Shown here: positions 1 through 64,000 of the stretch, in pieces
How the letters are laid out: the number at the start of each line of letters is the position of its first letter
How positions within the stretch are numbered: position 1 is the stretch's first letter
Assembly: GCA_903885195.1 (NCBI GenBank)
Contig: CAISHQ010000087.1
Location: 1-64,000 of the forward strand
Origin: an uncultured Pseudomonadota bacterium
GTDB taxonomy: Bacteria; Pseudomonadota; Gammaproteobacteria; Steroidobacterales; Steroidobacteraceae
Direction of reading: 5' to 3'
Length of the DNA: 64,000 nucleotides
The notes under the pieces: generated by a model
Databases searched by the model: none
What the model saw: the letters and a program-made list of their open reading frames with translations, nothing else
Told to the model about the DNA's origin: nothing
Program-made: the position numbers and the translations under genes

Positions 1-297
1 GAGCCCGTGTTCTACTGGCAGGACGGCTACAACATCACCCAGGAACGGCTGCTGCCGCAGGGCTACCAGGCCACTCTGCCCAACTATGCCGACAACCCCG
101 AGGGGCGGGCGCTGGTCGACAAGATGAAGCACGGCATCGCCGATATCTTCCAAAGGCATGGCGCCGCGCACCTGCAGATCGGTAAGTTCTACCCCTACAT
201 GCGGGGCCGGGAGCCTCAGACCGCCAAGTTGATCCGTGACCTCAAGCAACTCGTCGACCCGCAAAGACGACTCAACCCCGGCTCGCTGGGGCTGTAA
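1..297 (+). CDS. FAD-linked oxidase, C-terminal end (partial)
   Basis: The reading frame is open from the first base and ends at 297, so only about 98 C-terminal residues are present; the GTG at 7 in the ORF track is internal, not a start. The closing motif VDPQRRLNPGSLGL and the preceding TAKLIRDLKQ helix are typical of the C-terminal cap of vanillyl-alcohol-oxidase/4-cresol-dehydrogenase type flavoproteins. These oxidise alcohols, phenols or hydroxyacids with covalent or non-covalent FAD. etfBA starts 51 bases downstream on the same strand, so electrons might pass to ETF; that is inference. The substrate cannot be told from this fragment. Confidence 0.8.
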   Translation, partial: EPVFYWQDGYNITQERLLPQGYQATLPNYADNPEGRALVDKMKHGIADIFQRHGAAHLQIGKFYPYMRGREPQTAKLIRDLKQLVDPQRRLNPGSLGL

Positions 298-348
298 ACT
301 ACCGGGCTCGACATACCCAAGAACCGGCATGACGGAGTCTCCGCCAAG

Positions 349-1098
349 ATGAAGCGAATTCTGGTATCGATCAAACGAGTCGTCGACTACAACGTGCGCA
401 TCCGCGTCAAACCAGACGGCACCGGCGTGATCACCGACGGCGTCAAGATGAGCATCAACCCCTTCGACGAGATCGCACTCGAAGAAGCGCTGCGCATCAA
501 AGAAAAAGGACAGGCTGACGAAGTCGTCGCGGTCTCGATCGGTCCCGCTGATTGCCAGCAGCAACTGCGCACGGCGCTCGCCATGGGTGCGGATCGCGCG
601 TTGCACGTGCAAACCGATGCGGTCATCGAGCCGCTCGATGCGGCGCGAATTTTCAAGGCGCTTGCCGACCGCGAGCAGGCCATGCTTGCCATCCTCGGCA
701 AACAGGCTATCGACGACGACGCCAACCAGACCGGGCAAATGCTTGCCGCGTTGTGGAACCGGCCGCAGGCGACCTTCGCCTCGAAGGTCGAGATCACGGG
801 GGACAAGGCGCTCGTTATTCGCGAGGTCGATGCCGGCCTCGAAACACTCGAGATCGATCTGCCGGCGGTGATCACCGCAGACCTTCGACTCAACGAGCCG
901 CGCTACGTGAAGTTGCCCGACATCATGAAAGCGAAGAAGAAGCCGCTCGACACGCTCGATCTGGCGGCGGTCGGCGTTGCGCCGACCGAACGCCTGCGCG
1001 CGGTGAAGTTCGACCCGCCGGCGCAGCGCAGCAAGGGCGTGATGGTGAAGGACGTTCAGGAACTGGTTGAGGCGCTCAAGCGCCGGGGACTCGCATGA
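349..1098 (+). CDS. etfB: Electron transfer flavoprotein, beta subunit
   Basis: A 249-residue protein of the normal family length, opening with [20 protein letters not shown]. The ETF-beta signature is clear near residues 160-205: [17 protein letters not shown], then [19 protein letters not shown]. EtfB binds AMP and pairs with EtfA to carry electrons from flavin dehydrogenases (typically acyl-CoA dehydrogenases) to ETF-quinone oxidoreductase. A GGAG-like ribosome site lies upstream of the ATG. The stop overlaps the etfA start as ATGA, which indicates translational coupling. Confidence 0.95.
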
Positions 1099-2048
1099 GC
1101 AAGATTCTGGTCATTGCCGAACACGACGGCAGCAAACTCAATCCGGCCACCGCCAAGTGCGTCGCCTGCGCGAGCGCCATCCCGGGCGCCGACATCACCG
1201 TGTTGGTTCTCGCTGCCTCGGCAGGCGCCGTGGCGGCGCAGGCCGCGAGCATCGCGGGCGTCAAACGTGTCGTCACTCTCGAGAGTCCGGCGTTCACGCA
1301 GGCGCTGGCCGCCGTGATCGCGCCTGCCGTGGTGAGCGTCGCGGGCGATTACAGTCACGTCTTCGGACCCTCCACGACCTTCGGCAAGGATCTGATGCCG
1401 CGAATCGCTGCGCTGCTCGGCGCGCCGCAGATCTCGGATCTGATGGCGGTGGAGAGCGCGACGCGCTTCAAGCGTCCGATCTACGCAGGCAATGCGATTG
1501 TCACGGTCGAATGCCAGGCCGACAGCAAGGTCGTCGCCACGGTGCGTACGGCCTCTTTCGAGGCTGCGGGTGCCGCGAGCGCCGCTGCTCCGATCGAAGC
1601 GCTGCAGTTGACCGCGGAACTGCCGACGCACACGCGCTTCGTGTCCGTCACGGCCGCACGCAGCGACCGTCCGGATCTGCAGACGGCGGCGCGAGTGGTG
1701 TCGGGCGGCCGGGCGCTCGGCAGCGCGGACAACTTCAAAATTCTCTACAGCCTCGCCGACAAGATGGGCGCTGCGGTGGGCGCTTCGCGCGCAGCCGTCG
1801 ATGCCGGCTACGCAGCGAACGAGATGCAGGTGGGGCAGACCGGCAAGATCATCGCGCCGGAGCTGTACATGGCGTTCGGTATCTCGGGAGCCATCCAGCA
1901 TCTCACGGGTATCAAGGATGCGCGCACCATCGTGGCCGTCAACAAGGACCCGGAGGCACCGATCTTCGAGGTGGCCGACTTTGGCTTGGTCGGCGATCTG
2001 TTTCAGGTCGTGCCCGAACTCGAAAAGTTGGTCGGTCAAAAAGCCTAA
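1095..2048 (+). CDS. etfA: Electron transfer flavoprotein, alpha subunit
   Basis: A 317-residue protein. The C-terminal FAD domain carries the family signature [16 protein letters not shown] (about residues 256-271), followed by [23 protein letters not shown]. It binds the redox-active FAD of the ETF heterodimer. It starts inside the etfB stop codon (ATGA), so the two subunits are co-translated. The partial FAD oxidase upstream and the MFS gene 43 bases downstream lie on the same strand and may share its transcript. Confidence 0.95.
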
Positions 2049-2091
2049 CCGGTCTGCGCTTCGCGGACTGGATTGAGGCCGCGTCAACGCC

Positions 2092-3306
2092 GTGACTCAA
2101 ACAAGGGCGTCGTCGCGACCGGGCTGGGGGTTCATCATCCTGCTGGGCATTGCCAGCGGGTTGTCGGCGTTCGGCATGGCGAGTGTGGTGCCCGCCCTGC
2201 CGACTCTCTCTCGTGCTTTGCAGGCTGACTGGTCGAGCGTCCAGTTCATCGTCTCGGCCTACCTGCTGGGTCTTGGCCTCTTTCAGCCGGTGCAGGGACT
2301 GCTGTGCGATCGCTTCGGCCGTCGGCCCGTGCTGCTCGGCGGGTTCACACTATTTCTCGCCGCGAGCTTGCTGGCATCGCTCGCGACCTCGCTGCTGCAA
2401 CTTGTGCTCGCCCGCTTCCTGCAGGCGGTGGGCGTGAGCGTGGCCACGGTGGTGACGCGCGCCATCGTGCGGGATTCTTTTGAACCGGAGCCTGCAGCGG
2501 TCGCCCTGTCGTTCATTACCGCCGTGATGGGCGTCGCGCCTGTGATCGCCCCGGTGTTCGGTGGCCTCGCCACCGAGGCGGTTGGCTGGCGAGGCATTTT
2601 CTGGCTGCATGCCGCCATGGCCTTGCTCGTCGTTGCTTTGCTGGCGCGCGTCTTGCGCGAGACTCGCCCGGCCGATACCGAATCGATGACGGCGCGCGAA
2701 CTGCTCGCCGGCGCGCGCGTGCTGATCGCCGACCGCGGGTTCTCAGGACACGCCCTCACCTACAGCTTCATCAGCGCCTCCGGCTTCATCTTCATCACGG
2801 TGGGCGCAGCACTCTACGAGCGCTTGTTCGGCCTCTCGGGTGCGGAATTTGGCCTGCTGTGGTCGCTCCTCGCGATCAGCTACATCGCGGGCGCAACCGC
2901 CGCCGGTACGCTGTCGCGACGCCTCGGTCGACAGCGCACGCGTCGCGTCGGTCTCGGCATCAACGTCGCGGCGACGCTGCTGTTCGTCGTGGCGGCCTGG
3001 TTGCAGCCGCCGCTACTTGGCGTATTCAGCCTGTCGTTGGGAATGCTGATGTTCGCCAACGGACTCATCTCACCTCTCGCCCTCGCCGCCGCGGTGGACG
3101 ATCACCCGCAACTCGCGGGCGTTGCGGCCGGCCTCTCGAGTTCGATCGCCATGCTGGTATCGATGGCCTGCGCGATCATCACCGGCGCAATCTACGATGG
3201 CACGGCGCATGGCTGCGCGGTGCTGATGTCGATCACTTGCGCACTCGCCTGGTGGGCGATGCGCCGCGCCGACAGCGCATCCATGTCTACGACTCGCAAA
3301 GCCTGA
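2092..3306 (+). CDS. MFS transporter, Bcr/CflA-like drug or metabolite efflux
   Basis: A 404-residue protein with about 12 hydrophobic segments. The loop after TM2 reads LCDRFGRRPVLLGG, the classic major facilitator motif A, and the N-terminal half resembles the Bcr/CflA subfamily (proton-driven export of drugs, sulfonamides or metabolites). The start is GTG, 43 bases after etfA. No neighbour identifies the cargo; next to a catabolic region it could export a pathway product or intermediate, which is inference. Confidence 0.85.
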   Translation: MTQTRASSRPGWGFIILLGIASGLSAFGMASVVPALPTLSRALQADWSSVQFIVSAYLLGLGLFQPVQGLLCDRFGRRPVLLGGFTLFLAASLLASLATSLLQLVLARFLQAVGVSVATVVTRAIVRDSFEPEPAAVALSFITAVMGVAPVIAPVFGGLATEAVGWRGIFWLHAAMALLVVALLARVLRETRPADTESMTARELLAGARVLIADRGFSGHALTYSFISASGFIFITVGAALYERLFGLSGAEFGLLWSLLAISYIAGATAAGTLSRRLGRQRTRRVGLGINVAATLLFVVAAWLQPPLLGVFSLSLGMLMFANGLISPLALAAAVDDHPQLAGVAAGLSSSIAMLVSMACAIITGAIYDGTAHGCAVLMSITCALAWWAMRRADSASMSTTRKA

Positions 3307-3314
3307 GGACCCAC

Positions 3315-3782
3315 ATGGCCGACCTGAACGACACTGAGCTCGCCTCGATTCGGCACGCGCTGGGTGCCGTGGAGAGCGCTTGGCGACATCTGGATTTCGT
3401 CTCGCTGCGGGCTCTCTGGGATCAATCCCGAGAGCCTGTGTACTTTGCCGAGGAGGCCCCTGAGCCCCTTCTCGACTGGCCCGCGCTGCAGGCCTACTGG
3501 GATCTGACCCGAGCCAGCATCGAGACGATGGGCATGCGCATCACCTCGGTCCACGGGGTGCGAGAGCTCGCGCCCGACCTCGTCTCGGTGGTCTATTCCA
3601 TGCACTGGGACGCAAGGGTTCGGGGCGCGGCAACGCCGCTCGGTGGCGACAACCGCGTCTGTGCCACCTTGCGTCGCACCAGCGAGGGCTGGCGGTTCGT
3701 GCAATACGTGGAATCGCCGCTTGCGCCGATCGTCTACATCAAGCGACTCTACGAGCAGTCGGTCACGCCTGGTTTCGTCTGA
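3315..3782 (+). CDS. NTF2/SnoaL-like small protein
   Basis: A 155-residue protein starting at the ATG at 3315; the ORF track's longer version at 2859 runs back through the MFS gene and is not credible. The pattern of an N-terminal helix (SIRHALGAVESAWRHLDFVSLRALWD), a middle Y/F-rich strand and a closing strand with RTSEGWRFVQYVESPL is that of the SnoaL/NTF2-like alpha+beta barrel. Such proteins are ring-hydroxylating dioxygenase small subunits, isomerases or unassigned ligand binders. It sits 8 bases after the MFS stop, so probably the same operon. Specific function unknown. Confidence 0.65.
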   Translation: MADLNDTELASIRHALGAVESAWRHLDFVSLRALWDQSREPVYFAEEAPEPLLDWPALQAYWDLTRASIETMGMRITSVHGVRELAPDLVSVVYSMHWDARVRGAATPLGGDNRVCATLRRTSEGWRFVQYVESPLAPIVYIKRLYEQSVTPGFV

Positions 3783-3805
3783 TTCCCGCTCGAGGAGGCT
3801 TCGCC

Positions 3806-4216
3806 ATGCAGCAGGTTCTTTGGTACACGCGGTTTGCCAAGCGCTCGGCGCGCCTCGCCGGTCGGCCCGCGACCTTCAGCTTGGCCGTGTGCGTGTTGCT
3901 GGCCTGGCTCATCACCGGTCCGTTGTTCGATTTCAGCGATACCTGGCAGCTCGTGATCAACACCGGCACGACGATCGTCACCTTCCTGATGGTGTTCCTG
4001 ATCCAGAACACGCAGAACCGCGACACCGAGGCCCTGCACATCAAGCTCGACGAGCTGATCCGGGCTACGCAGGGTGCGCACAACGCGCTGCTCGATCTCG
4101 AGGAACTGGAAGAAAAACAACTCGACGAGTTTCGTGCGCGCTACACCGCACTCGCACGCCTGGCGCGTGCCCGTCAGGCCGCAGGGGATACCGACACGGA
4201 CACGCCGGAGCCCTGA
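3806..4216 (+). CDS. Low-affinity iron permease family membrane protein
   Basis: A 136-residue protein with two predicted membrane helices (about residues 23-42 and 52-66), then the conserved FLIQNTQNRDTEALHIKLDELIRA segment and an acidic coiled-coil-like tail. This layout matches the bacterial low-affinity iron permease family, whose bacterial members are short and largely uncharacterised despite the name. A good ribosome site (GAGGAGG) precedes the ATG. Actual iron transport is not shown by the sequence. Confidence 0.75.
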   Translation: MQQVLWYTRFAKRSARLAGRPATFSLAVCVLLAWLITGPLFDFSDTWQLVINTGTTIVTFLMVFLIQNTQNRDTEALHIKLDELIRATQGAHNALLDLEELEEKQLDEFRARYTALARLARARQAAGDTDTDTPEP

Positions 4217-4247
4217 GGCTGACACAGGGCACCGAACGTCGAGGCGA

Positions 4248-5270
4248 TCAGCCCTGAGGCAACCGCTCCGGACCGACGCGCACCAACGCCTTGCCGAAAT
4301 TCCCGCCGCGCATCAGCGCGCAAAACGCCTGCGGCGCGGAGGCGATCCCTTCGCTGACATCCTCGCGGTAACGGAACTGTCCGTCCCTGATCCAGGCACT
4401 AATGAGCTTGACCATCTCAGGCATGCGATTCATGTGGTCGTAGACGACGAGACCACTCATCGTAGCCCGCGCGCCGACGATCGGTCCGAGCCAAGGCCCG
4501 GGCGGCGGCGTATCCATGCTGTACGCCTCGATCATGCCGCACAGCACGATGCGCGCCCCGAGCGCAAGATTGCGCGTGACGGCAGCCAGCGTGTCGCCGC
4601 CCACGTTGTCGAAGTAGACGTCGATGCCGTCTGGGCAAGCCTGTTTGAGCGCTGCCGTCAGATCGCCGTCCTTGTAGTTCACGCACGCGGCAAACCCGAG
4701 CTCGTTCACCGCGTACTCGCACTTGGCGGCGGAGCCTGCGATACCGACCACACGCGCACCCATGTGCCGTGCCACTTGTCCGGCCGTCGTACCGACCGGA
4801 CCCGTGCAGGCCGAGACCACAAAGGTCTGCCCGGGCAGGGGTCGACCGAGATACACAGTTCCCGCATAGCCGGTGAGCCCTGGCATGCCGAGCACACCGA
4901 GAGCGGCACCGAGCGGCGCACTCGATGCATCGAGCTTGCGCACGCCCTGCCCTGATGAGACGGCGTACTGCTGCCAGCCGTTGCGCACGGCGACGTACTC
5001 GCCCACCGTGAACTGCGGATGCCGCGACTCGACGATCTGCGCCACCGTCTCGCCCACCATCACATCGCCTGGATTCAGCCGATCGGCATAGATCTGGCTG
5101 TTCTTCATGACGTTGCGATAGTAGGGATCGAGCGAGAGGTAGATCGTCCGCGACAGGAACTGACCTTCGGACGGGACCGGGATCGCGATCTCATCGGCGC
5201 CGAAGTCCTCGGGGACGGGTAATCCCCGCGGACTCCGCGCGAAAGTAATGCGTTGGTTGCGCTCAGCCAT
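4248..5270 (-). CDS. NADPH-dependent MDR oxidoreductase (CurA/prostaglandin-reductase-like)
   Basis: A 340-residue zinc-free medium-chain dehydrogenase/reductase. It has the leukotriene B4/prostaglandin reductase N-terminus (RSPRGLPVPEDF, then YLSLDPYYRNVM), the core VLGMPGLTGYAGTVYLG, and a nucleotide-binding segment near STGPVG-type residues (ACTGPVGTTAGQVARHMGARVVG). NYKDGDL and IDVYFDNVGG are also typical. These enzymes reduce alpha,beta-unsaturated ketones or aldehydes with NADPH. Its start codon overlaps the peroxiredoxin stop by one base, making it the last gene of the eight-gene minus-strand run. Confidence 0.88.
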   Translation of the reverse strand: MAERNQRITFARSPRGLPVPEDFGADEIAIPVPSEGQFLSRTIYLSLDPYYRNVMKNSQIYADRLNPGDVMVGETVAQIVESRHPQFTVGEYVAVRNGWQQYAVSSGQGVRKLDASSAPLGAALGVLGMPGLTGYAGTVYLGRPLPGQTFVVSACTGPVGTTAGQVARHMGARVVGIAGSAAKCEYAVNELGFAACVNYKDGDLTAALKQACPDGIDVYFDNVGGDTLAAVTRNLALGARIVLCGMIEAYSMDTPPPGPWLGPIVGARATMSGLVVYDHMNRMPEMVKLISAWIRDGQFRYREDVSEGIASAPQAFCALMRGGNFGKALVRVGPERLPQG

Positions 5271-5752
5271 TACAGCTGGCCGAGCACGTACTCCGCGGCG
5301 GATACCTTGAACTCACCGCCCGCCTCGACGTTGACGTGAGTGGCGACCCCGTCCTTGACGATGATGGCGAAGCGCTTGCCACGCACACCCATACCGAAGC
5401 CGCGCGCGTCGAGCTCGAGACCCAGCGCCTTGGTGTAATCACCGTTGCCGTCGGCCAGCATCATCACCTTGTCGCCGACGTTGCTCGCCTTGCCCCACGC
5501 ACCCATGACGAACATGTCGTTTACGGCCATGCAGGCAATGGTGTCGACACCCTTGGCCTTCAGCGCATCGGCGTGCTGCACGTACCCCGGCAGATGCTTG
5601 GCATCGCAGGTCGGCGTGAAGGCGCCGGGCACCGAGAACAGCACGACGGTCTTGCCGCCGAACAGTGCGTCGGTAGTGATTTCTTTGGGACCTTCCGCAG
5701 TCAACTGCTTGAGGGAGCCCGAGGGCATACGCGCGCCGGCTTGGATGGTCAT
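5270..5752 (-). CDS. Prx5-type (glutaredoxin-dependent) peroxiredoxin
   Basis: A 160-residue protein of the AhpE/Prx5-like redoxin family. The active site reads VPGAFTPTCDAKHLPGY, where the Cys of PxxxTxxC is the peroxidatic residue (about residue 49). It reduces H2O2 and organic hydroperoxides in the cytoplasm, usually recycled by glutathione or glutaredoxin. A near-ideal ribosome site (AAGGAGATCACC then ATG) fixes the start. It follows the amidohydrolase by 57 bases and overlaps the MDR gene by one base. It may protect the pathway from oxygenase by-products; that link is inference. Confidence 0.93.
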   Translation of the reverse strand: MTIQAGARMPSGSLKQLTAEGPKEITTDALFGGKTVVLFSVPGAFTPTCDAKHLPGYVQHADALKAKGVDTIACMAVNDMFVMGAWGKASNVGDKVMMLADGNGDYTKALGLELDARGFGMGVRGKRFAIIVKDGVATHVNVEAGGEFKVSAAEYVLGQL

Positions 5753-5809
5753 GGTGATCTCCTTGGAATGGATCTGAACTAGAACGGAATGGTAGCCGAA
5801 ATCAGGGCC

Positions 5810-7360
5810 TCAGCCGTACGGTCGATGCAGGTACTGGCCACCCGGCTTGCCTACCGGCTTTCCTTCGTCGTAAACGAGCCGGCCACGCAGGAAGGTACTG
5901 GTCACCGAAGCCTTCATCTCCATACCCTCGAAGACCGAGTAGCCCTGATCGGACTCGGATTCCTTGTTTCCGGCAACGAAACTCTTGTTCGGATCAACGA
6001 GCACGATGTCCGCATCGAAGCCCGGCGCAATGTCGCCTTTGCCATGCAGGCCGAAACGGCGCGCAGCCGTCCACGAGGTCAGCTCCGCGATCTTGTTGTA
6101 GGAGAGGCCACGCGGCTTACCCTCGGTGATCAGAGCCGGAAGCATGAACTCGGTGCCACCGAAACCCGACTTGGCGAGGAAAATGTTCTTCTTGCCGCCC
6201 TTGCGATCGCCGAGCTTGTCCTCCATGCGGCAACAGGCGTGATCGGAGCAGACCCAGTCGAGCTTGCCATCGAGCACGGCCTCCCACAGGAACTCGACGT
6301 CTTCGCGCGAGCGAATCGGCGGATTGACCTTGGCGAGACTGCCGATTTTGGTGTCGTAGTCGAGGCACAAATGGGCAATCGTCACTTCGCGGCGGAAGTT
6401 GACGTGCGGGAACGCCTTCGCCATCCGCATCGCCGACTCGACGGCCTTGCGCGAGGTCAGGTGCAGCAGATTGATATTTGCACAGTTGGTTTCGTTGGCG
6501 AGGTACGAAGCGATGGCGATGGCCAGACCCTCGGAGTGCGGCGGTCGAGCCGCGCTGTAGGCGCGCAAACCCGTGAGCGGCGCACAGTCGATGCAATCAG
6601 GATCCGTGGTCTCGCCGGTGAGATAGGTGTCGAGATCGGTCACCTTGGCACCGCCCTCCACCATCTGCGTGTAGGCCCGCAGGATGTCGGCAAGTTCGCA
6701 GTGCAGGCTGAGCGAGATGGAATCCTTGAGTTTTGGGCGACGCAGCATCGCGCGGTGCACACCACGCATCACGAACTCGAAGTGTGCGATGTCGTACTTC
6801 TCGTTCTCACCGATCATCAGGAACTTGTGCTGCGAGTTGGACGCCCCGTGCAGGCCGTACCCACCGTAGAACATGAAAATCTTGAACGAGGTCACGCCGT
6901 ACTTGTCGATCAGCATGTCGATCTCGCCGATGTGCGTACGATCAAGTGGGGCGAGATGGTAGGCGTAGTCGACCCAGAAGTTGTCCTTCGACTGCGCGAG
7001 GATCTCTGGGTACACCTCGGCGTATGGACCACCACGCTCCATGTAATAGCCGCCGGTGCGGATGTAGTTGAGGCTCGAGGTCACACCACCTTGTGCGGCC
7101 GCCAAACTCTCGCTGCGCGCATCCTGCGCCAACGGCCCATAGATGCCCGTGTGCATATGCGGATCAACGAGACCCGGGAACGCCAGCTTGTTCTTGCCGT
7201 CGACCACTTCCTTGGCCTCAGCCGCCGCGAGCCCCTTGGCAACCTTCACGACCTTGCCGTTCGCAACGGCGATGTCGCACTTTTCGATCGTGGTCTTGCG
7301 CGGTCGAACCACGCGCACGTTTTTGATCAGCAAATCGTACTTCTTGGCTTTCTCAGTCAT
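5810..7360 (-). CDS. Hydantoinase/dihydroorotase-like metal-dependent amidohydrolase
   Basis: A 516-residue amidohydrolase-superfamily enzyme with the full binuclear metal set visible: FPGLVDPHMHTG (H68, H70), SFKIFMFYGG (the Lys that is carbamylated in this family), LHCELADIL and LLHLTS (His ligands), and WVCSDHACC (Asp). That order is that of D-hydantoinase, dihydropyrimidinase, allantoinase and dihydroorotase, which open cyclic amides. HMH replaces the more usual HxH residue H-V/T-H. The exact ring substrate is unknown. It lies in the minus-strand run 101 bases after the SUMF1-like gene, a gap that could hold its own promoter (CATAAT near 7394-7389). Confidence 0.88.
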   Translation of the reverse strand: MTEKAKKYDLLIKNVRVVRPRKTTIEKCDIAVANGKVVKVAKGLAAAEAKEVVDGKNKLAFPGLVDPHMHTGIYGPLAQDARSESLAAAQGGVTSSLNYIRTGGYYMERGGPYAEVYPEILAQSKDNFWVDYAYHLAPLDRTHIGEIDMLIDKYGVTSFKIFMFYGGYGLHGASNSQHKFLMIGENEKYDIAHFEFVMRGVHRAMLRRPKLKDSISLSLHCELADILRAYTQMVEGGAKVTDLDTYLTGETTDPDCIDCAPLTGLRAYSAARPPHSEGLAIAIASYLANETNCANINLLHLTSRKAVESAMRMAKAFPHVNFRREVTIAHLCLDYDTKIGSLAKVNPPIRSREDVEFLWEAVLDGKLDWVCSDHACCRMEDKLGDRKGGKKNIFLAKSGFGGTEFMLPALITEGKPRGLSYNKIAELTSWTAARRFGLHGKGDIAPGFDADIVLVDPNKSFVAGNKESESDQGYSVFEGMEMKASVTSTFLRGRLVYDEGKPVGKPGGQYLHRPYG

Positions 7361-7461
7361 GGGTCACCTGTATCGTCGAACCGGCGGCATTATGCAGAAT
7401 GGAGTCGGGCGTTACGGGTCACCGCGGCGCCTTGTCTGCACCACGGGCGCGCCCTTTTACG

Positions 7462-8463
7462 TCACGGGTGTGGCATCGTGATCTCGCCGTCCTTGAGATC
7501 ACGCGCGACGCGAAAACCGAAGTAGCTGTAGCGTGCATCGTTCGGGTCGCGACCCCGAAAGGTCAGTCGGTTGCGCGTCGGCCGCGTCATCCAACCGCCA
7601 CCTCGCACCGACCATTTGTCGCAGCTCGCATCGCCCGCGACCGCCCTGCCATCGCTCGGCGCTCCGTCGTAGGTCAGACGGTAGCAATCGGCCACCCACT
7701 CCCAGACGTTGCCGAGCATGTCGTGCAGCCCAAAGCCGTTGGGCTTCAGTCGTCCGACCGGCGCAAGCTCCGCGTAGCCATCGTCGCAATCGGCATAGCC
7801 CCAGCCGAAATCCTGCAGTGCGCGGGCGCGACGATCGTAGAGATTGGCGTACGCGCAGCCGAGATCGGCATTGTTTCCCCAGGAGTAAATGCCAGAGCTT
7901 TGCGCACGAGCGGCGTACTCCCACTCGGCCTCCGAGGGCAGGCGGTAGGCGTGGCCGGTCCGTGCCGACAACCAACGCACGTACGCAAGCGCATCGACTC
8001 GGCCGACGCAGACCACAGGCATGTCCTCCGTGGCCGGCTGCGAGAACCCCGGTGCCTGCCATCCCGCAGCGGACTCGTCGCGCCAGCCGGCCTTGAGCCC
8101 CGGCCCGCTGGGCGCAGTCTGAACGCGGCAGCCCGCTTCGACGCGATACCCCGTCTCCGCCACGAAACGCGCGAATTCCTTGTTGGTGACTTCGGTCAAA
8201 CCGAGTGCGAACCGTCTTGCAATCCGCACCTCGCGCGCTGGCCCCTCCGGTCGCCCGGCCTCGCCATCGAGATCCGAGCCCATGGTGAACCGACCGGCGG
8301 GCACCGTGACGAGCGCCGGGCAGTCGACACAGTCGTGCCAAACCTGACTAGGTGCCTGTCCGGAGGCCTTCACGGGAACGCTGTCTTGCGCCCGCGCCGC
8401 AGTGCCGATTACGCAGACGATGGTAACGAGGCAAAGCAGCCCCGCGAGACGCCCTCGCCTCAC
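7462..8463 (-). CDS. Secreted SUMF1/FGE-fold protein lacking the catalytic cysteines
   Basis: A 333-residue protein with an N-terminal signal peptide (RLAGLLCLVTIVCVIGTAARAQ) and a formylglycine-generating-enzyme-like domain from about residue 45: FTMGSDLDGE, EVTNKEFARF, YRLPSEAEWEYAAR, GNVWEWVADCYR, RGGGWMTRP, FGFRVARD. In true FGEs the segment after RGGS carries two copper-binding cysteines (C-x4-C); here those positions read RGGGWMTRPTRN with no Cys, so it is probably not a formylglycine-generating enzyme. No sulfatase gene is nearby. The GTG start overlaps the gntR stop (GTGA), so the two are co-translated. Confidence 0.85.
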   Translation of the reverse strand: MRRGRLAGLLCLVTIVCVIGTAARAQDSVPVKASGQAPSQVWHDCVDCPALVTVPAGRFTMGSDLDGEAGRPEGPAREVRIARRFALGLTEVTNKEFARFVAETGYRVEAGCRVQTAPSGPGLKAGWRDESAAGWQAPGFSQPATEDMPVVCVGRVDALAYVRWLSARTGHAYRLPSEAEWEYAARAQSSGIYSWGNNADLGCAYANLYDRRARALQDFGWGYADCDDGYAELAPVGRLKPNGFGLHDMLGNVWEWVADCYRLTYDGAPSDGRAVAGDASCDKWSVRGGGWMTRPTRNRLTFRGRDPNDARYSYFGFRVARDLKDGEITMPHP

Positions 8464-9209
8464 GTTGTCTCACCCCGCGTACGCGCATGGTGCTCGAGTG
8501 TCATGTGGTACTGGTAGGCGTCGGCGCGATACAAAGCGACGACGCGCTCCACCGGCCGATCCTCGTCGTCGAACACGGTGCGCGACAGTCGCAGCAAGGG
8601 CGCACCGACCTCGACACCGAGTGCGCGGGCCGCCTCGACCCCCGCGAGCGTCGCCCCGATGAATTGGTCGGCACGCGCCACGCGGATGCCAACGGTGCCG
8701 AGCAACTCGAACATCGGTTGTCGCGCCATCTCGGCAGGATCCACACGACGCGCGACATCGAGCGGTACGTAGGTCGTGATCAGCCCCAGGGGCACGCCCT
8801 GGACTGTGCGCACATGCGTGGCACGCTGGACGCGGGCCTGCTCCTCGAGTCCGAGCGACGCTCGAGTTTCATCGTCGGGATCGATGTCGGTGACCGTCAG
8901 GTCGCGCACTTCGGTTGCCGCGGCGAGCCCGGCCACCTGACTACGTACATCGTTGATGTCGAGCGAGCCGGCGGCCCGTGCGCGCGATATTTGCACAAAG
9001 GTGCCGCGTCCCTGCTGTCGCAGCAGCCAACCCTCTTTCGCCAGATTGTCGATGGCCTTGCGCACCGTGATGCGCGACACCCCGAACACCTCGCAGAGCT
9101 GAGGCTCGGTCGGAATTTGTTCGCCGGGCTTGTATGTCCCGTCGCGCACCCAGGTACGCAGCGTCACGTAGACCTGGTGATATCGAGGCGAAGCGATGGC
9201 GGTATGCAT
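8460..9209 (-). CDS. GntR family regulator, HutC subfamily
   Basis: A 249-residue protein with an N-terminal winged helix (residues about 8-72: LRTWVRDGTYKPGEQIPTE, then VSRITVRKAIDNLAKEGWL and RQQGRGTFV), followed by a UTRA ligand-binding domain (about 95-240) ending VERVVALYRADAYQYHM, the HutC/FarR hallmark. These are usually repressors released by a pathway metabolite. It sits inside the minus-strand catabolic run and is the obvious candidate to control it and the divergent methyltransferase-ALDH pair. Its ligand is unknown. Confidence 0.92.
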   Translation of the reverse strand: MHTAIASPRYHQVYVTLRTWVRDGTYKPGEQIPTEPQLCEVFGVSRITVRKAIDNLAKEGWLLRQQGRGTFVQISRARAAGSLDINDVRSQVAGLAAATEVRDLTVTDIDPDDETRASLGLEEQARVQRATHVRTVQGVPLGLITTYVPLDVARRVDPAEMARQPMFELLGTVGIRVARADQFIGATLAGVEAARALGVEVGAPLLRLSRTVFDDEDRPVERVVALYRADAYQYHMTLEHHARTRGETT

Positions 9210-9226
9210 GAAAGTTCCGGCCCGCG

Positions 9227-9961
9227 TCAGTCCAACACCATTCCGCCAGAGAGATTCATCACCGTACCGGTGACGAATCCCGCAGCGGGGCTCGTCAAAT
9301 AATCGATGGCGTGGGCGACATCCTGCGGCGCACCCAATCGTCCGAGCGGCACATTGTGACGCAACTGATCGAGCACCTGCGCCGAAAATCGGCCCGTGAC
9401 CATCGGCGTATCAATCGGCCCGGGGGCCAGACAATTGACCCGAATCCGCTCGGGCGCCCATTCTTTGGCCAGATAACGCGTCAGGTTGATGAGGCCCGCC
9501 TTGGCCACCGCGTAGGCGGGACCCGACAAGCTGCTGCCCCCGTTGAGCCCGTTGGTCGAGGACGTGAGCGTGAGCGAACCTTGACTCGCCGCTAGGGACG
9601 CATAGGCCGCCTTGGCGAGCAGAAACGCGGAGGTGAGATTGACGTCGATCAGCCGTCGCCAATCGGCCAAGCTCACCGCCGCAAGGGGCCCCGCACCGGC
9701 GGCACCGGCCAAGTGAACCACGTGATCGATGCGCCCGAACTCACCGAGCGCAGCCGCGATACCCGCGGCCACCGAGGACTCGTCGGCGACATCGACGCTC
9801 GCCACTGCAACGGGCGTCCCGCAGGGAATGGCGGCCAAGTGCAAGTCGGTGGCAAACACCCGCATACCCCGCTCGCGCAGGCGCGCCACCGCGGCCCTGC
9901 CGAGACCGCCCGCCGCGCCGGTAACGAACGCGACTGGCGCACCCGCGGACATCGGCGCCAT
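9227..9961 (-). CDS. Short-chain dehydrogenase/reductase (SDR)
   Basis: A 244-residue classical SDR. The Rossmann glycine motif VTGAAGGLGR is at about residues 11-20, the NNAG equivalent reads HLAGAAG, and the catalytic region is LTSSTNGLNG (Ser) then YAVAKAG (Tyr-x3-Lys), with PGPIDTPM after it. It interconverts a hydroxyl and a carbonyl using NAD(P)H. The longer ORF to 10096 runs into the upstream HDO gene; ATG at 9961 (or 9952) fits the SDR domain start. The ATG at 9961 lies 17 bases inside the inter-gene boundary after the HDO stop. The NNAG-to-HLAG change is unusual but tolerated in some SDRs. Confidence 0.9.
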   Translation of the reverse strand: MAPMSAGAPVAFVTGAAGGLGRAAVARLRERGMRVFATDLHLAAIPCGTPVAVASVDVADESSVAAGIAAALGEFGRIDHVVHLAGAAGAGPLAAVSLADWRRLIDVNLTSAFLLAKAAYASLAASQGSLTLTSSTNGLNGGSSLSGPAYAVAKAGLINLTRYLAKEWAPERIRVNCLAPGPIDTPMVTGRFSAQVLDQLRHNVPLGRLGAPQDVAHAIDYLTSPAAGFVTGTVMNLSGGMVLD

Positions 9962-9977
9962 CGTCAGGACGCTCGAC

Positions 9978-10697
9978 TCAGGCGGCCTTGCTGCGTAGGA
10001 CGCTCGCGTACACGCCGTCGAGCATGGAGAAGCGCATCTCCGCCGAAGCGCGTACCGCGGCGATGGCGCGCTCCTGCAGTTCGGGCGAGGTCGCATAGCG
10101 AGCGGTCAGTTCGAGCCCGATGTGCGCGTGCTCGGTATCACCTTCGATGTGCACATGGAAGAACTCCATGTCATCGTCGCTGAAGCCCATCTTGCGCATC
10201 GCCTCAACGTACTTCGGATACAGCGTCGGCAATTGGCCCTCGAGCGCCACCATGATTCCCGCGCAGGCCTCGGACAGGTGACGGATGCTGGAGAGCTCCC
10301 AGATCCATGCGCGCATGGCCCGCGTCGTCGGCAGCACCTCGCCGTTCTGCTCGGCACGCAGGATGCGCTCGTCGCTGACGCCGCAGGAGCGCGCAAACTT
10401 GCGCAGCAGATCCGGGTGGCGCTTCTCCGGACAGGCGGGCATTTCCTCACCGAGAAGGTTCTCGAGCAGATGCTGACGGGCATCGAGATCCGGCAGCCGC
10501 GCGTACAGCTGTGCGAACTGTTGCGGGATCGGATCGATGTAATAGAAATGCTGGATGGCCCATTCGCCGAGTTGGGCGCGCGACAGCTCCCCCGCCCCCC
10601 AAGAGCGACTGAAGATGTGTCCACCACCGTGCTTCGGTTGGCGGGCTGCCTCGAGGGCGGCAAAAAATTCGGCGGTGCTCATCATGGACTTCATCAT
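9978..10697 (-). CDS. Heme-oxygenase-like diiron protein (HDO; PqqC/TenA/CADD fold)
   Basis: A 239-residue all-helical protein of the iron-containing redox enzyme family. From the ATG at 10697 the HDO ligand pattern can be followed: E84/E85 (LLGEEM), H94 (EKRHPDLL), E153 (MVALEGQLP), then H183-x3-D187-x2-H190 (HIEGDTEH), the same spacing as in CADD-type diiron enzymes. Known HDOs do oxidative decarboxylation, C-C cleavage, N-oxygenation or pABA synthesis with O2. The start is set by AAGGAG 4 or 7 bases before two adjacent ATGs; the track start at 10739 overlaps ubiD and has no such site. It lies between the UbiD and SDR genes. Reaction not predictable. Confidence 0.85.
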   Translation of the reverse strand: MMKSMMSTAEFFAALEAARQPKHGGGHIFSRSWGAGELSRAQLGEWAIQHFYYIDPIPQQFAQLYARLPDLDARQHLLENLLGEEMPACPEKRHPDLLRKFARSCGVSDERILRAEQNGEVLPTTRAMRAWIWELSSIRHLSEACAGIMVALEGQLPTLYPKYVEAMRKMGFSDDDMEFFHVHIEGDTEHAHIGLELTARYATSPELQERAIAAVRASAEMRFSMLDGVYASVLRSKAA

Positions 10698-10735
10698 CGG
10701 ACTCCTTCGACTCTCTTTCGCACAGTAATCGGAAT

Positions 10736-12151
10736 TCAAACTCTAGGCCAGTGGGGGTTTTCCGCGGCGCCCAGCAGTTGCCTCGCACGCTGGGCGGCCT
10801 CGGGCGGCACGGTCGCCACCAACGGATACTCTTTTGGCAAGCCGGCGCGGGCCGGCGCGGGGATGGTGGCATCGATGCCCATCTTGTCGGTGACCGACAC
10901 ACCCTCCGGCAGCGACGGATCGAGCGCGGAGCCCGACAGGCCCGACACAACGATGGAGTCGCGCGACCACTGCACGCGGGTGGCCACGGCCCACAGCATC
11001 GCATCGGTGTTGAAGATATCGACGTCCTCGTCGACCACGATCACGGTCTTCAGGCGTCGATACGCGAGCGCAGCCAACAGCGCATCGCGAGCCTCACCAC
11101 GCGCCGGATTGCGCAACTGCAGGTAGGCATGAAACCGACGGCCCTCAGTCGGCACATATACGTTCTCGAGCGAAGGTGCCACGGCCTTGACCAGTTCGTA
11201 GACCTTGCCTTCCATCGCCATGTTGTCGGGCACGAGCATGTCGGTCAGACCCGAGGCGTAGTCGTGGTACAGAGCATCGCGACGTCGCGTAATGCAGCCG
11301 ACCTCGAACACCGGCGCCTGGACGGCGCCACCGAGGTAGCCCGTGTACTCGCCGAACGGGCCATCGGTCGTGAGTACCCCGGGCGGCACGAACCCTTCGA
11401 TGACGATTTCTGCATCGGCAGGCACCATCACCTTGTCGCCGTGCAGCACCGAGGGCACCACGCGCAGCGGCCGACCGAGCACACCGCCCGCGGCCTGCCA
11501 ATGACTTTCGGGGTATTTCAGTTTGGCCTGTGTGCCGAGCAACACCGCCGGATGGTGGCCGATCCAGAACGCCACCGGCGCAGGTTCACCGCGCGCGTGG
11601 AACTTACGGACGTTGCGCGCATTGTGCGAGGCGGGATACGGGAAATACGTCATGCGCCGCGGTTCCTGCACCCAGCAGCGTTGGATCGCCGTGTTGTCGA
11701 TGCCGGTGTCCGGGTCGTAGGTCGTGGCATGCGCGGCCGTCAGGTACGGACCGGGCTCATGCTCGTGTTGAGTCAACACCGGCAATTCGAACAGACTTGC
11801 GGCGTCCCCACGCTGGATGATCTGCTGTACCGGGGCTTCGTCGCTGCGCAGCACCTCAGGGGCAATGCCCGCCCGAGTGCGCGTGGCGAACCAGCGCGCC
11901 GTCTGTCGGTGATCGGGAATGCCGAGCGCCTTCGCCGTCAACTCCCGACTCGCTGTGAGATTGGTGACGACTGGAATCGCCGAGGGTGCACCCGCCAGAT
12001 TGCTGATCTGGGCGGCGCGCAGGATCGGGTAACGCCGCTGCGAATCGAGCTCGTGCTGCAGCGCGGTCAGTTCGTAGCGAGCCGACACGGGCGATGCAAT
12101 GTCCCATACCATCGCGGCATGGTCGTGCAGGAACTGGCGCAAGTCGCTCAT
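10736..12151 (-). CDS. UbiD-family (prenylated-FMN) decarboxylase
   Basis: A 471-residue UbiD-type protein. Recognisable segments are NLTASRELTAKALGI, IGHHPAVLLGTQ, MVPADAEIVIEGFVPPG, DGPFGEYTGY and the C-terminal DKMGIDAT. The family (de)carboxylates aromatic, heteroaromatic or unsaturated acids using prenylated FMN made by UbiX; no ubiX is in the window. The usual EGPFGE active-site motif reads DGPFGE here (D263), a conservative change at a catalytic acid. It is the first gene of the minus-strand run and is followed by the HDO gene after 38 bases. The substrate is probably not octaprenyl-hydroxybenzoate, since the context is catabolic. Confidence 0.9.
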   Translation of the reverse strand: MSDLRQFLHDHAAMVWDIASPVSARYELTALQHELDSQRRYPILRAAQISNLAGAPSAIPVVTNLTASRELTAKALGIPDHRQTARWFATRTRAGIAPEVLRSDEAPVQQIIQRGDAASLFELPVLTQHEHEPGPYLTAAHATTYDPDTGIDNTAIQRCWVQEPRRMTYFPYPASHNARNVRKFHARGEPAPVAFWIGHHPAVLLGTQAKLKYPESHWQAAGGVLGRPLRVVPSVLHGDKVMVPADAEIVIEGFVPPGVLTTDGPFGEYTGYLGGAVQAPVFEVGCITRRRDALYHDYASGLTDMLVPDNMAMEGKVYELVKAVAPSLENVYVPTEGRRFHAYLQLRNPARGEARDALLAALAYRRLKTVIVVDEDVDIFNTDAMLWAVATRVQWSRDSIVVSGLSGSALDPSLPEGVSVTDKMGIDATIPAPARAGLPKEYPLVATVPPEAAQRARQLLGAAENPHWPRV

Positions 12152-12188
12152 CGGATTGCAATCACCGGTTCAAACGTTATAGTCGCAT

Positions 12189-12202
12189 GATGACAGGTCA
12201 TC
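12189..12202. promoter_or_regulatory. Palindrome in the ubiD/methyltransferase divergent promoter
   Basis: GATGACAGGTCATC is a 14-base inverted repeat with perfect 6-base arms and a 2-base centre, in the 92-base gap between the divergent ubiD and methyltransferase starts. An extra half-site GTCATC lies at 12224-12229. On the minus strand a TATAAC box (12181-12176) lies just downstream, placing the palindrome in the -35/spacer region of a possible ubiD promoter, where a repressor could block transcription. The GntR protein encoded in the operon is the natural candidate; the binding is inferred. Confidence 0.45.
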
Positions 12203-12243
12203 CGGTGTTTCGGTAGAGGCCTTGTCATCTGTAGGAGTGAAGC

Positions 12244-13368
12244 ATGGTTCGCAGTGTGCAGCACGAGATGCTCGCGGTTCCGACCGCAGATGAGACTGCC
12301 CGCCAGCAATTCGTCGTCGCCTTCAAGCAGGCGCTGAATCGCGGCCTGCGCAAAACCCAGGGCGACCTGTTCGAGACAGTTGTCGCACCGGGCTGGGCGG
12401 CAGAGCACGGCGCCCCCCCGACCACCCGCGAAACGATCCGCGAGGCCATGCAGGCGGACCCCGCCTATCGCAGCTGGTCCTCGCTCGCGCGTGCGGCGCA
12501 GGAGCAGATGTGGATCACGGTCGGCGACAGCATTTTTCGCGAACGCGAGCGTCTCGCTGCCACCGCCGAGCGGCTTGCGCAGGCGCCGACGCGTCGGGGC
12601 AGCCTCACGCTCGATCCGAGCTTCGCGCCGCCGCGGGGCGTCACGGGCGTCGACATTCACCTTCAGCCCGGCGGCTACGCCCTCGATCTTGGCGAGGGAG
12701 ACTGCTCCGCTGGCGCGCTATACGAGTCGGGCGGCAACCTGTACGCCTTCGGCCAGGGCATCAGTCGCACCGATAGCAAGGCCGCTCACGTGCAGCGCTT
12801 TCTGCGCGAGCGTTTTCCGCGACTGCAACCGCGACGGATTCTCGACATGGGTTGCTCGGCGGGCTCGGCGAGCGTGCCCTACGCCGAAGCGTATCCCGAG
12901 GCCGAAGTTCATGCCATCGACGTCGGCAGCGGCATGCTGCGATACGCGCATGCGCGTGCCGAATCGCTGGGGGTGGCCGTTCACTTGCATCAAATGGACG
13001 TCGCCCGCACCCGCTTCGAGAACGAGTCGTTCGATCTGATCGTCTCGCACAACCTCATGCACGAGATCTCGGCTCCCACTCGCCGCGGCATGCTGCGCGA
13101 GAGCCGTCGGCTCCTGCGCCCGGGTGGTGTCTGCGTGCACCAGGACGTGCCGCTGCGCTTCCAGGGCCTCTCCGAGTTCCGCAAGTTCGACATGTCCTGG
13201 GACACGCTCAACAACAACGAGCCGTACTGGGAAGTCTATGCCAACGCAGACCTGCAGCCCGAGTTGCACGCTGCCGGTTTCGCCGAGGATTGCATACATG
13301 TCGGCAGTCTGCCCGCCGCGCAGGGCTCGCTGCCGTGGTTCGTTGCCTGTGCCTGGAGACCTGAATGA
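12244..13368 (+). CDS. Class I SAM-dependent methyltransferase
   Basis: A 374-residue protein. The C-terminal half (about residues 195-330) is a class I methyltransferase: motif I ILDMGCSAGSAS, then EVHAIDVGSGMLRYA, FDLIVSHNLMHE and the post-motif LLRPGGVCVHQD. The first ~190 residues are an additional domain without a clear family match and may hold the acceptor substrate. AGGAG sits 7 bases before the ATG. The last codon overlaps the ALDH start (ATGA), so the pair is translationally coupled. A COQ5/UbiE-like C-methyl or O-methyl transfer cannot be distinguished. Confidence 0.85.
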   Translation: MVRSVQHEMLAVPTADETARQQFVVAFKQALNRGLRKTQGDLFETVVAPGWAAEHGAPPTTRETIREAMQADPAYRSWSSLARAAQEQMWITVGDSIFRERERLAATAERLAQAPTRRGSLTLDPSFAPPRGVTGVDIHLQPGGYALDLGEGDCSAGALYESGGNLYAFGQGISRTDSKAAHVQRFLRERFPRLQPRRILDMGCSAGSASVPYAEAYPEAEVHAIDVGSGMLRYAHARAESLGVAVHLHQMDVARTRFENESFDLIVSHNLMHEISAPTRRGMLRESRRLLRPGGVCVHQDVPLRFQGLSEFRKFDMSWDTLNNNEPYWEVYANADLQPELHAAGFAEDCIHVGSLPAAQGSLPWFVACAWRPE

Positions 13369-14870
13369 CCGTCACGATCAGCCGTAATTTCCCCGTCAAC
13401 CCGCATGTCACGAGCCTCATCGATGGCGAGTCTGTGCCGCTGCGCGCCACGGGTGAGGACATCGCCGTGGTCAACCCGACCACCGAGGAGCAGATCAGCC
13501 AGCTGCGTGAAGCGGATGCAGACGAGGTCGATGCCGCCGTTCGCTCGGCGCGACGCGCATTCGATTCCGGTCGGTGGCCGCGCATGGACATCACCGAGCG
13601 CAAGGACATTCTGTATTCGATCCGCGACCATCTTCGCAAGAATGCAGAGGAGCTCGCCTATCTCGAGTGTCTGAACACCGGGCTGCCGCTGCACAGCGTG
13701 CGCGTTCACGTGCAACGCATGGCGCGCAACTTCGAATTTTTCGCCGAGGTGGCAAGCACGGTTCACGGCGAGACCTACACGCAGACGGCCGGGTACCTCA
13801 CCTACGTCACGCGCGAGCCCAAGGGCGTCGCCGGCTGCATCGCGCCGTGGAACGCGCCACTCGCCCTCGCCTCGATGCGCGTCGCCACCTGCATTCCCTG
13901 GGGCAACACCTGCGTGTTGAAGCCCTCGGAGTACACGCCGTTGTCGATGCGCCGAATGGTCGAGATCTTCCACGAAGCCGGCCTACCTCCGGGTGTGGTC
14001 AATCTCGTCAACGGCCGTGGCGCCGTGACGGGTAACGCACTCGTCGCGCACCCCGGCATCGACATGGTCGGCTTCACCGGCGGCACCGTGACCGGTCGTG
14101 CGATTGCTGCGGCTGCCGGGCGCAACCTCAAGCCCGTCGCACTCGAACTCGGCGGCAAGTCGGCCAATATCATCTTCGATACGGCAGACGTAGAGCGTGC
14201 ACTCGATGGTGCACTGGCTGGCATCTTCGGCAACAACGGCCAGCAATGCCTCGCCGGCTCGCGCATCCTGGTGCAGCGTGGCATCGCCGATGCGCTCATC
14301 GAGCGTTTCGTGCAGCGTGCACGCAAGATCCGACTCGGCGACCCGATGCTGCCTTCGACGGAGATTGGCCCGCTCGCGTTCCGTCAACACATGGAGCGGG
14401 TGCTGTCCTACGTCGAAGTCGCGAAGGCCGATGGCGCCACGCTGCTGACTGGCGGCCGACGCTCTGAGCAACACGAGAAAGGCTGGTTCATCGAGCCGAC
14501 CGCCGTGCTTGCGCCGCACAACGACTCGCGGGTGTGCCAGGAGGAAATCTTTGGCCCCTTCGCCACATTCCTCGTCTTCGATACCCTCGATGAGGCGATC
14601 CACATCGCCAACTCCTCGAACTTCGGTCTTGTCACCTACGTCTGGTCCGAGGATTTGTCGACTGTGATGCGCTGCAGCCGCGAAATCCGCGCCGGCACCG
14701 TATGGGTGAACACGCCGATGATGCGCGAGTTGCGTGCGCCTTTCGGCGGCTACAAAGAATCAGGCATTGGTCGCGACGGCCCACAGGCGAGCCTAGAGTT
14801 CTTCACCGAGCTCAAGGCCACCATCATCCCGATCGACCCCGTGAAGATGCACCGTTACGGGGCTTCTTGA
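13365..14870 (+). CDS. Aldehyde dehydrogenase, HpaE/semialdehyde-dehydrogenase-like
   Basis: A 501-residue NAD(P)-dependent aldehyde dehydrogenase of standard length. Catalytic residues are in VALELGGKSANII (E261) and NNGQQCLAGSR (C295); the NAD site includes PWNAPLALA and GFTGGTVTGR. The segment ECLNTGLPLHSV and VQRMARNFEFFAE recalls 5-carboxymethyl-2-hydroxymuconate semialdehyde dehydrogenase and related aromatic-pathway enzymes, which suits the context. It oxidises an aldehyde intermediate to an acid. Its 3' end overlaps the convergent VOC gene by 47 bases. Confidence 0.93.
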   Translation: MTVTISRNFPVNPHVTSLIDGESVPLRATGEDIAVVNPTTEEQISQLREADADEVDAAVRSARRAFDSGRWPRMDITERKDILYSIRDHLRKNAEELAYLECLNTGLPLHSVRVHVQRMARNFEFFAEVASTVHGETYTQTAGYLTYVTREPKGVAGCIAPWNAPLALASMRVATCIPWGNTCVLKPSEYTPLSMRRMVEIFHEAGLPPGVVNLVNGRGAVTGNALVAHPGIDMVGFTGGTVTGRAIAAAAGRNLKPVALELGGKSANIIFDTADVERALDGALAGIFGNNGQQCLAGSRILVQRGIADALIERFVQRARKIRLGDPMLPSTEIGPLAFRQHMERVLSYVEVAKADGATLLTGGRRSEQHEKGWFIEPTAVLAPHNDSRVCQEEIFGPFATFLVFDTLDEAIHIANSSNFGLVTYVWSEDLSTVMRCSREIRAGTVWVNTPMMRELRAPFGGYKESGIGRDGPQASLEFFTELKATIIPIDPVKMHRYGAS

Positions 14871-15390
14871 CGGCCCGACGGCGCAGACCGGGAAAGCGAT
14901 TGGAAATTCCGACGCTGCCGCCCTTGATGTTCTGGATGAAATTCACCAGCACACCATTCGGGTCACGCAAGGTCATCTCCTTGGACACGACGCCGTGCGC
15001 CGCGAGTTCCAGCAAGGTCGGCGGACAGAGAATCTCGAGTCCCAACTTGACGGCACCGCGGTGAATTGCCTCGACGTCGGGCGTATGAAATACGAGACAG
15101 GCCTCGCCACGATTGGCTCGCTTGCGCGAGCGATGCCGATCGGTGGGCGGCGCCGGCCCGCTGAGTTCGAACAGACCCACCATGCCCCAGTCCACGTCCT
15201 CGGACTGCAGGATCACCCAGCGTGTGGTGCACGGCGGCGCACCGAGCAGGCGAAACAGCGCAGGCAACTCGCGCCCGGCCTTGCCCTGCACCCAAACGTT
15301 CATGCCGAGAACGTCGCGGTAGAACTTGAGCGATCGCCGCAAGTCGGTGACGATGATGGCGGTGCGCTTGAGAGGGGTTACGGCGGACAT
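14824..15390 (-). CDS. VOC (glyoxalase/dioxygenase superfamily) protein
   Basis: A 188-residue vicinal-oxygen-chelate protein. The first beta-alpha-beta module reads LKRTAIIVTDLRRSLKFYRDVLGM and the second ends LRDPNGVLVNFIQNIKGG, both standard. Members include extradiol dioxygenases, glyoxalase I, fosfomycin-resistance and epimerase proteins; the His/Glu metal positions are not obviously those of any one class. A basic tail of about 35 residues (FPGLRRRAVKKPRNGASSRG) extends past the domain into the overlap with the ALDH gene. AAGGAGTCCGAGT before the ATG fixes the start. Transcribed divergently from the nitrilase gene. Confidence 0.82.
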   Translation of the reverse strand: MSAVTPLKRTAIIVTDLRRSLKFYRDVLGMNVWVQGKAGRELPALFRLLGAPPCTTRWVILQSEDVDWGMVGLFELSGPAPPTDRHRSRKRANRGEACLVFHTPDVEAIHRGAVKLGLEILCPPTLLELAAHGVVSKEMTLRDPNGVLVNFIQNIKGGSVGISNRFPGLRRRAVKKPRNGASSRGRSG

Positions 15391-15400
15391 ACTCGGACTC

Positions 15401-15454
15401 CTTGAACAACCTTGAACAACCTAGAACAACCTAGACAATATCAACGTAGACAAT
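15401..15454. promoter_or_regulatory. 10-base tandem repeats in the VOC/nitrilase divergent promoter
   Basis: CTTGAACAAC is repeated at 15401 and 15411, followed by CTAGAACAAC at 15421 and CTAGACAATA at 15431, so four units at exactly one helical turn. TAGACAAT recurs at 15447-15454, 15 bases after its first copy at 15432. The array lies between the divergent VOC and nitrilase starts and overlaps the VOC ribosome site. Spacing on one face of the helix suggests cooperative binding by a regulator, or slippage-born repeats; neither is proven. Confidence 0.45.
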
Positions 15455-15491
15455 GTCCCACTGGGACCACTTCCACCACACGGAATTCACC

Positions 15492-16574
15492 ATGCAGGAA
15501 CCTTGGAACCTTACCGTCGTGCAGCCGGCCGTCAAGCCAGTCTTCAAGGGCGATGCACCCCTGCGGCGAGATGCGCTGCAGGACAACCTCGAGCGCGCCT
15601 GCGAGCACATCCGCGTGGCTCAACGCTATTCGCGCAGCAAGCTCGTGGTGTTCCCCGAGTTTTTTCTGCATGGCTTTCAGCCAGGGCGCAGCAATGAGGA
15701 TTGGATCGAGGCCTCGCTGCGACTCGATGGACCGGAACTCGCGACGCTCGGCCGCGCGGCGGCGAGCGCGGGGTGTTACGTCGCCGGTATGATCTACGAA
15801 GTGCTGGACGAGTTTCCTGGGCGCTTCTGGAACACGGCCTTCATCCTCGACCCGACGGGCAAGCTCGCACTCGTCTACCGCAAGCTCTACGCGATGACGG
15901 GCAAGACGCGCCCCGGCGACGTCTACTCCGACTACACCCGCCGCTACGGCGGTGCAGGCTCGCTCTTTCCGGTGTTGCGCACGCCACTTGGCAACTTGGG
16001 CTGTCTGGTCTGTTACGACATCAACTTTCCGGAAGTCACACGCTGCCTCGCACTGCAGGGTGCGGAGATCTTCCTGCACATCTCGAGCGAAGGCCGCAGC
16101 AGCTATCACTTGCCCGACGGCGGCTGGGAGCTCGCCCGCCGCGTTCGTGCGTACGAAAACCACGCCTTCCTCGCCATGTCCAACTGCGGTCCCGTGCTGG
16201 ATGGCGAGGGACCCTCCGACGTGTCACATGGTCATTCGCAGATCATCGACTTCCACGGCAAGGTGCTCAACATGGCTGAGTCTGCCGGCGAAACGCAGAT
16301 CACGGCGGAGATCGACATCGAAGCGCTGCGCCGACGGCGTGCCCGCGCGAGCCTGAATTTCCTTGCAGAACTGTCCCCGGGCATCCACGCCCCGATCTAC
16401 GCGGCGGCGCAGAATTGGCCCCTCGATGGTTGGGCGGATCGCGTAGGGACAGGCGTCGCCGACAACCGTCGCGTCGAGGCGGAGGTGATCGCCGATCTGA
16501 CTCGCCGCGGCGTGCTCACCGCCCCGCAGCGCGCTCCAGATACCGGTGCCGGTCGCCTGCCGCAGCAGGAATGA
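15492..16574 (+). CDS. Nitrilase-superfamily carbon-nitrogen hydrolase
   Basis: A 360-residue enzyme from ATG 15492; the track's ATG at 15453 adds 13 residues (SHWDHFHHTEFT) that fall in the repeat-rich promoter and lack a ribosome site. The Glu-Lys-Cys triad is visible: VVFPEFFLHG (E56), LVYRKLYAM (K131), GCLVCYDINFPE (C174). It hydrolyses an amide, N-carbamoyl group or nitrile in the cytoplasm. An amidase or N-carbamoylase role would pair with the ring-opening amidohydrolase at 5810; this is inference. Its stop overlaps the start of the binding-protein gene. Confidence 0.88.
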   Translation: MQEPWNLTVVQPAVKPVFKGDAPLRRDALQDNLERACEHIRVAQRYSRSKLVVFPEFFLHGFQPGRSNEDWIEASLRLDGPELATLGRAAASAGCYVAGMIYEVLDEFPGRFWNTAFILDPTGKLALVYRKLYAMTGKTRPGDVYSDYTRRYGGAGSLFPVLRTPLGNLGCLVCYDINFPEVTRCLALQGAEIFLHISSEGRSSYHLPDGGWELARRVRAYENHAFLAMSNCGPVLDGEGPSDVSHGHSQIIDFHGKVLNMAESAGETQITAEIDIEALRRRRARASLNFLAELSPGIHAPIYAAAQNWPLDGWADRVGTGVADNRRVEAEVIADLTRRGVLTAPQRAPDTGAGRLPQQE

Positions 16575-18139
16575 TGTCGCGCCTGCTCGTAGCGCTGCTG
16601 CTCTGCGGCCTCATTGCCACGGCACAGGCGGGCGGCGTGCTGCGCAGTGGCCATCCCGGCGAGCCTGATTCCCTCGACCCCCACGTTGCAGTCGCAGCGC
16701 CTGCACTTGTCGTCAACAACGACCTGTTCGAGAGCCTCCTCACGCTCGATGCGCGCGGCCGGCCGGTCCCGGGTGCCGCCGAGCGATACGAGGTCAGCGC
16801 CGATGGCCTGACCTACACCTTCACCTTGCGTCGCGGCCTCACCTATTCCGATGGTCGCCCGATCACGGCCGCGGATTTCGTATGGTCGATGCGTCGGCTT
16901 GCCGACCCCGCAACGGCGGGCACAGGACTCGCCGCGTGGATCGACCTGATTGAGGGCGGCCGCGCCGTGCTGCGCGGCGAGCGGCCGCCGGAATCCCTAG
17001 GCGTGAGTGCGACTGACACGCGCACCGTGCGCATCCGGCTCGCGCTGCCTGCGCCTTATTTTCCGTCGATCGTTGCATTCCCCGTGTTTGCGCCCCTGCC
17101 TCGGCATGTCATCGAAAAGCACGGCCGTGCCTGGACGCGAGCCGAGAATTTTGTCGGCAACGGCCCGTTCATGCTTTCGAGCTGGATCCCGGGGCAACCG
17201 GTACGCGTCAAGCGCAATCCGCGTTTCCATGCAGCCGCCTCGGTCAAGTTGGATGGCGTCGAATACCACGCGATCGGCGATCTGAATTCGGGATTGCGCC
17301 GTTTCCTCACCGGCGATCTCGATGCGCTCACCAACTTCCCACCGGAGAAGCTCGATTGGTTGCGCGCCGAAGCGCCGCGTGAGCTGCGGCTCGCACCCTC
17401 GCTCGGCGTCACGGCTTACGTGTTCAACCACCGACTGCCCAAGTTCCGCGACATTCGCATCCGTCATGCGCTGACACTCGCCATCGATCGCGACGTGTTA
17501 ACCCGCAACATCGTCCGTGCAGGGGACCGACCCGCCTGGAGCCTCGTGCCACCGGGCTTGCCGGGCTTTCCCAAAGCACGCACGGTCAACGGCAGCCATG
17601 CCGACCGAGCAGCCCTCGCCCGCCAACTGATGCGTGCAGCCGGCTACGGTCCGGAACGCCCCTTCGAGGTCGAGCTGCTCTACCACACGAGCGAGGAACA
17701 TAAGAAAGTCGCTGTGGCCATCGCGGCGATGTGGCAACAGGTCGGCGTGAAGGTATCGCTGCGCAATGCCGAGCGACAGGTCGTCGAAGTCGCCACACGC
17801 AACGGCGACTTCGAAATTGTGCGCGCGGCACTGTTCTCACCCTACCTCGATGCCACGGGATTTTTCTCGTTCCTGCGGCGCGGAAGCCCATCGAACGGCG
17901 GTGCCTACGACAACGAGCAGTTCGAGCAATTGCTCGATGCGGCTGCCCGCAGCACCGATCCGACAAAACGGCTGCAGCAGCTTGCCGCCGCAGAACAGTT
18001 GCTGGTCGACGATCGCGCGCTGATCCCGCTCTACTACCTCGTCAGTCGACGCCTCGTGTCGCAGCGAGTGATCGGCTGGCGTGACGACAACCTGACGGCG
18101 CTGCGTCCCGCACGCTGGCTCGACTTGCGAGCCAAGTAG
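16571..18139 (+). CDS. Peptide/nickel-type ABC substrate-binding protein (SBP_bac_5), orphan
   Basis: A 522-residue periplasmic binding protein. The first of two ATGs at 16571/16574 gives a good signal peptide (SRLLVALLLCGLIATAQAGG); the track's ORF from 16415 runs through the nitrilase gene. Family features include LRSGHPGEPDSLDPH at the mature N-terminus, YTFTLRRGLTYSDGRPITAADFVWS, and DIRIRHALTLAIDRD. Oligopeptide-type proteins bind peptides and many other solutes. No permease or ATPase genes are adjacent, so it is an orphan or works with a distant transporter. It overlaps the nitrilase gene by 4 bases. Confidence 0.88.
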   Translation: MMSRLLVALLLCGLIATAQAGGVLRSGHPGEPDSLDPHVAVAAPALVVNNDLFESLLTLDARGRPVPGAAERYEVSADGLTYTFTLRRGLTYSDGRPITAADFVWSMRRLADPATAGTGLAAWIDLIEGGRAVLRGERPPESLGVSATDTRTVRIRLALPAPYFPSIVAFPVFAPLPRHVIEKHGRAWTRAENFVGNGPFMLSSWIPGQPVRVKRNPRFHAAASVKLDGVEYHAIGDLNSGLRRFLTGDLDALTNFPPEKLDWLRAEAPRELRLAPSLGVTAYVFNHRLPKFRDIRIRHALTLAIDRDVLTRNIVRAGDRPAWSLVPPGLPGFPKARTVNGSHADRAALARQLMRAAGYGPERPFEVELLYHTSEEHKKVAVAIAAMWQQVGVKVSLRNAERQVVEVATRNGDFEIVRAALFSPYLDATGFFSFLRRGSPSNGGAYDNEQFEQLLDAAARSTDPTKRLQQLAAAEQLLVDDRALIPLYYLVSRRLVSQRVIGWRDDNLTALRPARWLDLRAK

Positions 18140-18145
18140 CGGGAT

Positions 18146-18976
18146 TCAGATCACGCCCTGATCGAGAAAGCGCTCGAGCGTCGCCATCTTGGTGGTGGCA
18201 TCGGCGTCTTCGAAGATTCGGCTGTGCGCACCACGAATGCAGGCCGCAGCCTCGGCCACCCCGGTCTTGAGCGGGTCTGAGGCATCGGCCATGACGAGGG
18301 TCGGTAGCGTGATGAGTGGCAGGCGTTCACGATCGGGGTGGGCGAACGCAGCGCGATAGGCCTTGTGGTAGGTGCGAATCGCCTTGAGCACCTCCACAGT
18401 GGTCTCGTGAAGCACCTCGGCCGGTGGCATATCGATACCGCGCAAGTGCGCCGCGTCGCGGCGAAAATAGGGGAAGAACCAGCCTTGATCGCGCACGAAG
18501 TGCCAGGCCCAGTGGATCTGCGAGCCGAACGCATCGGGCATGACTGCAGGCGCATAGTTCGCCAGATACTCGCGCTTTCGCTCCGGGCTGAACATGCCGA
18601 TGCCATCGAGGATCACTCGACCGAATCGCTGCGGCTGCGCGATCGCCATTTCGGCCACGATGTGAGCGCCGGTATGACTGCCGTAGAGATCCGCCTGCTC
18701 GATGCCGAGCGCATCCATGACTCGCAAACTCGAGTCGGCGTAGTACGCAATGTCCGGGGAGTCCGGCGCAGCGGGCACGGAATCACCATTGCCGAGCGTA
18801 TCGGGGGCGATGACCGGGCGTGTGCGACCGAACTCTCGCATCAAGCCGACGAGACCCAGACTCGACGAGGGCGAAGCGTGAACCATCCACAGCGGGCGAC
18901 CCTGCTCGCGCTGAATGCGACGAAAATGCACCTGACCCTCGGCGATGGACACGAAGCCCCTGAGTATTTGCGTCAT
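18146..18976 (-). CDS. Alpha/beta hydrolase
   Basis: A 276-residue single-domain alpha/beta hydrolase. The strand-turn-helix positions are recognisable: oxyanion region MVHASPSSSLGL, then VIAPDTLGNGDS, and at the nucleophile elbow YGSHTGAHIVAE, which has His-Thr in place of the usual G-x-S-x-G serine (SHTGA). A late Asp (MADASDP) is present. The lack of a clear elbow serine at the normal place means it may not be a classical esterase. Convergent with the binding-protein gene (6-base gap) and divergent from the GST gene. Confidence 0.75.
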   Translation of the reverse strand: MTQILRGFVSIAEGQVHFRRIQREQGRPLWMVHASPSSSLGLVGLMREFGRTRPVIAPDTLGNGDSVPAAPDSPDIAYYADSSLRVMDALGIEQADLYGSHTGAHIVAEMAIAQPQRFGRVILDGIGMFSPERKREYLANYAPAVMPDAFGSQIHWAWHFVRDQGWFFPYFRRDAAHLRGIDMPPAEVLHETTVEVLKAIRTYHKAYRAAFAHPDRERLPLITLPTLVMADASDPLKTGVAEAAACIRGAHSRIFEDADATTKMATLERFLDQGVI

Positions 18977-19002
18977 CGATACCCCTCCTGCATCATCGAC
19001 CC

Positions 19003-19626
19003 ATGATTGATCTGCACACCGTGCCGACGGCGAACGGCTACAAGGCCTCGATCATGCTCGAGGAGCTCGCACTTGACTACCGGGTCCACAGTTACGACCT
19101 GCGCAAGGGCGACAACTTCGACCCCCAGTTTCTCGCCATTAATCCCGTAGCCCGCCTACCCACCATCGTTGATCACGATGCCGGCGATGGCGCACCGCTC
19201 GCGGTGTACGGGTCGGCAGCGATTCTGATCTACCTCGCCGAAAAAACCGGACGCTTGCTGCCCGTGACAGGTCGCGCGCGGGCGAAGACCCTGGAGTGGG
19301 TCGGTATCGTCTCCGGTGACGTGGGCCCCGCGTTCAGTGGTCAGTTCGCTTTCAACGTGGTCGCGCCCGAAAAGCTACCCTGGGCAATTAGCTACTACGA
19401 CAAGCTCTGTTTGCGCATGGCCGGTGTGCTGGAGCAACAACTCGGCAAGACGACGTATCTCGTAGGCGATGAGTACAGCATCGCGGACATCATCGCCTAT
19501 CCGGTGGCCACCGTTTCCATGAAGCGCTTCCCGGGCTCACTCGATGGGCATCCGCATCTCGCCCGGTGGGCGGCACTCGTTGGCGCACGCCCTGCAGTGC
19601 AGCGCGGGATGCAGGTGCCTGCCTAG
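19003..19626 (+). CDS. Glutathione S-transferase, nu-class/YghU-like
   Basis: A 207-residue GST. The N-terminal thioredoxin-like domain reads TVPTANGYKASIMLEELALDYRVHSYDL and INPVARLPTIVD (cis-Pro in the glutathione site), and the helical C-terminal domain has YSIADIIAYPV. The TANGYK start is characteristic of the Ure2p/YghU-like nu class, which act as disulfide-bond reductases or peroxidases and use Thr/Asn rather than Tyr/Ser. Its last codons overlap the convergent hypothetical gene by 4 bases. Confidence 0.9.
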   Translation: MIDLHTVPTANGYKASIMLEELALDYRVHSYDLRKGDNFDPQFLAINPVARLPTIVDHDAGDGAPLAVYGSAAILIYLAEKTGRLLPVTGRARAKTLEWVGIVSGDVGPAFSGQFAFNVVAPEKLPWAISYYDKLCLRMAGVLEQQLGKTTYLVGDEYSIADIIAYPVATVSMKRFPGSLDGHPHLARWAALVGARPAVQRGMQVPA

Positions 19627-20321
19627 CGCGGCACGCCCTCGAGCTCGACGAGATCGTAGCTGCTGCTGAGCGTGTCCCAGCGCATGCGCACGAGCATGCA
19701 ATCCTCCGGAGTCACCCAGAACTCAAGCGGCGTCCAGGCGGCCATCCACGGCATCAGATGATGGATGCGCATGTGCCGGACCCGGAACGTGCCCGCCGCT
19801 ACGGTGAGTGTCTCATCGCCCACATACTCAAGATCCTTCTGCACGACCCCGATCGCCGGACCCGATCCGCCGTCATGCCGCGGTGAACTATTGGTACACG
19901 GCCAGAGGCGTTGCCGCCCGGGCCCTGCGCTGAAGTCGTACGCGGCGGCTTGCCAGCCATCGCCGACGAGCGGATGCGGCGCGAACACCCGCGGCCGCTG
20001 CGACAACGCCACACGTTGTGACAATCGCCCCTCGCTCGCCGTCCACGACTCGCACTCGGCACCCTGATCGTCGAACCGAAACCACGCGCTGCCGACGAAA
20101 CGCTGCGCCCGAGTGAGCCTGACGAACGCATCGAGCGGTCTCCAGCTGCCGTCGACGGTGTAGGTCACATCACGCAGCAGATCCTCGTCGTCCATTTCGC
20201 ACTGCGCACGCAGGGTCCGCGTGCCCTCGTCCTGAACGCTGATACTGAACCACTCCCGGCCGCGCTCGCCGTCGCGATCGTGCAGATAGGCGATACGCCC
20301 TCGCAGCGCGCGATGCTTCAC
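19623..20321 (-). CDS. Unrecognised protein, coupled to membrane-protein gene
   Basis: A 232-residue soluble-looking protein with no family I can name. It has no signal peptide or membrane segment; alternating strands and Trp/Arg-rich segments (GSAWFRFDDQGAECESWTAS, FWVTPEDCMLVRMRWDTL) suggest a beta-rich fold, loosely like lipoprotein/outer-membrane carrier or DUF3108-type proteins. The start is GTG at 20321, overlapping the TAG stop of the upstream gene (TAGTG), so the two are probably co-translated. The track's longer start at 20351 lies inside that upstream gene. Confidence 0.65.
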   Translation of the reverse strand: MKHRALRGRIAYLHDRDGERGREWFSISVQDEGTRTLRAQCEMDDEDLLRDVTYTVDGSWRPLDAFVRLTRAQRFVGSAWFRFDDQGAECESWTASEGRLSQRVALSQRPRVFAPHPLVGDGWQAAAYDFSAGPGRQRLWPCTNSSPRHDGGSGPAIGVVQKDLEYVGDETLTVAAGTFRVRHMRIHHLMPWMAAWTPLEFWVTPEDCMLVRMRWDTLSSSYDLVELEGVPR

Positions 20322-20995
20322 TAAAGCTCCGGCTTGGCGATACCAACCCACGCCGCAGCGACGAGTAGCACCCAGATCGCGAGGACAAAGGGTCGAGTCC
20401 GGCTGAAGCCGCGGGCGACCTGCGCCTCGAGCTCAGGCGTCGATCCGCTCGCGAGAATCGCCCGCAAGGCGGGGCCAATAGGCTTGCCCAGCACGCGGAT
20501 CATGATGCCGCAGCCGATCAGCGCCGCGAAGATGAGGAACTTCAGCGAAATCCAGTCCGTGTAGAGATGCCCCGTGCGCTGAAAGCCCTGCACGGCATCC
20601 CACACAAGACCGAGCGCCAGCACGACACGCCAGACGAGATCAATGCTGCGCAGCCGCTCTGCACGCGGCGTGCCTTGGTAGTGATGAATTGCCCAGACCA
20701 TCGCAAGCCAGGCGGCGCCGATAACCCAGAGCAAGACGAGGAACACGGGCGGCAACTGCACCACGCCGACCTGTAGGGCGAGCGTGTAGCCGACGGGCAG
20801 CATCAACACAAGGCAGTAGCGGGGAATCTGATCGACCCAGCCCATGATCCGCGTGGCCGTCTGCCGTGCCTCGCGTCCGAGCGACGCCTCGCGGACGAAT
20901 CGCGCGGAGTAGAACACCCCGATGTCCGCGCCCAACCAGTAGACGAAGAGCAAGATGTGCAGCAACTTGATCAGCACGTACGACTCGGCACCCAT
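20321..20995 (-). CDS. Polytopic membrane protein, paralogue of the divergent gene
   Basis: A 224-residue integral membrane protein with about 5-6 hydrophobic helices. It shares an N-terminal motif (LLFVYWLGADIGV), a middle motif (QGTPRAERLR) and a C-terminal GKPIGPALRAI...LEAQV pattern with the divergent gene at 21035, so the two are paralogues. No annotated family is certain; conserved His/Tyr/Asp in the first helix (HILLFVYWLGAD) might bind a cofactor. ATG at 20995 leaves a 39-base divergent gap; the track's 413-residue version reads through the sister gene. Confidence 0.75.
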   Translation of the reverse strand: MGAESYVLIKLLHILLFVYWLGADIGVFYSARFVREASLGREARQTATRIMGWVDQIPRYCLVLMLPVGYTLALQVGVVQLPPVFLVLLWVIGAAWLAMVWAIHHYQGTPRAERLRSIDLVWRVVLALGLVWDAVQGFQRTGHLYTDWISLKFLIFAALIGCGIMIRVLGKPIGPALRAILASGSTPELEAQVARGFSRTRPFVLAIWVLLVAAAWVGIAKPEL

Positions 20996-21022
20996 GGACA
21001 GGTATTCCCCGATGACATTTCG

Positions 21023-21028
21023 TAGAAT
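21023..21028 (+). promoter_or_regulatory. Possible -10 element, TAGAAT, six bases before a start codon
   Basis: TAGAAT is followed by exactly six bases and then the ATG at 21035. With transcription usually starting about 7 bases after a -10 box, the mRNA could begin at or next to the start codon. The same arrangement is found at 37191. No convincing -35 hexamer is visible. Confidence 0.35.
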
Positions 21029-21034
21029 CGGATC

Positions 21035-21697
21035 ATGGAACATTCTCTGTGGGTTTTCCTGCATGTCATGCTGCTCGTCTACTGGCTGGGCGCCGATCTC
21101 GGCGTGCTGCTGCTCGCCCGCGCTGCCAAACGAGCCGAATTGAGTTTTGCCGAACGCGCCTTCGCCCTGCGCATGGCGGTCGCCATCGACCTCGTACCCC
21201 GGCTCTGTTTTGCGGTCATGTTCCCGGTCGGCCTGCATGTCACGGCCTCGGGCGGCTTCGCCGTGGTGCCCGTATCGGCGTTCATCGCCGCCTGGGCCGT
21301 CTCCCTGGGCTGGATCGCCCTGCTCTTCGCCATCGGCAAGTTCGAGGGCACGCCCCGCGCCGAGCAACTCAACCGCGCGCATCTGGCCTTGCAAGCCTTG
21401 CTGCTCGTGATTCTCGGCTATCTGGCCCTCGACGCGCTGAGCGGCAACGGCTGGCTGCCGGGTGCCTGGTTCGGCGCCAAGCTGCTGCTGTTCGCACTCA
21501 TTTTTGCCCTCGGCATCGGTATCGACTTTGCGTTCCGACCGATCGGCCCTGCCTTTGTGCAACTGGCCACCGAAGGTAGTTCGCCGGCACTCGAGGCACG
21601 CATCACCGCCGCCGTCGATGGCGCGATCCGCTACGTCCTCGGTCTCTACGCCCTGCTGATCGGCATCGCCTTCCTCGGTATCACCAAACCTTTCTGA
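21035..21697 (+). CDS. Polytopic membrane protein, paralogue of 20321-20995
   Basis: A 220-residue membrane protein with about six hydrophobic segments. Aligns end to end by eye with its divergent neighbour: LLVYWLGADLGV, EGTPRAEQLNRAHLAL and FRPIGPAFVQL...LEARI. No Shine-Dalgarno site precedes the ATG, in line with the TAGAAT box six bases upstream. Function unknown; a pair of divergent copies suggests a heteromeric membrane complex or recent duplication. The alpha/beta hydrolase gene begins 11 bases after its stop. Confidence 0.78.
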   Translation: MEHSLWVFLHVMLLVYWLGADLGVLLLARAAKRAELSFAERAFALRMAVAIDLVPRLCFAVMFPVGLHVTASGGFAVVPVSAFIAAWAVSLGWIALLFAIGKFEGTPRAEQLNRAHLALQALLLVILGYLALDALSGNGWLPGAWFGAKLLLFALIFALGIGIDFAFRPIGPAFVQLATEGSSPALEARITAAVDGAIRYVLGLYALLIGIAFLGITKPF

Positions 21698-21708
21698 CCG
21701 GAGCCCTC

Positions 21709-22512
21709 ATGCCCATTGCACGCATCAACAACCACGACATGTACTACGAAGTGATCGGTCAGGGCGATCCGGTGCTGTGCATGGGCGGTTGGGGCAGTTT
21801 TTGTCGCGACAATCACCACCACCTCGCGCGCGGCCTGACCGAACGCAATCAGGTGATCATTTTCGATTATCGGGGCATCGGCCAATCGAGCGACGATCCG
21901 TCCATCCCCTCGACGATGGCCTTGCACGCCGACGATGCGATCGGGCTGCTCGATCACCTGGGTCTTAGCAACGTGCACCTGATCGGCCTCGTCGGCATGG
22001 GCGCCTGCGTGGCGCAGGAGATCGCGATGCGTCGACCGGATCTCGCACGCAGCATGCTCAACACGGGCGCATGGTGCGAAGTGGACAGTTTCCTTCGCGA
22101 TCAGCTCGACATGTTCCGCGCCGTGCACCGTGATGCCGGATTCTTTGCCTTCCAGAAGTTGGTCACGCTGATGTCCTTCACGCCGGAGTACTACAACACC
22201 AACAAGGAAAAGCTCCTTGGGCCTCAGGGCGGCTGGAAGGAACTGAACGGTCGCTACGAGGCGCACTCCCGCCTCGTTGATGCCTGCATCGCTTTCGATT
22301 CGCGCAGTCGTCTCGCTGCGGTGCGCTGCCCGACCCTCGTCATTCACGCCGCCCTCGATATCGTCACGAGCCCACGCACGACGCTACCCATCGAGCATGC
22401 TATTCCGGGCGCCGTGGGTGAAACCTGGGATGACCTTGCGCACGTGGTCGCCGGCAAAGAGCAGAAAATCCGCTTTTGTCAGCGGCTGTTCGCGTGGTTG
22501 GACAGTCACTGA
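21709..22512 (+). CDS. Alpha/beta hydrolase
   Basis: A 267-residue alpha/beta hydrolase opening MPIARINNHDMYYEVIGQGDPVLCMGG. Strand and turn landmarks are FDYRGIGQSSDDPSIPS, VHLIGLVGMGACVAQE at the elbow, and a late HVVAG segment where the catalytic His is expected. The elbow reads GLVGMGA, with Val-Gly at the nucleophile position instead of Ser, so an ordinary esterase mechanism is doubtful; cofactor-free oxygenases and non-catalytic members of the fold show such changes. It overlaps the rhomboid start (TGATG). Confidence 0.75.
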   Translation: MPIARINNHDMYYEVIGQGDPVLCMGGWGSFCRDNHHHLARGLTERNQVIIFDYRGIGQSSDDPSIPSTMALHADDAIGLLDHLGLSNVHLIGLVGMGACVAQEIAMRRPDLARSMLNTGAWCEVDSFLRDQLDMFRAVHRDAGFFAFQKLVTLMSFTPEYYNTNKEKLLGPQGGWKELNGRYEAHSRLVDACIAFDSRSRLAAVRCPTLVIHAALDIVTSPRTTLPIEHAIPGAVGETWDDLAHVVAGKEQKIRFCQRLFAWLDSH

Positions 22513-23090
22513 TGTTCGGTGGCATGGGCCCCTGTGTCCGCGGCCTGCTGCTCGCCAATGTGGGCGTGTTCGCGCTGCAGTTCTGGGACCCCGGCCTGCT
22601 CGAGGATTTTGCGCTATGGCCGCTTGGAAACGGCTTTCAGCCATGGCAGTTACTGAGTTACGCGTTCCTGCATGGCAGCGTGACGCACATCGCCTTCAAC
22701 ATGATCGGTCTCGTCAGCTTTGGCAGCGAGCTTGAACAATATTGGGGTGCGAAAAACTTCCTGAAGTTCTACTTCGCGAGCGTACTGGCCGCAGCGCTGA
22801 CCCAACTCGCGGTGACGGCCTCGATCGGCGAATTGTCCCCGACGGTGGGCGCCTCAGGTGGAATCTACGGGCTCTTGCTCGGCTTCGCGATGATGTTTCC
22901 GACACGCAAGGTGGTGCCGCTTATCCCGCCCATTCCGATGCCGGCATGGTTTTTTGCACTCATCTTTGCAGCAGTGGAGCTCTATCTCGGCGTCACCGGC
23001 ACGGCGAGTGGCATCGCCCACTTCGCCCATCTTGGCGGCATGATCGGTGGCTGGGTGATGATGCGTCACTGGCGCAGCGCGCGCCGTTAG
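22512..23090 (+). CDS. Rhomboid-family intramembrane serine protease
   Basis: A 192-residue protein with six predicted membrane helices. Catalytic Ser and His are visible: GASGGIYG (S115 from ATG 22512) and HFAHLGGMIGG (H173); HGSVTHIAFNM is the conserved loop/helix 2 region. Rhomboids cut transmembrane substrates within the membrane. ATG 22512 overlaps the previous stop as TGATG; the track's start at 22476 lies inside the hydrolase gene. Its stop is 9 bases from the convergent MATE gene. Confidence 0.92.
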   Translation: MFGGMGPCVRGLLLANVGVFALQFWDPGLLEDFALWPLGNGFQPWQLLSYAFLHGSVTHIAFNMIGLVSFGSELEQYWGAKNFLKFYFASVLAAALTQLAVTASIGELSPTVGASGGIYGLLLGFAMMFPTRKVVPLIPPIPMPAWFFALIFAAVELYLGVTGTASGIAHFAHLGGMIGGWVMMRHWRSARR

Positions 23091-23099
23091 TCTTCGCGA

Positions 23100-24539
23100 T
23101 CAGTCGTTCGCGGAGGACCGGCTCCCCCACAACTCGATCTGCTGCCAACGATCAGATCGCCAGCGCATGAACATCAGCGTACCGAGCACTACCACGTAGC
23201 TCATCAACGCGAGCCAGCCACCGAGCGCCCCGAGCCCCCATTGCGGCAAGCCACCCACCCACGCCTGCTCATCGCTGAACACCAGCATGTGTGCGAGTGG
23301 AATAAAGAACAGCCACGACAACAACAGCGCGGTGATCGCCGGCACTCGCGTGTCGCCCGCCGCACGCAAGCAGAAGCTCGAGCCAAAGTTTAGGCCATCG
23401 AATAACTGATAGGCCGTTGCCGGCCACAACAGCAACAGCGCAAGCTGCACGGCAGCTCCCGCCGAGGCATCGGCGCTGGAGAGAAACCACGGCAGCACCC
23501 ATGGCCCAAACAGCAGCAGAAGCAACGCCACCGAGGTCATGAAGCCGGCACAACACAGGATGATCGACGTACCGAGATGTCGCGCCCACGACCGATCGCC
23601 CGCGCCGATCGCTTGACCGACCACGGAGGTGCCGGCCGTCGCAAGACCGATCGCCGGCAAATAGGCGAGCGAAGTGAGCATCATCACGATCTGCGTGGCC
23701 GCCGCACCGGCGGTATCGACCCGCGTCACCATCAACTGCATCAACGCGACTCCGAGCACATCGGCCCCGTACATCACGCCGATTGGCAAACCGACCACCA
23801 ATTGCCGACGGATCATCGATCCCCGCGGTCGCCAGGTCAGGCGGGTGCGATATCGCGTGGCGATGGGACCCCACCACAGCAGGGCCATGCCCACCAGCAA
23901 GCCGACGACTTGCGCGAGGTTGGTGCCCCACGCAGCCCCGCTCATGCCCCAGCCGAGGTGAAACATGAAAAATTCATTGGCGGGTACGTTGGCCACAGTC
24001 GTCACGAGCGCGACGATCAGGGTGATGCGCGTGGCGCCGATCGCATTGAAGAAACTCATCGCCGCCCAGGTCATTGCACCGAGGAAGGCGCCGGCCATCC
24101 GCGGCTCCCAGTAGTCGAGCGCGAGCCGCTCAATGCCCGGCGACAGGGCAAAAGCACCGATCAGGGGCGCCCCGAGCGCCGCCGCCAGCAGAAAGAGCGG
24201 CAGCGCAAACAACGACGACCACAAGCCGTTCCAAGCCGCCTGCGAGGCCCGGCGACGCCGTCCGCCGCCCTCGGCCTGCGAGGCAAACGTCTGCACTGCA
24301 AGGCCGACACCGCCCAGTACGAGAACGACGCAAGTCACCAGCCAATAGATCGCGCCGATCGCGGCGACCGCCTCGGTCGACAGTCGGCCGATGTACCAGG
24401 TATCGGTGAGACTGAGGATCGACTGGATTGCGTTGGTCACCATCAGGGGCGCAGCAATGCGCAGCAGCGCCGACCAATCGACGCGCAAACGACCATCGGC
24501 GGCCATTCGCGCCGCCGGCAAGCCGGTCGAAGCGGTCAT
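23100..24539 (-). CDS. MATE family efflux transporter
   Basis: A 479-residue, about 12-helix protein. The MATE pattern is clear: PLMVTNAIQSILSLTDTWYIGRLSTEAVAAIGA in helix 1-2, GAMTWAAMSFFNAIGATRITL in the middle, and YLPAIGLATAGTSVVGQAIGAGD at the start of the second half. It would export cationic drugs or metabolites with Na+ or H+. ATG 24539 overlaps the upstream MFS stop (ATGA), indicating coupling; the track's longer start lies in that gene. Confidence 0.92.
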   Translation of the reverse strand: MTASTGLPAARMAADGRLRVDWSALLRIAAPLMVTNAIQSILSLTDTWYIGRLSTEAVAAIGAIYWLVTCVVLVLGGVGLAVQTFASQAEGGGRRRRASQAAWNGLWSSLFALPLFLLAAALGAPLIGAFALSPGIERLALDYWEPRMAGAFLGAMTWAAMSFFNAIGATRITLIVALVTTVANVPANEFFMFHLGWGMSGAAWGTNLAQVVGLLVGMALLWWGPIATRYRTRLTWRPRGSMIRRQLVVGLPIGVMYGADVLGVALMQLMVTRVDTAGAAATQIVMMLTSLAYLPAIGLATAGTSVVGQAIGAGDRSWARHLGTSIILCCAGFMTSVALLLLLFGPWVLPWFLSSADASAGAAVQLALLLLWPATAYQLFDGLNFGSSFCLRAAGDTRVPAITALLLSWLFFIPLAHMLVFSDEQAWVGGLPQWGLGALGGWLALMSYVVVLGTLMFMRWRSDRWQQIELWGSRSSAND

Positions 24540-25888
24540 CGCGGTGGTGCGGCCGATTCCCGGGCGCCGAACACGGTGCCCAGCCACACCGCAACGGCGA
24601 GCATGACCGCACTGACACCCGCCAAAACCCAAGCCACTCCCGCGAGCCCGAACCCTGCGACGAGCGGATAGGCGATCTGACTCAGGCTGTCGCCGCCACG
24701 CTGCAGGAGCGTGTCGATCAGGCTCTTGCTCTTGAACTTGCTCTCGGGGTTCAGGATGGTGAACAGCATCTCGCGCGTCGGTTTAAACAGGCCATAGTCG
24801 ACGGCACGACGGAACACTTGGGTCACGATGAGCACGACACCTACCGGGATGAGCGCCAGCAGCACGAGCGAAGCGATCAACAAGGCCGGCACCACTCCCA
24901 GTGCAGCGCGCAGACCGCCGCGACTGGCAACGAGCCCAACGACGCCCGCCTGGAACACCAGCGCGAGCAGGCTCACAGCAAGATCAATGCGGGCGAACAA
25001 CGCGGCACGCTCAGCAAGCGTCTGGTACGCGGATTCGACGTATTTCGCTTGCTCCTGATACATGAACCCACCCAGCACCTGACCACCGACGATCAGTGCA
25101 GCGATCGCCAGCAGATAGGGCGAAGTGAACAGTCGGCGCAAATCGTCGATCGCGCGTCCGCCCACCGGTAAGGCGAGCCGGTCACGTCCCTGCTCTCGCC
25201 CGCTCGTCACGCCGTATTCGAGCTGCTGCGCCCGACGGCCCAGCACGATAGCCAGAGCGATCAGCGCGCAGGCGACGAATATCGTTGGACTCGGCCCCAA
25301 ACGCTCGACGAACAGCGCATTAAACAACGGACCTGCAATGGCTCCCGCACTGCCGCCCGCGGCGATGAAACCGAATAGGCGTTTGGCGGACTGCGATCGC
25401 CAAGCGTCGACCATCACACTCCAGAACACGGAGACGATGAACAGATTGAGCGAGGTCACGGCAACGAAGTACGTCGCCGCGAGCACGCGATTGCCGGGCT
25501 CCGCGCCGAGGCCCACTGCCAGCACGCCAAAAAGCACAACGACGGCCGAATAGATCACCGGAAACAGCCAGCGCCGCGGCAAGCGCGCAACGATGAACCA
25601 GTACACGGGAAGGATCACCATCATGACGACGAAGGTGATGTAGAACAGCGTGGCGATGAAGTCGCGTCCGACTTCGAGTGCGAACGCCTCGCGCAGGCTG
25701 CGCAGCATGTAGTAGCCGGCGAGCAGCAAAAAATAGGCGCCTGCCGCCGCGAACAGCGCGGGCGCCTCGCCTGGCTCGATCAGACCACGCCATCGCGCGA
25801 ACAGGCCGCCGGACGACGCTACATCGGGACGCGCGACCTCACCTGCCCCGGGCGCCTCGGGCGACTGCTCGGAGGCCGGTGGGGTCAC
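24536..25888 (-). CDS. Npt1/Npt2-like MFS transporter (nucleotide-transporter superfamily)
   Basis: A 450-residue, about 12-helix protein after a roughly 30-residue acidic/Pro-rich N-terminus. The segments GYYMLRSLREAFALEVG and VFWSVMVDAWRSQSAKRLFGFIAAGGSAGAIAGP are characteristic of the Npt1/Npt2 (ADP/ATP translocase-like) branch found in free-living bacteria, where the cargo is not known. Its stop overlaps the MATE start, while its own start overlaps the ccmI stop (ATGA, 25885-25888), so it may be expressed from the ccm transcript. Confidence 0.82.
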   Translation of the reverse strand: MTPPASEQSPEAPGAGEVARPDVASSGGLFARWRGLIEPGEAPALFAAAGAYFLLLAGYYMLRSLREAFALEVGRDFIATLFYITFVVMMVILPVYWFIVARLPRRWLFPVIYSAVVVLFGVLAVGLGAEPGNRVLAATYFVAVTSLNLFIVSVFWSVMVDAWRSQSAKRLFGFIAAGGSAGAIAGPLFNALFVERLGPSPTIFVACALIALAIVLGRRAQQLEYGVTSGREQGRDRLALPVGGRAIDDLRRLFTSPYLLAIAALIVGGQVLGGFMYQEQAKYVESAYQTLAERAALFARIDLAVSLLALVFQAGVVGLVASRGGLRAALGVVPALLIASLVLLALIPVGVVLIVTQVFRRAVDYGLFKPTREMLFTILNPESKFKSKSLIDTLLQRGGDSLSQIAYPLVAGFGLAGVAWVLAGVSAVMLAVAVWLGTVFGARESAAPPR

Positions 25889-26949
25889 GGCGTCAGACCA
25901 TCGATCAGCAGGGGTTTGAGGCCATCCTTGCCGACGGTGTACGCCACGCGTCCAACCACATCACCGCTTCGAGGTGTGGCGCTGCCGTCTGCGGAAATCT
26001 TCGCCGACACTTCGACGCCATCGCCCGCACTGATCGCAAGCCCCGGCACCATGCTGTCCTCAGGTCCGAGTTCCACCGTGACCGGCAGAGCGGCCGGCAA
26101 GCGTTTGACGGCAAGCGGCGGCCCAGGCTGCCCGGGCTTACGCACGAATACGAACAGTGTCGCCCCGGGTGTAACTCGCGATGCAAAGGCCGGCGCGATC
26201 GCGATGCTGACCCGAACCCGCGCCTGCGCACCGCTCGCAGCCTGCGCACCGCTCGCAGCCGGCGCGCCGCTCGAAGCCTGCACACCGCTCGAAGCCTGCG
26301 GACTGACGGCAGACTGTGCGGGAGCGCCTACCCCCGCCTGTAGTACGGCGATCTGCTGTTCGAGTATCGGGCGGATATTCTCGGGCGGATTGAGCGCAAG
26401 CAGCGACTGGAACCGCGCGATGGCCGTCGCCGCATCGCCGCGTCGTTGGGCTGCGACACCTGTAAAAAACAAGGCCCGCTCGGAATTCGGAGCAAGCACG
26501 AGCGCCTGCTCAAAGATTCGCCCGGCGCGTTCGTCCACGACACCATCGGCCTGCAGCACCATCGCCTCAGCCATGCCGATCAGCGCCTCGGCGTTGCGCC
26601 CGCTCTCGAGGCGATCTGCACGCTGATAGGCCCGCAGCGCCAGCGGAAACTGCTCGAGCGCCACATAGGACCGGCCGAGCATCAACCAGCCTGCGACGTC
26701 GTTGGGTTCGTTCTCCAATCGCTTGGCCAGACGCTTCACCATCCCTGCGGGTGTATCAGCGGCGGACGGTGCATCGGCGGGCCAGCTCCAGCGACTCCAC
26801 AACAAATAGAGACCGATCGCCGCTGCGCAGAATGCCACTCCGAGACCGAGCGGCAGCCCACGGCTTTGGCCGCTGGACCACAACGGGCGCAACACCCAGG
26901 CCGCAGTCAACAAGCCCAGAACGACGGCAACGATGAGAAACGTGGTCAT
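25885..26949 (-). CDS. ccmI: Cytochrome c maturation protein CcmI (CycH)
   Basis: A 354-residue membrane-anchored TPR protein, the apocytochrome c chaperone of System I. Two N-terminal hydrophobic helices (ILVAVVLGLLTAAWVL-like and GVAFCAAAIGLYLLW) bracket a cytoplasmic loop; a TPR region follows (DVAGWLMLGRSYVALEQFPLALRAYQRADRL). The periplasmic C-terminus carries a beta-rich domain (VSIAIAPAFASRVTPGATLFVFVRKPG) as in longer CcmI forms. The linker between the two holds an 18-base tandem repeat encoding (A/S)-S-G-A-Q-A units. Overlaps ccmH by 4 bases. Confidence 0.92.
   Translation of the reverse strand: MTTFLIVAVVLGLLTAAWVLRPLWSSGQSRGLPLGLGVAFCAAAIGLYLLWSRWSWPADAPSAADTPAGMVKRLAKRLENEPNDVAGWLMLGRSYVALEQFPLALRAYQRADRLESGRNAEALIGMAEAMVLQADGVVDERAGRIFEQALVLAPNSERALFFTGVAAQRRGDAATAIARFQSLLALNPPENIRPILEQQIAVLQAGVGAPAQSAVSPQASSGVQASSGAPAASGAQAASGAQARVRVSIAIAPAFASRVTPGATLFVFVRKPGQPGPPLAVKRLPAALPVTVELGPEDSMVPGLAISAGDGVEVSAKISADGSATPRSGDVVGRVAYTVGKDGLKPLLIDGLTP
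26222..26293 (-). repeat. 18-base tandem repeat in the ccmI linker
   Basis: Four consecutive 18-base units, the first two identical (GCCTGCGCACCGCTCGCA), the next two with 2-4 changes, encode ASGAQA-like hexapeptides on the minus strand. A fifth, more diverged copy may follow to 26311. The unit length keeps frame. It forms the Ala/Ser/Gly/Gln-rich linker between the TPR and C-terminal domains of CcmI. Confidence 0.8.
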
Positions 26950-27386
26950 GGTACGGGGTCATCCGGCGAAGAAGTGTCGGTCGCTGCAAGACGTGCACGC
27001 TGGCGTATGACGCGCATCGCTACCGCGAGCCCGAGGAGCAGCAGGATCACCGGAGTGACCCAAAGCCAGGCGTTGCGCCAATTGAATACGGGGCGAAACA
27101 GAATGAAGTCACCGTACCGCGCGCGCAGGTGCTCGCGGATTTCGTCGTCGGTCTTGCCGGACTCCAGCAACTCGCGGACTTCGCGTCGCAGATCTCCGGC
27201 GAGCCCCACCGGTGAATCGGCGATCGACTGGTTCTGGCACTGCATGCAGCGCAGCTCGTGCGTGAGATCCCGATAACGTTCTTGCAACGCAGGATCGGCG
27301 AGTTCGATCGGATCGATGGCGAGCGCGTTGCCGGCAAGCACGAGAACCACTACCCCAGCGAGGAAGCCGCGCACCCAACGCATCAT
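26946..27386 (-). CDS. ccmH: Cytochrome c maturation thiol-reductase CcmH (CcmL)
   Basis: A 146-residue protein with a signal peptide (VVLVLAGNALA), the redox motif LRCMQCQNQSIADS (C47-x2-C50) and one C-terminal membrane helix (LWVTPVILLLLGLAVAMRVI). It reduces the apocytochrome CxxCH thiols before heme ligation together with CcmF, CcmG and CcmI. Two adjacent ATGs occur at 27386 and 27383; the first overlaps the ccmG stop as ATGA. Confidence 0.95.
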   Translation of the reverse strand: MMRWVRGFLAGVVVLVLAGNALAIDPIELADPALQERYRDLTHELRCMQCQNQSIADSPVGLAGDLRREVRELLESGKTDDEIREHLRARYGDFILFRPVFNWRNAWLWVTPVILLLLGLAVAMRVIRQRARLAATDTSSPDDPVP

Positions 27387-27988
27387 TTTACCGCCCCGGT
27401 CACCGCCCCGGTCACCGCCCCGGTCACCGCCCCGGTCACCGCCCCGGTCACCGCCCCGGGCAACGCCGCAGCGCGCGGCAGACGCGCCAGAAAATCCCGC
27501 TCCCAGACGGCCGGAGTCATGGCGCCGACGTGCTTGTGCACGACGATGCCTCGATCATCGATGAGAAACGTCTCCGGCGCGCCGTACACACCCCAATCGA
27601 TGGCGGCTCGGCCGTCGCGATCCGCCACCACGACCGAGTAGGGATTGCCGAGTTGCGCGAGCCAATCGAGCGCTGCGGCATCATCGTCCTTCCAGTTGAA
27701 GCCAATCAGCGGCAGCTCACCCGAATCGGCGATGCGCAGCAGCATGTCGTGTTCGACACGACACTCCGGACACCAGGTCCCCCAGACGTTGATGGCATGC
27801 CAACGCCCGGCGAGTGATGTCGAACTGAAAGATTCGTTGCGGCCGAGTACCGGCAGCGTGAACTGCGGGGCTGGCTTGCCGAGCAGGGCCGAGGGAATCA
27901 CGGTCTTCTGCGGTGCGCGCTGGATGCCGATATACAGCACGATCACGAGCAGCAGGAACACACCGCCGGGCAGCAGGTATCGATTCAT
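27383..27988 (-). CDS. ccmG: Thiol:disulfide interchange protein CcmG (DsbE)
   Basis: A 201-residue membrane-anchored thioredoxin-like protein. One N-terminal helix (GGVFLLLVIVLYIGIQ) is followed by a thioredoxin fold with active site GTWCPECRVEH (C73-x2-C76) and the cis-Pro region GVYGAPETFLID. It keeps CcmH reduced in the periplasm. ATG 27988 overlaps the ccmF stop; the track start at 28204 lies inside ccmF. Unusual: after the normal end (DFLARLPRAAALP) the protein continues as (GAVT)5-GAVK, encoded by a 12-base tandem repeat that runs to the overlap with ccmH. Confidence 0.93.
   Translation of the reverse strand: MNRYLLPGGVFLLLVIVLYIGIQRAPQKTVIPSALLGKPAPQFTLPVLGRNESFSSTSLAGRWHAINVWGTWCPECRVEHDMLLRIADSGELPLIGFNWKDDDAAALDWLAQLGNPYSVVVADRDGRAAIDWGVYGAPETFLIDDRGIVVHKHVGAMTPAVWERDFLARLPRAAALPGAVTGAVTGAVTGAVTGAVTGAVK
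27391..27462 (-). repeat. 12-base tandem repeat at the ccmG 3' end
   Basis: Read on the plus strand, CCGCCCCGGTCA occurs five times without a mismatch from 27391 to 27450, then once as CCGCCCCGGGCA. On the coding strand each unit is one Gly-Ala-Val-Thr. Five perfect copies imply recent expansion by slippage; the multiple-of-three unit means copy-number change would not shift the frame of ccmG or its coupling to ccmH. Confidence 0.9.
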
Positions 27989-29901
27989 GCACGCGGCTCT
28001 CGCCGATAACGCCGATCGCAGGCGGCCCAGATGCCACCGAGCGCCATCAGCACGGCGGCGAACCAGACGTAGTTGATGAGCGGACGCACTTGGGCGCGAA
28101 CGCTCCAGCGGCCAGCGCCCAGGTCTTCGCCGAGCGCCACGAACACATCGCGCGTCCACTGCATGTCGATGCCGGCCTCGGTCATTACCTGACGCTGCAC
28201 CCAATAATTGCGCTTCTCCGGATACAGCACGCCGACGGGCTTGCCACCCTCGGTGACGACCACTTCGCCGCGCAGCGCGTCGTAGTTGGGGCCCTCGACG
28301 CCGCTCAAGCCGGTCAGGCGATATTCAAACTCACCCACCTGCCCTGCCTCACCCACCGCGAGTGCGAGGTCACGCTCGCGAGTGTAGGTCTCGACCGCCG
28401 TGATCGAGACGACGAACACACCCAGTGAGGCGTGTGCGAGCGCCATGCCGAGCAGTGCAGGCGTGAGCGTCAACTTGCGACGCCAGCGATCGATCGGATC
28501 GACGAGCGAGGACAAGATCAGCCAAACCCCGAGTGCAAATCCCACCGGGGTCAGAATCTTCGCCCCTTCCCACACGCCGAGCACCAGCAGCAGGGTCACG
28601 AGCACCGCAGCGAGCAGCGTCCAGAGTATCGCCGCGCGGCGATCGCTCACGCGACCGCGCTTCCACCCTGAATGCAGGCCTACCGCGGCGAGCGCCAGCA
28701 GCGGCAACGTCGGCAGCAGGAACACGGGATCGAAGTACTGCCGCCCGACGGAGAGTGTGCCGAGGCCGAGCGCGTCGGAGATCAAGGGCGCCATCGTGCC
28801 GGCAAAAATGACCGCCGCTGCCACGACAAGCAGAATGTTGTTGAACAGCAAGAAGGATTCGCGCGAGGTGAATTCGAATCCGGCCTCGCTGCGCAGCAGC
28901 GGCGCCCGCCACGCGTAGAGCGTCAGCGCCCCGCCGATGATCATGACCAGGAAAATGAGAATGAACATCCCGCGCGCAGGATCCGCCGCAAACGAATGCA
29001 CGGATACCAGCACGCCTGAGCGTACGAGGAAGGTGCCGAGCAACGACAGCGAAAAAGCGAGAATGGCGAGCAGCAGCGTCCAGCTCTTGAACAGACCGCG
29101 CTTCTCGGTGACCGCAAGCGAATGGATAAGAGCGGTAGCGATCAACCACGGCATGAACGAGGCGTTCTCGACCGGGTCCCAGAACCAGTAGCCACCCCAG
29201 CCCAGCTCGTAATACGCCCACCAGCTGCCGAGGGCGATGCCGACAGTGAGGAATGCCCAGGCCACCGTGGTCCAGGGCCGGGTCCATCGCGCCCAGGTCT
29301 GATCGAGCCGTCCTTCGATCATCGCCGCGCAGGCAAAGGCGAAAGCCACCGAGAGTCCGACGTAACCTGCGTACAGCATCGGCGGGTGCGCCGCGAGCGC
29401 GGGATCCTGCAACAGCGGATTCAGGTCGCGACCATCGGGCACGGCAGGCTCCAGTCGCGCAAACGGATTCGACGTGGCGAGCGTGAAGAGCAGAAAGCCG
29501 ATGCTGACGAGACCCAAGATGCCGAGCACGCGCGCGGCGAACCCCTCCGGCAAGCCGCCTGAACGCCACGACACCGCCAGCGTCCAGCCCGCAAGGATCC
29601 AGGCCCAAAGCAGCAGCGAGCCCTCGTGTGCACCCCAGACCGCCGAGACCCGATAGAGCAGCGGCAAGGCGCTGTTCGAGTTGCTCGCGACGTATTCGAC
29701 CGAGAAATCGTTCTGTACGAAGGCCCAGACCAGAGCACCGAGCGAGATCGTGACCAGCACGAATTGCGCGCTGGTCGCGGGTCGCACGACCGCAGTCCAT
29801 GCCGGTTTGTCGACCGCAGGACCAATCAGACCGAACGCGGCCTGCATCACGGCTGCAAGTAGCGCGAGTATCAGCGCGAAGTGACCGAGCTCAGCGATCA
29901 T
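27985..29901 (-). CDS. ccmF: Heme lyase CcmF
   Basis: A 638-residue, many-helix membrane protein. The WWD heme-handling domain reads GWGGYWFWDPVENASFMPWL, and conserved His-bearing loops flank it (AHPPMLYAGY, SLAVTEKRGLFKSW). With CcmH and CcmI it attaches heme from holo-CcmE to apocytochrome c. Length and order agree with the family. Overlaps ccmE by 4 bases upstream and ccmG downstream. Confidence 0.96.
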   Translation of the reverse strand: MIAELGHFALILALLAAVMQAAFGLIGPAVDKPAWTAVVRPATSAQFVLVTISLGALVWAFVQNDFSVEYVASNSNSALPLLYRVSAVWGAHEGSLLLWAWILAGWTLAVSWRSGGLPEGFAARVLGILGLVSIGFLLFTLATSNPFARLEPAVPDGRDLNPLLQDPALAAHPPMLYAGYVGLSVAFAFACAAMIEGRLDQTWARWTRPWTTVAWAFLTVGIALGSWWAYYELGWGGYWFWDPVENASFMPWLIATALIHSLAVTEKRGLFKSWTLLLAILAFSLSLLGTFLVRSGVLVSVHSFAADPARGMFILIFLVMIIGGALTLYAWRAPLLRSEAGFEFTSRESFLLFNNILLVVAAAVIFAGTMAPLISDALGLGTLSVGRQYFDPVFLLPTLPLLALAAVGLHSGWKRGRVSDRRAAILWTLLAAVLVTLLLVLGVWEGAKILTPVGFALGVWLILSSLVDPIDRWRRKLTLTPALLGMALAHASLGVFVVSITAVETYTRERDLALAVGEAGQVGEFEYRLTGLSGVEGPNYDALRGEVVVTEGGKPVGVLYPEKRNYWVQRQVMTEAGIDMQWTRDVFVALGEDLGAGRWSVRAQVRPLINYVWFAAVLMALGGIWAACDRRYRREPRA

Positions 29902-30368
29902 GTGCGCGGCACGCTGCGCACGTCGGGATTCACCGGCATCACGCCGCCGTGCTTTTCTTTGATCGCCCGAGCGACCTCGGGCGGCATGTAGTTCTCGTCG
30001 TGCTTGGCGAGAATTTCATCGGCCACGAAGGTACCGTCAGCACCCAACCGACCATGCGCGACGACACCCTGATTTTCGCGGAAGAGATCCGGCACGATAC
30101 CCGAGTACTTCACGGACACATCCTTCTGGAAATCCGTGACCACGAAGCGCATCTCCAAGGTCCCCGGCTCACGTACGACCGTACCCGGTCGAACCATGCC
30201 GCCGAGCCGGAAACGTTTGTCGATGGGCGCCTCGCCCGAGGCCACTTGAGTGGGGTCGAAAAAGAACATCACGTTCTCGTTCATCGCCCGCACCGCCAGC
30301 GCCACTGCCGCGGAGACGCCGACCAGGATACCGACCACCAAAGTCACGCGACGTTGCCGCGGCGTCAT
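29898..30368 (-). CDS. ccmE: Heme chaperone CcmE
   Basis: A 156-residue protein with one N-terminal anchor helix (VTLVVGILVGVSAAVALAV) and an OB-fold periplasmic domain (FRLGGMVRPGTV, KVKYSG-like VSVKYSGIVPDLFREN, VVAHGRL). The heme-binding motif LAKHDENY places the covalent His at 123 and the axial Tyr at 127. It receives heme from CcmC/CcmD and hands it to CcmF. Confidence 0.96.
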   Translation of the reverse strand: MTPRQRRVTLVVGILVGVSAAVALAVRAMNENVMFFFDPTQVASGEAPIDKRFRLGGMVRPGTVVREPGTLEMRFVVTDFQKDVSVKYSGIVPDLFRENQGVVAHGRLGADGTFVADEILAKHDENYMPPEVARAIKEKHGGVMPVNPDVRSVPRT

Positions 30369-30571
30369 GACTGCCCCCGCACTGCGCTGGCGGTGGCGAC
30401 CGACGACGCGTCGCCCGTCGCCCCGCTCGCGAGGCGACGGCGTGCCTCGGTACGCGCACGATCAAGGTCGCGCCGCGCCGTGTACACGTTGATGACGATG
30501 GCGAGCAGCGTCACCGCGTAGGCCGGCCACAGGAACAGGGCGTACCCGCCCATCGAAAAAAATTCATTCAT
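30365..30571 (-). CDS. ccmD: Heme exporter accessory protein CcmD
   Basis: A 68-residue small membrane protein, missed as a separate entry in the ORF track because it is embedded in a longer frame. MNEFFSMGGYALFLWPAYAVTLLAIVI gives the single helix with the conserved MGGY/W-x-Y pattern, followed by a basic cytoplasmic tail (TARRDLDRARTEARRRLA). It stabilises the CcmC-CcmE complex and release of holo-CcmE. It overlaps ccmC upstream and ccmE downstream, each by 4 bases. Confidence 0.92.
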   Translation of the reverse strand: MNEFFSMGGYALFLWPAYAVTLLAIVINVYTARRDLDRARTEARRRLASGATGDASSVATASAVRGQS

Positions 30572-31302
30572 GTCAGTTCCTCGCGGATCCAGCTCGCATT
30601 GCGTTCCCGCCGCAGGATCTCCGCACGCAGGCGGATCAGCAGCACCGCACCGAAATACAGACTGAAGCCGAGCAGCATCGCCAGCAACGGCGCCAGCATG
30701 TCGAACGGCATGGACGGGCGATCCATTTTCATGACCGAGGGGGCCTGATGGATGGAATTCCACCACTCGACCGAATAGCGGATGATCGGCAGGTTGACCA
30801 CGCCTACAAGCGCGAGCACTGCGCTCGCCCGGTCGGCCCGCGACACGTCGTCGATCGAGGCCCGCAGACCCATGAAGCCGAGATAGAGGAACAGCAGGAT
30901 CAACTGCGCGGTCAGTCGCGGATCCCACACCCAATACGTGCCCCACATCGGCTTGCCCCACAGCATGCCGGTGAGCAGCGACACCACCGTGAACCAGGCG
31001 CCGACTCCGGCGCAACTGGCGGCCACCGCATGGGCGACCTTCATGCGCCAGATGAGACCGACGCCCGCGGCCGTCGCCATCACCGCATAAATCATCACGG
31101 CCAGCCAGGCCGACGGTGCGTGCACGTAAATAATGCGGAATCCGTCACCCTGCTGGTAATCGGGCGGCGCGAGGACAAGACCGCCATACAGCGCACCCAA
31201 AATGAGCAGCGCCGCAGGCCACGCGAACCAGGGCGTGAGCAGCCCGGCAAGCCGGTACACGTGAGGCGGGGAGCCGAACTTGTGGAACCAGGTCCAATCC
31301 AT
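30568..31302 (-). CDS. ccmC: Heme-handling protein CcmC
   Basis: A 244-residue, six-helix protein from ATG 31302 (MDWTWFHKFGSPPHVYRLAG). The WWD domain reads MWGTYWVWDPRLTAQLIL, flanked by conserved His in IIYVHAPSAWLA and SVEWWNSIHQAPSV. It forms the heme-CcmE adduct. The track's start at 31383 would extend into ccmB and is rejected. Confidence 0.95.
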   Translation of the reverse strand: MDWTWFHKFGSPPHVYRLAGLLTPWFAWPAALLILGALYGGLVLAPPDYQQGDGFRIIYVHAPSAWLAVMIYAVMATAAGVGLIWRMKVAHAVAASCAGVGAWFTVVSLLTGMLWGKPMWGTYWVWDPRLTAQLILLFLYLGFMGLRASIDDVSRADRASAVLALVGVVNLPIIRYSVEWWNSIHQAPSVMKMDRPSMPFDMLAPLLAMLLGFSLYFGAVLLIRLRAEILRRERNASWIREELT

Positions 31303-31309
31303 CTGCAGA

Positions 31310-31993
31310 TCACTCCAAACCGATGCGCACGGCCGCCGCTGCGGCGAGAGGTGCCAGCGTGAGTCCGAGTACCGCCACGGCACCCAGCAGGTACAACGGG
31401 GCTGTCAGACTGTCGCCGGCAATGGCGAGTTCCGTGGCGCGCGCGCCAAAGATCAGCACCGGCACAGCCAGCGGCAATGTCAGCAGCGACAAGAGCACCC
31501 CGCCCCGTCGAGAGGCGAGTGTAAGACCCGCACCGACGGCACCGATCAGGCTGAGCGAAATCGTCCCGAGCACCAACGACGACAGTATGCCGCCGAGCGC
31601 CGCGAAGGGCACGCCCAACGCGCCGCCCACAAGTGGCGCCATCAGCGTCAGGGGCAGACCGGTCAGCAGCCAATGCGTGGCAGTCTTGGCGAGCAGCAGT
31701 ATCGTCAACGGCTGCCCCGACACCACGAACTGCTCAAGGGTGCCATCGTCTGCGTCTTCGCGGAACAAAGACTCGAGCGCGAGCATCGAGGCGAGCAACG
31801 CGGCCACCCACAGCACACCCGGGGCGATCGCCCGCAACTTGGCGAGCTCCGGTGTGTAGCCGAGCGGAAAGAGCAAAGTGACCACCGCGAAGAACGCCAG
31901 CGGTTGCAGCACCTGCGCGGGCCGCCGCGTGGCGAGTCGCAAGTCGCGCTGCACGACCCAGACCGCAGCACGAAACACACCGGGGCCGCTCAC
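31310..31993 (-). CDS. ccmB: Heme ABC exporter permease CcmB
   Basis: A 227-residue, six-helix permease: VVQRDLRLATRRPAQVLQPLAFF at the N-terminus, LALESLFREDADDGTLEQFVVSG in the cytosolic loop, and LLSLLTLPLAVPVLIFGA in the second half are family hallmarks. CcmAB powers release of holo-CcmE. Overlaps ccmA by 4 bases and precedes ccmC by 7. Confidence 0.95.
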   Translation of the reverse strand: MSGPGVFRAAVWVVQRDLRLATRRPAQVLQPLAFFAVVTLLFPLGYTPELAKLRAIAPGVLWVAALLASMLALESLFREDADDGTLEQFVVSGQPLTILLLAKTATHWLLTGLPLTLMAPLVGGALGVPFAALGGILSSLVLGTISLSLIGAVGAGLTLASRRGGVLLSLLTLPLAVPVLIFGARATELAIAGDSLTAPLYLLGAVAVLGLTLAPLAAAAAVRIGLE

Positions 31994-32619
31994 TCGCCGA
32001 CTCCCGACAACTCGAGGGCGACGAGCCGCCCCGCCGACAGGGCGAGCGCCTGGTGCGTTGCCGCGACCGAAAGCCCGCCTCCGGCGAGATGTTGCTCGAG
32101 CAACTCGCTGACCATCGACTGGCCCTCGGCGTCGAGGTTGGTCGTTGGCTCATCGAGCAGCCAAAGCCGTGCCGGGTCGAGGTGCAGCGCGGCGAACGCG
32201 ATGCGTCGACGCTGTCCGGCCGAGAGACTGCGCACGGGCCGATCGGCAAACGCCGCTGCGCCCACCCGTTGCAGGGCTGCCCTGACCTGCTGAGCGGTGC
32301 AGCGGCGGCGTAGTCCGACTGCGAAGTGCACGTTCTCGGCTCCCGAGAGCTCGGCTTTCAAGGGAGGTTGATGCGGCAAGTAAGCAAGGCTTGCGAGGAA
32401 GCCGCTCTCCCGCCCGCCGATCGCCTCACCCCGCCACCGCACCACGCCTTCTTCGGCCTGCAGCAGTCCAGCGAGCACACGCAGCAGAGTGGTTTTCCCG
32501 GCGCCGTTCGGGCCGCGAATCTGCAGACATTCACCGGCGCGCAGAGCAAAGGAGAGGGCTCGGAGGACAGGATAGTCGCCGCGGTAGAACCAAATATTTT
32601 CTGCCGTCAATTCAGACAT
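31990..32619 (-). CDS. ccmA: Heme ABC exporter ATP-binding protein CcmA
   Basis: A 209-residue ABC ATPase: Walker A GPNGAGKTTLL, signature SLSAGQRRRIAFA, Walker B LWLLDEPTTNLD, and a switch His (VAATHQALAL). It is the first gene of the ccm operon, starting 41 bases downstream of tRNA-Leu on the same strand, so a promoter in or before the tRNA may feed it. Confidence 0.95.
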   Translation of the reverse strand: MSELTAENIWFYRGDYPVLRALSFALRAGECLQIRGPNGAGKTTLLRVLAGLLQAEEGVVRWRGEAIGGRESGFLASLAYLPHQPPLKAELSGAENVHFAVGLRRRCTAQQVRAALQRVGAAAFADRPVRSLSAGQRRRIAFAALHLDPARLWLLDEPTTNLDAEGQSMVSELLEQHLAGGGLSVAATHQALALSAGRLVALELSGVGE

Positions 32620-32660
32620 TTAGGAAGCAATTCTCAAGCGACTTCCGCATCAATGTTCAC

Positions 32661-32747
32661 TGGTGCCCCGGGCCGGAATCGAACCGGCACGGCCTTGCGG
32701 CCAACGGATTTTAAGTCCGTAGCGTCTACCTACTCCGCCACCGGGGC
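32661..32747 (-). tRNA. tRNA-Leu(TAA)
   Basis: On the minus strand the 5' GCCCCGG pairs with CCGGGGC before A-CCA. The anticodon stem-loop is CGGAC-TTAAAAT-CCG with anticodon TAA, the long variable arm (TTGGCCGCAAGGCCG region) is that of a leucine tRNA, and the T-loop reads GGTTCGATTCC. CCA is encoded. Length is 87 bases. Confidence 0.95.
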
Positions 32748-32830
32748 CGACCAGCGAAGAAGACTACCATGCGTCGGTTGCTGCTATGGTCTCGCCCCAG
32801 TGATCTCTCCGCCACGAGGCGCATGCCCTT

Positions 32831-34681
32831 ATGAACCGTCGCAACCCACCTCACCGCCCCGCCGCGCTGACGCCCCTGCTGCTGCTCATCGCCCTGTTGA
32901 GTGCCTGCACGCCACGCGAGCCGGTCGAACGCACCCCCGGTGACCCCGCCAGCAGCCGCCAACTCGATACTGGAGAGATTGTCGGCTACGCCAATCCGGC
33001 GGGCGGTTACTCCTGGCTCGGCATCCCCTACGCTGCGCCACCCACGGGCGAGTTGCGTTGGCGTGCGCCGCAACCGCCAAAGGCCTGGAGCGGCGTGCGC
33101 AATGCCCTGCTGCCGGGCGAGCCGTGTACGCAGTACGGCTCACAGCTCGGGGGTGTCGGCGCTCCGGGCAGTCAGCAGGGTTCCGAGGACTGCCTGTACG
33201 TCAACGTCTACGCGCCGAAACTCAGCGCCGACGAAGCTCGGACGCGTTCGCTTCCGGTCATGGTGTGGATCCACGGTGGCGGGAATACCGTCGGTCACGG
33301 TGCCTTCGTTGATGGCGGCGTGCTGGCCGCGCGCGAACAAGTCGTGGTCGTTACGATCAACTACCGGCTCGGGCCATTCGGTTGGTTCGTGCCCCCGGGC
33401 AATCCCCGGCTTGACTCTCATGGCCCCGAGGATCTCGATGCGTCCGGAAACTACGGCTCGCTCGATGCGGTCGCCGCGCTGCGTTGGGTGCAGCGCAATG
33501 CGCGCGCCTTGGGTGGCGACCCCGGCAATGTCACGGTGTTTGGTGAATCGGCCGGTGGAACCAATGCCCTCGCGCTACTTGTCACACCGACGGCCGAGGG
33601 CCTGTTCCATCGCCTGATCGTGCAGTCGCTGGGGTTCGGCTTTTCGAACGTGCCGACCGACGACTCTCCCCTCAGCACCGCAGCCGTCCTGCGCCGGCTG
33701 CTCGTCAGCCAAGGTCGCGCCGCGGACGCCGCCGCCGCCGATGCGCTGGCCCGACGTATGACGATCGAGGAACAAACGGTATTCCTGCGCAGCGTCGACC
33801 CCTGGACGCTATACGCCGCCTATCCGAAGCCGGGCAGCGAGTGGGACCGAATTCCCTCGGTGTTTCAGGACGGCGTGGTGATCCGACGCGGCGAACTTGC
33901 CGCGCTGCTCGCCGACCCCGCCACTCACATCGACGTACCCACGATTCTCGGCACCAATCGGGACGAGCCCAAGATCTTCATGGCGTTCGATCCGCGCCTC
34001 GTGCGCAGTGCCTTCGGGCTGCCGTACGCCTTGCGCGATCCTGCCAACTACGAGCGCGAGGCGCGTTATCGATCGCTGCTGTGGAAAGCCGACGGCGTCG
34101 ACTCGATCGCCGAGCGCCTCGCCGCGAATGGTGCACCGGCCTACGCATACCGTTGGGACTGGGACGAGCAAGGCAATGCCTACGGAATGATCGACCTATC
34201 GATGGTGGTCGGCGCTGCACACGGCCTCGAAATCCCCTTCGTGTTCGGTTTCTTTGATCTCGGGCCGCGCTCCGAACTCTTGTTCCACGAACGCAACGAA
34301 GCGGGGCGCCTCGAGCTGAGCGCGCGCATGATGGGCTACTGGGCCGAGTTCGCCGCCACCGGAAATCCCGGACGCGGTCGAAGCACCGAGTCGCCGCAGT
34401 GGCTCCCCTGGAGTGCAGACGCCGTGGCAGCACGCATGATGGTCTTCGACACGATGACGGACAGCGGCATTCGCATGCTGCCAAGCAATGTATCACGCGA
34501 GACCGTTGTCGCCGTGATGCAAGCCGAGAGTCTGCCCGATACCGACCGATGCCAGCTGTTCCGCGCCACATTCCGCAATCGGCAAGATCCCTGGGCAGAT
34601 GCCGCGTGGCAGCGCTACGCCGCGGGTCGCTGCAGCGGGCCGCGCGTCATGTCGGGGGTGGCGGCGGCATCGAGCGAGTGA
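32831..34681 (+). CDS. Type B carboxylesterase, lipoprotein
   Basis: A 616-residue esterase of the cholinesterase/carboxylesterase type. The N-terminus is a lipoprotein signal (LLLLIALLSACTPREP; lipobox LSAC), so it is probably anchored in the envelope. Type B landmarks are GIPYAAPPTGELRW, EDCLYVNVYAP, VMVWIHGGGN (oxyanion hole), and the nucleophile GESAGG in TVFGESAGGTNA; Glu and His partners lie later (NRDEPK, GAAHGLEI). It hydrolyses esters or amides of unknown type. Its last 35 bases overlap the convergent sugar-dehydrogenase gene. Confidence 0.9.
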   Translation: MNRRNPPHRPAALTPLLLLIALLSACTPREPVERTPGDPASSRQLDTGEIVGYANPAGGYSWLGIPYAAPPTGELRWRAPQPPKAWSGVRNALLPGEPCTQYGSQLGGVGAPGSQQGSEDCLYVNVYAPKLSADEARTRSLPVMVWIHGGGNTVGHGAFVDGGVLAAREQVVVVTINYRLGPFGWFVPPGNPRLDSHGPEDLDASGNYGSLDAVAALRWVQRNARALGGDPGNVTVFGESAGGTNALALLVTPTAEGLFHRLIVQSLGFGFSNVPTDDSPLSTAAVLRRLLVSQGRAADAAAADALARRMTIEEQTVFLRSVDPWTLYAAYPKPGSEWDRIPSVFQDGVVIRRGELAALLADPATHIDVPTILGTNRDEPKIFMAFDPRLVRSAFGLPYALRDPANYEREARYRSLLWKADGVDSIAERLAANGAPAYAYRWDWDEQGNAYGMIDLSMVVGAAHGLEIPFVFGFFDLGPRSELLFHERNEAGRLELSARMMGYWAEFAATGNPGRGRSTESPQWLPWSADAVAARMMVFDTMTDSGIRMLPSNVSRETVVAVMQAESLPDTDRCQLFRATFRNRQDPWADAAWQRYAAGRCSGPRVMSGVAAASSE

Positions 34682-35885
34682 CGCGGTAGATCACCCCAGC
34701 GTAATCGTCAGAGATGTAGATCGATCCGTCGGCGGCCTCGAGCACGTCGACGGGTCGACCGATCAAACCGGCCTCGCCGCGAAAGCCCTGTACGAAGGGC
34801 CGCTCGCGGATGCGGCCGTCCGCGTCCCAATCGAGCGCAACGACAGCGTAACCATCCGGCACCGTACGGTTCCACGACCCGTGCAGCGCCACGAGCGCCG
34901 TGCGCGCGTAGTCAGACGGCCGCTCGGGATGACGCAGGAACCGAATGCCAAGCGGCGCGTTGTGCGCGCGGAACTCGTGCGCGGGCGGCGTGGCGGCAGC
35001 GATTTTCGCCGCATTGCCAGGGCCGTACTCTGGATCAACGATGTTGCGCCCATGGACATAGGGCCAGCCGTAGTCGCGACCCGCCTCGATGCGATTGAGT
35101 TCGTCGGGTGGAATGTCGTCGCCGATGAGATCGCGGCCGTTTTCGGTGGCATACATCGCGCCATCCCACGGCGCCCAATCGAGCCCGTAGGGATTGCGCG
35201 TACCCGTGGCGATGATTTCACCGGCGGTGCCATCGAGATTGAAGCGCATGACCGTCGCGCGTCGCGGGTCGGGCTCGATGCAGACATTACAGGTCGAACC
35301 CTGCCCGAGATACAACTTGCCGTCGGCACCGACGCGCACGCTCTTGCGCCAGTGGTTACCGTCGGCCGTGAGTCCCGTGACGATCGGTTGCGGTGTGCCC
35401 TCCACGCGCCCCTGCGCTTCATCGAAGCGGACCCGCACCACCCGAGAGGCCTCGGCCAGATACAGCCAGCCCTCGTGCAGGTCGATGCCGTTTGGTCGAT
35501 CGAGTCCTTCGAACAGCACGACTCGGCCATCTGATCGACCGTCGCCGTCGCGATCGGCGCGTAGCAGCAGCAAGCGCCCGCCGCGCGGCTGGGTCAGCAA
35601 GACATCGCCCGTCGCCGTACCCGCCATCAGACGTGCGCTCGGTACATCCTCGGCCCACACGCCGATGCGAAAGCCTTCCGGCACCCGCAGCTGCCGCGCG
35701 ACCACCTCGGCGCTCGGCGTCTCGCCACCCTCCTCGCGCAGCATCTTCCACAACATCGCCCGATCAGAGATCGCAATTCCACCGAGGAAAAGCAGCCACA
35801 CGAAGTAGCCGATGGCGATGGCCGCAAGGCCTATCGCAGAAGAGACGAGGATTTTTATCCAGCGTGGCCAACGTGTATTCATCAT
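34647..35885 (-). CDS. Membrane-anchored PQQ-dependent sugar-dehydrogenase-like protein
   Basis: A 412-residue protein: one N-terminal helix (ILVSSAIGLAAIAIGYFVWLLFLGG) then a six-bladed propeller of the soluble glucose dehydrogenase/L-sorbosone dehydrogenase type (FRIGVWAEDVPSARLMAGT, GLDRPNGIDLHEGWLYLAE, NHWRKSVRVGADGKLYLGQG, NPYGLDWAPWDGAMYATENGRD, GWPYVHGR, YISDDYAGVIYRVTR). PQQ and Ca2+ are expected cofactors; substrate unknown. Start at MMNTRWPRW (ATG 35885, or 35882 with better spacing from GAGG); the track's longer frame enters the PLP gene. Confidence 0.85.
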   Translation of the reverse strand: MMNTRWPRWIKILVSSAIGLAAIAIGYFVWLLFLGGIAISDRAMLWKMLREEGGETPSAEVVARQLRVPEGFRIGVWAEDVPSARLMAGTATGDVLLTQPRGGRLLLLRADRDGDGRSDGRVVLFEGLDRPNGIDLHEGWLYLAEASRVVRVRFDEAQGRVEGTPQPIVTGLTADGNHWRKSVRVGADGKLYLGQGSTCNVCIEPDPRRATVMRFNLDGTAGEIIATGTRNPYGLDWAPWDGAMYATENGRDLIGDDIPPDELNRIEAGRDYGWPYVHGRNIVDPEYGPGNAAKIAAATPPAHEFRAHNAPLGIRFLRHPERPSDYARTALVALHGSWNRTVPDGYAVVALDWDADGRIRERPFVQGFRGEAGLIGRPVDVLEAADGSIYISDDYAGVIYRVTRSMPPPPPT

Positions 35886-35889
35886 GACC

Positions 35890-37134
35890 TCAGGCCGCAA
35901 GGGCCGCATGGTAGCCACGCTCGAGTTGCGCGATACGATCCTCGAGCGCACCGGTGTAGCCCACTGACAATCTGACGAGACCCGGGCTGATGCCCGCTGC
36001 CTCGAGCGCAGCGGCATCGAGTTCACTCGAGGTGCTCGAGGCACTCGCGCTCATCAACGTGTCGCTGAAACCGAGGCTCACGGCCATGTAGCCGAAATCT
36101 TCGACGTTCTGCAGGTGCTCCATGAAGCGGAACGCCCGCGCCGCCGTGCCGAGATCGAGCGTCAGCAGGCCGCCCGCGCCATAGCCCTCGTTGCACAGTT
36201 CGCGAAATCGCGCGTGATCGGGATGCGAGCGCAGGCCCGGATACATCACCTTGGCACGCAGCGCCTCGAGACACTGCGCGTAGGCCAGCGCCCGGGTCGA
36301 ATGCTCGCGCATCCGCATGCCGAGACTCGGCATGCGCGTAGCCACCTCGTAGGCCGCACGGGGATCCATCGCCGGCCCGAGCAACATGAGGCTACCCAGG
36401 TGCAGATCGTACAGGCCGTCGATGGTGCTGCCCTGCGCGCACACACAGCCGGCGACGATGTCCGAGGCACCGTTGATGAATTTGGTCAGGCTGTGCACCA
36501 CCACATCAGCACCATGCAGCGCCGGCGTGACGATCACCGGCGCGAAGGTGTTATCGACGATTAGCTGGGCATCGTGCTCGTGCGCGATCGCGGCCAGCGC
36601 CGGCAAGTCGGCGACCTGCAAGGTCGGATTGGACATCGTCTCGCAGTACAGCACCCGGGTCTTGGCGCGAAACGCTCGTCGCACGGCATCGAGATCGGCC
36701 AAATCGACGAAGCTTGTCTCGATCGCCGCCTTGCGAGGCAGGAAGTCATGCAGCAAGGCCCAGGTCCCACCATATAGGGCTTGGCCCGCGACGATGTGCT
36801 CACCCGAATTGCAGGCGTTGAGCAACACGCCGGAAATGGCGGCCATACCGCTTGCCGTGCAATAGGCACTCGGCATCGCCTCGAGCGCCGCCAGATGGCG
36901 CGCGAGCACCATGACCGTCGGGTTGAAGTGCCTTCCGTAGAGAAAGCAGCCGCCCCGCGGCCCGTCCCGCCCCTCGAACATCTCCGGCATCTTGCCGGCC
37001 TCGAGAACCGTGAACGTGGCGCTGGTTTCGATCGACAGGTTGACCCCGCCGTGCTCCCCAAACTCGTGCCTCGAGCGGGCGATCCGCGCCATGGGGTCGC
37101 GGGGCAATGCTGCGGCGCTCTCCATTCGGGTCAT
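35890..37134 (-). CDS. Cys/Met-metabolism PLP-dependent lyase or synthase
   Basis: A 414-residue fold-type I PLP enzyme of the cystathionine gamma-synthase/methionine gamma-lyase family. FLYGRHFNPTV is the family YGR region, YCTASGMAAISG binds the phosphate, IVDNTFAPV holds the Asp pairing with PLP nitrogen, and VVHSLTKFINGASD contains the Schiff-base Lys. It also resembles O-acetylhomoserine-type enzymes; the exact reaction is not fixed by sequence. ATG 37134 has GGAG seven bases upstream. It lies 4 bases upstream of the sugar-dehydrogenase gene. Confidence 0.9.
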   Translation of the reverse strand: MTRMESAAALPRDPMARIARSRHEFGEHGGVNLSIETSATFTVLEAGKMPEMFEGRDGPRGGCFLYGRHFNPTVMVLARHLAALEAMPSAYCTASGMAAISGVLLNACNSGEHIVAGQALYGGTWALLHDFLPRKAAIETSFVDLADLDAVRRAFRAKTRVLYCETMSNPTLQVADLPALAAIAHEHDAQLIVDNTFAPVIVTPALHGADVVVHSLTKFINGASDIVAGCVCAQGSTIDGLYDLHLGSLMLLGPAMDPRAAYEVATRMPSLGMRMREHSTRALAYAQCLEALRAKVMYPGLRSHPDHARFRELCNEGYGAGGLLTLDLGTAARAFRFMEHLQNVEDFGYMAVSLGFSDTLMSASASSTSSELDAAALEAAGISPGLVRLSVGYTGALEDRIAQLERGYHAALAA

Positions 37135-37190
37135 CGGCGATCTCCATTCACGAGGCTGCGACAAGTATCCCGCAAACCCGGCCGCGCCGT

Positions 37191-37196
37191 TAGAAT
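37191..37196 (+). promoter_or_regulatory. Possible -10 element, TAGAAT, six bases before a start codon
   Basis: GTTAGAATCCGCTC leads directly into the ATG at 37203, with six bases between the TAGAAT box and the start. The layout is the same as at 21023-21035 and would give a leaderless or nearly leaderless mRNA. No ribosome site is present between them and no clear -35 is seen. Confidence 0.4.
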
Positions 37197-37202
37197 CCGC
37201 TC

Positions 37203-39674
37203 ATGAAACACGCCCCCCTCGCTCTGGCCGGGTTGCTGGCCGTCACCCTCCTTCCGGTCACCGCCCCCGCGGCCGTCAAAACCACGCCCGGGCAGGCCGA
37301 CCAACGCTTCGCCCAGCTCGAGCAGTTATTGCCAACGCCGAACACCGTTCGGACGGCATCGGGCGCGCCCGGCGCACAGTACTGGCAGCAACGCGCGGAC
37401 TACCGCATCAAGGTGACGCTCGACGAAACGCGTCATCGGCTCAAGGCTCGCCAGAGCATCACCTACATGAATCGCTCGCCGGATACGCTCTCGTACATCT
37501 GGCTGCAGCTTGACCAGAACATCTTCAAGGACGATTCGATCTCCAGGCGCTCGGAGGTCGCATCCAACTCGGGGACGCGGCGCGACTCGATCGGCGCCGG
37601 CGACAGCCTGAGTTTTGCGGCGCTCCGACGTCACCACGCGTTTGAGGACCGCAAGTACGGCTATGAGATCGGCCCCGTGCGTGATGCCGGCGGACGAGTG
37701 CTGCGTACCACCCTCAACGACACCATGCTGCGCATTGATCTGCCGCAGCCGCTGCGCCCGGGTACCAGCATCGAGATCAACTTCGACTGGGAATCGAACA
37801 TCGTCGACGAAGCCCCCATCGGCGCCCGCGGCGGTTACGAGCACTTTCCCGACAGCAACACCTACCAGCACTTCCTCGCGCAATGGTTTCCGCGGCTGGT
37901 CGCCTACACCGACTACACGGGCTGGCAGCACAAGCAGTTCCTGGGTCGCGGCGAATTCACGCTCGAATTCGGTGACTACGACATCGAACTGACGGTCCCC
38001 GCCGATCACATCGTGGCCTCGACCGGCGTGCTGCAGAACCCGGATGCCGTGCTGACGGCGACGCAGCGGGCGCGTTTGAAAAAGGCCGAGACGGCCAAGA
38101 GCCCGGTGTTCATCGTCACTCCGCAAGAGGCGGTGGAGAACGAAAAGACCGGTACCAGCCAGATGCGCACCTGGCGATTCAAGGCCGAGAACGTCCGCGA
38201 CTTCGCCTGGGCGAGCTCGCGCAAGTACATCTGGGATGCGATGGGCTATCGGCAGAACGACGCCAAGCAGCCGTTCGTGATGGCGATGTCCTTCTACCCC
38301 AACGAAGGTGAGCCCATCTGGTCGAAGTATTCGACCCACGCGGTGATCCACACCATGGAGGTGTATTCACGCTTCTCCTTCCCCTATCCCTATCCGGTGG
38401 CCATCTCGGTCAACTCCTGGGAACGCGGTGGCATGGAGTATCCGATGATCACCTTCAACGGCTACCGGCCGACGCGGGACGAGAAATCGGGCAAGCTCAC
38501 TTACTCGCGCAACACCAAGTACGGGCTGATCGGCGTGATCATTCACGAGATCGGCCACATCTATTTCCCGATGGTCGTCAACTCAGACGAACGTCAGTGG
38601 ACCTGGATGGACGAGGGTCTCAACACCTTCCTCGAATACATCGCAGAGCTCGAGTGGGAAGAGAACTTCCCGACCTTCGGCGACAAGACCAACGTCCTCG
38701 ACTTCATTACCGGCTACATGCAGTCGCAGGATCAAGTGCCGATCATGACCAACTCCGACACCATCGTGCAGTTCGGTCCCAACGCCTACTCGAAGCCCGC
38801 CGCCGCGCTCGCGGTGTTGCGCGAGGCCGTGATGGGCAGGGAACTGTTCGACCACGCGTTTCGTGAATACTCCAACCGCTGGAAGTTCAAGCGACCGACG
38901 CCGGCCGACTTCTTCCGCACCATGGAAGATGCCTCCGGAGTCGATCTCGATTGGTTCTGGCGCGGCTGGTTCTACGGCACGGACTACGTCGACGTGTCGG
39001 TCGGCGACATGCGCGCGTATCAGATCTCGTCGCAGGATCCGGAAACGGAATTTCCGCTGCGCCGCGCCGAGTTCGCGGCCAACTGGCCAGAGTCGTACTC
39101 ACAGCGACAAAACCGCGCCGAGGGCCGCCAGACCCGTGTTGATCGTTATCCGGAGCTCAAGGACTTCTATAACGAAAACGATCCGTTCGTGGTCAACAAC
39201 AAGGACCGCAATCAGTACAAGGAATTTCGCGACAAGCTCGAAACGTGGGAGCGCACTGCGCTCGATCGTGCCATCAAGGCGGGCGAGCACGTGCATTTCG
39301 TCGACTTCCACAATCTTGGCGGACTTGTCACGCCGCTGCCCCTGACGCTGACCTTTGCCGACGGCAGCACCGAGGAGTACCAGGTGCCCGCCGAGGTCTG
39401 GCGCTACAACGCCGAGAAGGTGACGAAGCTCTTTATCCGCAAGCAGCGCCTCGTGAGTGTCGAACTCGACCGAAGCCATCTGATCGCTGATGCGGACAAG
39501 AGCAACAACATCACGCCTCGACGCATCGAGCAAAGCCGTATCGAACTGTTCAAGGGGCGCGACAGCGGCCGTAATCAGATGCTCGACGCGCTGGCAGAGT
39601 TGAAGGGTGAGCCCAAGAGCGGCGAGAAGACCGAGACGAAGGCGCTGCCCTTGCAGCCCGCTCCGCCGAAGTGA
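37203..39674 (+). CDS. M1-family zinc metallopeptidase
   Basis: An 823-residue protein with a signal peptide (LALAGLLAVTLLPVTAPAA). The gluzincin zinc site is HEIGH at residues 448-452 with the third ligand E471 (H-E-x2-H-x18-E), and the aminopeptidase exopeptidase-like motif reads ERGGMEYPM just upstream. The C-terminal part from about residue 620 is a long domain typical of the bacterial M1-like group, not of classical PepN. It would trim peptides in the periplasm. The downstream DUF6702 gene overlaps it as GTGA. Confidence 0.92.
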   Translation: MKHAPLALAGLLAVTLLPVTAPAAVKTTPGQADQRFAQLEQLLPTPNTVRTASGAPGAQYWQQRADYRIKVTLDETRHRLKARQSITYMNRSPDTLSYIWLQLDQNIFKDDSISRRSEVASNSGTRRDSIGAGDSLSFAALRRHHAFEDRKYGYEIGPVRDAGGRVLRTTLNDTMLRIDLPQPLRPGTSIEINFDWESNIVDEAPIGARGGYEHFPDSNTYQHFLAQWFPRLVAYTDYTGWQHKQFLGRGEFTLEFGDYDIELTVPADHIVASTGVLQNPDAVLTATQRARLKKAETAKSPVFIVTPQEAVENEKTGTSQMRTWRFKAENVRDFAWASSRKYIWDAMGYRQNDAKQPFVMAMSFYPNEGEPIWSKYSTHAVIHTMEVYSRFSFPYPYPVAISVNSWERGGMEYPMITFNGYRPTRDEKSGKLTYSRNTKYGLIGVIIHEIGHIYFPMVVNSDERQWTWMDEGLNTFLEYIAELEWEENFPTFGDKTNVLDFITGYMQSQDQVPIMTNSDTIVQFGPNAYSKPAAALAVLREAVMGRELFDHAFREYSNRWKFKRPTPADFFRTMEDASGVDLDWFWRGWFYGTDYVDVSVGDMRAYQISSQDPETEFPLRRAEFAANWPESYSQRQNRAEGRQTRVDRYPELKDFYNENDPFVVNNKDRNQYKEFRDKLETWERTALDRAIKAGEHVHFVDFHNLGGLVTPLPLTLTFADGSTEEYQVPAEVWRYNAEKVTKLFIRKQRLVSVELDRSHLIADADKSNNITPRRIEQSRIELFKGRDSGRNQMLDALAELKGEPKSGEKTETKALPLQPAPPK

Positions 39675-40207
39675 ACGGGGCCGGCGCGCAGCGTCGGCGC
39701 CTCCTTCACCTCGCGGTTTCAGCAGCCGCGGGAGTGTCGCTCGCGGTTTGTCGGCACGACGCCTTTGCGCATCGATCGCACGTCACGCTCACACGCGTCA
39801 TTCCCAACCCGCGTACGGGTCGTTGGGAGTTCGTGCACGCCATCCACTATCACGACGCACTGCGACTGCTGGCGGTGCGCGGGGTACGCGATGACGTGCA
39901 GCCCGCCTCCGTCGAGGGCCGAGCCCGCCTTGCACTCGAAGTCGAACGAGGCTTTCGTTGGCTCGCACCGACCGGAGAGGTGCTGCAGCCCTCGACCGTG
40001 GGCGCCGAACTCGAAGGTGACAACGTCTACGTCTATCAGGAGTTGCCCGCACCGGCGACAACCGGCCGCTACGCCGTCGAAGCCACTTTGATGCAGGATG
40101 TGTTTCCCGATCAGGTGAACAACATCAGCCTCGAGTTCACCCTGCCGCGCACGACGCTACGGCTGTCACGTCGGCAACCGCGTGGCGAGTTCACTCCGCC
40201 TTCGTAG
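39671..40207 (+). CDS. DUF6702-like exported protein
   Basis: A 178-residue protein with a GTG start overlapping the M1 stop (GTGA) and a signal-like N-terminus (LLHLAVSAAAGVSLAV, then DAFAHRSHVTLTR). The body (VHAIHYHDALRLL, VYVYQELPAP, DQVNNISLEF) resembles the DUF6702 family often encoded beside M1 peptidases. Conserved His residues (AHRSH, AIHYHD) could bind metal. Function unknown, but coupling to the peptidase is direct. Its 3' end overlaps the convergent acylase gene by 17 bases. Confidence 0.75.
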   Translation: MNGAGAQRRRLLHLAVSAAAGVSLAVCRHDAFAHRSHVTLTRVIPNPRTGRWEFVHAIHYHDALRLLAVRGVRDDVQPASVEGRARLALEVERGFRWLAPTGEVLQPSTVGAELEGDNVYVYQELPAPATTGRYAVEATLMQDVFPDQVNNISLEFTLPRTTLRLSRRQPRGEFTPPS

Positions 40208-42377
40208 ACGGTGCACTAAATTTGCTGGATCGCCCTGCCTGACGTCGGCCTGGCGCATAGTCTTCGAGCACGTGCGCGGCGAGTTCCGCTTCGGTGAAAT
40301 ACACACGCTTGGTCTGCTGGCTCGCGAACAGTCGCGCCTGATCGGCATAGTGCGGCGAGCGTTCACGGGATGAGGCCGCGCCGAATTGGTGAACACTTTG
40401 GCTGCTGAGGCGTCCGTTGCGATCCCAGCTGACGAACATCATAAAGCCATCACCCGAGACCGCGCGTAGCCGACCATCGGCCTCGGCGATCGAATGCACC
40501 GCGCGCAGCATGTCCGGGGCTCCATCGAGCGGCAGATCGACCTTGCCGCGGCGCAAACGGCTCACCTCGCCCCACAGCGGATCAAGGCGTCCGAAGCCCG
40601 TCATCAATTCGGTCGCCGCGCCGCGCAAGGCCTCGGTCAATTCACTCTCGGGCATAGGCTGACCCTGTTGACGGGCGCGCTCGCGAGCCTCGAGCACGCG
40701 ATTCGCTGCCAGCACGCCGATCGCAGCCGACCGATTTCGCTGATCGGTGCGTAAGTCCCAACCGGCGAGCGTTCCGAGCGCACTCTGCATCGTCGGATCA
40801 TCCGCACCCTTCGGGATCGCGAGCAGGTCTCGCACGACAGCAGCCAACTCGGACTGCGGACTGATGCCAAGGTCGAACTTGTAGCGCCGGAATTCGTCAT
40901 CGGAGATCTGTTCGTCCGAGCCGTAGGTCTCGAGCAGTCGCCAACCACGGTTTGTCTCGCGGGTCTCGACGCCCATATCACGCGCAAAGTTGGCCTCGCC
41001 CAGCGCCTCGCGCGGCAGGGTCGCCTGCAACGGCGTGTTGTTCGCGTTGAAGAGGATCCCCGAGGAGGGATTCCACCACTGCGGTACTTCGCTGAAAGGC
41101 CGGTACTCGCTCCAGATGAGCGACGAGCGATCTCCAGGCAACTCGCCTGTCCAGTCGACGTTACCGACACGTCGCGGAAACAGGGCGTTGTAAACGTAGC
41201 CGATGTTGCCTTCGGCATCCGCGTAGAGATAGTTGATGCTCGGCAAAGCCTGCAAGCCGAGCGCCGCGCGCCACTCCTCGAGATTACGAGCGCGATTCAG
41301 GCGATAGTATTGCAACGGCATTCGTAGCTCGTTCATGCCTGCGTAACGCACAGCGAATATGCCCTGCGGCGTCTCGATCACCGGGCCATGCACGCTGCGC
41401 CGGACTTCCCGGTGCACCGTCCAGCGGAACGGACCCCAGAGTCGGACTCTGAGCTTGGCCTCACGCTGCTCGAAATCGACCCAGCGTCCATCGAGTCGAT
41501 ATTGCTCCGGGTCATCAGGGTTGATGGTCAGGCGGTAAACATCGATGAGGTCGGGTCGATTGACGGTGTTCGCCCAACCGAGGCGCTCGCCGTGTCCGTG
41601 CAGCATGAACGGCGAGCCCGGGAAGAACCCGCCCGCGACGTGCCAACCCTCGTCGCTCTGCAATACGGCCTCGTACCACGCAACGGGTCCCTCGAGCGGC
41701 TGATGCGAGTTGACGAGCAGGCGCGTGTGACCGTCCTCGGAGCGCGAAGGCGCCACGACCACGGCATTCGATCCTCGCGGAGGGTCGTCCGTCACCTGAC
41801 CGATGAGGCGCGCGAGTTCACGGTCGAGACCGTAGAAGAGCGGCACTTTGAGGACGAAACCCGCAGCGATGTCCTCGCCCCTGACGGGCAGCAGACCCTC
41901 TGGCACTTCGCGTGGGTTCAATGCACCGTAGTAGTTGAGGCCATCTGCATAGGCCTTGAGCACGGCGCGCACCTCGGCCGGCAGATCGCTGGAATAGCGA
42001 GCCTCGACTGCTGGCCATACGCCGAGCAGATGCACGAGGTAATCGCCGGCTGCGGCCGATGCCCCGTGCTCAGCGGCACGCGTGCCGCGGGCTGCCATCA
42101 CCACCTCGGCAATGGTCGGAAAGTCGTCCTCGGAGTGCGCGAATGCGAGACCGAAGGCCACATCGACGTCGCGCCGACCGCGGATATGGGGCACACCCCA
42201 CTCGTCGCGGCGAATCCGCGCATCGTAGGTCTTCGCCACGGACATCAATTGGTCGACGTCGGGCTCAGCAATGCGGTTGGGCCGATCCAGCAGCCACAGG
42301 CCGCCTGCCGCGGTGGCGGCGAGCGCCGCTACGGCGACCACGACCCAGACGATGGTGAAGAGGAGTTTGCGCATCAT
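40191..42377 (-). CDS. Penicillin acylase family Ntn-hydrolase
   Basis: A 728-residue exported precursor: membrane/signal helix at residues 4-30, alpha-chain region with RDEWGVPHIRGRRDVDVAFGLAFAHSEDD, spacer, and the autoprocessing site PPRGSNAVVVAPSRS, where S203 becomes the N-terminal nucleophile of the beta chain. GWANTVNRPDLIDVY and NYLYADAEGNIGYVYNALFP are also typical. Such enzymes cleave beta-lactam side chains, acyl-homoserine lactones or other N-acyl compounds; no choice can be made here. Two ATGs at 42377/42374. Confidence 0.93.
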   Translation of the reverse strand: MMRKLLFTIVWVVVAVAALAATAAGGLWLLDRPNRIAEPDVDQLMSVAKTYDARIRRDEWGVPHIRGRRDVDVAFGLAFAHSEDDFPTIAEVVMAARGTRAAEHGASAAAGDYLVHLLGVWPAVEARYSSDLPAEVRAVLKAYADGLNYYGALNPREVPEGLLPVRGEDIAAGFVLKVPLFYGLDRELARLIGQVTDDPPRGSNAVVVAPSRSEDGHTRLLVNSHQPLEGPVAWYEAVLQSDEGWHVAGGFFPGSPFMLHGHGERLGWANTVNRPDLIDVYRLTINPDDPEQYRLDGRWVDFEQREAKLRVRLWGPFRWTVHREVRRSVHGPVIETPQGIFAVRYAGMNELRMPLQYYRLNRARNLEEWRAALGLQALPSINYLYADAEGNIGYVYNALFPRRVGNVDWTGELPGDRSSLIWSEYRPFSEVPQWWNPSSGILFNANNTPLQATLPREALGEANFARDMGVETRETNRGWRLLETYGSDEQISDDEFRRYKFDLGISPQSELAAVVRDLLAIPKGADDPTMQSALGTLAGWDLRTDQRNRSAAIGVLAANRVLEARERARQQGQPMPESELTEALRGAATELMTGFGRLDPLWGEVSRLRRGKVDLPLDGAPDMLRAVHSIAEADGRLRAVSGDGFMMFVSWDRNGRLSSQSVHQFGAASSRERSPHYADQARLFASQQTKRVYFTEAELAAHVLEDYAPGRRQAGRSSKFSAPSTKAE

Positions 42378-42425
42378 CGGCCCTCGCCTCTGCTATCGGC
42401 CAAGTCGCGCAAATATATAGGGAAA

Positions 42426-42499
42426 TGGAGGCTAGGGTCGGAATCGAACCGGCGTAGACGGCTTTGCAGGCCGCTGCATGACCACTCTGCCACCTAGCC
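42426..42499 (-). tRNA. tRNA-Cys(GCA)
   Basis: On the minus strand GGCTAGG pairs with CCTAGCC before T-CCA. The anticodon arm GGCCTGCAAAGCC carries GCA, the D-arm includes GGCAGAGTGGTCATGC and the T-loop GGTTCGATTCC. CCA is encoded. Length is 74 bases. It follows tRNA-Gly by 17 bases. Confidence 0.95.
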
Positions 42500-42516
42500 G
42501 CGCCGAAAAAAAGAAA

Positions 42517-42592
<76 letters not shown>

Positions 42593-42667
42593 CCGGGGAC
42601 AGAGGCCGAGGATTGTAGTGTCCCCTCCGCCCAAGTCAAGGCAAACCGACGTCTCCCCTCGCCGCTC

Positions 42668-43228
42668 TCAGGACGCGCCCCGCAGATCCGGCCAGGCTGC
42701 CCGAAGGTAGTCGATGGCCGAGACCAGCGTCAGCACCGCGGCAATGACGGTTAACACCAAACCGACCTGGTACGTCGGCAGGATCCACACGTCCCAGCGA
42801 ATCAACATCATCGAGAGGCCAACGATCTGCAGGATGGTCTTGAGTTTGCCGAGTCGCGACACGGCGACCTTGCGTCGTTGCCCGATCTCGGCCATCCACT
42901 CGCGCAGCGCCGAGATCGCAATCTCGCGGCCGATGATCACGATCGCAGGAAGAACCACGACGAAACGCGAATCCTTACTGACGAGCAACACGAGCGCGAC
43001 GGCCACAATGAGTTTATCGGCCACGGGGTCGAGAAACGCGCCGAGCCGCGAGGTTTGCCCCCACTTACGCGCGAAGTAGCCATCGAGCGTATCGGTGATA
43101 CCGGCGATCGCAAACAAGGCGCCCGCCGCCGGATCAGACCAGTGATACGGCAGGTGGAACAGGACGACCACGAGCGGAATCGAAAAGATCCGCATCCAGG
43201 TCAGGGCATTGGGGACGGTCCAGAGCAT
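42668..43228 (-). CDS. pgsA: CDP-diacylglycerol--glycerol-3-phosphate phosphatidyltransferase
   Basis: A 186-residue membrane protein that makes phosphatidylglycerol phosphate. The CDP-alcohol phosphotransferase motif D-x2-D-G-x2-A-R-x8-G-x3-D-x3-D is visible in TDTLDGYFARKWGQTSRLGAFLDPVAD. WTVPNALTWMRIFSIPLVV is the usual N-terminus. It starts 3 bases after the uvrC stop, so the two share a transcript. Confidence 0.95.
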   Translation of the reverse strand: MLWTVPNALTWMRIFSIPLVVVLFHLPYHWSDPAAGALFAIAGITDTLDGYFARKWGQTSRLGAFLDPVADKLIVAVALVLLVSKDSRFVVVLPAIVIIGREIAISALREWMAEIGQRRKVAVSRLGKLKTILQIVGLSMMLIRWDVWILPTYQVGLVLTVIAAVLTLVSAIDYLRAAWPDLRGAS

Positions 43229-43231
43229 GCG

Positions 43232-45076
43232 TTACTCGCCGGGGTGCAGCGCATCATAAAGGGTTTGGGCCAATGTCGGGCCCACACCCGGTGCCCGTTC
43301 GAGATCCATGCGACCCGCCTTGAGGATGCCCTGCAGCCCACCGAAGTGCAGCAATAGGGCTTTGCGCTTGGCGGGACCGAGGCCCGGCACCGTCTCGAGG
43401 ATCGACTCGTTGAAGCGCTTCGCCCGTCGCCGACGGTGTCCCGTGATGGCGAAGCGGTGCGCCTCATCGCGGATCTGCTGCAGCAGGCGCAAGGCCGGCG
43501 ACGCCGGTCCTGGGATCAGCGGCGCCTCCCCGGCGGGCGCCCAGTGCAGACGCTCCTGACCGGGCTTGCGATCCGGCCCCTTGGAAATACCGACCAACGG
43601 CTGGTCCGTGATCCCCTGCTCCGCCAGCACTTCGCGCACCCCGGCGAGTTGCGCCGGTCCACCGTCGATCACCAACAGGTCGGGCGGCGGGATCTCCCCC
43701 GCCTGCACCCGTGCGTAGCGGCGACCGACAGCCTGGCGCAGCGCGCCGTAATCATCGCCCGGCGCCACGCCGGTGATGTTTAGTCGGCGATAGTCCTTCT
43801 TAAGGGGGCCCTCAGGCCCGAACACCACGCAGGAAGCGACTGTACCCTCGCCCTGGGTATGACTGATGTCGAAGCACTCCATGCGCTCCGGGGGTGCAGG
43901 CAACTGCAGCAGATCGGCCAACGCTGCCTGCAACTGTTGGTATCCCTCCTTGCGTGACTGACGCATCCGCAGCGCGTTGCGCGCGTTCTCGACCGCCATC
44001 TCCACCCAGCGCGCCGCCAGACCTCGTTGGGCTCGGTGCAATCGAACCGCGTGACCTGCCATGCCACCCAGTGCCTCGCCGAGTGCCGGGGCGTCCTCGA
44101 GCTCGAGGTTCGGATAAATGACCGGAGGCGGCGACTGCGCGGCGTAGTACTGCATCATGAAGGACGACAGCGCCTCGGCCGGCGTCGCGAGATCGGCCCG
44201 CGGAAAGAAGCTGTGAGTGCCGAGGCTGCGCCCGCCGCGCACCGGCATGACGCTGACGGCGTAATTGCCGGGGTCACCCGCGAGGGCAAACACATCGGCG
44301 TCGCGCTCGTCGTCGGCTGCAATCACCTGCTGCGCCTGCAATTCCTTGATCGCGGCGATCTGGTCGCGCAGCGCCGCGGCACGTTCGAACTCGAGCCGCT
44401 CGGCCGCCCACTCCATGCGCGCAGCAAGCTGCTGTTGCACCTCGTCGTTGCGACCCTCCAGCACCTTCATCGCCGCTTCGACGTCCTTCGCATAGTCGGC
44501 CTCGCTGATCAGAGCGACGCAAGGTGCAGAGCAGCGGCCGATCTGGTGCTGCAGACAGGGTCGACTGCGATGCGCGAATTGGCTGTCACGACAATTGCGC
44601 AGCCGAAAGATCTTCTGCAGATGATTCAGCGACTCGGTCACGGCACCCGCGTTGGGATAGGGACCGAAGAACCGGCCCGGCGCATTGCGCGATCCGCGAT
44701 AGATACCCAGCCGCGGGAAGGCGTGACCGCCGGTGAACCAGAGATACGGAAAGCTCTTGTCGTCACGCAGCACTACGTTGTATTTCGGGTGCAGTGCCTT
44801 GATCAGGTTGTGCTCGAGCAGCAGTGCCTCGGTCTCCGAGCGCGTCACCGTGACTTCCATCGCGGCAATCTGCGCCACCAGGGCCTGCACCTTGGGGATC
44901 ACGTTCGAGGGCACAAAGTAACTGCCGACCCGATCGCGCAGACTCTTGGCCTTGCCGACGTAGAGCAAGGCACCGGCGGCATCGAACATCCGATAGACGC
45001 CAGGTCGACGCGGCAGGCTCGCTACGAACGCGCGTGCATCGAACGGGGTTGCCGTCATGGGGGCCGGATCGCTCAC
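43232..45076 (-). CDS. uvrC: Excinuclease ABC subunit C
   Basis: A 614-residue protein. N-terminal GIY-YIG nuclease (LPRRPGVYRMFDAAGALLYVGKAKSLRDRV), a cysteine-rich stretch (CRDSQFAHRSRPCLQHQIGRCSAPC), a UVR/UvrB-binding segment near residues 200-235, an RNase H-like 5'-incision nuclease (MECFDISHTQGEGTVASCVVF, LLVIDGGPAQL) and C-terminal helix-hairpin-helix repeats (VPGLGPAKRKALLLHFGG). Makes both nicks in nucleotide excision repair. Confidence 0.96.
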   Translation of the reverse strand: MSDPAPMTATPFDARAFVASLPRRPGVYRMFDAAGALLYVGKAKSLRDRVGSYFVPSNVIPKVQALVAQIAAMEVTVTRSETEALLLEHNLIKALHPKYNVVLRDDKSFPYLWFTGGHAFPRLGIYRGSRNAPGRFFGPYPNAGAVTESLNHLQKIFRLRNCRDSQFAHRSRPCLQHQIGRCSAPCVALISEADYAKDVEAAMKVLEGRNDEVQQQLAARMEWAAERLEFERAAALRDQIAAIKELQAQQVIAADDERDADVFALAGDPGNYAVSVMPVRGGRSLGTHSFFPRADLATPAEALSSFMMQYYAAQSPPPVIYPNLELEDAPALGEALGGMAGHAVRLHRAQRGLAARWVEMAVENARNALRMRQSRKEGYQQLQAALADLLQLPAPPERMECFDISHTQGEGTVASCVVFGPEGPLKKDYRRLNITGVAPGDDYGALRQAVGRRYARVQAGEIPPPDLLVIDGGPAQLAGVREVLAEQGITDQPLVGISKGPDRKPGQERLHWAPAGEAPLIPGPASPALRLLQQIRDEAHRFAITGHRRRRAKRFNESILETVPGLGPAKRKALLLHFGGLQGILKAGRMDLERAPGVGPTLAQTLYDALHPGE

Positions 45077-45109
45077 GGGCGCATTATGTCAGCCGACGCC
45101 CTGCAGGAC

Positions 45110-45751
45110 TCAGTGGGTGCGGGAAAGATCCCGTGCTTGAGCCAGCACCTCGCGAAACATCTCCGGCGTTAGCCGCCGCGTCTGGGTGTTGTAACGGCTG
45201 CAATGATACGAATCGAGCAGCCAGCGATCGGACCCGAGCGCATGACGGGCCGCGTGCGCAAAGCGGAACTTGCCGCGCGGCAGCGCGAGCGCATCGAGCA
45301 CCGCATCGTGGGCGATCCGACCAAGCGCCACCACCACCCGCACGGTGTCGTGCGCCGCGAGTTCGGCGCGCAGAAACGCGTTACAGGTGCGTATCTCCGC
45401 CGGCGTAGGCTTGTTGGCGGGCGGCAAGCACTTGACGGCATTGGTGATGCGCACCCCGGTGAGCTGCAGACCATCGTCGCGCGACACAGAGACCGCGGCG
45501 CTTGAAACGCCAAGCGCATGCAGGGTGTCGTAGAGCAGGATGCCGGCGTGATCCCCCGTGAAGGGTCGACCGGTGCGGTTGGCGCCGTGCAAGCCCGGTG
45601 CAAGGCCCACGATGAGCCACCGGGGTGCCGCATCGCCGAATGCCGCGACGGGCGCCGCGTGGTAACCGGGGTAACGCTCCCCCGTCGACTCGCAGAACGT
45701 CGCGAGCCGCGGACAGCGCCGACATTGCGGATCGAACAGTGCGTCGGCCAC
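45110..45751 (-). CDS. Uracil-DNA glycosylase, family 5 (UdgB type)
   Basis: A 213-residue protein from GTG 45751, three bases after the icd stop. FDPQCRRCPRLATFC supplies cysteines for the iron-sulfur cluster, motif A reads GLAPGLHGANRTGRPFTGD and motif B SYHCSRYNTQTRRLTPEM, the family 5 pattern. These enzymes remove uracil, and also hypoxanthine or xanthine, from DNA, notably in GC-rich genomes. The track's start at 45799 overlaps icd without need. Confidence 0.88.
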   Translation of the reverse strand: MADALFDPQCRRCPRLATFCESTGERYPGYHAAPVAAFGDAAPRWLIVGLAPGLHGANRTGRPFTGDHAGILLYDTLHALGVSSAAVSVSRDDGLQLTGVRITNAVKCLPPANKPTPAEIRTCNAFLRAELAAHDTVRVVVALGRIAHDAVLDALALPRGKFRFAHAARHALGSDRWLLDSYHCSRYNTQTRRLTPEMFREVLAQARDLSRTH

Positions 45752-45753
45752 GA

Positions 45754-47082
<1,329 letters not shown>

Positions 47083-47085
47083 GGA

Positions 47086-47122
47086 GAATCCGCGCCCCCG
47101 GCTGCTGCGAGGGCGCGGATTC
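47086..47122 (-). promoter_or_regulatory. Perfect 12-bp hairpin directly before the icd start
   Basis: GAATCCGCGCCC and GGGCGCGGATTC are exact complements separated by 13 bases, in the 58-base gap between the aceA stop and the icd start. In the mRNA the 3' arm ends three bases before AUG and includes the only purine-rich stretch that could act as a ribosome site. No T-run follows, so it is not a standard terminator. It may set icd translation or protect the aceA 3' end; role inferred. Confidence 0.7.
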
Positions 47123-47140
47123 TACCCGAGCCTCGCTCGC

Positions 47141-48427
<1,287 letters not shown>

Positions 48428-48481
48428 GCGTGTCTCCTTCCTGTGTCCTTAGGAAATGTACGAGGGGTGGATCAGGGTCAA

Positions 48482-50068
48482 TCAATCGAGCTCGCGATAC
48501 GCCGCAAGCGTCAAAAACGTGGCGAACTCGGACGCCGTGGTGATGCCATCGAGCAGCGCCGCAGCCTGCTCGTAGCGGCCTGCCGCATAAGCCGACTCAC
48601 CGAGCCACTGGCGCAATCGCTGCTGCTCCGCAGCCAGTTCTGCCCGGAACAACTCCGCGGTGATCTTGCGACCATCCTCGAGCACCCCGCGCGGGTGGTG
48701 GATCCACTGCCAGATCTGCGCGCGGGAAATCTCGGCCGTGGCCGCGTCTTCCATCAGGTTGTTGATCGGCACGCAGCCGTTGCCGCACAACCACGCAGCC
48801 ATGTACTGCAGCGACACGCTGATGTTGTCGCGCAGACCCTCCGTGCTGATCGCACCACTTGGGATCTGCAACAGGTCCGTGGCCGCGACCTGCACGTCCT
48901 CGCGCAGGCGGTGTAACTGGTTGGCCGTCGGCATGAGGCGATCGAACACGTCCATCGCCACCGGCACGAGCCCGGGGTGCGCCACCCAAGTACCGTCATG
49001 CCCGTCGCCCGCTTCGCGTTCCTTGTCCGCTCGCACTTTGGCGATCGCAGCCTCGTTGGCCACCGGGTCGTGCTTGATCGGGATCTGCGCCGCCATGCCG
49101 CCCATCGCGAATGCGCCGCGCCGATGGCAGGTACGGATGCAGAGCAGCGAATAGGAGCGCATGAAGTGGGTCGTCATGGTCACGAGCCGACGCTCGGGCA
49201 GCACGAAGTCGGCTCGTTTCGCGAACTTCTTGATGAAGCTGAAGATGTAATCCCAACGCCCGCAGTTCAGTCCGACGATGGAGTCGCGGAGTTCAAAGAG
49301 GATTTCGTCCATCTCGAACGCCGCGAGTATCGTCTCGATGAGCACGGTGCATTTGATCGTGCCGTGCGCCAGACCGAGGCGCCGCTCGGTGAAATCGAAC
49401 ACCTCGGCCCACAAGCGCGCCTCGCGGTGACTCTCAAGTTTCGGCAGGTAGAAGTACGGTCCCGTGCCGCGCTCGCGCAGCGCCGCGTGGTTGTGAAAGA
49501 CGTACAGCCCGAAATCGACGAGAGCGCCCGGCACAGCCCGCCCATCGTGCAGCAGGTGCTTTTCTGCGAGGTGCCAACCCCGCGGGCGCACGATAAGCAC
49601 AGCGGTCTCCGCGTTGAGCCGATACGCTTTGCCCTCCGCGGAGGTGAAGTCGATACGCCGCAGCACGGCATCGCGAAGGTTCGCCTGACCGCCGATGACG
49701 TTGTCCCAGGACGGGGCAAGCGAGTCCTCACAGTCGGCCATGAATACTTTGGCGCCGCTGTTGAGGGCATTGATGATCATCTTCCGATCGGTGGGACCGG
49801 TGATTTCCACGCGCCGATCGAGCAGATCGGCCGGAATGCCCGCGATGCGCCATTCGCCCTCGCGAACCGCGCGCGTCTCGGCGAGAAAATCGGGTAGTTC
49901 ACCGGCATCGAGGCGCTGCTGGCGTTGCTCGCGGGCGCGTAGCAACTGCTCCACCCGCGGAGCGAAACGCGCGGCGAGCTCTGCGAGGAAGCCCAACGCC
50001 TCAGTGGTCAGGACTCCTTCGTCCGCGGGGCGCGCCCGAGTTCCGCTCGCCAATTCAATTGTCGACAT
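48482..50068 (-). CDS. aceB: Malate synthase A
   Basis: A 528-residue malate synthase of the A isoform. Landmarks are ITGPTDRKMIINALNSGAKVFMADCEDS, the catalytic-region segments YFYLPKLESHREARLWAEVF and CTVLIETILAAFEMDEILFELRD, GLNCGRWDYIFS and MTTHFMRSY. It condenses glyoxylate with acetyl-CoA. It is divergent from the RamB-like regulator across a 100-base promoter region. Confidence 0.96.
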   Translation of the reverse strand: MSTIELASGTRARPADEGVLTTEALGFLAELAARFAPRVEQLLRAREQRQQRLDAGELPDFLAETRAVREGEWRIAGIPADLLDRRVEITGPTDRKMIINALNSGAKVFMADCEDSLAPSWDNVIGGQANLRDAVLRRIDFTSAEGKAYRLNAETAVLIVRPRGWHLAEKHLLHDGRAVPGALVDFGLYVFHNHAALRERGTGPYFYLPKLESHREARLWAEVFDFTERRLGLAHGTIKCTVLIETILAAFEMDEILFELRDSIVGLNCGRWDYIFSFIKKFAKRADFVLPERRLVTMTTHFMRSYSLLCIRTCHRRGAFAMGGMAAQIPIKHDPVANEAAIAKVRADKEREAGDGHDGTWVAHPGLVPVAMDVFDRLMPTANQLHRLREDVQVAATDLLQIPSGAISTEGLRDNISVSLQYMAAWLCGNGCVPINNLMEDAATAEISRAQIWQWIHHPRGVLEDGRKITAELFRAELAAEQQRLRQWLGESAYAAGRYEQAAALLDGITTASEFATFLTLAAYRELD

Positions 50069-50147
50069 TCAAGCCACTCCGCGGCCCCAGAACAGGGCGT
50101 CGATTGAATTCTAGACCTCGCGGTGAGAGTATTTACACAATAGAAAT

Positions 50148-50160
50148 TTCACAGTGTGAA
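50148..50160. promoter_or_regulatory. TTCACA-G-TGTGAA palindrome between aceB and its regulator
   Basis: A perfect 6-base inverted repeat with one central base, ending 8 bases before the regulator's ATG and set in an AT-rich stretch (AGAAATTTCACAGTGTGAATTTCACT) unlike the surrounding DNA. A partial copy, TTTACACAA, lies at 50132 and TTTCACT follows at 50161. A likely operator for autoregulation and aceBA control by the adjacent RamB-like protein, by analogy with actinobacterial RamB. Confidence 0.6.
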
Positions 50161-50168
50161 TTTCACTC

Positions 50169-51680
50169 ATGGCCGGACTGCTGCGACAAGGACATTTTCT
50201 CGGCTCCAAGTTGCGCAGCCTCCGCAAGCGCAACGGCCTGACACTCGATGAGTTGTCGGCCCGCTGCGTGCAACTCGAGCCCGACCACGCACCGTCCGTG
50301 TCCTACCTGAGCATGGTCGAGACGGGCAAGCGCGTGCCCTCGCCGCAGATGCTCGGCGTCCTCGCGGCAGTGTTCGGCAAGGAGCCGAGCTGGTTTCTCG
50401 ATCGAACCGAGGCTCTGCCGCCACAGCAACTCGGCGCCGCGCGACATCAGGGCCCCGTCAACGCCATGGCGCTCGAGCCCGCGTTCCTCTTTTCGAAGGA
50501 TCTGTTGCAGATGGCCCTGCCGGAACTGCTCGTGCAAACGGGCACAAGCGGACAACAGTTCGCGCGCCTCTTGGTGCGGGTATGGCAGGAGACGCGCCAG
50601 AACGAATTCCCCGACATCGAACGGGCCGCCGAATCCGTCGGTCGCCGCAGAATGCCGCTGTCGCTCGAGGACACCCTGCACATCGTCAAGCAGCTGGGCC
50701 TATCGATCCGCTGGATCGACAGCGAACGCCGCCACGATGGCGATCGACTGCTGCGCGCACGCTTCGAGGCTCCGGACACCATCGTCATCAACCGCCAGTT
50801 GCGCGACCAACCCGAGCGCCTCAAATACACGCTGGCGTTTTTCATCGGTCACCGCATTCTGCACAACGGCGATGGCGCAGTGCCGCCACACAGCGTGACG
50901 GGCGCGGCACCGATTGAGGAAGCGGGCCAGCAGGCCAGCGGAGGCATGGCACCACGCGATGTGCTGATGGCCTGGCGGGACTTCGAGTGCAGTGCCTTCG
51001 CCGGCGCTCTGCTCTGCCCGAAGCAGCCGTTTAGACAGTTCCTCGTTAGAGAACGTCACGAGATTGCGGCCTGCGAGCGCCTCGGGATCACACCGGCCGT
51101 GATGATGCGCCGCATGACGGCGATCTCGCCCTACCGGCATTGGCATTTCTTTGACGGCTACGCGCCCGGCTTCCTGCGCGCCGTCTACCGCGGCAACGGC
51201 ATCGCGCTGCCCTGGGGCAACATGAGTCTCGTGCCGGACCCCTGCCCGAACTGGGCCGTATTCCGCCTGCTGCGCGAACCGGCGGCTCCGCGTAACCGAC
51301 CGGCAGAGCCTGTATCGCAGTTATCGATCATGCGCGATGCCGACGTTCCGCGCCTGTATTGCTGCCACTCCTTGCGTACGCGCGATGCGGCGGATGTCTC
51401 GCACGTATTGTCCGTGGGGATCGACCTTGCCCCGGCCTTCACCGCCCAAGGACTCGATGCGACGGCGATCATCGCGCAGATCGATGCCGCCTGCCGCCAG
51501 GGAGGCGGAACGGCGGTCGTTCCCGAGAGTGCAGCGCAAGCCATTCGCACGGTCAGTCACGTGCTGAACATCGCCTGGGTAGCGCGCTCGCTGGAGTCAC
51601 CGGCTAGCGTGATCTGTCCTCGCAGCAGCGGCTGTCCGCGGCCGCAGCCCTGCGCCACAACACAGGACGTTCGGAACTAG
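50169..51680 (+). CDS. RamB/ScfR-type XRE regulator of acetate metabolism
   Basis: A 503-residue regulator. An N-terminal XRE-type helix-turn-helix (about residues 12-75: LRSLRKRNGLTLDELSARC, VSYLSMVETGKRVPSPQML) is followed by an ImmA/IrrE-like middle domain, where the usual HExxH is degraded to IGHRILHNGD, and a C-terminal DUF2083 region with cysteines (CPRSSGCPRPQPC). This domain set is that of short-chain fatty acyl/acetate regulators such as RamB, which controls aceA/aceB in actinobacteria. Divergence from aceBA supports the same role. Its end overlaps the convergent DAHP synthase gene by 4 bases. Confidence 0.85.
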   Translation: MAGLLRQGHFLGSKLRSLRKRNGLTLDELSARCVQLEPDHAPSVSYLSMVETGKRVPSPQMLGVLAAVFGKEPSWFLDRTEALPPQQLGAARHQGPVNAMALEPAFLFSKDLLQMALPELLVQTGTSGQQFARLLVRVWQETRQNEFPDIERAAESVGRRRMPLSLEDTLHIVKQLGLSIRWIDSERRHDGDRLLRARFEAPDTIVINRQLRDQPERLKYTLAFFIGHRILHNGDGAVPPHSVTGAAPIEEAGQQASGGMAPRDVLMAWRDFECSAFAGALLCPKQPFRQFLVRERHEIAACERLGITPAVMMRRMTAISPYRHWHFFDGYAPGFLRAVYRGNGIALPWGNMSLVPDPCPNWAVFRLLREPAAPRNRPAEPVSQLSIMRDADVPRLYCCHSLRTRDAADVSHVLSVGIDLAPAFTAQGLDATAIIAQIDAACRQGGGTAVVPESAAQAIRTVSHVLNIAWVARSLESPASVICPRSSGCPRPQPCATTQDVRN

Positions 51681-53047
51681 CGGCGGCGGGATTCGCGGCT
51701 GACGCGATTGCGCTCGGCGATCAGCAGCGCGAGCTCAAGCGACTGCTCGTAATTGAGCCGCGGATCAACCGTCGACTTGTAGGCCCGCTGCAGGTCGAGA
51801 TCGGCGAGACCGCGCGCACCGCCCGTGCACTCGGTGACGTTTTCACCCGTGAGCTCCACGTGCACCCCGCCCAGATGTGAACCGGCGTCTCGATGGATCT
51901 GCGAGGCAAGTTCGAGCTCGCGGAGGATGTTCTCGAAGCGGCGGGTCTTCAGGCCGCTCTGGCTCGTTTCGGTGTTGCCGTGCATCGGATCACAGATCCA
52001 CACCACGCCATGACCCGTTGCGCGCACGGCCTGGATGGCCTTGGGCAAAGCCGTCTCGATGTCCTTGGCGCCAAAGCGGTGGATCAACACGAGCTTGCCC
52101 GGAATGTTCTGCGGGTTGAGCGTGGTGACGAGCCGCTGCAGCCACGCCACGTCCATCGCGGTGCCGATCTTGACGCCCACCGGGTTGGAGATGCCACGGC
52201 AATACTCGACATGTGCGCCGTCGATCTGCGCCGTGCGCATGCCAATCCACGGCATGTGCGTCGAGAGGTTGTACCAGCGATCCTGACGCGGAATGAAGCG
52301 CGTCTGGGCCTGCTCGTAGTGCAACACGAGCGCCTCGTGACTGGCATAGAAATCGGCACGCAGCGATTGGTGCACTTCCTTGGCGCTGATGGTCTCGAAA
52401 AACTCGAGGCCATCGGCCACCGAGGCCACGATCCGTTCGTACTCAAGCTTGAACGGCGAATGACCGACAAAACCGAGATCCCAGTACTCCGGGTGATGCA
52501 GGTCGGCAAAACCGCCATCGATCAGAGCGCGCACGAAATTGAGCGTCAGGGCAGCCCTCTCATAGCCGCGCAGCAGCAGCAGCGGGTCAGGCTCTCGCGC
52601 AGCCGGCGTGAACTCGGCATGGTTAACGATATCGCCGCGATACGAGGGCAGAGTGACCCCGTCGCGTGTCTCGGTATCAGCTGATCGTGGCTTGGCGTAC
52701 TGCCCGGCCATGCGACCGACGCGAATGATCGGCTTCTTGAGTCCGTGCGTCAGCACGAGGCTCATCTGCAGCAAAATCTTCAGCCGCTGGGCGATCTTCG
52801 CGGACTCGCAGTCCTCGAAACTCTCGGCACAGTCACCCCCCTGCAGCAGGAAGCGCTCACCGCGCTGCGCCTCGGCGAGCTCCTCGCGGAGCTTCTCGAC
52901 TTCCCAGGACACCACGATCGGCGGCAGGCGCGACAACTGCGCGACCGCATCCAGCAACGCTGCCTGATCACGATACACGGGCTGCTGCTGCGCAGGCTTG
53001 GTCTGCCAGCTCGTCGGATTCCAGGCCTGATGCTCGGGCGTCTTCAT
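51677..53047 (-). CDS. 3-deoxy-7-phosphoheptulonate synthase, class II
   Basis: A 456-residue plant-like (class II) DAHP synthase. WNPTSWQTKPAQQQPVY at the N-terminus, RFLLQGGDCAESF, RVGRMAGQYAKPRS, the metal/PEP site WICDPMHGNT and GVHVELTGENVTECTGG are all family features. It makes the first committed intermediate of aromatic amino-acid synthesis from PEP and erythrose 4-phosphate. Class II enzymes also occur in phenazine and antibiotic pathways, but nothing here suggests that. Confidence 0.95.
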   Translation of the reverse strand: MKTPEHQAWNPTSWQTKPAQQQPVYRDQAALLDAVAQLSRLPPIVVSWEVEKLREELAEAQRGERFLLQGGDCAESFEDCESAKIAQRLKILLQMSLVLTHGLKKPIIRVGRMAGQYAKPRSADTETRDGVTLPSYRGDIVNHAEFTPAAREPDPLLLLRGYERAALTLNFVRALIDGGFADLHHPEYWDLGFVGHSPFKLEYERIVASVADGLEFFETISAKEVHQSLRADFYASHEALVLHYEQAQTRFIPRQDRWYNLSTHMPWIGMRTAQIDGAHVEYCRGISNPVGVKIGTAMDVAWLQRLVTTLNPQNIPGKLVLIHRFGAKDIETALPKAIQAVRATGHGVVWICDPMHGNTETSQSGLKTRRFENILRELELASQIHRDAGSHLGGVHVELTGENVTECTGGARGLADLDLQRAYKSTVDPRLNYEQSLELALLIAERNRVSRESRRR

Positions 53048-53059
53048 AACGTGAGGATT

Positions 53060-53872
53060 CTAGCCTGCTTTCCCGCGCTCCGCCGATTTCGCCTGTTGCC
53101 AGAATGCTTCCCACTGCTCCGCGGACAAACCCTTGAGGTCAAGCCCCTGCGCCGCAGCCTGCGTCTCGATGAAACCGAAGCGCCGCTCGAATTTGGCATT
53201 CGTCGCGCGCAGAGCGGCCTCCGGATCGAGGCCGAGCAGACGCCCCCAATTGGCGATCGTGAACAGCAGGTCCCCGAGCTCCTCGGTCTGCCGCTCGAGC
53301 GACTCGCCCTCGGCGAGCGTGGCCTCGAACTCAGCGAACTCCTCATCGACCTTGTCGCGGATACCTCGAGCATCAGGCCAATCGAAACCGACCGCTCGCG
53401 CCCGCTTGCCGAGCTTGGCAGAGCGGGTGAGCGCGGGCAGCGTACGCGCGACTCCGGCGAGCACGCCCGCCTCCCCCCGGCCCTGGCGCTCCTCGCGTTT
53501 CAGCGCCTCCCACGCCGCGGTTTGCTGCGGGGCGGTGAGTGCCGTCTGCGTTGCGAACACATGCGGATGGCGCCGCACCAGCTTATCGCCCATGGCCACG
53601 GCCACGGCATCGAAGTCGAACCAACCACGCTCCTCAGCGATGCGCGCGAGGAACACCACCTGAAACAACACATCGCCGAGTTCATCGCGGATCGCATCAG
53701 GCGCGCCCTGCCCCACCGCCTCGGCGAGTTCGTGCGCTTCCTCGAGCGTGTGCGGGATGATCGACTCGAGCGTCTGCTCGCGATCCCAAGCACAGCCTGT
53801 GGCGGGATCACGCAATTGCCGCATGATCTGCAGCAATCTCGCGATGGCGGTGGTCGGATCCTGATGCGTCAT
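53060..53872 (-). CDS. mazG: Nucleoside triphosphate pyrophosphohydrolase MazG
   Basis: A 270-residue protein with two tandem MazG domains. The first reads LLQIMRQLRDPATGCAWDREQTLESIIPHTLEEAHELAEAV with the Glu/Asp metal ligands EEAHE and DELGDVLFQVVF; the second has VDEEFAEFEATL and EELGDLLFTIANWGR. It hydrolyses (d)NTPs, possibly oxidised or alarmone nucleotides. Overlaps the Nudix gene by 4 bases (ATGA). Confidence 0.94.
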   Translation of the reverse strand: MTHQDPTTAIARLLQIMRQLRDPATGCAWDREQTLESIIPHTLEEAHELAEAVGQGAPDAIRDELGDVLFQVVFLARIAEERGWFDFDAVAVAMGDKLVRRHPHVFATQTALTAPQQTAAWEALKREERQGRGEAGVLAGVARTLPALTRSAKLGKRARAVGFDWPDARGIRDKVDEEFAEFEATLAEGESLERQTEELGDLLFTIANWGRLLGLDPEAALRATNAKFERRFGFIETQAAAQGLDLKGLSAEQWEAFWQQAKSAERGKAG

Positions 53873-54531
53873 TCGTCGTCACCCCGCAGCATGCGACATA
53901 GCGTCATCAACATTCCCGCGGTGGCGCCCCAAATGTTGCGCCCCTCGTACGGGAAGTCCGTGAACTCGATGTCCTGATTTTCGAAGCGTCGTACGCGACG
54001 CACGTGATTGCGCGTATCGAGCAGGAACGCCAGCGGCACCTCGAACACCTCGGCGACCTCGGTGGGATCGACGCGGGGCGTGAAGAGCGGATCGACGAAC
54101 CCCACCACCGGCGTCACCCGATAGCCCGTCACCACGAAGTGATCGGGCAGAAATCCGGCGACACGGATGAGCTCACGCGAGACACCGACTTCCTCCTCGG
54201 TTTCGCGTAGGGCCGCTTCGACAAAATCCTCCTCGGGGTGCTCGAGTCGACCGCCCGGGAAACTGATCTGTCCCGGATGGTGGCTGAGGTGCGAAGCGCG
54301 CTGCGTTAGCAGGATCCGCAGCCCCTCATCGCGCTCGACGATCGGCACCAGGACGGCCGCCGGCACGGGTTGCTCGGGAAAAAACTTGCGCAGATGGCGA
54401 CGACGTTCAGGTGATACCGGCCCATACCGCCAGTCGTTGTCAGTCTCGGTGCGGGGCGCGGCGAGCACACGGGACTCGATCAGCGCCTTCAAGGCAGACG
54501 AGTCGAGCGTGGCGGGGTCGTGCAGGAGCAT
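53869..54531 (-). CDS. Nudix CoA pyrophosphatase (NudL/YeaB-like)
   Basis: A 220-residue Nudix hydrolase from ATG 54531 (MLLHDPATLD). The Nudix box is GGRLEHPEEDFVEAALRETEEEVG, preceded by the CoA-hydrolase-type LLTQRASHLSHHPGQISFPGG. It would cleave CoA or its esters into 3',5'-ADP and phosphopantetheine. The track's longer start (54627) extends across the purB promoter and start and is unlikely. Transcribed divergently from purB. Confidence 0.9.
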   Translation of the reverse strand: MLLHDPATLDSSALKALIESRVLAAPRTETDNDWRYGPVSPERRRHLRKFFPEQPVPAAVLVPIVERDEGLRILLTQRASHLSHHPGQISFPGGRLEHPEEDFVEAALRETEEEVGVSRELIRVAGFLPDHFVVTGYRVTPVVGFVDPLFTPRVDPTEVAEVFEVPLAFLLDTRNHVRRVRRFENQDIEFTDFPYEGRNIWGATAGMLMTLCRMLRGDDE

Positions 54532-54535
54532 GGGG

Positions 54536-54541
54536 TATAAT
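54536..54541 (+). promoter_or_regulatory. Likely -10 box of purB
   Basis: A consensus TATAAT in the 44-base gap between the divergent Nudix and purB starts, 34 bases before the purB ATG. The context GGTATAATTCGC is repeated exactly before acnA. No good TTGACA-like -35 is seen at the expected distance. Confidence 0.5.
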
Positions 54542-54575
54542 TCGCAGTCTATCACCGCAGCTTCGGGCACCCGGC

Positions 54576-55958
54576 ATGAACCTTGATCCCATCGACGCCC
54601 TCTCACCGGTGGACGGCCGCTACGCACGCGCCACCGCAGCCCTGCGTGCGCACCTAAGCGAAGCGGCGTTGATCCGCGAGCGGGTGCGGGTCGAAGCGGA
54701 ATGGTTGCTGACGCTCGCCCGCACGAGACCCGCCGGGCTCGCCGGAGTGGAGGCCCTCACTCCCGCCGTGCTGGCGGTCGCCGAGTCGCTCGCCAAAGAG
54801 CCCCCTGCGGGTGCCACGGCCGCGATCAAGGCGATCGAGTCGCGCACCAATCACGACGTCAAGGCGGTCGAGTACTACGTGCGCGATCAACTCGCCACCG
54901 CGGGCGCCAGCGCCGCCGCCCTCGAGCTCGTGCACTTTGGCTGCACGTCCGAGGACATCAACAACCTCGCCTACGCGCGCATGCTGCGCGGCGCACGCGA
55001 GGTGCTCTGCGAGCAGCTCGATGCCGTCATTGCGACGCTGCAGTCGTTTGCCAGCCAGCACGCGCAGCTGCCGATGCTCTCGCGCACCCACGGACAGACC
55101 GCAAGTCCCACCACGCTCGGCAAGGAATTCGCCAACGTCGCCGCGCGGCTGCAACGCGCGCGGACGCGTTGGGCGGCGGTCGCGATCCTCGGCAAGTGGA
55201 ACGGTGCCGTCGGCAACTTCAATGCACACACAGCGGCCTTGCCTGCCGCGGATTGGCCGACCCTCGCGCGCGAGTTCGTAGAGTCCATGCAACTGACCTA
55301 TAACCCGCTCACGACCCAGATCGAGCCGCACGACTGGATCGGCGAGTACTGCGACGCACTCGCCGCAGCGGACGTCATCCTCGTGGATTTTTCGCGTGAC
55401 GCATGGGGGTACATCAGCCTTGGCTACCTGCGTCAGCGGGCGGTCGCGGGCGAAGTCGGCTCCTCCACGATGCCGCACAAGGTCAACCCGATCGACTTTG
55501 AAAATGCCGAGGGTAACTTCGGTATCGCCAATGCGTTGCTGCGGCACTTTGCCGACAAGCTTCCCATCTCGCGCTGGCAGCGCGACCTCACCGACTCGAC
55601 CGTGTTGCGCAACCTCGGCGTCGCACTGGGTCACGCCTTGATCGCGCTGCGCGCTCTGCAGCGCGGCCTCGGCAAGATCGAGCCCGATCCCGTGCGCATC
55701 GCCGCCGATCTCGAGCACGCCTGGGAGGTGCTCGGCGAGGCCGTGCAGACCGTGCTGCGGGCTGAGGGTATCGCCGACGGCTACGAGCTGCTCAAGGATT
55801 TCACGCGGGGTCGCAAGGTCGATGCCGCCGCCTATCAGCAGTTCGTCGCCTCGCTGCCCATCAACGCGCTCGCCAAGGCCCGTCTCGCGCAATTGCATCC
55901 CGCCGAGTACACCGGCCACGCGGCGACCCTCGCCACGGCGACCCTCACCACGACGTGA
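54576..55958 (+). CDS. purB: Adenylosuccinate lyase
   Basis: A 460-residue fumarase-superfamily enzyme of the E. coli type. LSPVDGRYARATAALR at the N-terminus, FGCTSEDINNLAYARM, SRTHGQTASPTTLGKE and the signature loop GEVGSSTMPHKVNPIDFENAEGN (flexible catalytic Ser) are all present. It acts twice in purine synthesis (SAICAR to AICAR; adenylosuccinate to AMP). Start at ATG 54576 (MNLDPIDALSPVDGRY); the track's 515-residue form reads back across the divergent promoter. mnmA overlaps its end. Confidence 0.96.
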   Translation: MNLDPIDALSPVDGRYARATAALRAHLSEAALIRERVRVEAEWLLTLARTRPAGLAGVEALTPAVLAVAESLAKEPPAGATAAIKAIESRTNHDVKAVEYYVRDQLATAGASAAALELVHFGCTSEDINNLAYARMLRGAREVLCEQLDAVIATLQSFASQHAQLPMLSRTHGQTASPTTLGKEFANVAARLQRARTRWAAVAILGKWNGAVGNFNAHTAALPAADWPTLAREFVESMQLTYNPLTTQIEPHDWIGEYCDALAAADVILVDFSRDAWGYISLGYLRQRAVAGEVGSSTMPHKVNPIDFENAEGNFGIANALLRHFADKLPISRWQRDLTDSTVLRNLGVALGHALIALRALQRGLGKIEPDPVRIAADLEHAWEVLGEAVQTVLRAEGIADGYELLKDFTRGRKVDAAAYQQFVASLPINALAKARLAQLHPAEYTGHAATLATATLTTT

Positions 55959-57019
55959 AGGTCGTCGTCGGTCTGTCGGGCGGCGTCGACTCGGCAGTCG
56001 CTGCGCTGCTGTTGCGGCGCGCCGGTCACGAAGTGCAAGGCCTGTTCATGGCCAACTGGGAAGAGGACGACAGCTACTGCACCATCGCCGAGGACTACCA
56101 GGACGCTCGCGCCGTATGCCGCGAGCTCGATATCCCGTTGCATCGCGTGAACTTTGCGGCCGAGTATCGACAGAGGGTGTTCGACTATTTCCTGCAGGAG
56201 TATCAGGCCGGACGAACGCCCAACCCCGACGTGCTGTGCAATCGGGAAATCAAGTTCGGCGTGTGCCTCGGCCACGCGCGTCGACTCGGCGCCGAACGCC
56301 TCGCCACAGGGCACTATGCCCGTCGCATCGAGGGTGAACGTGGCGCGGAATTGCACAAGGGCCTCGATACCGAGAAGGATCAATCGTATTTCCTGCATGC
56401 GCTCGAGCGCGCACAGTTGGCGGCTGCGTGCTTTCCACTTGGCGAGTTGACCAAAACCGAGGTGCGTCGATTGGCTCGCGAGGCGGGTCTGCCCGTGCAC
56501 GACAAGCCCGACAGCACCGGCATCTGCTTTATCGGCGAACGCCCCTTCCGCGAGTTTCTCGGCCAGTACATCGCCGACACGCCGGGCCCGATCGAAACAC
56601 CCGAGGGTCAACGGCTCGGCACGCACCGTGGCCTCGCCTTCTACACGCTCGGGCAGCGCGGCGGGCTCGACATTGGCGGTGTCTCCGGGCGAGCCGAGGA
56701 ACCTTGGTACGTCGCCGCCAAGGATCTGCCGCGCAACACCCTCGTTGTCGTCCAGGGCCACGACCATCCTCAGCTGCTCTGCACGCAGGTTCACACTCTC
56801 GCTGCGCACTGGCTGATCGACCCGCCCGCGGCGCCCTTCACCGCAGCCGTGAAACTGCGCTACCGCCAAGCCGACCAGTCTTGCCGCGTGCAGCCGCTGG
56901 CCGATGCGCGCCTGCTCATCGAGTGCGACCAAGCGCAGCGCGCCGTCACACCCGGGCAATTCGCCGTGTTGTATGCAGGCAGCCGCTGTCTGGGCGGCGC
57001 GGTCATCGACTCGGTATAA
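55955..57019 (+). CDS. mnmA: tRNA-specific 2-thiouridylase MnmA
   Basis: A 354-residue enzyme. PP-loop [15 protein letters not shown] at residues 5-19, first catalytic Cys in [14 protein letters not shown], second in [12 protein letters not shown], with DQSYFLH and [11 protein letters not shown] also typical. It thiolates U34 of Lys, Glu and Gln tRNAs. The GTG start overlaps the purB stop as GTGA; purB-mnmA order (reversed from the E. coli mnmA-hflD-purB) is a gammaproteobacterial link. Confidence 0.96.
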
Positions 57020-57020
57020 T
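57015..57020 (+). promoter_or_regulatory. Likely -10 box of acnA
   Basis: TATAAT overlaps the mnmA stop codon, 39 bases before the acnA ATG, in the same GGTATAATTCGC context as the purB box. The 40-base gap otherwise carries only GGGGG as a ribosome-site candidate close to the start. No clear -35 is visible. Confidence 0.45.
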
Positions 57021-57059
57021 TCGCTCGCGTTTCAATCGGTTTTCGATTTCGGGGGTCTC

Positions 57060-59984
<2,925 letters not shown>

Positions 59985-60005
59985 GGCCGCACGGAGTCGG
60001 CACGC

Positions 60006-60686
60006 GTGGTCGATCCAGATCCACCGCGTGAGCCGGCCCCGTGGCTGGTGGTCTTCGACCTCGACGGAACGTTGACCCGCAGAGACACCCTCACGGGTTA
60101 CGCATTCGGTCTTTTGGCCAGGCATCCGACGCGCTGGTGGCGGATCTTGGGCGTGGTCCCCGCGCTCCTGCGGTTCGCCATCGGCAAAGCGGATCACGGC
60201 GAGCTCAAAGGCGCCTTGCTGCACTGTGCCTTGGGCGGCCTGTCGCGCGAACACCTCGCCGCATGGACGGCGTGCTACGTACCTCGCCTCATCCGCGGCG
60301 GGATGTTCGCCGAGGGCCTTGCGGAGGTGAGTCGGCACCGCGAGGCGGGACATCACTTGGTGTTGATGTCGGCGACCGTCGACCTGTATGTGCCTGCCAT
60401 CGCCGAGGGCCTCGGTTTTGACGAGTGGGTCTGCAGTCGGGTTCGCTGGCATGGCGATCGGCTCGACGGTCGGCTCGATGGACCGAACATCCGCGATCGT
60501 GAGAAGGCGCAGTGCCTGAGAACCCTTATCGCCCGCTTCCCGCGACGGCGCATCATGGGGTACGGTAACTCGCGGCCGGACCTGGCCCATCTGCGGCTGG
60601 TCGACAAAGCCGTGCTGGTGAATGCGGGCGCAAGACTGCGGCAGGCGGCTGCTGATCTTCCCGTCGATTTCAAGACATGGATATAA
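60006..60686 (+). CDS. HAD-IB family phosphatase (SerB/PgpC-like)
   Basis: A 226-residue HAD hydrolase with a GTG start. Motif I is [13 protein letters not shown] (nucleophile Asp), motif II LMSATVD, and motif [16 protein letters not shown]. The short helical cap with [21 protein letters not shown] resembles the subgroup that includes phosphatidylglycerophosphatase C and SerB-like enzymes. Substrate not determined. It begins 21 bases after acnA. Confidence 0.85.
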
Positions 60687-60690
60687 GTCT

Positions 60691-61713
60691 ATGAAAAACA
60701 AGGACGACAATCGCATACTTCCCTCCGAGATTCCGTCGGAGTCGAGTTTCTTCGAACGTCGTGCGCTGCTCGGGGGCCTGCTCGCCGGGGCGACCCTGCC
60801 GAGCGCCTTGGTCTCAGCCCAGCAGGCCGCAGTCTCCGGCGCCAAAGCCGCTGCAGGCGCAGGCACGCCGGCGGGCGGCGGCACGGCCTCCGGCGCAAGC
60901 CTGCACGCCACGCCACCCCGCTACACCCGCAATGCCGCGCTGTCGGTACGGGAGCCGCCCAACTCCTACGAAGACATCACGACCTACAACAACTTCTACG
61001 AGTTCGGTCTCGACAAAAGCGACCCTGCGGAGAAATCGGGCAGCTTTCGTCCCCTGCCCTGGAGCGTCGAAATCGGCGGGGAGGCTGAGGTGACGGGCCG
61101 ATATGCCCTAGAGGACCTGCTCCGACCGCACGCGCTCGAGGAGCGCATCTACCGATTCCGCTGCGTCGAGGCCTGGTCACGCGTCGTGCCCTGGCTCGGG
61201 CTGCCGCTTGGCGCATTGCTGCAACGCTTCAAGCCCACCTCGCGCGCCAAATACGTCGAGTTCACCACCTTGCTCGATCCGCGTCGCATGCCGGGCCAAC
61301 GCGTCGGCGTGCTGGATTGGCCGTATGTCGAGGGCCTGCGCATCGACGAAGCCATGCACCCGCTGGCCCTGCTCGTGGTCGGTGTGCACGGGCGCTGGCT
61401 GCCGAATCAAAGCGGCGCTCCGTTGCGGCTGATCGTGCCCTGGAAGTACGGCTTCAAGAGCATCAAGTCGATCGTGCGCATCCGCTTCACCGAGCGTCAG
61501 CCACGCACGAGCTGGAACCTGTCTGCACCCGATGAGTACGGCTTTTTCGCCAACGTGAATCCGGCGGTCGATCACCCGCGCTGGAGTCAGGCCAAGGAAC
61601 GACGCATCGGCGGCAGTTTTCTCGGTTCCAGAATCGACACCCTGCCGTTCAACGGGTATGCCAATGAAGTGGCGAGCCTGTACCGCGGCATGGATCTGCG
61701 GCGCTTCTATTGA
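60691..61713 (+). CDS. msrP: Periplasmic methionine-sulfoxide reductase, molybdopterin subunit MsrP
   Basis: A 340-residue YedY/MsrP. A Tat-type N-terminus ([22 protein letters not shown]) shows twin Arg but Ala where Phe is usual. An Ala/Gly-rich low-complexity insert (about residues 42-70) precedes the oxidoreductase fold: [14 protein letters not shown], and the molybdenum-binding Cys in [15 protein letters not shown] (C158). Repairs Met-SO in periplasmic proteins with MsrQ. Start MKNKDD at 60691, four bases after the HAD stop; no strong ribosome site. Confidence 0.94.
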
Positions 61714-61718
61714 GCTCG

Positions 61719-62336
61719 ATGCAGGCGCTGATCAAGCCACTCGTGTGGCTGGGAGCGCTCGCCCCCCTGGCGCTCATCGTTGTCGGAATTTTCGAGCTCG
61801 CCGGTCAGTCGCTCGGCCCCAATCCGATTCGCGAGATCCTGCACGTCACCGGCAAGACCTCACTGAATCTGCTGCTGATCACGCTGTGTGCGACGCCGCT
61901 GCGTGAGCTCACGGGGCAGACGTGGTGGGTACGTCCACGACGGCTGCTCGGCCTGATGGCCTTCAGCTATGCCCTGCTGCACTTTCTGGTCTACGCCGTG
62001 CTCGAATTGGAACTGCAGCTCGGCGAACTCGGTCAGGAGCTCGCACGCCGTCCCTACATTCTCGTCGGCACCGTGGCTCTGCTCGCCCTGATTCCGCTCG
62101 CCATCACCTCGACGGATCGCATGATGCGGCGGCTGGGGCGTCGCTGGCAGCGCCTGCATCGGCTGATCTATCCGATCACGGCACTCGGCATCTGGCATTA
62201 CTACTGGCAGGTCAAGGCGGACATCCGCGAACCCTTGATCTACCTCGGGTTGCTCGCCGTGCTGCTTGCGTGGCGCGCTCGCAGCGCATGGCTCAGGCGA
62301 AAATCCAGGCAGGTACCCGCCGCCAGCCCTCGTTGA
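61719..62336 (+). CDS. msrQ: MsrPQ heme-binding membrane subunit MsrQ
   Basis: A 205-residue, six-helix YedZ/MsrQ b-type cytochrome. ITLCATPLRELTG, FSYALLHFLVYAVLE, RRPYILVGTVALLALIPLAITS and LHRLIYPITALGIWHYYWQVK include the His heme ligands. It passes electrons from the respiratory chain to MsrP. ATG 61719 is preferred; a TTG at 61710 overlapping the msrP stop is possible. Its end overlaps the convergent metallopeptidase gene by 44 bases. Confidence 0.94.
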   Translation: MQALIKPLVWLGALAPLALIVVGIFELAGQSLGPNPIREILHVTGKTSLNLLLITLCATPLRELTGQTWWVRPRRLLGLMAFSYALLHFLVYAVLELELQLGELGQELARRPYILVGTVALLALIPLAITSTDRMMRRLGRRWQRLHRLIYPITALGIWHYYWQVKADIREPLIYLGLLAVLLAWRARSAWLRRKSRQVPAASPR

Positions 62337-63057
62337 GTTGCCGATCGAGCGTCGCCCACTCCGGACAGGCTGCCCCGACGCACGCCCAGTAGGCGCTCGA
62401 GTGATTCATGTGACGCGTATGGGCCAGCTCGTGCACCAACAGGTAATCGAGTACGGCCGGTGGCTGGAACACCGCACAGACGTTCAGACTGATCACGCCG
62501 CGGCTCGAACAAGAACCCCACCGCGTGCGTTGCCGCCGTACCTTCACAGCGCTGAAACGAAACTCGTGACGCTCGGCAAGCTCCGTCAATCGACGCGACA
62601 GCGCGCCCGCTGCGTGACGGCACAACCAACTCCGCAGCAAGGCACGCCAGCTCTGCCCATCGCCGCGACCCTGCAAGGACAACAAACCCTCGCCGAGGAC
62701 GAGGCAGCGTGGTCGACCGGCACCCGCCGACAGATGCACCCGCCACTGTTCGTCGAGCGCGGGCAGATCCACGATAGGCGGTGGAAATGGCTCCGGAGGC
62801 CTCAAGTGCGCCCGACCGGCGCGCTTGCTCTCGATCCAGCTCCGATGCCGCTCGACGAACGTCAGCACGACCGGCATCGATACGCCGTTTGGCACAACAA
62901 TCTCGACGCGCCCATCGGTATGCACGCGCGCGGCAAGGCGGCGCGCCCGCGCACTTCGACGCAGCGTCCACGGCTGCGCCGCCGCTGCGGAATCACCCCA
63001 ATCGAGACTCGCCGTGCCCCTGTCCACGTCCACGATGATAGCCCGATGCGTTAGCAT
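62293..63057 (-). CDS. YgjP-like (SprT/M48-type) metallopeptidase-domain protein
   Basis: A 254-residue protein with the YgjP-like metallopeptidase domain in the C-terminal half: RTRWGSCSSRGVISLN, then the zinc motif LLVHELAHTRHMNHSSAYW (HExxH plus a distal His). Members are presumed zinc proteases; the E. coli homologue is poorly characterised. Start ATG 63057 (MLTHRAIIVDVD); the 297-residue track version would overlap the divergent lyase gene start. Only 9 bases separate the two divergent starts. Confidence 0.88.
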   Translation of the reverse strand: MLTHRAIIVDVDRGTASLDWGDSAAAAQPWTLRRSARARRLAARVHTDGRVEIVVPNGVSMPVVLTFVERHRSWIESKRAGRAHLRPPEPFPPPIVDLPALDEQWRVHLSAGAGRPRCLVLGEGLLSLQGRGDGQSWRALLRSWLCRHAAGALSRRLTELAERHEFRFSAVKVRRQRTRWGSCSSRGVISLNVCAVFQPPAVLDYLLVHELAHTRHMNHSSAYWACVGAACPEWATLDRQLNEGWRRVPAWIFA

Positions 63058-63066
63058 TCGCGCCCG

Positions 63067-64000
63067 ATGGCACGATATTTCAAAAGCGACAATACGGCGC
63101 CCGTCGCACCGCAGATTCTCGATGCGCTGCGCGAGGCCAATACGGGATTTGCGCGGGGCTACGGCGACGACCCCCTGAGCGAGCAACTCGATGCGCGCTT
63201 CAGTACTCTATTCGAGCGTCCGGTCCGGGTTTTCCCCGTGACCACCGGCACCGCAGCCAACGCACTGGCGCTTGCGACCCTGGTGCCGCCTTACGGCGCG
63301 GTGCTGACGCATAGTGAAGGGCATATCGTTCGCGACGAATGCGGAGCGCCCGAGTTCATGTCGGGCGGTGCGCGGCTGATGTTGATCGAGGGCATCGGGG
63401 CCAAGGTGACGGCTGCAGCACTCGGCGGCGTGCTCGATGCGAACCCCACTTCGGTGCACACCGTGCAGCCGCGGGCGCTGTCGATCACCCAGGCCACCGA
63501 GTTGGGCACGGTCTACCGACCCGATGAGTTGGCGGCGCTCTGCACTCTCGCCCACTCGCGCGGCTTGGCCGTACACATGGATGGCGCACGCTTCGCCAAT
63601 GCCGTGGCCTCGCTCGGCTGCTCGCCCGCCGAGGCGACGTGGCGCGCGGGCGTCGATGTGCTGTCATTCGGGGCCACCAAAAATGGCGCCATGGCCGCCG
63701 AAGCGGTCGTATTTTTCAAGCCCGAACTCATCGCGGATTTCGAGTTTCGACGCAAGCGTGCGGCGCACTTGATCTCGAAGATGCGCTACATCTCCGCGCA
63801 ATTGCTGGCGTACATCGAGGACGACTTGTGGCTCACCCTCGCAGCACGTGCCAACCATCTCGCTGCTCGCATTGGTGCGGCCGCAGGAGGCGCCCTGCTG
63901 CATCCGGTGGAAGCGAACGAGATCTTCGTGCGTATCGGCGAGGCGTCAGCCGCGCGGTTGCGTGAGGCTGGCTTCGAGTTTTACGACTGGGGTGCCGCAC
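63067..64000 (+). CDS. Low-specificity L-threonine aldolase (partial, continues past the window)
   Basis: Absent from the ORF track because the frame is open to the last base. From ATG 63067, 311 residues are readable: FKSDNTAPVAPQILDAL, GYGDDPLSEQLDARF, TGTAANALAL, THSEGHIVRDECGAPEFMSGGAR, VHMDGARFANA and FGATKNGAMAAEAVVFF, with Lys205 as the PLP Schiff base. This is the beta-eliminating-lyase/threonine aldolase family (threonine or allo-threonine to glycine and acetaldehyde), GntG/LtaE-like. About 30-50 residues are missing at the C-terminus. Confidence 0.92.
   Translation, partial: MARYFKSDNTAPVAPQILDALREANTGFARGYGDDPLSEQLDARFSTLFERPVRVFPVTTGTAANALALATLVPPYGAVLTHSEGHIVRDECGAPEFMSGGARLMLIEGIGAKVTAAALGGVLDANPTSVHTVQPRALSITQATELGTVYRPDELAALCTLAHSRGLAVHMDGARFANAVASLGCSPAEATWRAGVDVLSFGATKNGAMAAEAVVFFKPELIADFEFRRKRAAHLISKMRYISAQLLAYIEDDLWLTLAARANHLAARIGAAAGGALLHPVEANEIFVRIGEASAARLREAGFEFYDWGAA

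Follow-up and report, generated by a model that had tools for sequence, protein, structure and literature searches.

Why is a putative diiron HDO encoded between a UbiD-type decarboxylase and an SDR oxidoreductase, and in what kind of pathway could the three enzymes act together? The question was raised by the window analysed here (the whole stretch of 64,000 nucleotides), where the initial annotation had described the three genes as one module. Their placement was borne out: all three lie on the minus strand and follow one another in the transcription order UbiD, HDO, SDR (12151–9227). The features of the region are as follows.

5270–5752, peroxiredoxin gene near the module
5810–7360, minus strand, hydantoinase/allantoinase/dihydropyrimidinase-like cyclic amidohydrolase (HYD), 516 aa, downstream of the GntR gene
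7462–8463, minus strand, FGE-sulfatase/PvdO-like protein, a variable accessory gene overlapping the end of the GntR gene
8460–9209, minus strand, GntR/HutC-like regulator with a UTRA domain (Pfam UTRA and GntR)
9227–9961, minus strand, SDR family oxidoreductase, about 244 aa (Pfam adh_short_C2, 8e-56)
9978–10697, minus strand, HDO, 239 aa (Pfam PF14518, Haem_oxygenas_2, 3e-28)
10736–12151, minus strand, UbiD-family prFMN (de)carboxylase, 471 aa (Pfam/NCBIfam)
12152–12243, divergent promoter region of 92 bp between the UbiD and MT genes
12244–13368, plus strand, divergent partner gene for a 374-aa SAM methyltransferase (MT) whose N-terminal domain is helical
13365–14870, plus strand, HpaE-like aldehyde dehydrogenase (ALDH) of the semialdehyde dehydrogenase group, 501 aa

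The SDR carries the motifs YAVAK (catalytic YxxxK) and TGAAGGLG (TGxxxGxG). For the HDO, we preferred the start at ATG 10697 over a longer ORF beginning with TTG, which is unlikely, because an AAGGAG sits a few bases upstream of the ATG. All members of the three-gene module were present, but the span assigned to it had omitted the GntR gene, which starts 17 bp downstream of the SDR gene, as well as a zinc-ribbon gene found in relatives. The FGE-sulfatase/PvdO-like gene is missing in many relatives. The methyltransferase–ALDH pair had been suggested to use the same promoter region, and it does diverge from the 92-bp gap. This region holds the inverted repeat GATGAC-AG-GTCATC, and palindromes resembling TGTCATGTNNACATGACA occur in the divergent regions of relatives (8 other loci with ≤4 mismatches). 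In the window itself we observed the weaker site alone, with 5 mismatches (p = 0.06), and a GntR operator was not demonstrated. GntR is probably the local regulator.

Analysis of the genome neighbourhoods of the HDO clade showed that UbiD and SDR travel with the close HDOs. The UbiD–HDO–SDR order is retained in essentially all same-genus loci and also in other families, and this conserved arrangement is far beyond chance. The HDO has diverged in parallel with its neighbours, giving Mantel r values of 0.85 with UbiD, 0.84 with SDR and 0.88 with ALDH (0/999 permutations as high). UbiD, SDR, ALDH and the GntR regulator are the recurring genes of the module. The SDR is the most constant neighbour, adjoining the HDO in nearly all loci, those lacking UbiD included; a GntR homologue adjoins the SDR in most loci, and the ALDH is a partner in both Gamma- and Alphaproteobacteria. 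The best model for this ALDH is HpaE (TIGR02299), which at 520 bits against a cut-off of 638 is its nearest model and not a family to which it belongs. MT homologues also flank HDOs without UbiD (L095–L097, of which L095 belongs to the cultured Sphingopyxis panaciterrulae DSM 27163) and a second HDO copy (L093). A fold search with the MT returned generic small-molecule methyltransferases and pointed to no particular function.

Among 396 genomes of the window's own order, both UbiD and HDO were found in 34, HDO only in 1, UbiD only in 0 and neither in 361. Counted by genus, the co-occurrence had P = 4.5e-8; the counts include related MAGs, in which co-occurring genes are not independent events. 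Adjacency alone does not explain this pattern, because eight genomes of one family (f12) carry UbiD and HDO at separate loci. In an alphaproteobacterial order of 317 genomes, UbiD was present in 18/18 HDO genomes, and the UbiD subfamily occurred without HDO in 5/23 genomes, once on a 3-kb contig. Thus, close homologues of the HDO are not found mostly without UbiD (34/35 and 18/18 have it), but deeper relatives partly are: nine of them (eight named loci at 59–61% identity and the genome G442 at 62%) have no such UbiD (E ≤ 1e-60). One of these eight loci, L101, belongs to a 1.9 Mb genome, and its sister locus, L103, has UbiD. As UbiD is found without HDO in Alphaproteobacteria and HDO without UbiD in the deeper relatives, their partnership is not obligate at every depth. 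The partnership itself holds up, and so does its apparent novelty, the module being built from known families: in a search of open-licence papers we found no relevant pairing of UbiD with an HDO or with PqqC and no characterised pathway matching the module.

Pfam assigns all three UbiD domains (N-terminal, rift-related and C-terminal) to the UbiD protein, which also passes the cut-off of TIGR00148 (247.6 versus 244.85). Its clade has the signature DGPFGE[YF]TG, with D263, G264 and E268 found in 40/40 members. The best solved relative, nearest by sequence, is the 2,5-furandicarboxylate decarboxylase HmfF (PDB 6h6v, E = 1.5e-68), and the protein resembles the (hetero)aromatic decarboxylases HmfF, AroY and the 7ae4 phenolic-acid enzyme far more than Fdc1. 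The E-R-E network of characterised relatives, HmfF among them, reads D-R-E here; R158 and E268 are kept, and D263 takes the place of the first Glu. The carboxylate-binding residues of HmfF, His296 and Arg304, both align with Met, and a furandicarboxylate decarboxylase of the HmfF type was rejected on these two pocket residues. A function in ubiquinone synthesis is disfavoured, because the genome has two further UbiD genes (27–28% identical to the one in the module) and its closest model is a different one from that for ubiquinone synthesis. The same genome has one copy of UbiX (186 bits versus a cut-off of 108.9), and in Alphaproteobacteria UbiX adjoins UbiD.

In at least 26 named loci, a small zinc-ribbon ORF lies immediately 3′ of UbiD, and it never occurs at loci without UbiD; its product is MJ0042-like, with two CxxC motifs. 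The arrangement recalls the vanillate/4-hydroxybenzoate decarboxylase VdcCD, which likewise combines a UbiD homologue with a zinc-ribbon small subunit (PMC8379154), and UbiX near the alphaproteobacterial UbiD–HDO loci is a further likeness. However, VdcC, the second-best NCBIfam model for UbiD, is matched with 211.6 bits against a cut-off of 650, the relatives' small protein fits no VdcD model, and a gene for a VdcD-type zinc-ribbon subunit is absent from the window and from its own genome. These loci suggest that UbiD enzymes may have zinc-ribbon partners of another kind as well. Judged by sequence, an unsaturated acid is a less likely substrate than a (hetero)aromatic one, because UbiD fits the (hetero)aromatic decarboxylases over Fdc1 and the relatives have this VdcD-reminiscent zinc ribbon.

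The ligand numbering given for the HDO (E84, H94, E153, H183, D187 and H190) was exact, and these residues are invariant in 32 aligned homologues diverging to 59% identity, so that no loss of iron ligands was seen among them. Of the proposed E84/E85 pair, E84 is invariant in all 32 rows and E85 merely near-invariant; E84 is therefore the likely ligand. The protein thus carries the 3H/3C set, in which the core helices supply three His ligands and three carboxylates. An AlphaFold2 model (pLDDT 89.8) predicts the seven-helix heme-oxygenase fold, and Foldseek matched this model best to CtCADD (TMq 0.82) and also to PqqC, FlcD, UndA, BesC and HrmI. We infer that the HDO may bind two irons, use O2 and act in the route of UbiD on an aromatic or unsaturated acid. 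Because none of the metal ligands varies, a cofactorless enzyme of the PqqC/TenA type is unlikely. PqqC is alike by fold match (E = 7.5e-9), but it is metal-independent and serves PQQ synthesis (PMC13108848), and the HDO scores 54.2 bits against the cut-off of 240 of the PqqC model (TIGR02111). UndA and BesC, which are C–C cleaving HDOs, have the superfamily and the metal ligand type in common with it, but they are only 18–20% identical to it and have biosynthetic roles, with a fatty acid or an amino acid as the substrate (PMC13108848). According to a 2026 review, the superfamily comprises >10,000 sequences, of which about a dozen are characterised; their substrates are predominantly fatty or amino acids, and their roles lie in biosynthesis (PMC13108848).

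Around the module loci we observed genes for a TonB receptor, a tannase/feruloyl esterase, a dienelactone hydrolase and a TRAP transporter. Most of the more distant HDOs (58–62% identity), which lack UbiD, adjoin Rieske oxygenases or ferredoxins; near these UbiD-less relatives we found BenA/BenB-like Rieske subunits as well as a VanA_C-type Rieske protein, ferredoxin and reductase. One distant HDO (35%) lies beside a BenC-like reductase and an ALDH resembling alpha-ketoglutaric-semialdehyde dehydrogenase. A homologue of HYD occurs near the module in 20 scanned loci from several genera, an N-carbamoylase-type M20 protein is encoded at L070, L071, L074 and L075, and L126 has a caprolactamase-like pair, a RutB-like hydrolase and urease nearby. 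Apart from L126, the alphaproteobacterial loci have neither a hydantoinase nor a lactamase nearby, and a HyuA/HyuB homologue can be a carboxylase as well. As a lead only, a nitrogen heterocycle is favoured, because three unrelated kinds of lactam- or ureide-hydrolase genes are found nearby.

The module is probably a catabolic route by which aerobic bacteria degrade a (hetero)aromatic carboxylic acid. UbiD, supplied with prFMN from the single UbiX of the genome, would take the carboxylate off the (hetero)aromatic acid, and the HDO, by its dimetal centre and O2, would then oxygenate the decarboxylated ring. The SDR and the HpaE-like ALDH would oxidise the alcohol and (semi)aldehyde products, GntR would control the operon together with the divergent MT–ALDH pair, and the zinc-ribbon protein of the relatives probably serves as a VdcD-like activator. 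Tentatively, the ring could be a nitrogen heterocycle, perhaps pyrrole-like, from which the HDO would give a lactam or cyclic amide to be opened by hydantoinase- or lactamase-type enzymes. A more specific version, in which UbiD would act on pyrrole-2-carboxylate and the HDO would oxygenate an N-heteroaromatic such as pyrrole to a lactam or cyclic imide before opening by enzymes of these types, is rather unlikely in its details. Of the earlier suggestion of an undescribed O2-dependent route, the partnership and the absence of a known pathway match have stood; the chemistry on an aromatic or unsaturated acid is what we infer.

In a variant of this explanation that differs in the ring, the substrate would be a benzenoid phenolic acid of the hydroxybenzoate or vanillate type, on which UbiD and the zinc ribbon would act like VdcCD, the HDO would hydroxylate or cleave the phenol, and a semialdehyde would pass to the ALDH. 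The rank of VdcC among the UbiD models, the zinc-ribbon protein recalling the role of VdcD, the best match of the ALDH to HpaE, the tannase and dienelactone hydrolase neighbours and the BenA/BenB-like Rieske proteins of UbiD-less relatives are all consistent with it. We consider it possible but doubtful: the curated cut-offs of VdcC and HpaE are missed, no VdcD model fits, the core has no known phenol-pathway enzyme as a recurring neighbour, and the nitrogen-hydrolysing neighbours are left unexplained. A biosynthetic natural-product cluster, with UbiD decarboxylating and the HDO installing a modification, would agree with the biosynthetic roles of the characterised HDOs and with a SAM methyltransferase among the partner genes. 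It is improbable, as no PKS, NRPS or peptide genes were seen around the module, the neighbours being transporters, hydrolases, dehydrogenases and ring-oxidising enzymes, and the module is both widespread and strongly conserved among small MAG genomes, which fits catabolism.

The HDO might instead protect or mature the decarboxylase, removing O2 or oxidising reduced prFMN, and not act on a pathway substrate at all. Hexameric aromatic UbiDs are oxygen-sensitive (PMC8379154), prFMN requires oxidative maturation (PMC10865409), UbiD and HDO co-occur tightly, and the peroxiredoxin gene is nearby. Such a role is nonetheless highly improbable, since the nine relatives have the HDO without UbiD, several of them beside Rieske oxygenases, the SDR tracks the HDO more constantly than UbiD does, and the UbiD subfamily lacks an HDO in several genomes. 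The reading of the HDO as a folate-related p-aminobenzoate synthase of the CADD type, with incidental neighbours, can be given almost no credence. The self-sacrificing synthases CtCADD and NePabS are its nearest characterised sequences (closest solved sequence 9pj4, E = 1.7e-19) and are alike in fold and 3H/3C ligands. However, the residues sacrificed in CtCADD, Tyr27 and Lys152 (PMC13108848), align with Ser30, which is invariant, and Tyr163, and this type of synthase was rejected because both are missing. The CADD model (TIGR04305) scores 95.6 bits against a cut-off of 200, in most members of the HDO clade the first Glu and His ligands are spaced 3 residues further apart, the operon looks catabolic, and the HDO co-occurs strictly with UbiD.

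If the HDO does oxygenate a nitrogen heteroaromatic ring, it would be, as far as we found, the first HDO known from a degradative route and the first that works together with a prFMN decarboxylase. If the catabolic reading is true, a decarboxylase of an oxygen-sensitive type and an O2-activating enzyme would be combined in one aerobic pathway. An HDO clade with a fixed partner and degradation-type neighbours offers a testable route to catabolic HDO function. As to its spread, the clade is rare outside its own lineages, because in a search of 369 genomes spread over the class, apart from the window's own genome, only four genomes gave HDO matches, all of them weak. Viral contigs contained no relative, and plasmids yielded distant HDOs alone (≤36% identical). 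The carriers of the module are uncultured lake and marine bacteria.

A UbiD-type prenyl-FMN decarboxylase, a haem-oxygenase-like diiron oxidase (HDO) and a short-chain oxidoreductase (SDR) had been proposed to form one module, and we observed this arrangement on the minus strand at 12151–9227, with gaps of 38 bases (UbiD/HDO) and 16 bases (HDO/SDR). The methyltransferase (MT)–aldehyde dehydrogenase (ALDH) pair said to share its promoter region is indeed divergent.

Genes of the module and its flanks in the window
UbiD, 471 aa; first gene of the module (12151–9227); minus strand
HDO, 239 aa; ATG at 10697, preceded by AAGGAG; minus strand
SDR, about 244 aa; ATG at 9961; minus strand
GntR regulator; starts 17 bases past SDR; minus strand
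FGE-like gene; overlaps the end of GntR; minus strand
Hydantoinase-like, peroxiredoxin and quinone-oxidoreductase-like genes; downstream of GntR/FGE-like; minus strand
MT and ALDH; reading away from UbiD beyond a 92-bp gap, with a 4-base overlap between them; plus strand

Close to the operon (349-2048 and 3806-4216), the window also encodes electron-transfer flavoprotein (ETF) beta and alpha and a low-affinity iron permease; the ETF genes are retained beside the operon in many same-genus loci.

The genome-neighbourhood analysis of the HDO clade, proposed by the initial annotation, showed SDR to be the most constant neighbour of HDO, and UbiD to be present on the same locus in 41 of 60 named loci from GTDB genomes. 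For the remaining 19, contig ends or separate loci account for the genomes that were checked and found UbiD-positive; in eight, no such UbiD was found anywhere in the genome. Among 396 genomes of the order, 34 have both genes, one (G442) has only HDO and none has only UbiD (P=4.5e-8, counted per genus), and the co-occurrence holds even in one family where the two genes lie at separate places in eight genomes. HDO homologues mostly lacking UbiD were not seen in this order (34/35 with UbiD); such a UbiD is missing in the eight named loci and in G442. In an Alphaproteobacterial order of 317 genomes, all 18 with HDO carry UbiD, and five further genomes have UbiD without HDO. Three changes suffice to explain UbiD presence on a 66-row HDO tree. 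HDO divergence correlated with that of UbiD (r=0.85), SDR (r=0.84) and ALDH (r=0.88), none being equalled in 999 permutations; this backs, and does not prove, inheritance as a unit, because shared genome ancestry contributes. The UbiD–HDO partnership is strongly supported. Two MAG records titled Klebsiella pneumoniae (L052) and Bordetella parapertussis (L102) look wrongly labelled, as their HDO loci cluster with other environmental MAGs.

The gene order is UbiD–HDO–SDR–GntR with divergent MT–ALDH in Gammaproteobacteria, and UbiD–SDR2–ALDH–HDO–SDR–GntR, usually followed by dienelactone hydrolase, in Alphaproteobacteria. In some relatives a TonB-dependent receptor gene lies between UbiD and MT–ALDH (L031, 3742-6228; similar-sized genes in L034 and L063). 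A palindrome near TGTCATGTNNACATGACA, a candidate GntR operator, occurs 24-59 bases upstream of UbiD in L060-L063, L065, L068, L069 and L091, the last having an exact copy.

The six HDO ligands named initially were correct. All 32 aligned homologues, with identity as low as 59%, keep them; E85 differs once. The AlphaFold2 model (pLDDT 89.8) showed an HDO fold, with Foldseek matches to CtCADD, PqqC, FlcD, UndA, HrmI and BesC. Its sequence and predicted fold assign the protein to the 3H/3C type of HDO, and it is predicted to bind metal. The top match was CtCADD (TMq 0.82), a self-sacrificing p-aminobenzoate synthase; however, Tyr27 and Lys152 of CtCADD, as given in PMC13108848, align with an invariant Ser30 and with Tyr163, and we rejected this function.

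The UbiD is a general family member, scoring slightly above the TIGR00148 cut-off; its closest solved relative is HmfF, followed by AroY and phenolic-acid decarboxylase types. DGPFGE[YF]TG is common to 40/40 clade members examined, so that their E-R-E network would begin with Asp. The window's genome has one UbiX and three UbiD genes; in Alphaproteobacterial loci, UbiX adjoins the module-type UbiD.

A finding new in this analysis is an MJ0042-like protein of 55–80 aa with two CxxC motifs; at least 26 named loci encode it directly 3′ of UbiD (e.g. L082, 5431; L053, 7852; L126, 10611-10823). Its gene was found at no named locus without UbiD, also follows UbiDs without HDO (L122-L124), and was absent when searched for in the window's genome. 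It probably acts like VdcD, a two-CxxC zinc ribbon that activates the decarboxylase VdcC (PMC8379154), and is possibly a new class of UbiD partner subunit; it gave no match to VdcD models.

The TonB receptor, MFS and TRAP transporters, tannase/feruloyl esterase and dienelactone hydrolase around the module are typical of a degradation-type context. UbiD-less HDOs adjoin BenA/BenB-like Rieske oxygenase genes (L104), lie near VanA_C-type Rieske genes (L117; L095 and L096 by homology), or have an adjacent ferredoxin and reductase (L097) or FAD hydroxylase and arylmalonate-decarboxylase-family protein (L117); a distant Caballeronia plasmid HDO (35%) accompanies ALDH, a BenC-like reductase and ferredoxins. 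We infer that the HDO–SDR pair may be supplied by either of two front ends, UbiD or Rieske enzymes. Near the module, 20 of the loci scanned encode hydantoinase-like proteins, and L070, L071, L074 and L075 encode N-carbamoylase-type M20 proteins; in one Alphaproteobacterial genome (L126), a caprolactamase-like pair, RutB-like hydrolase, TRAP transporter and urease operon flank the module (13153-17551 and 2018-3727). Because these ring-amide/ureide hydrolases are of three unrelated types in different lineages, we favour a nitrogen heterocycle as the substrate ring, as a lead only, since most Alphaproteobacterial loci have no such neighbours.

The module is assembled from known families; its pathway, substrate and order of steps are what we infer. 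No paper joining HDO with UbiD was found in the open-licence literature, which is weak evidence of novelty because many subscription papers lie outside it; the accessible text of a 2026 HDO review (PMC13108848) describes no degradative HDO.

Elsewhere in the window, 19623-20351 encodes a protein family without a Pfam match, whose homologues (∼40% identity), frequently tandem pairs, sit a few kb away from the module in five Alphaproteobacterial loci (L082, L084, L086, L098 and L106). AT skew rises abruptly to 0.22-0.27 across ∼8 kb (24001-32000), unlike the remaining window.
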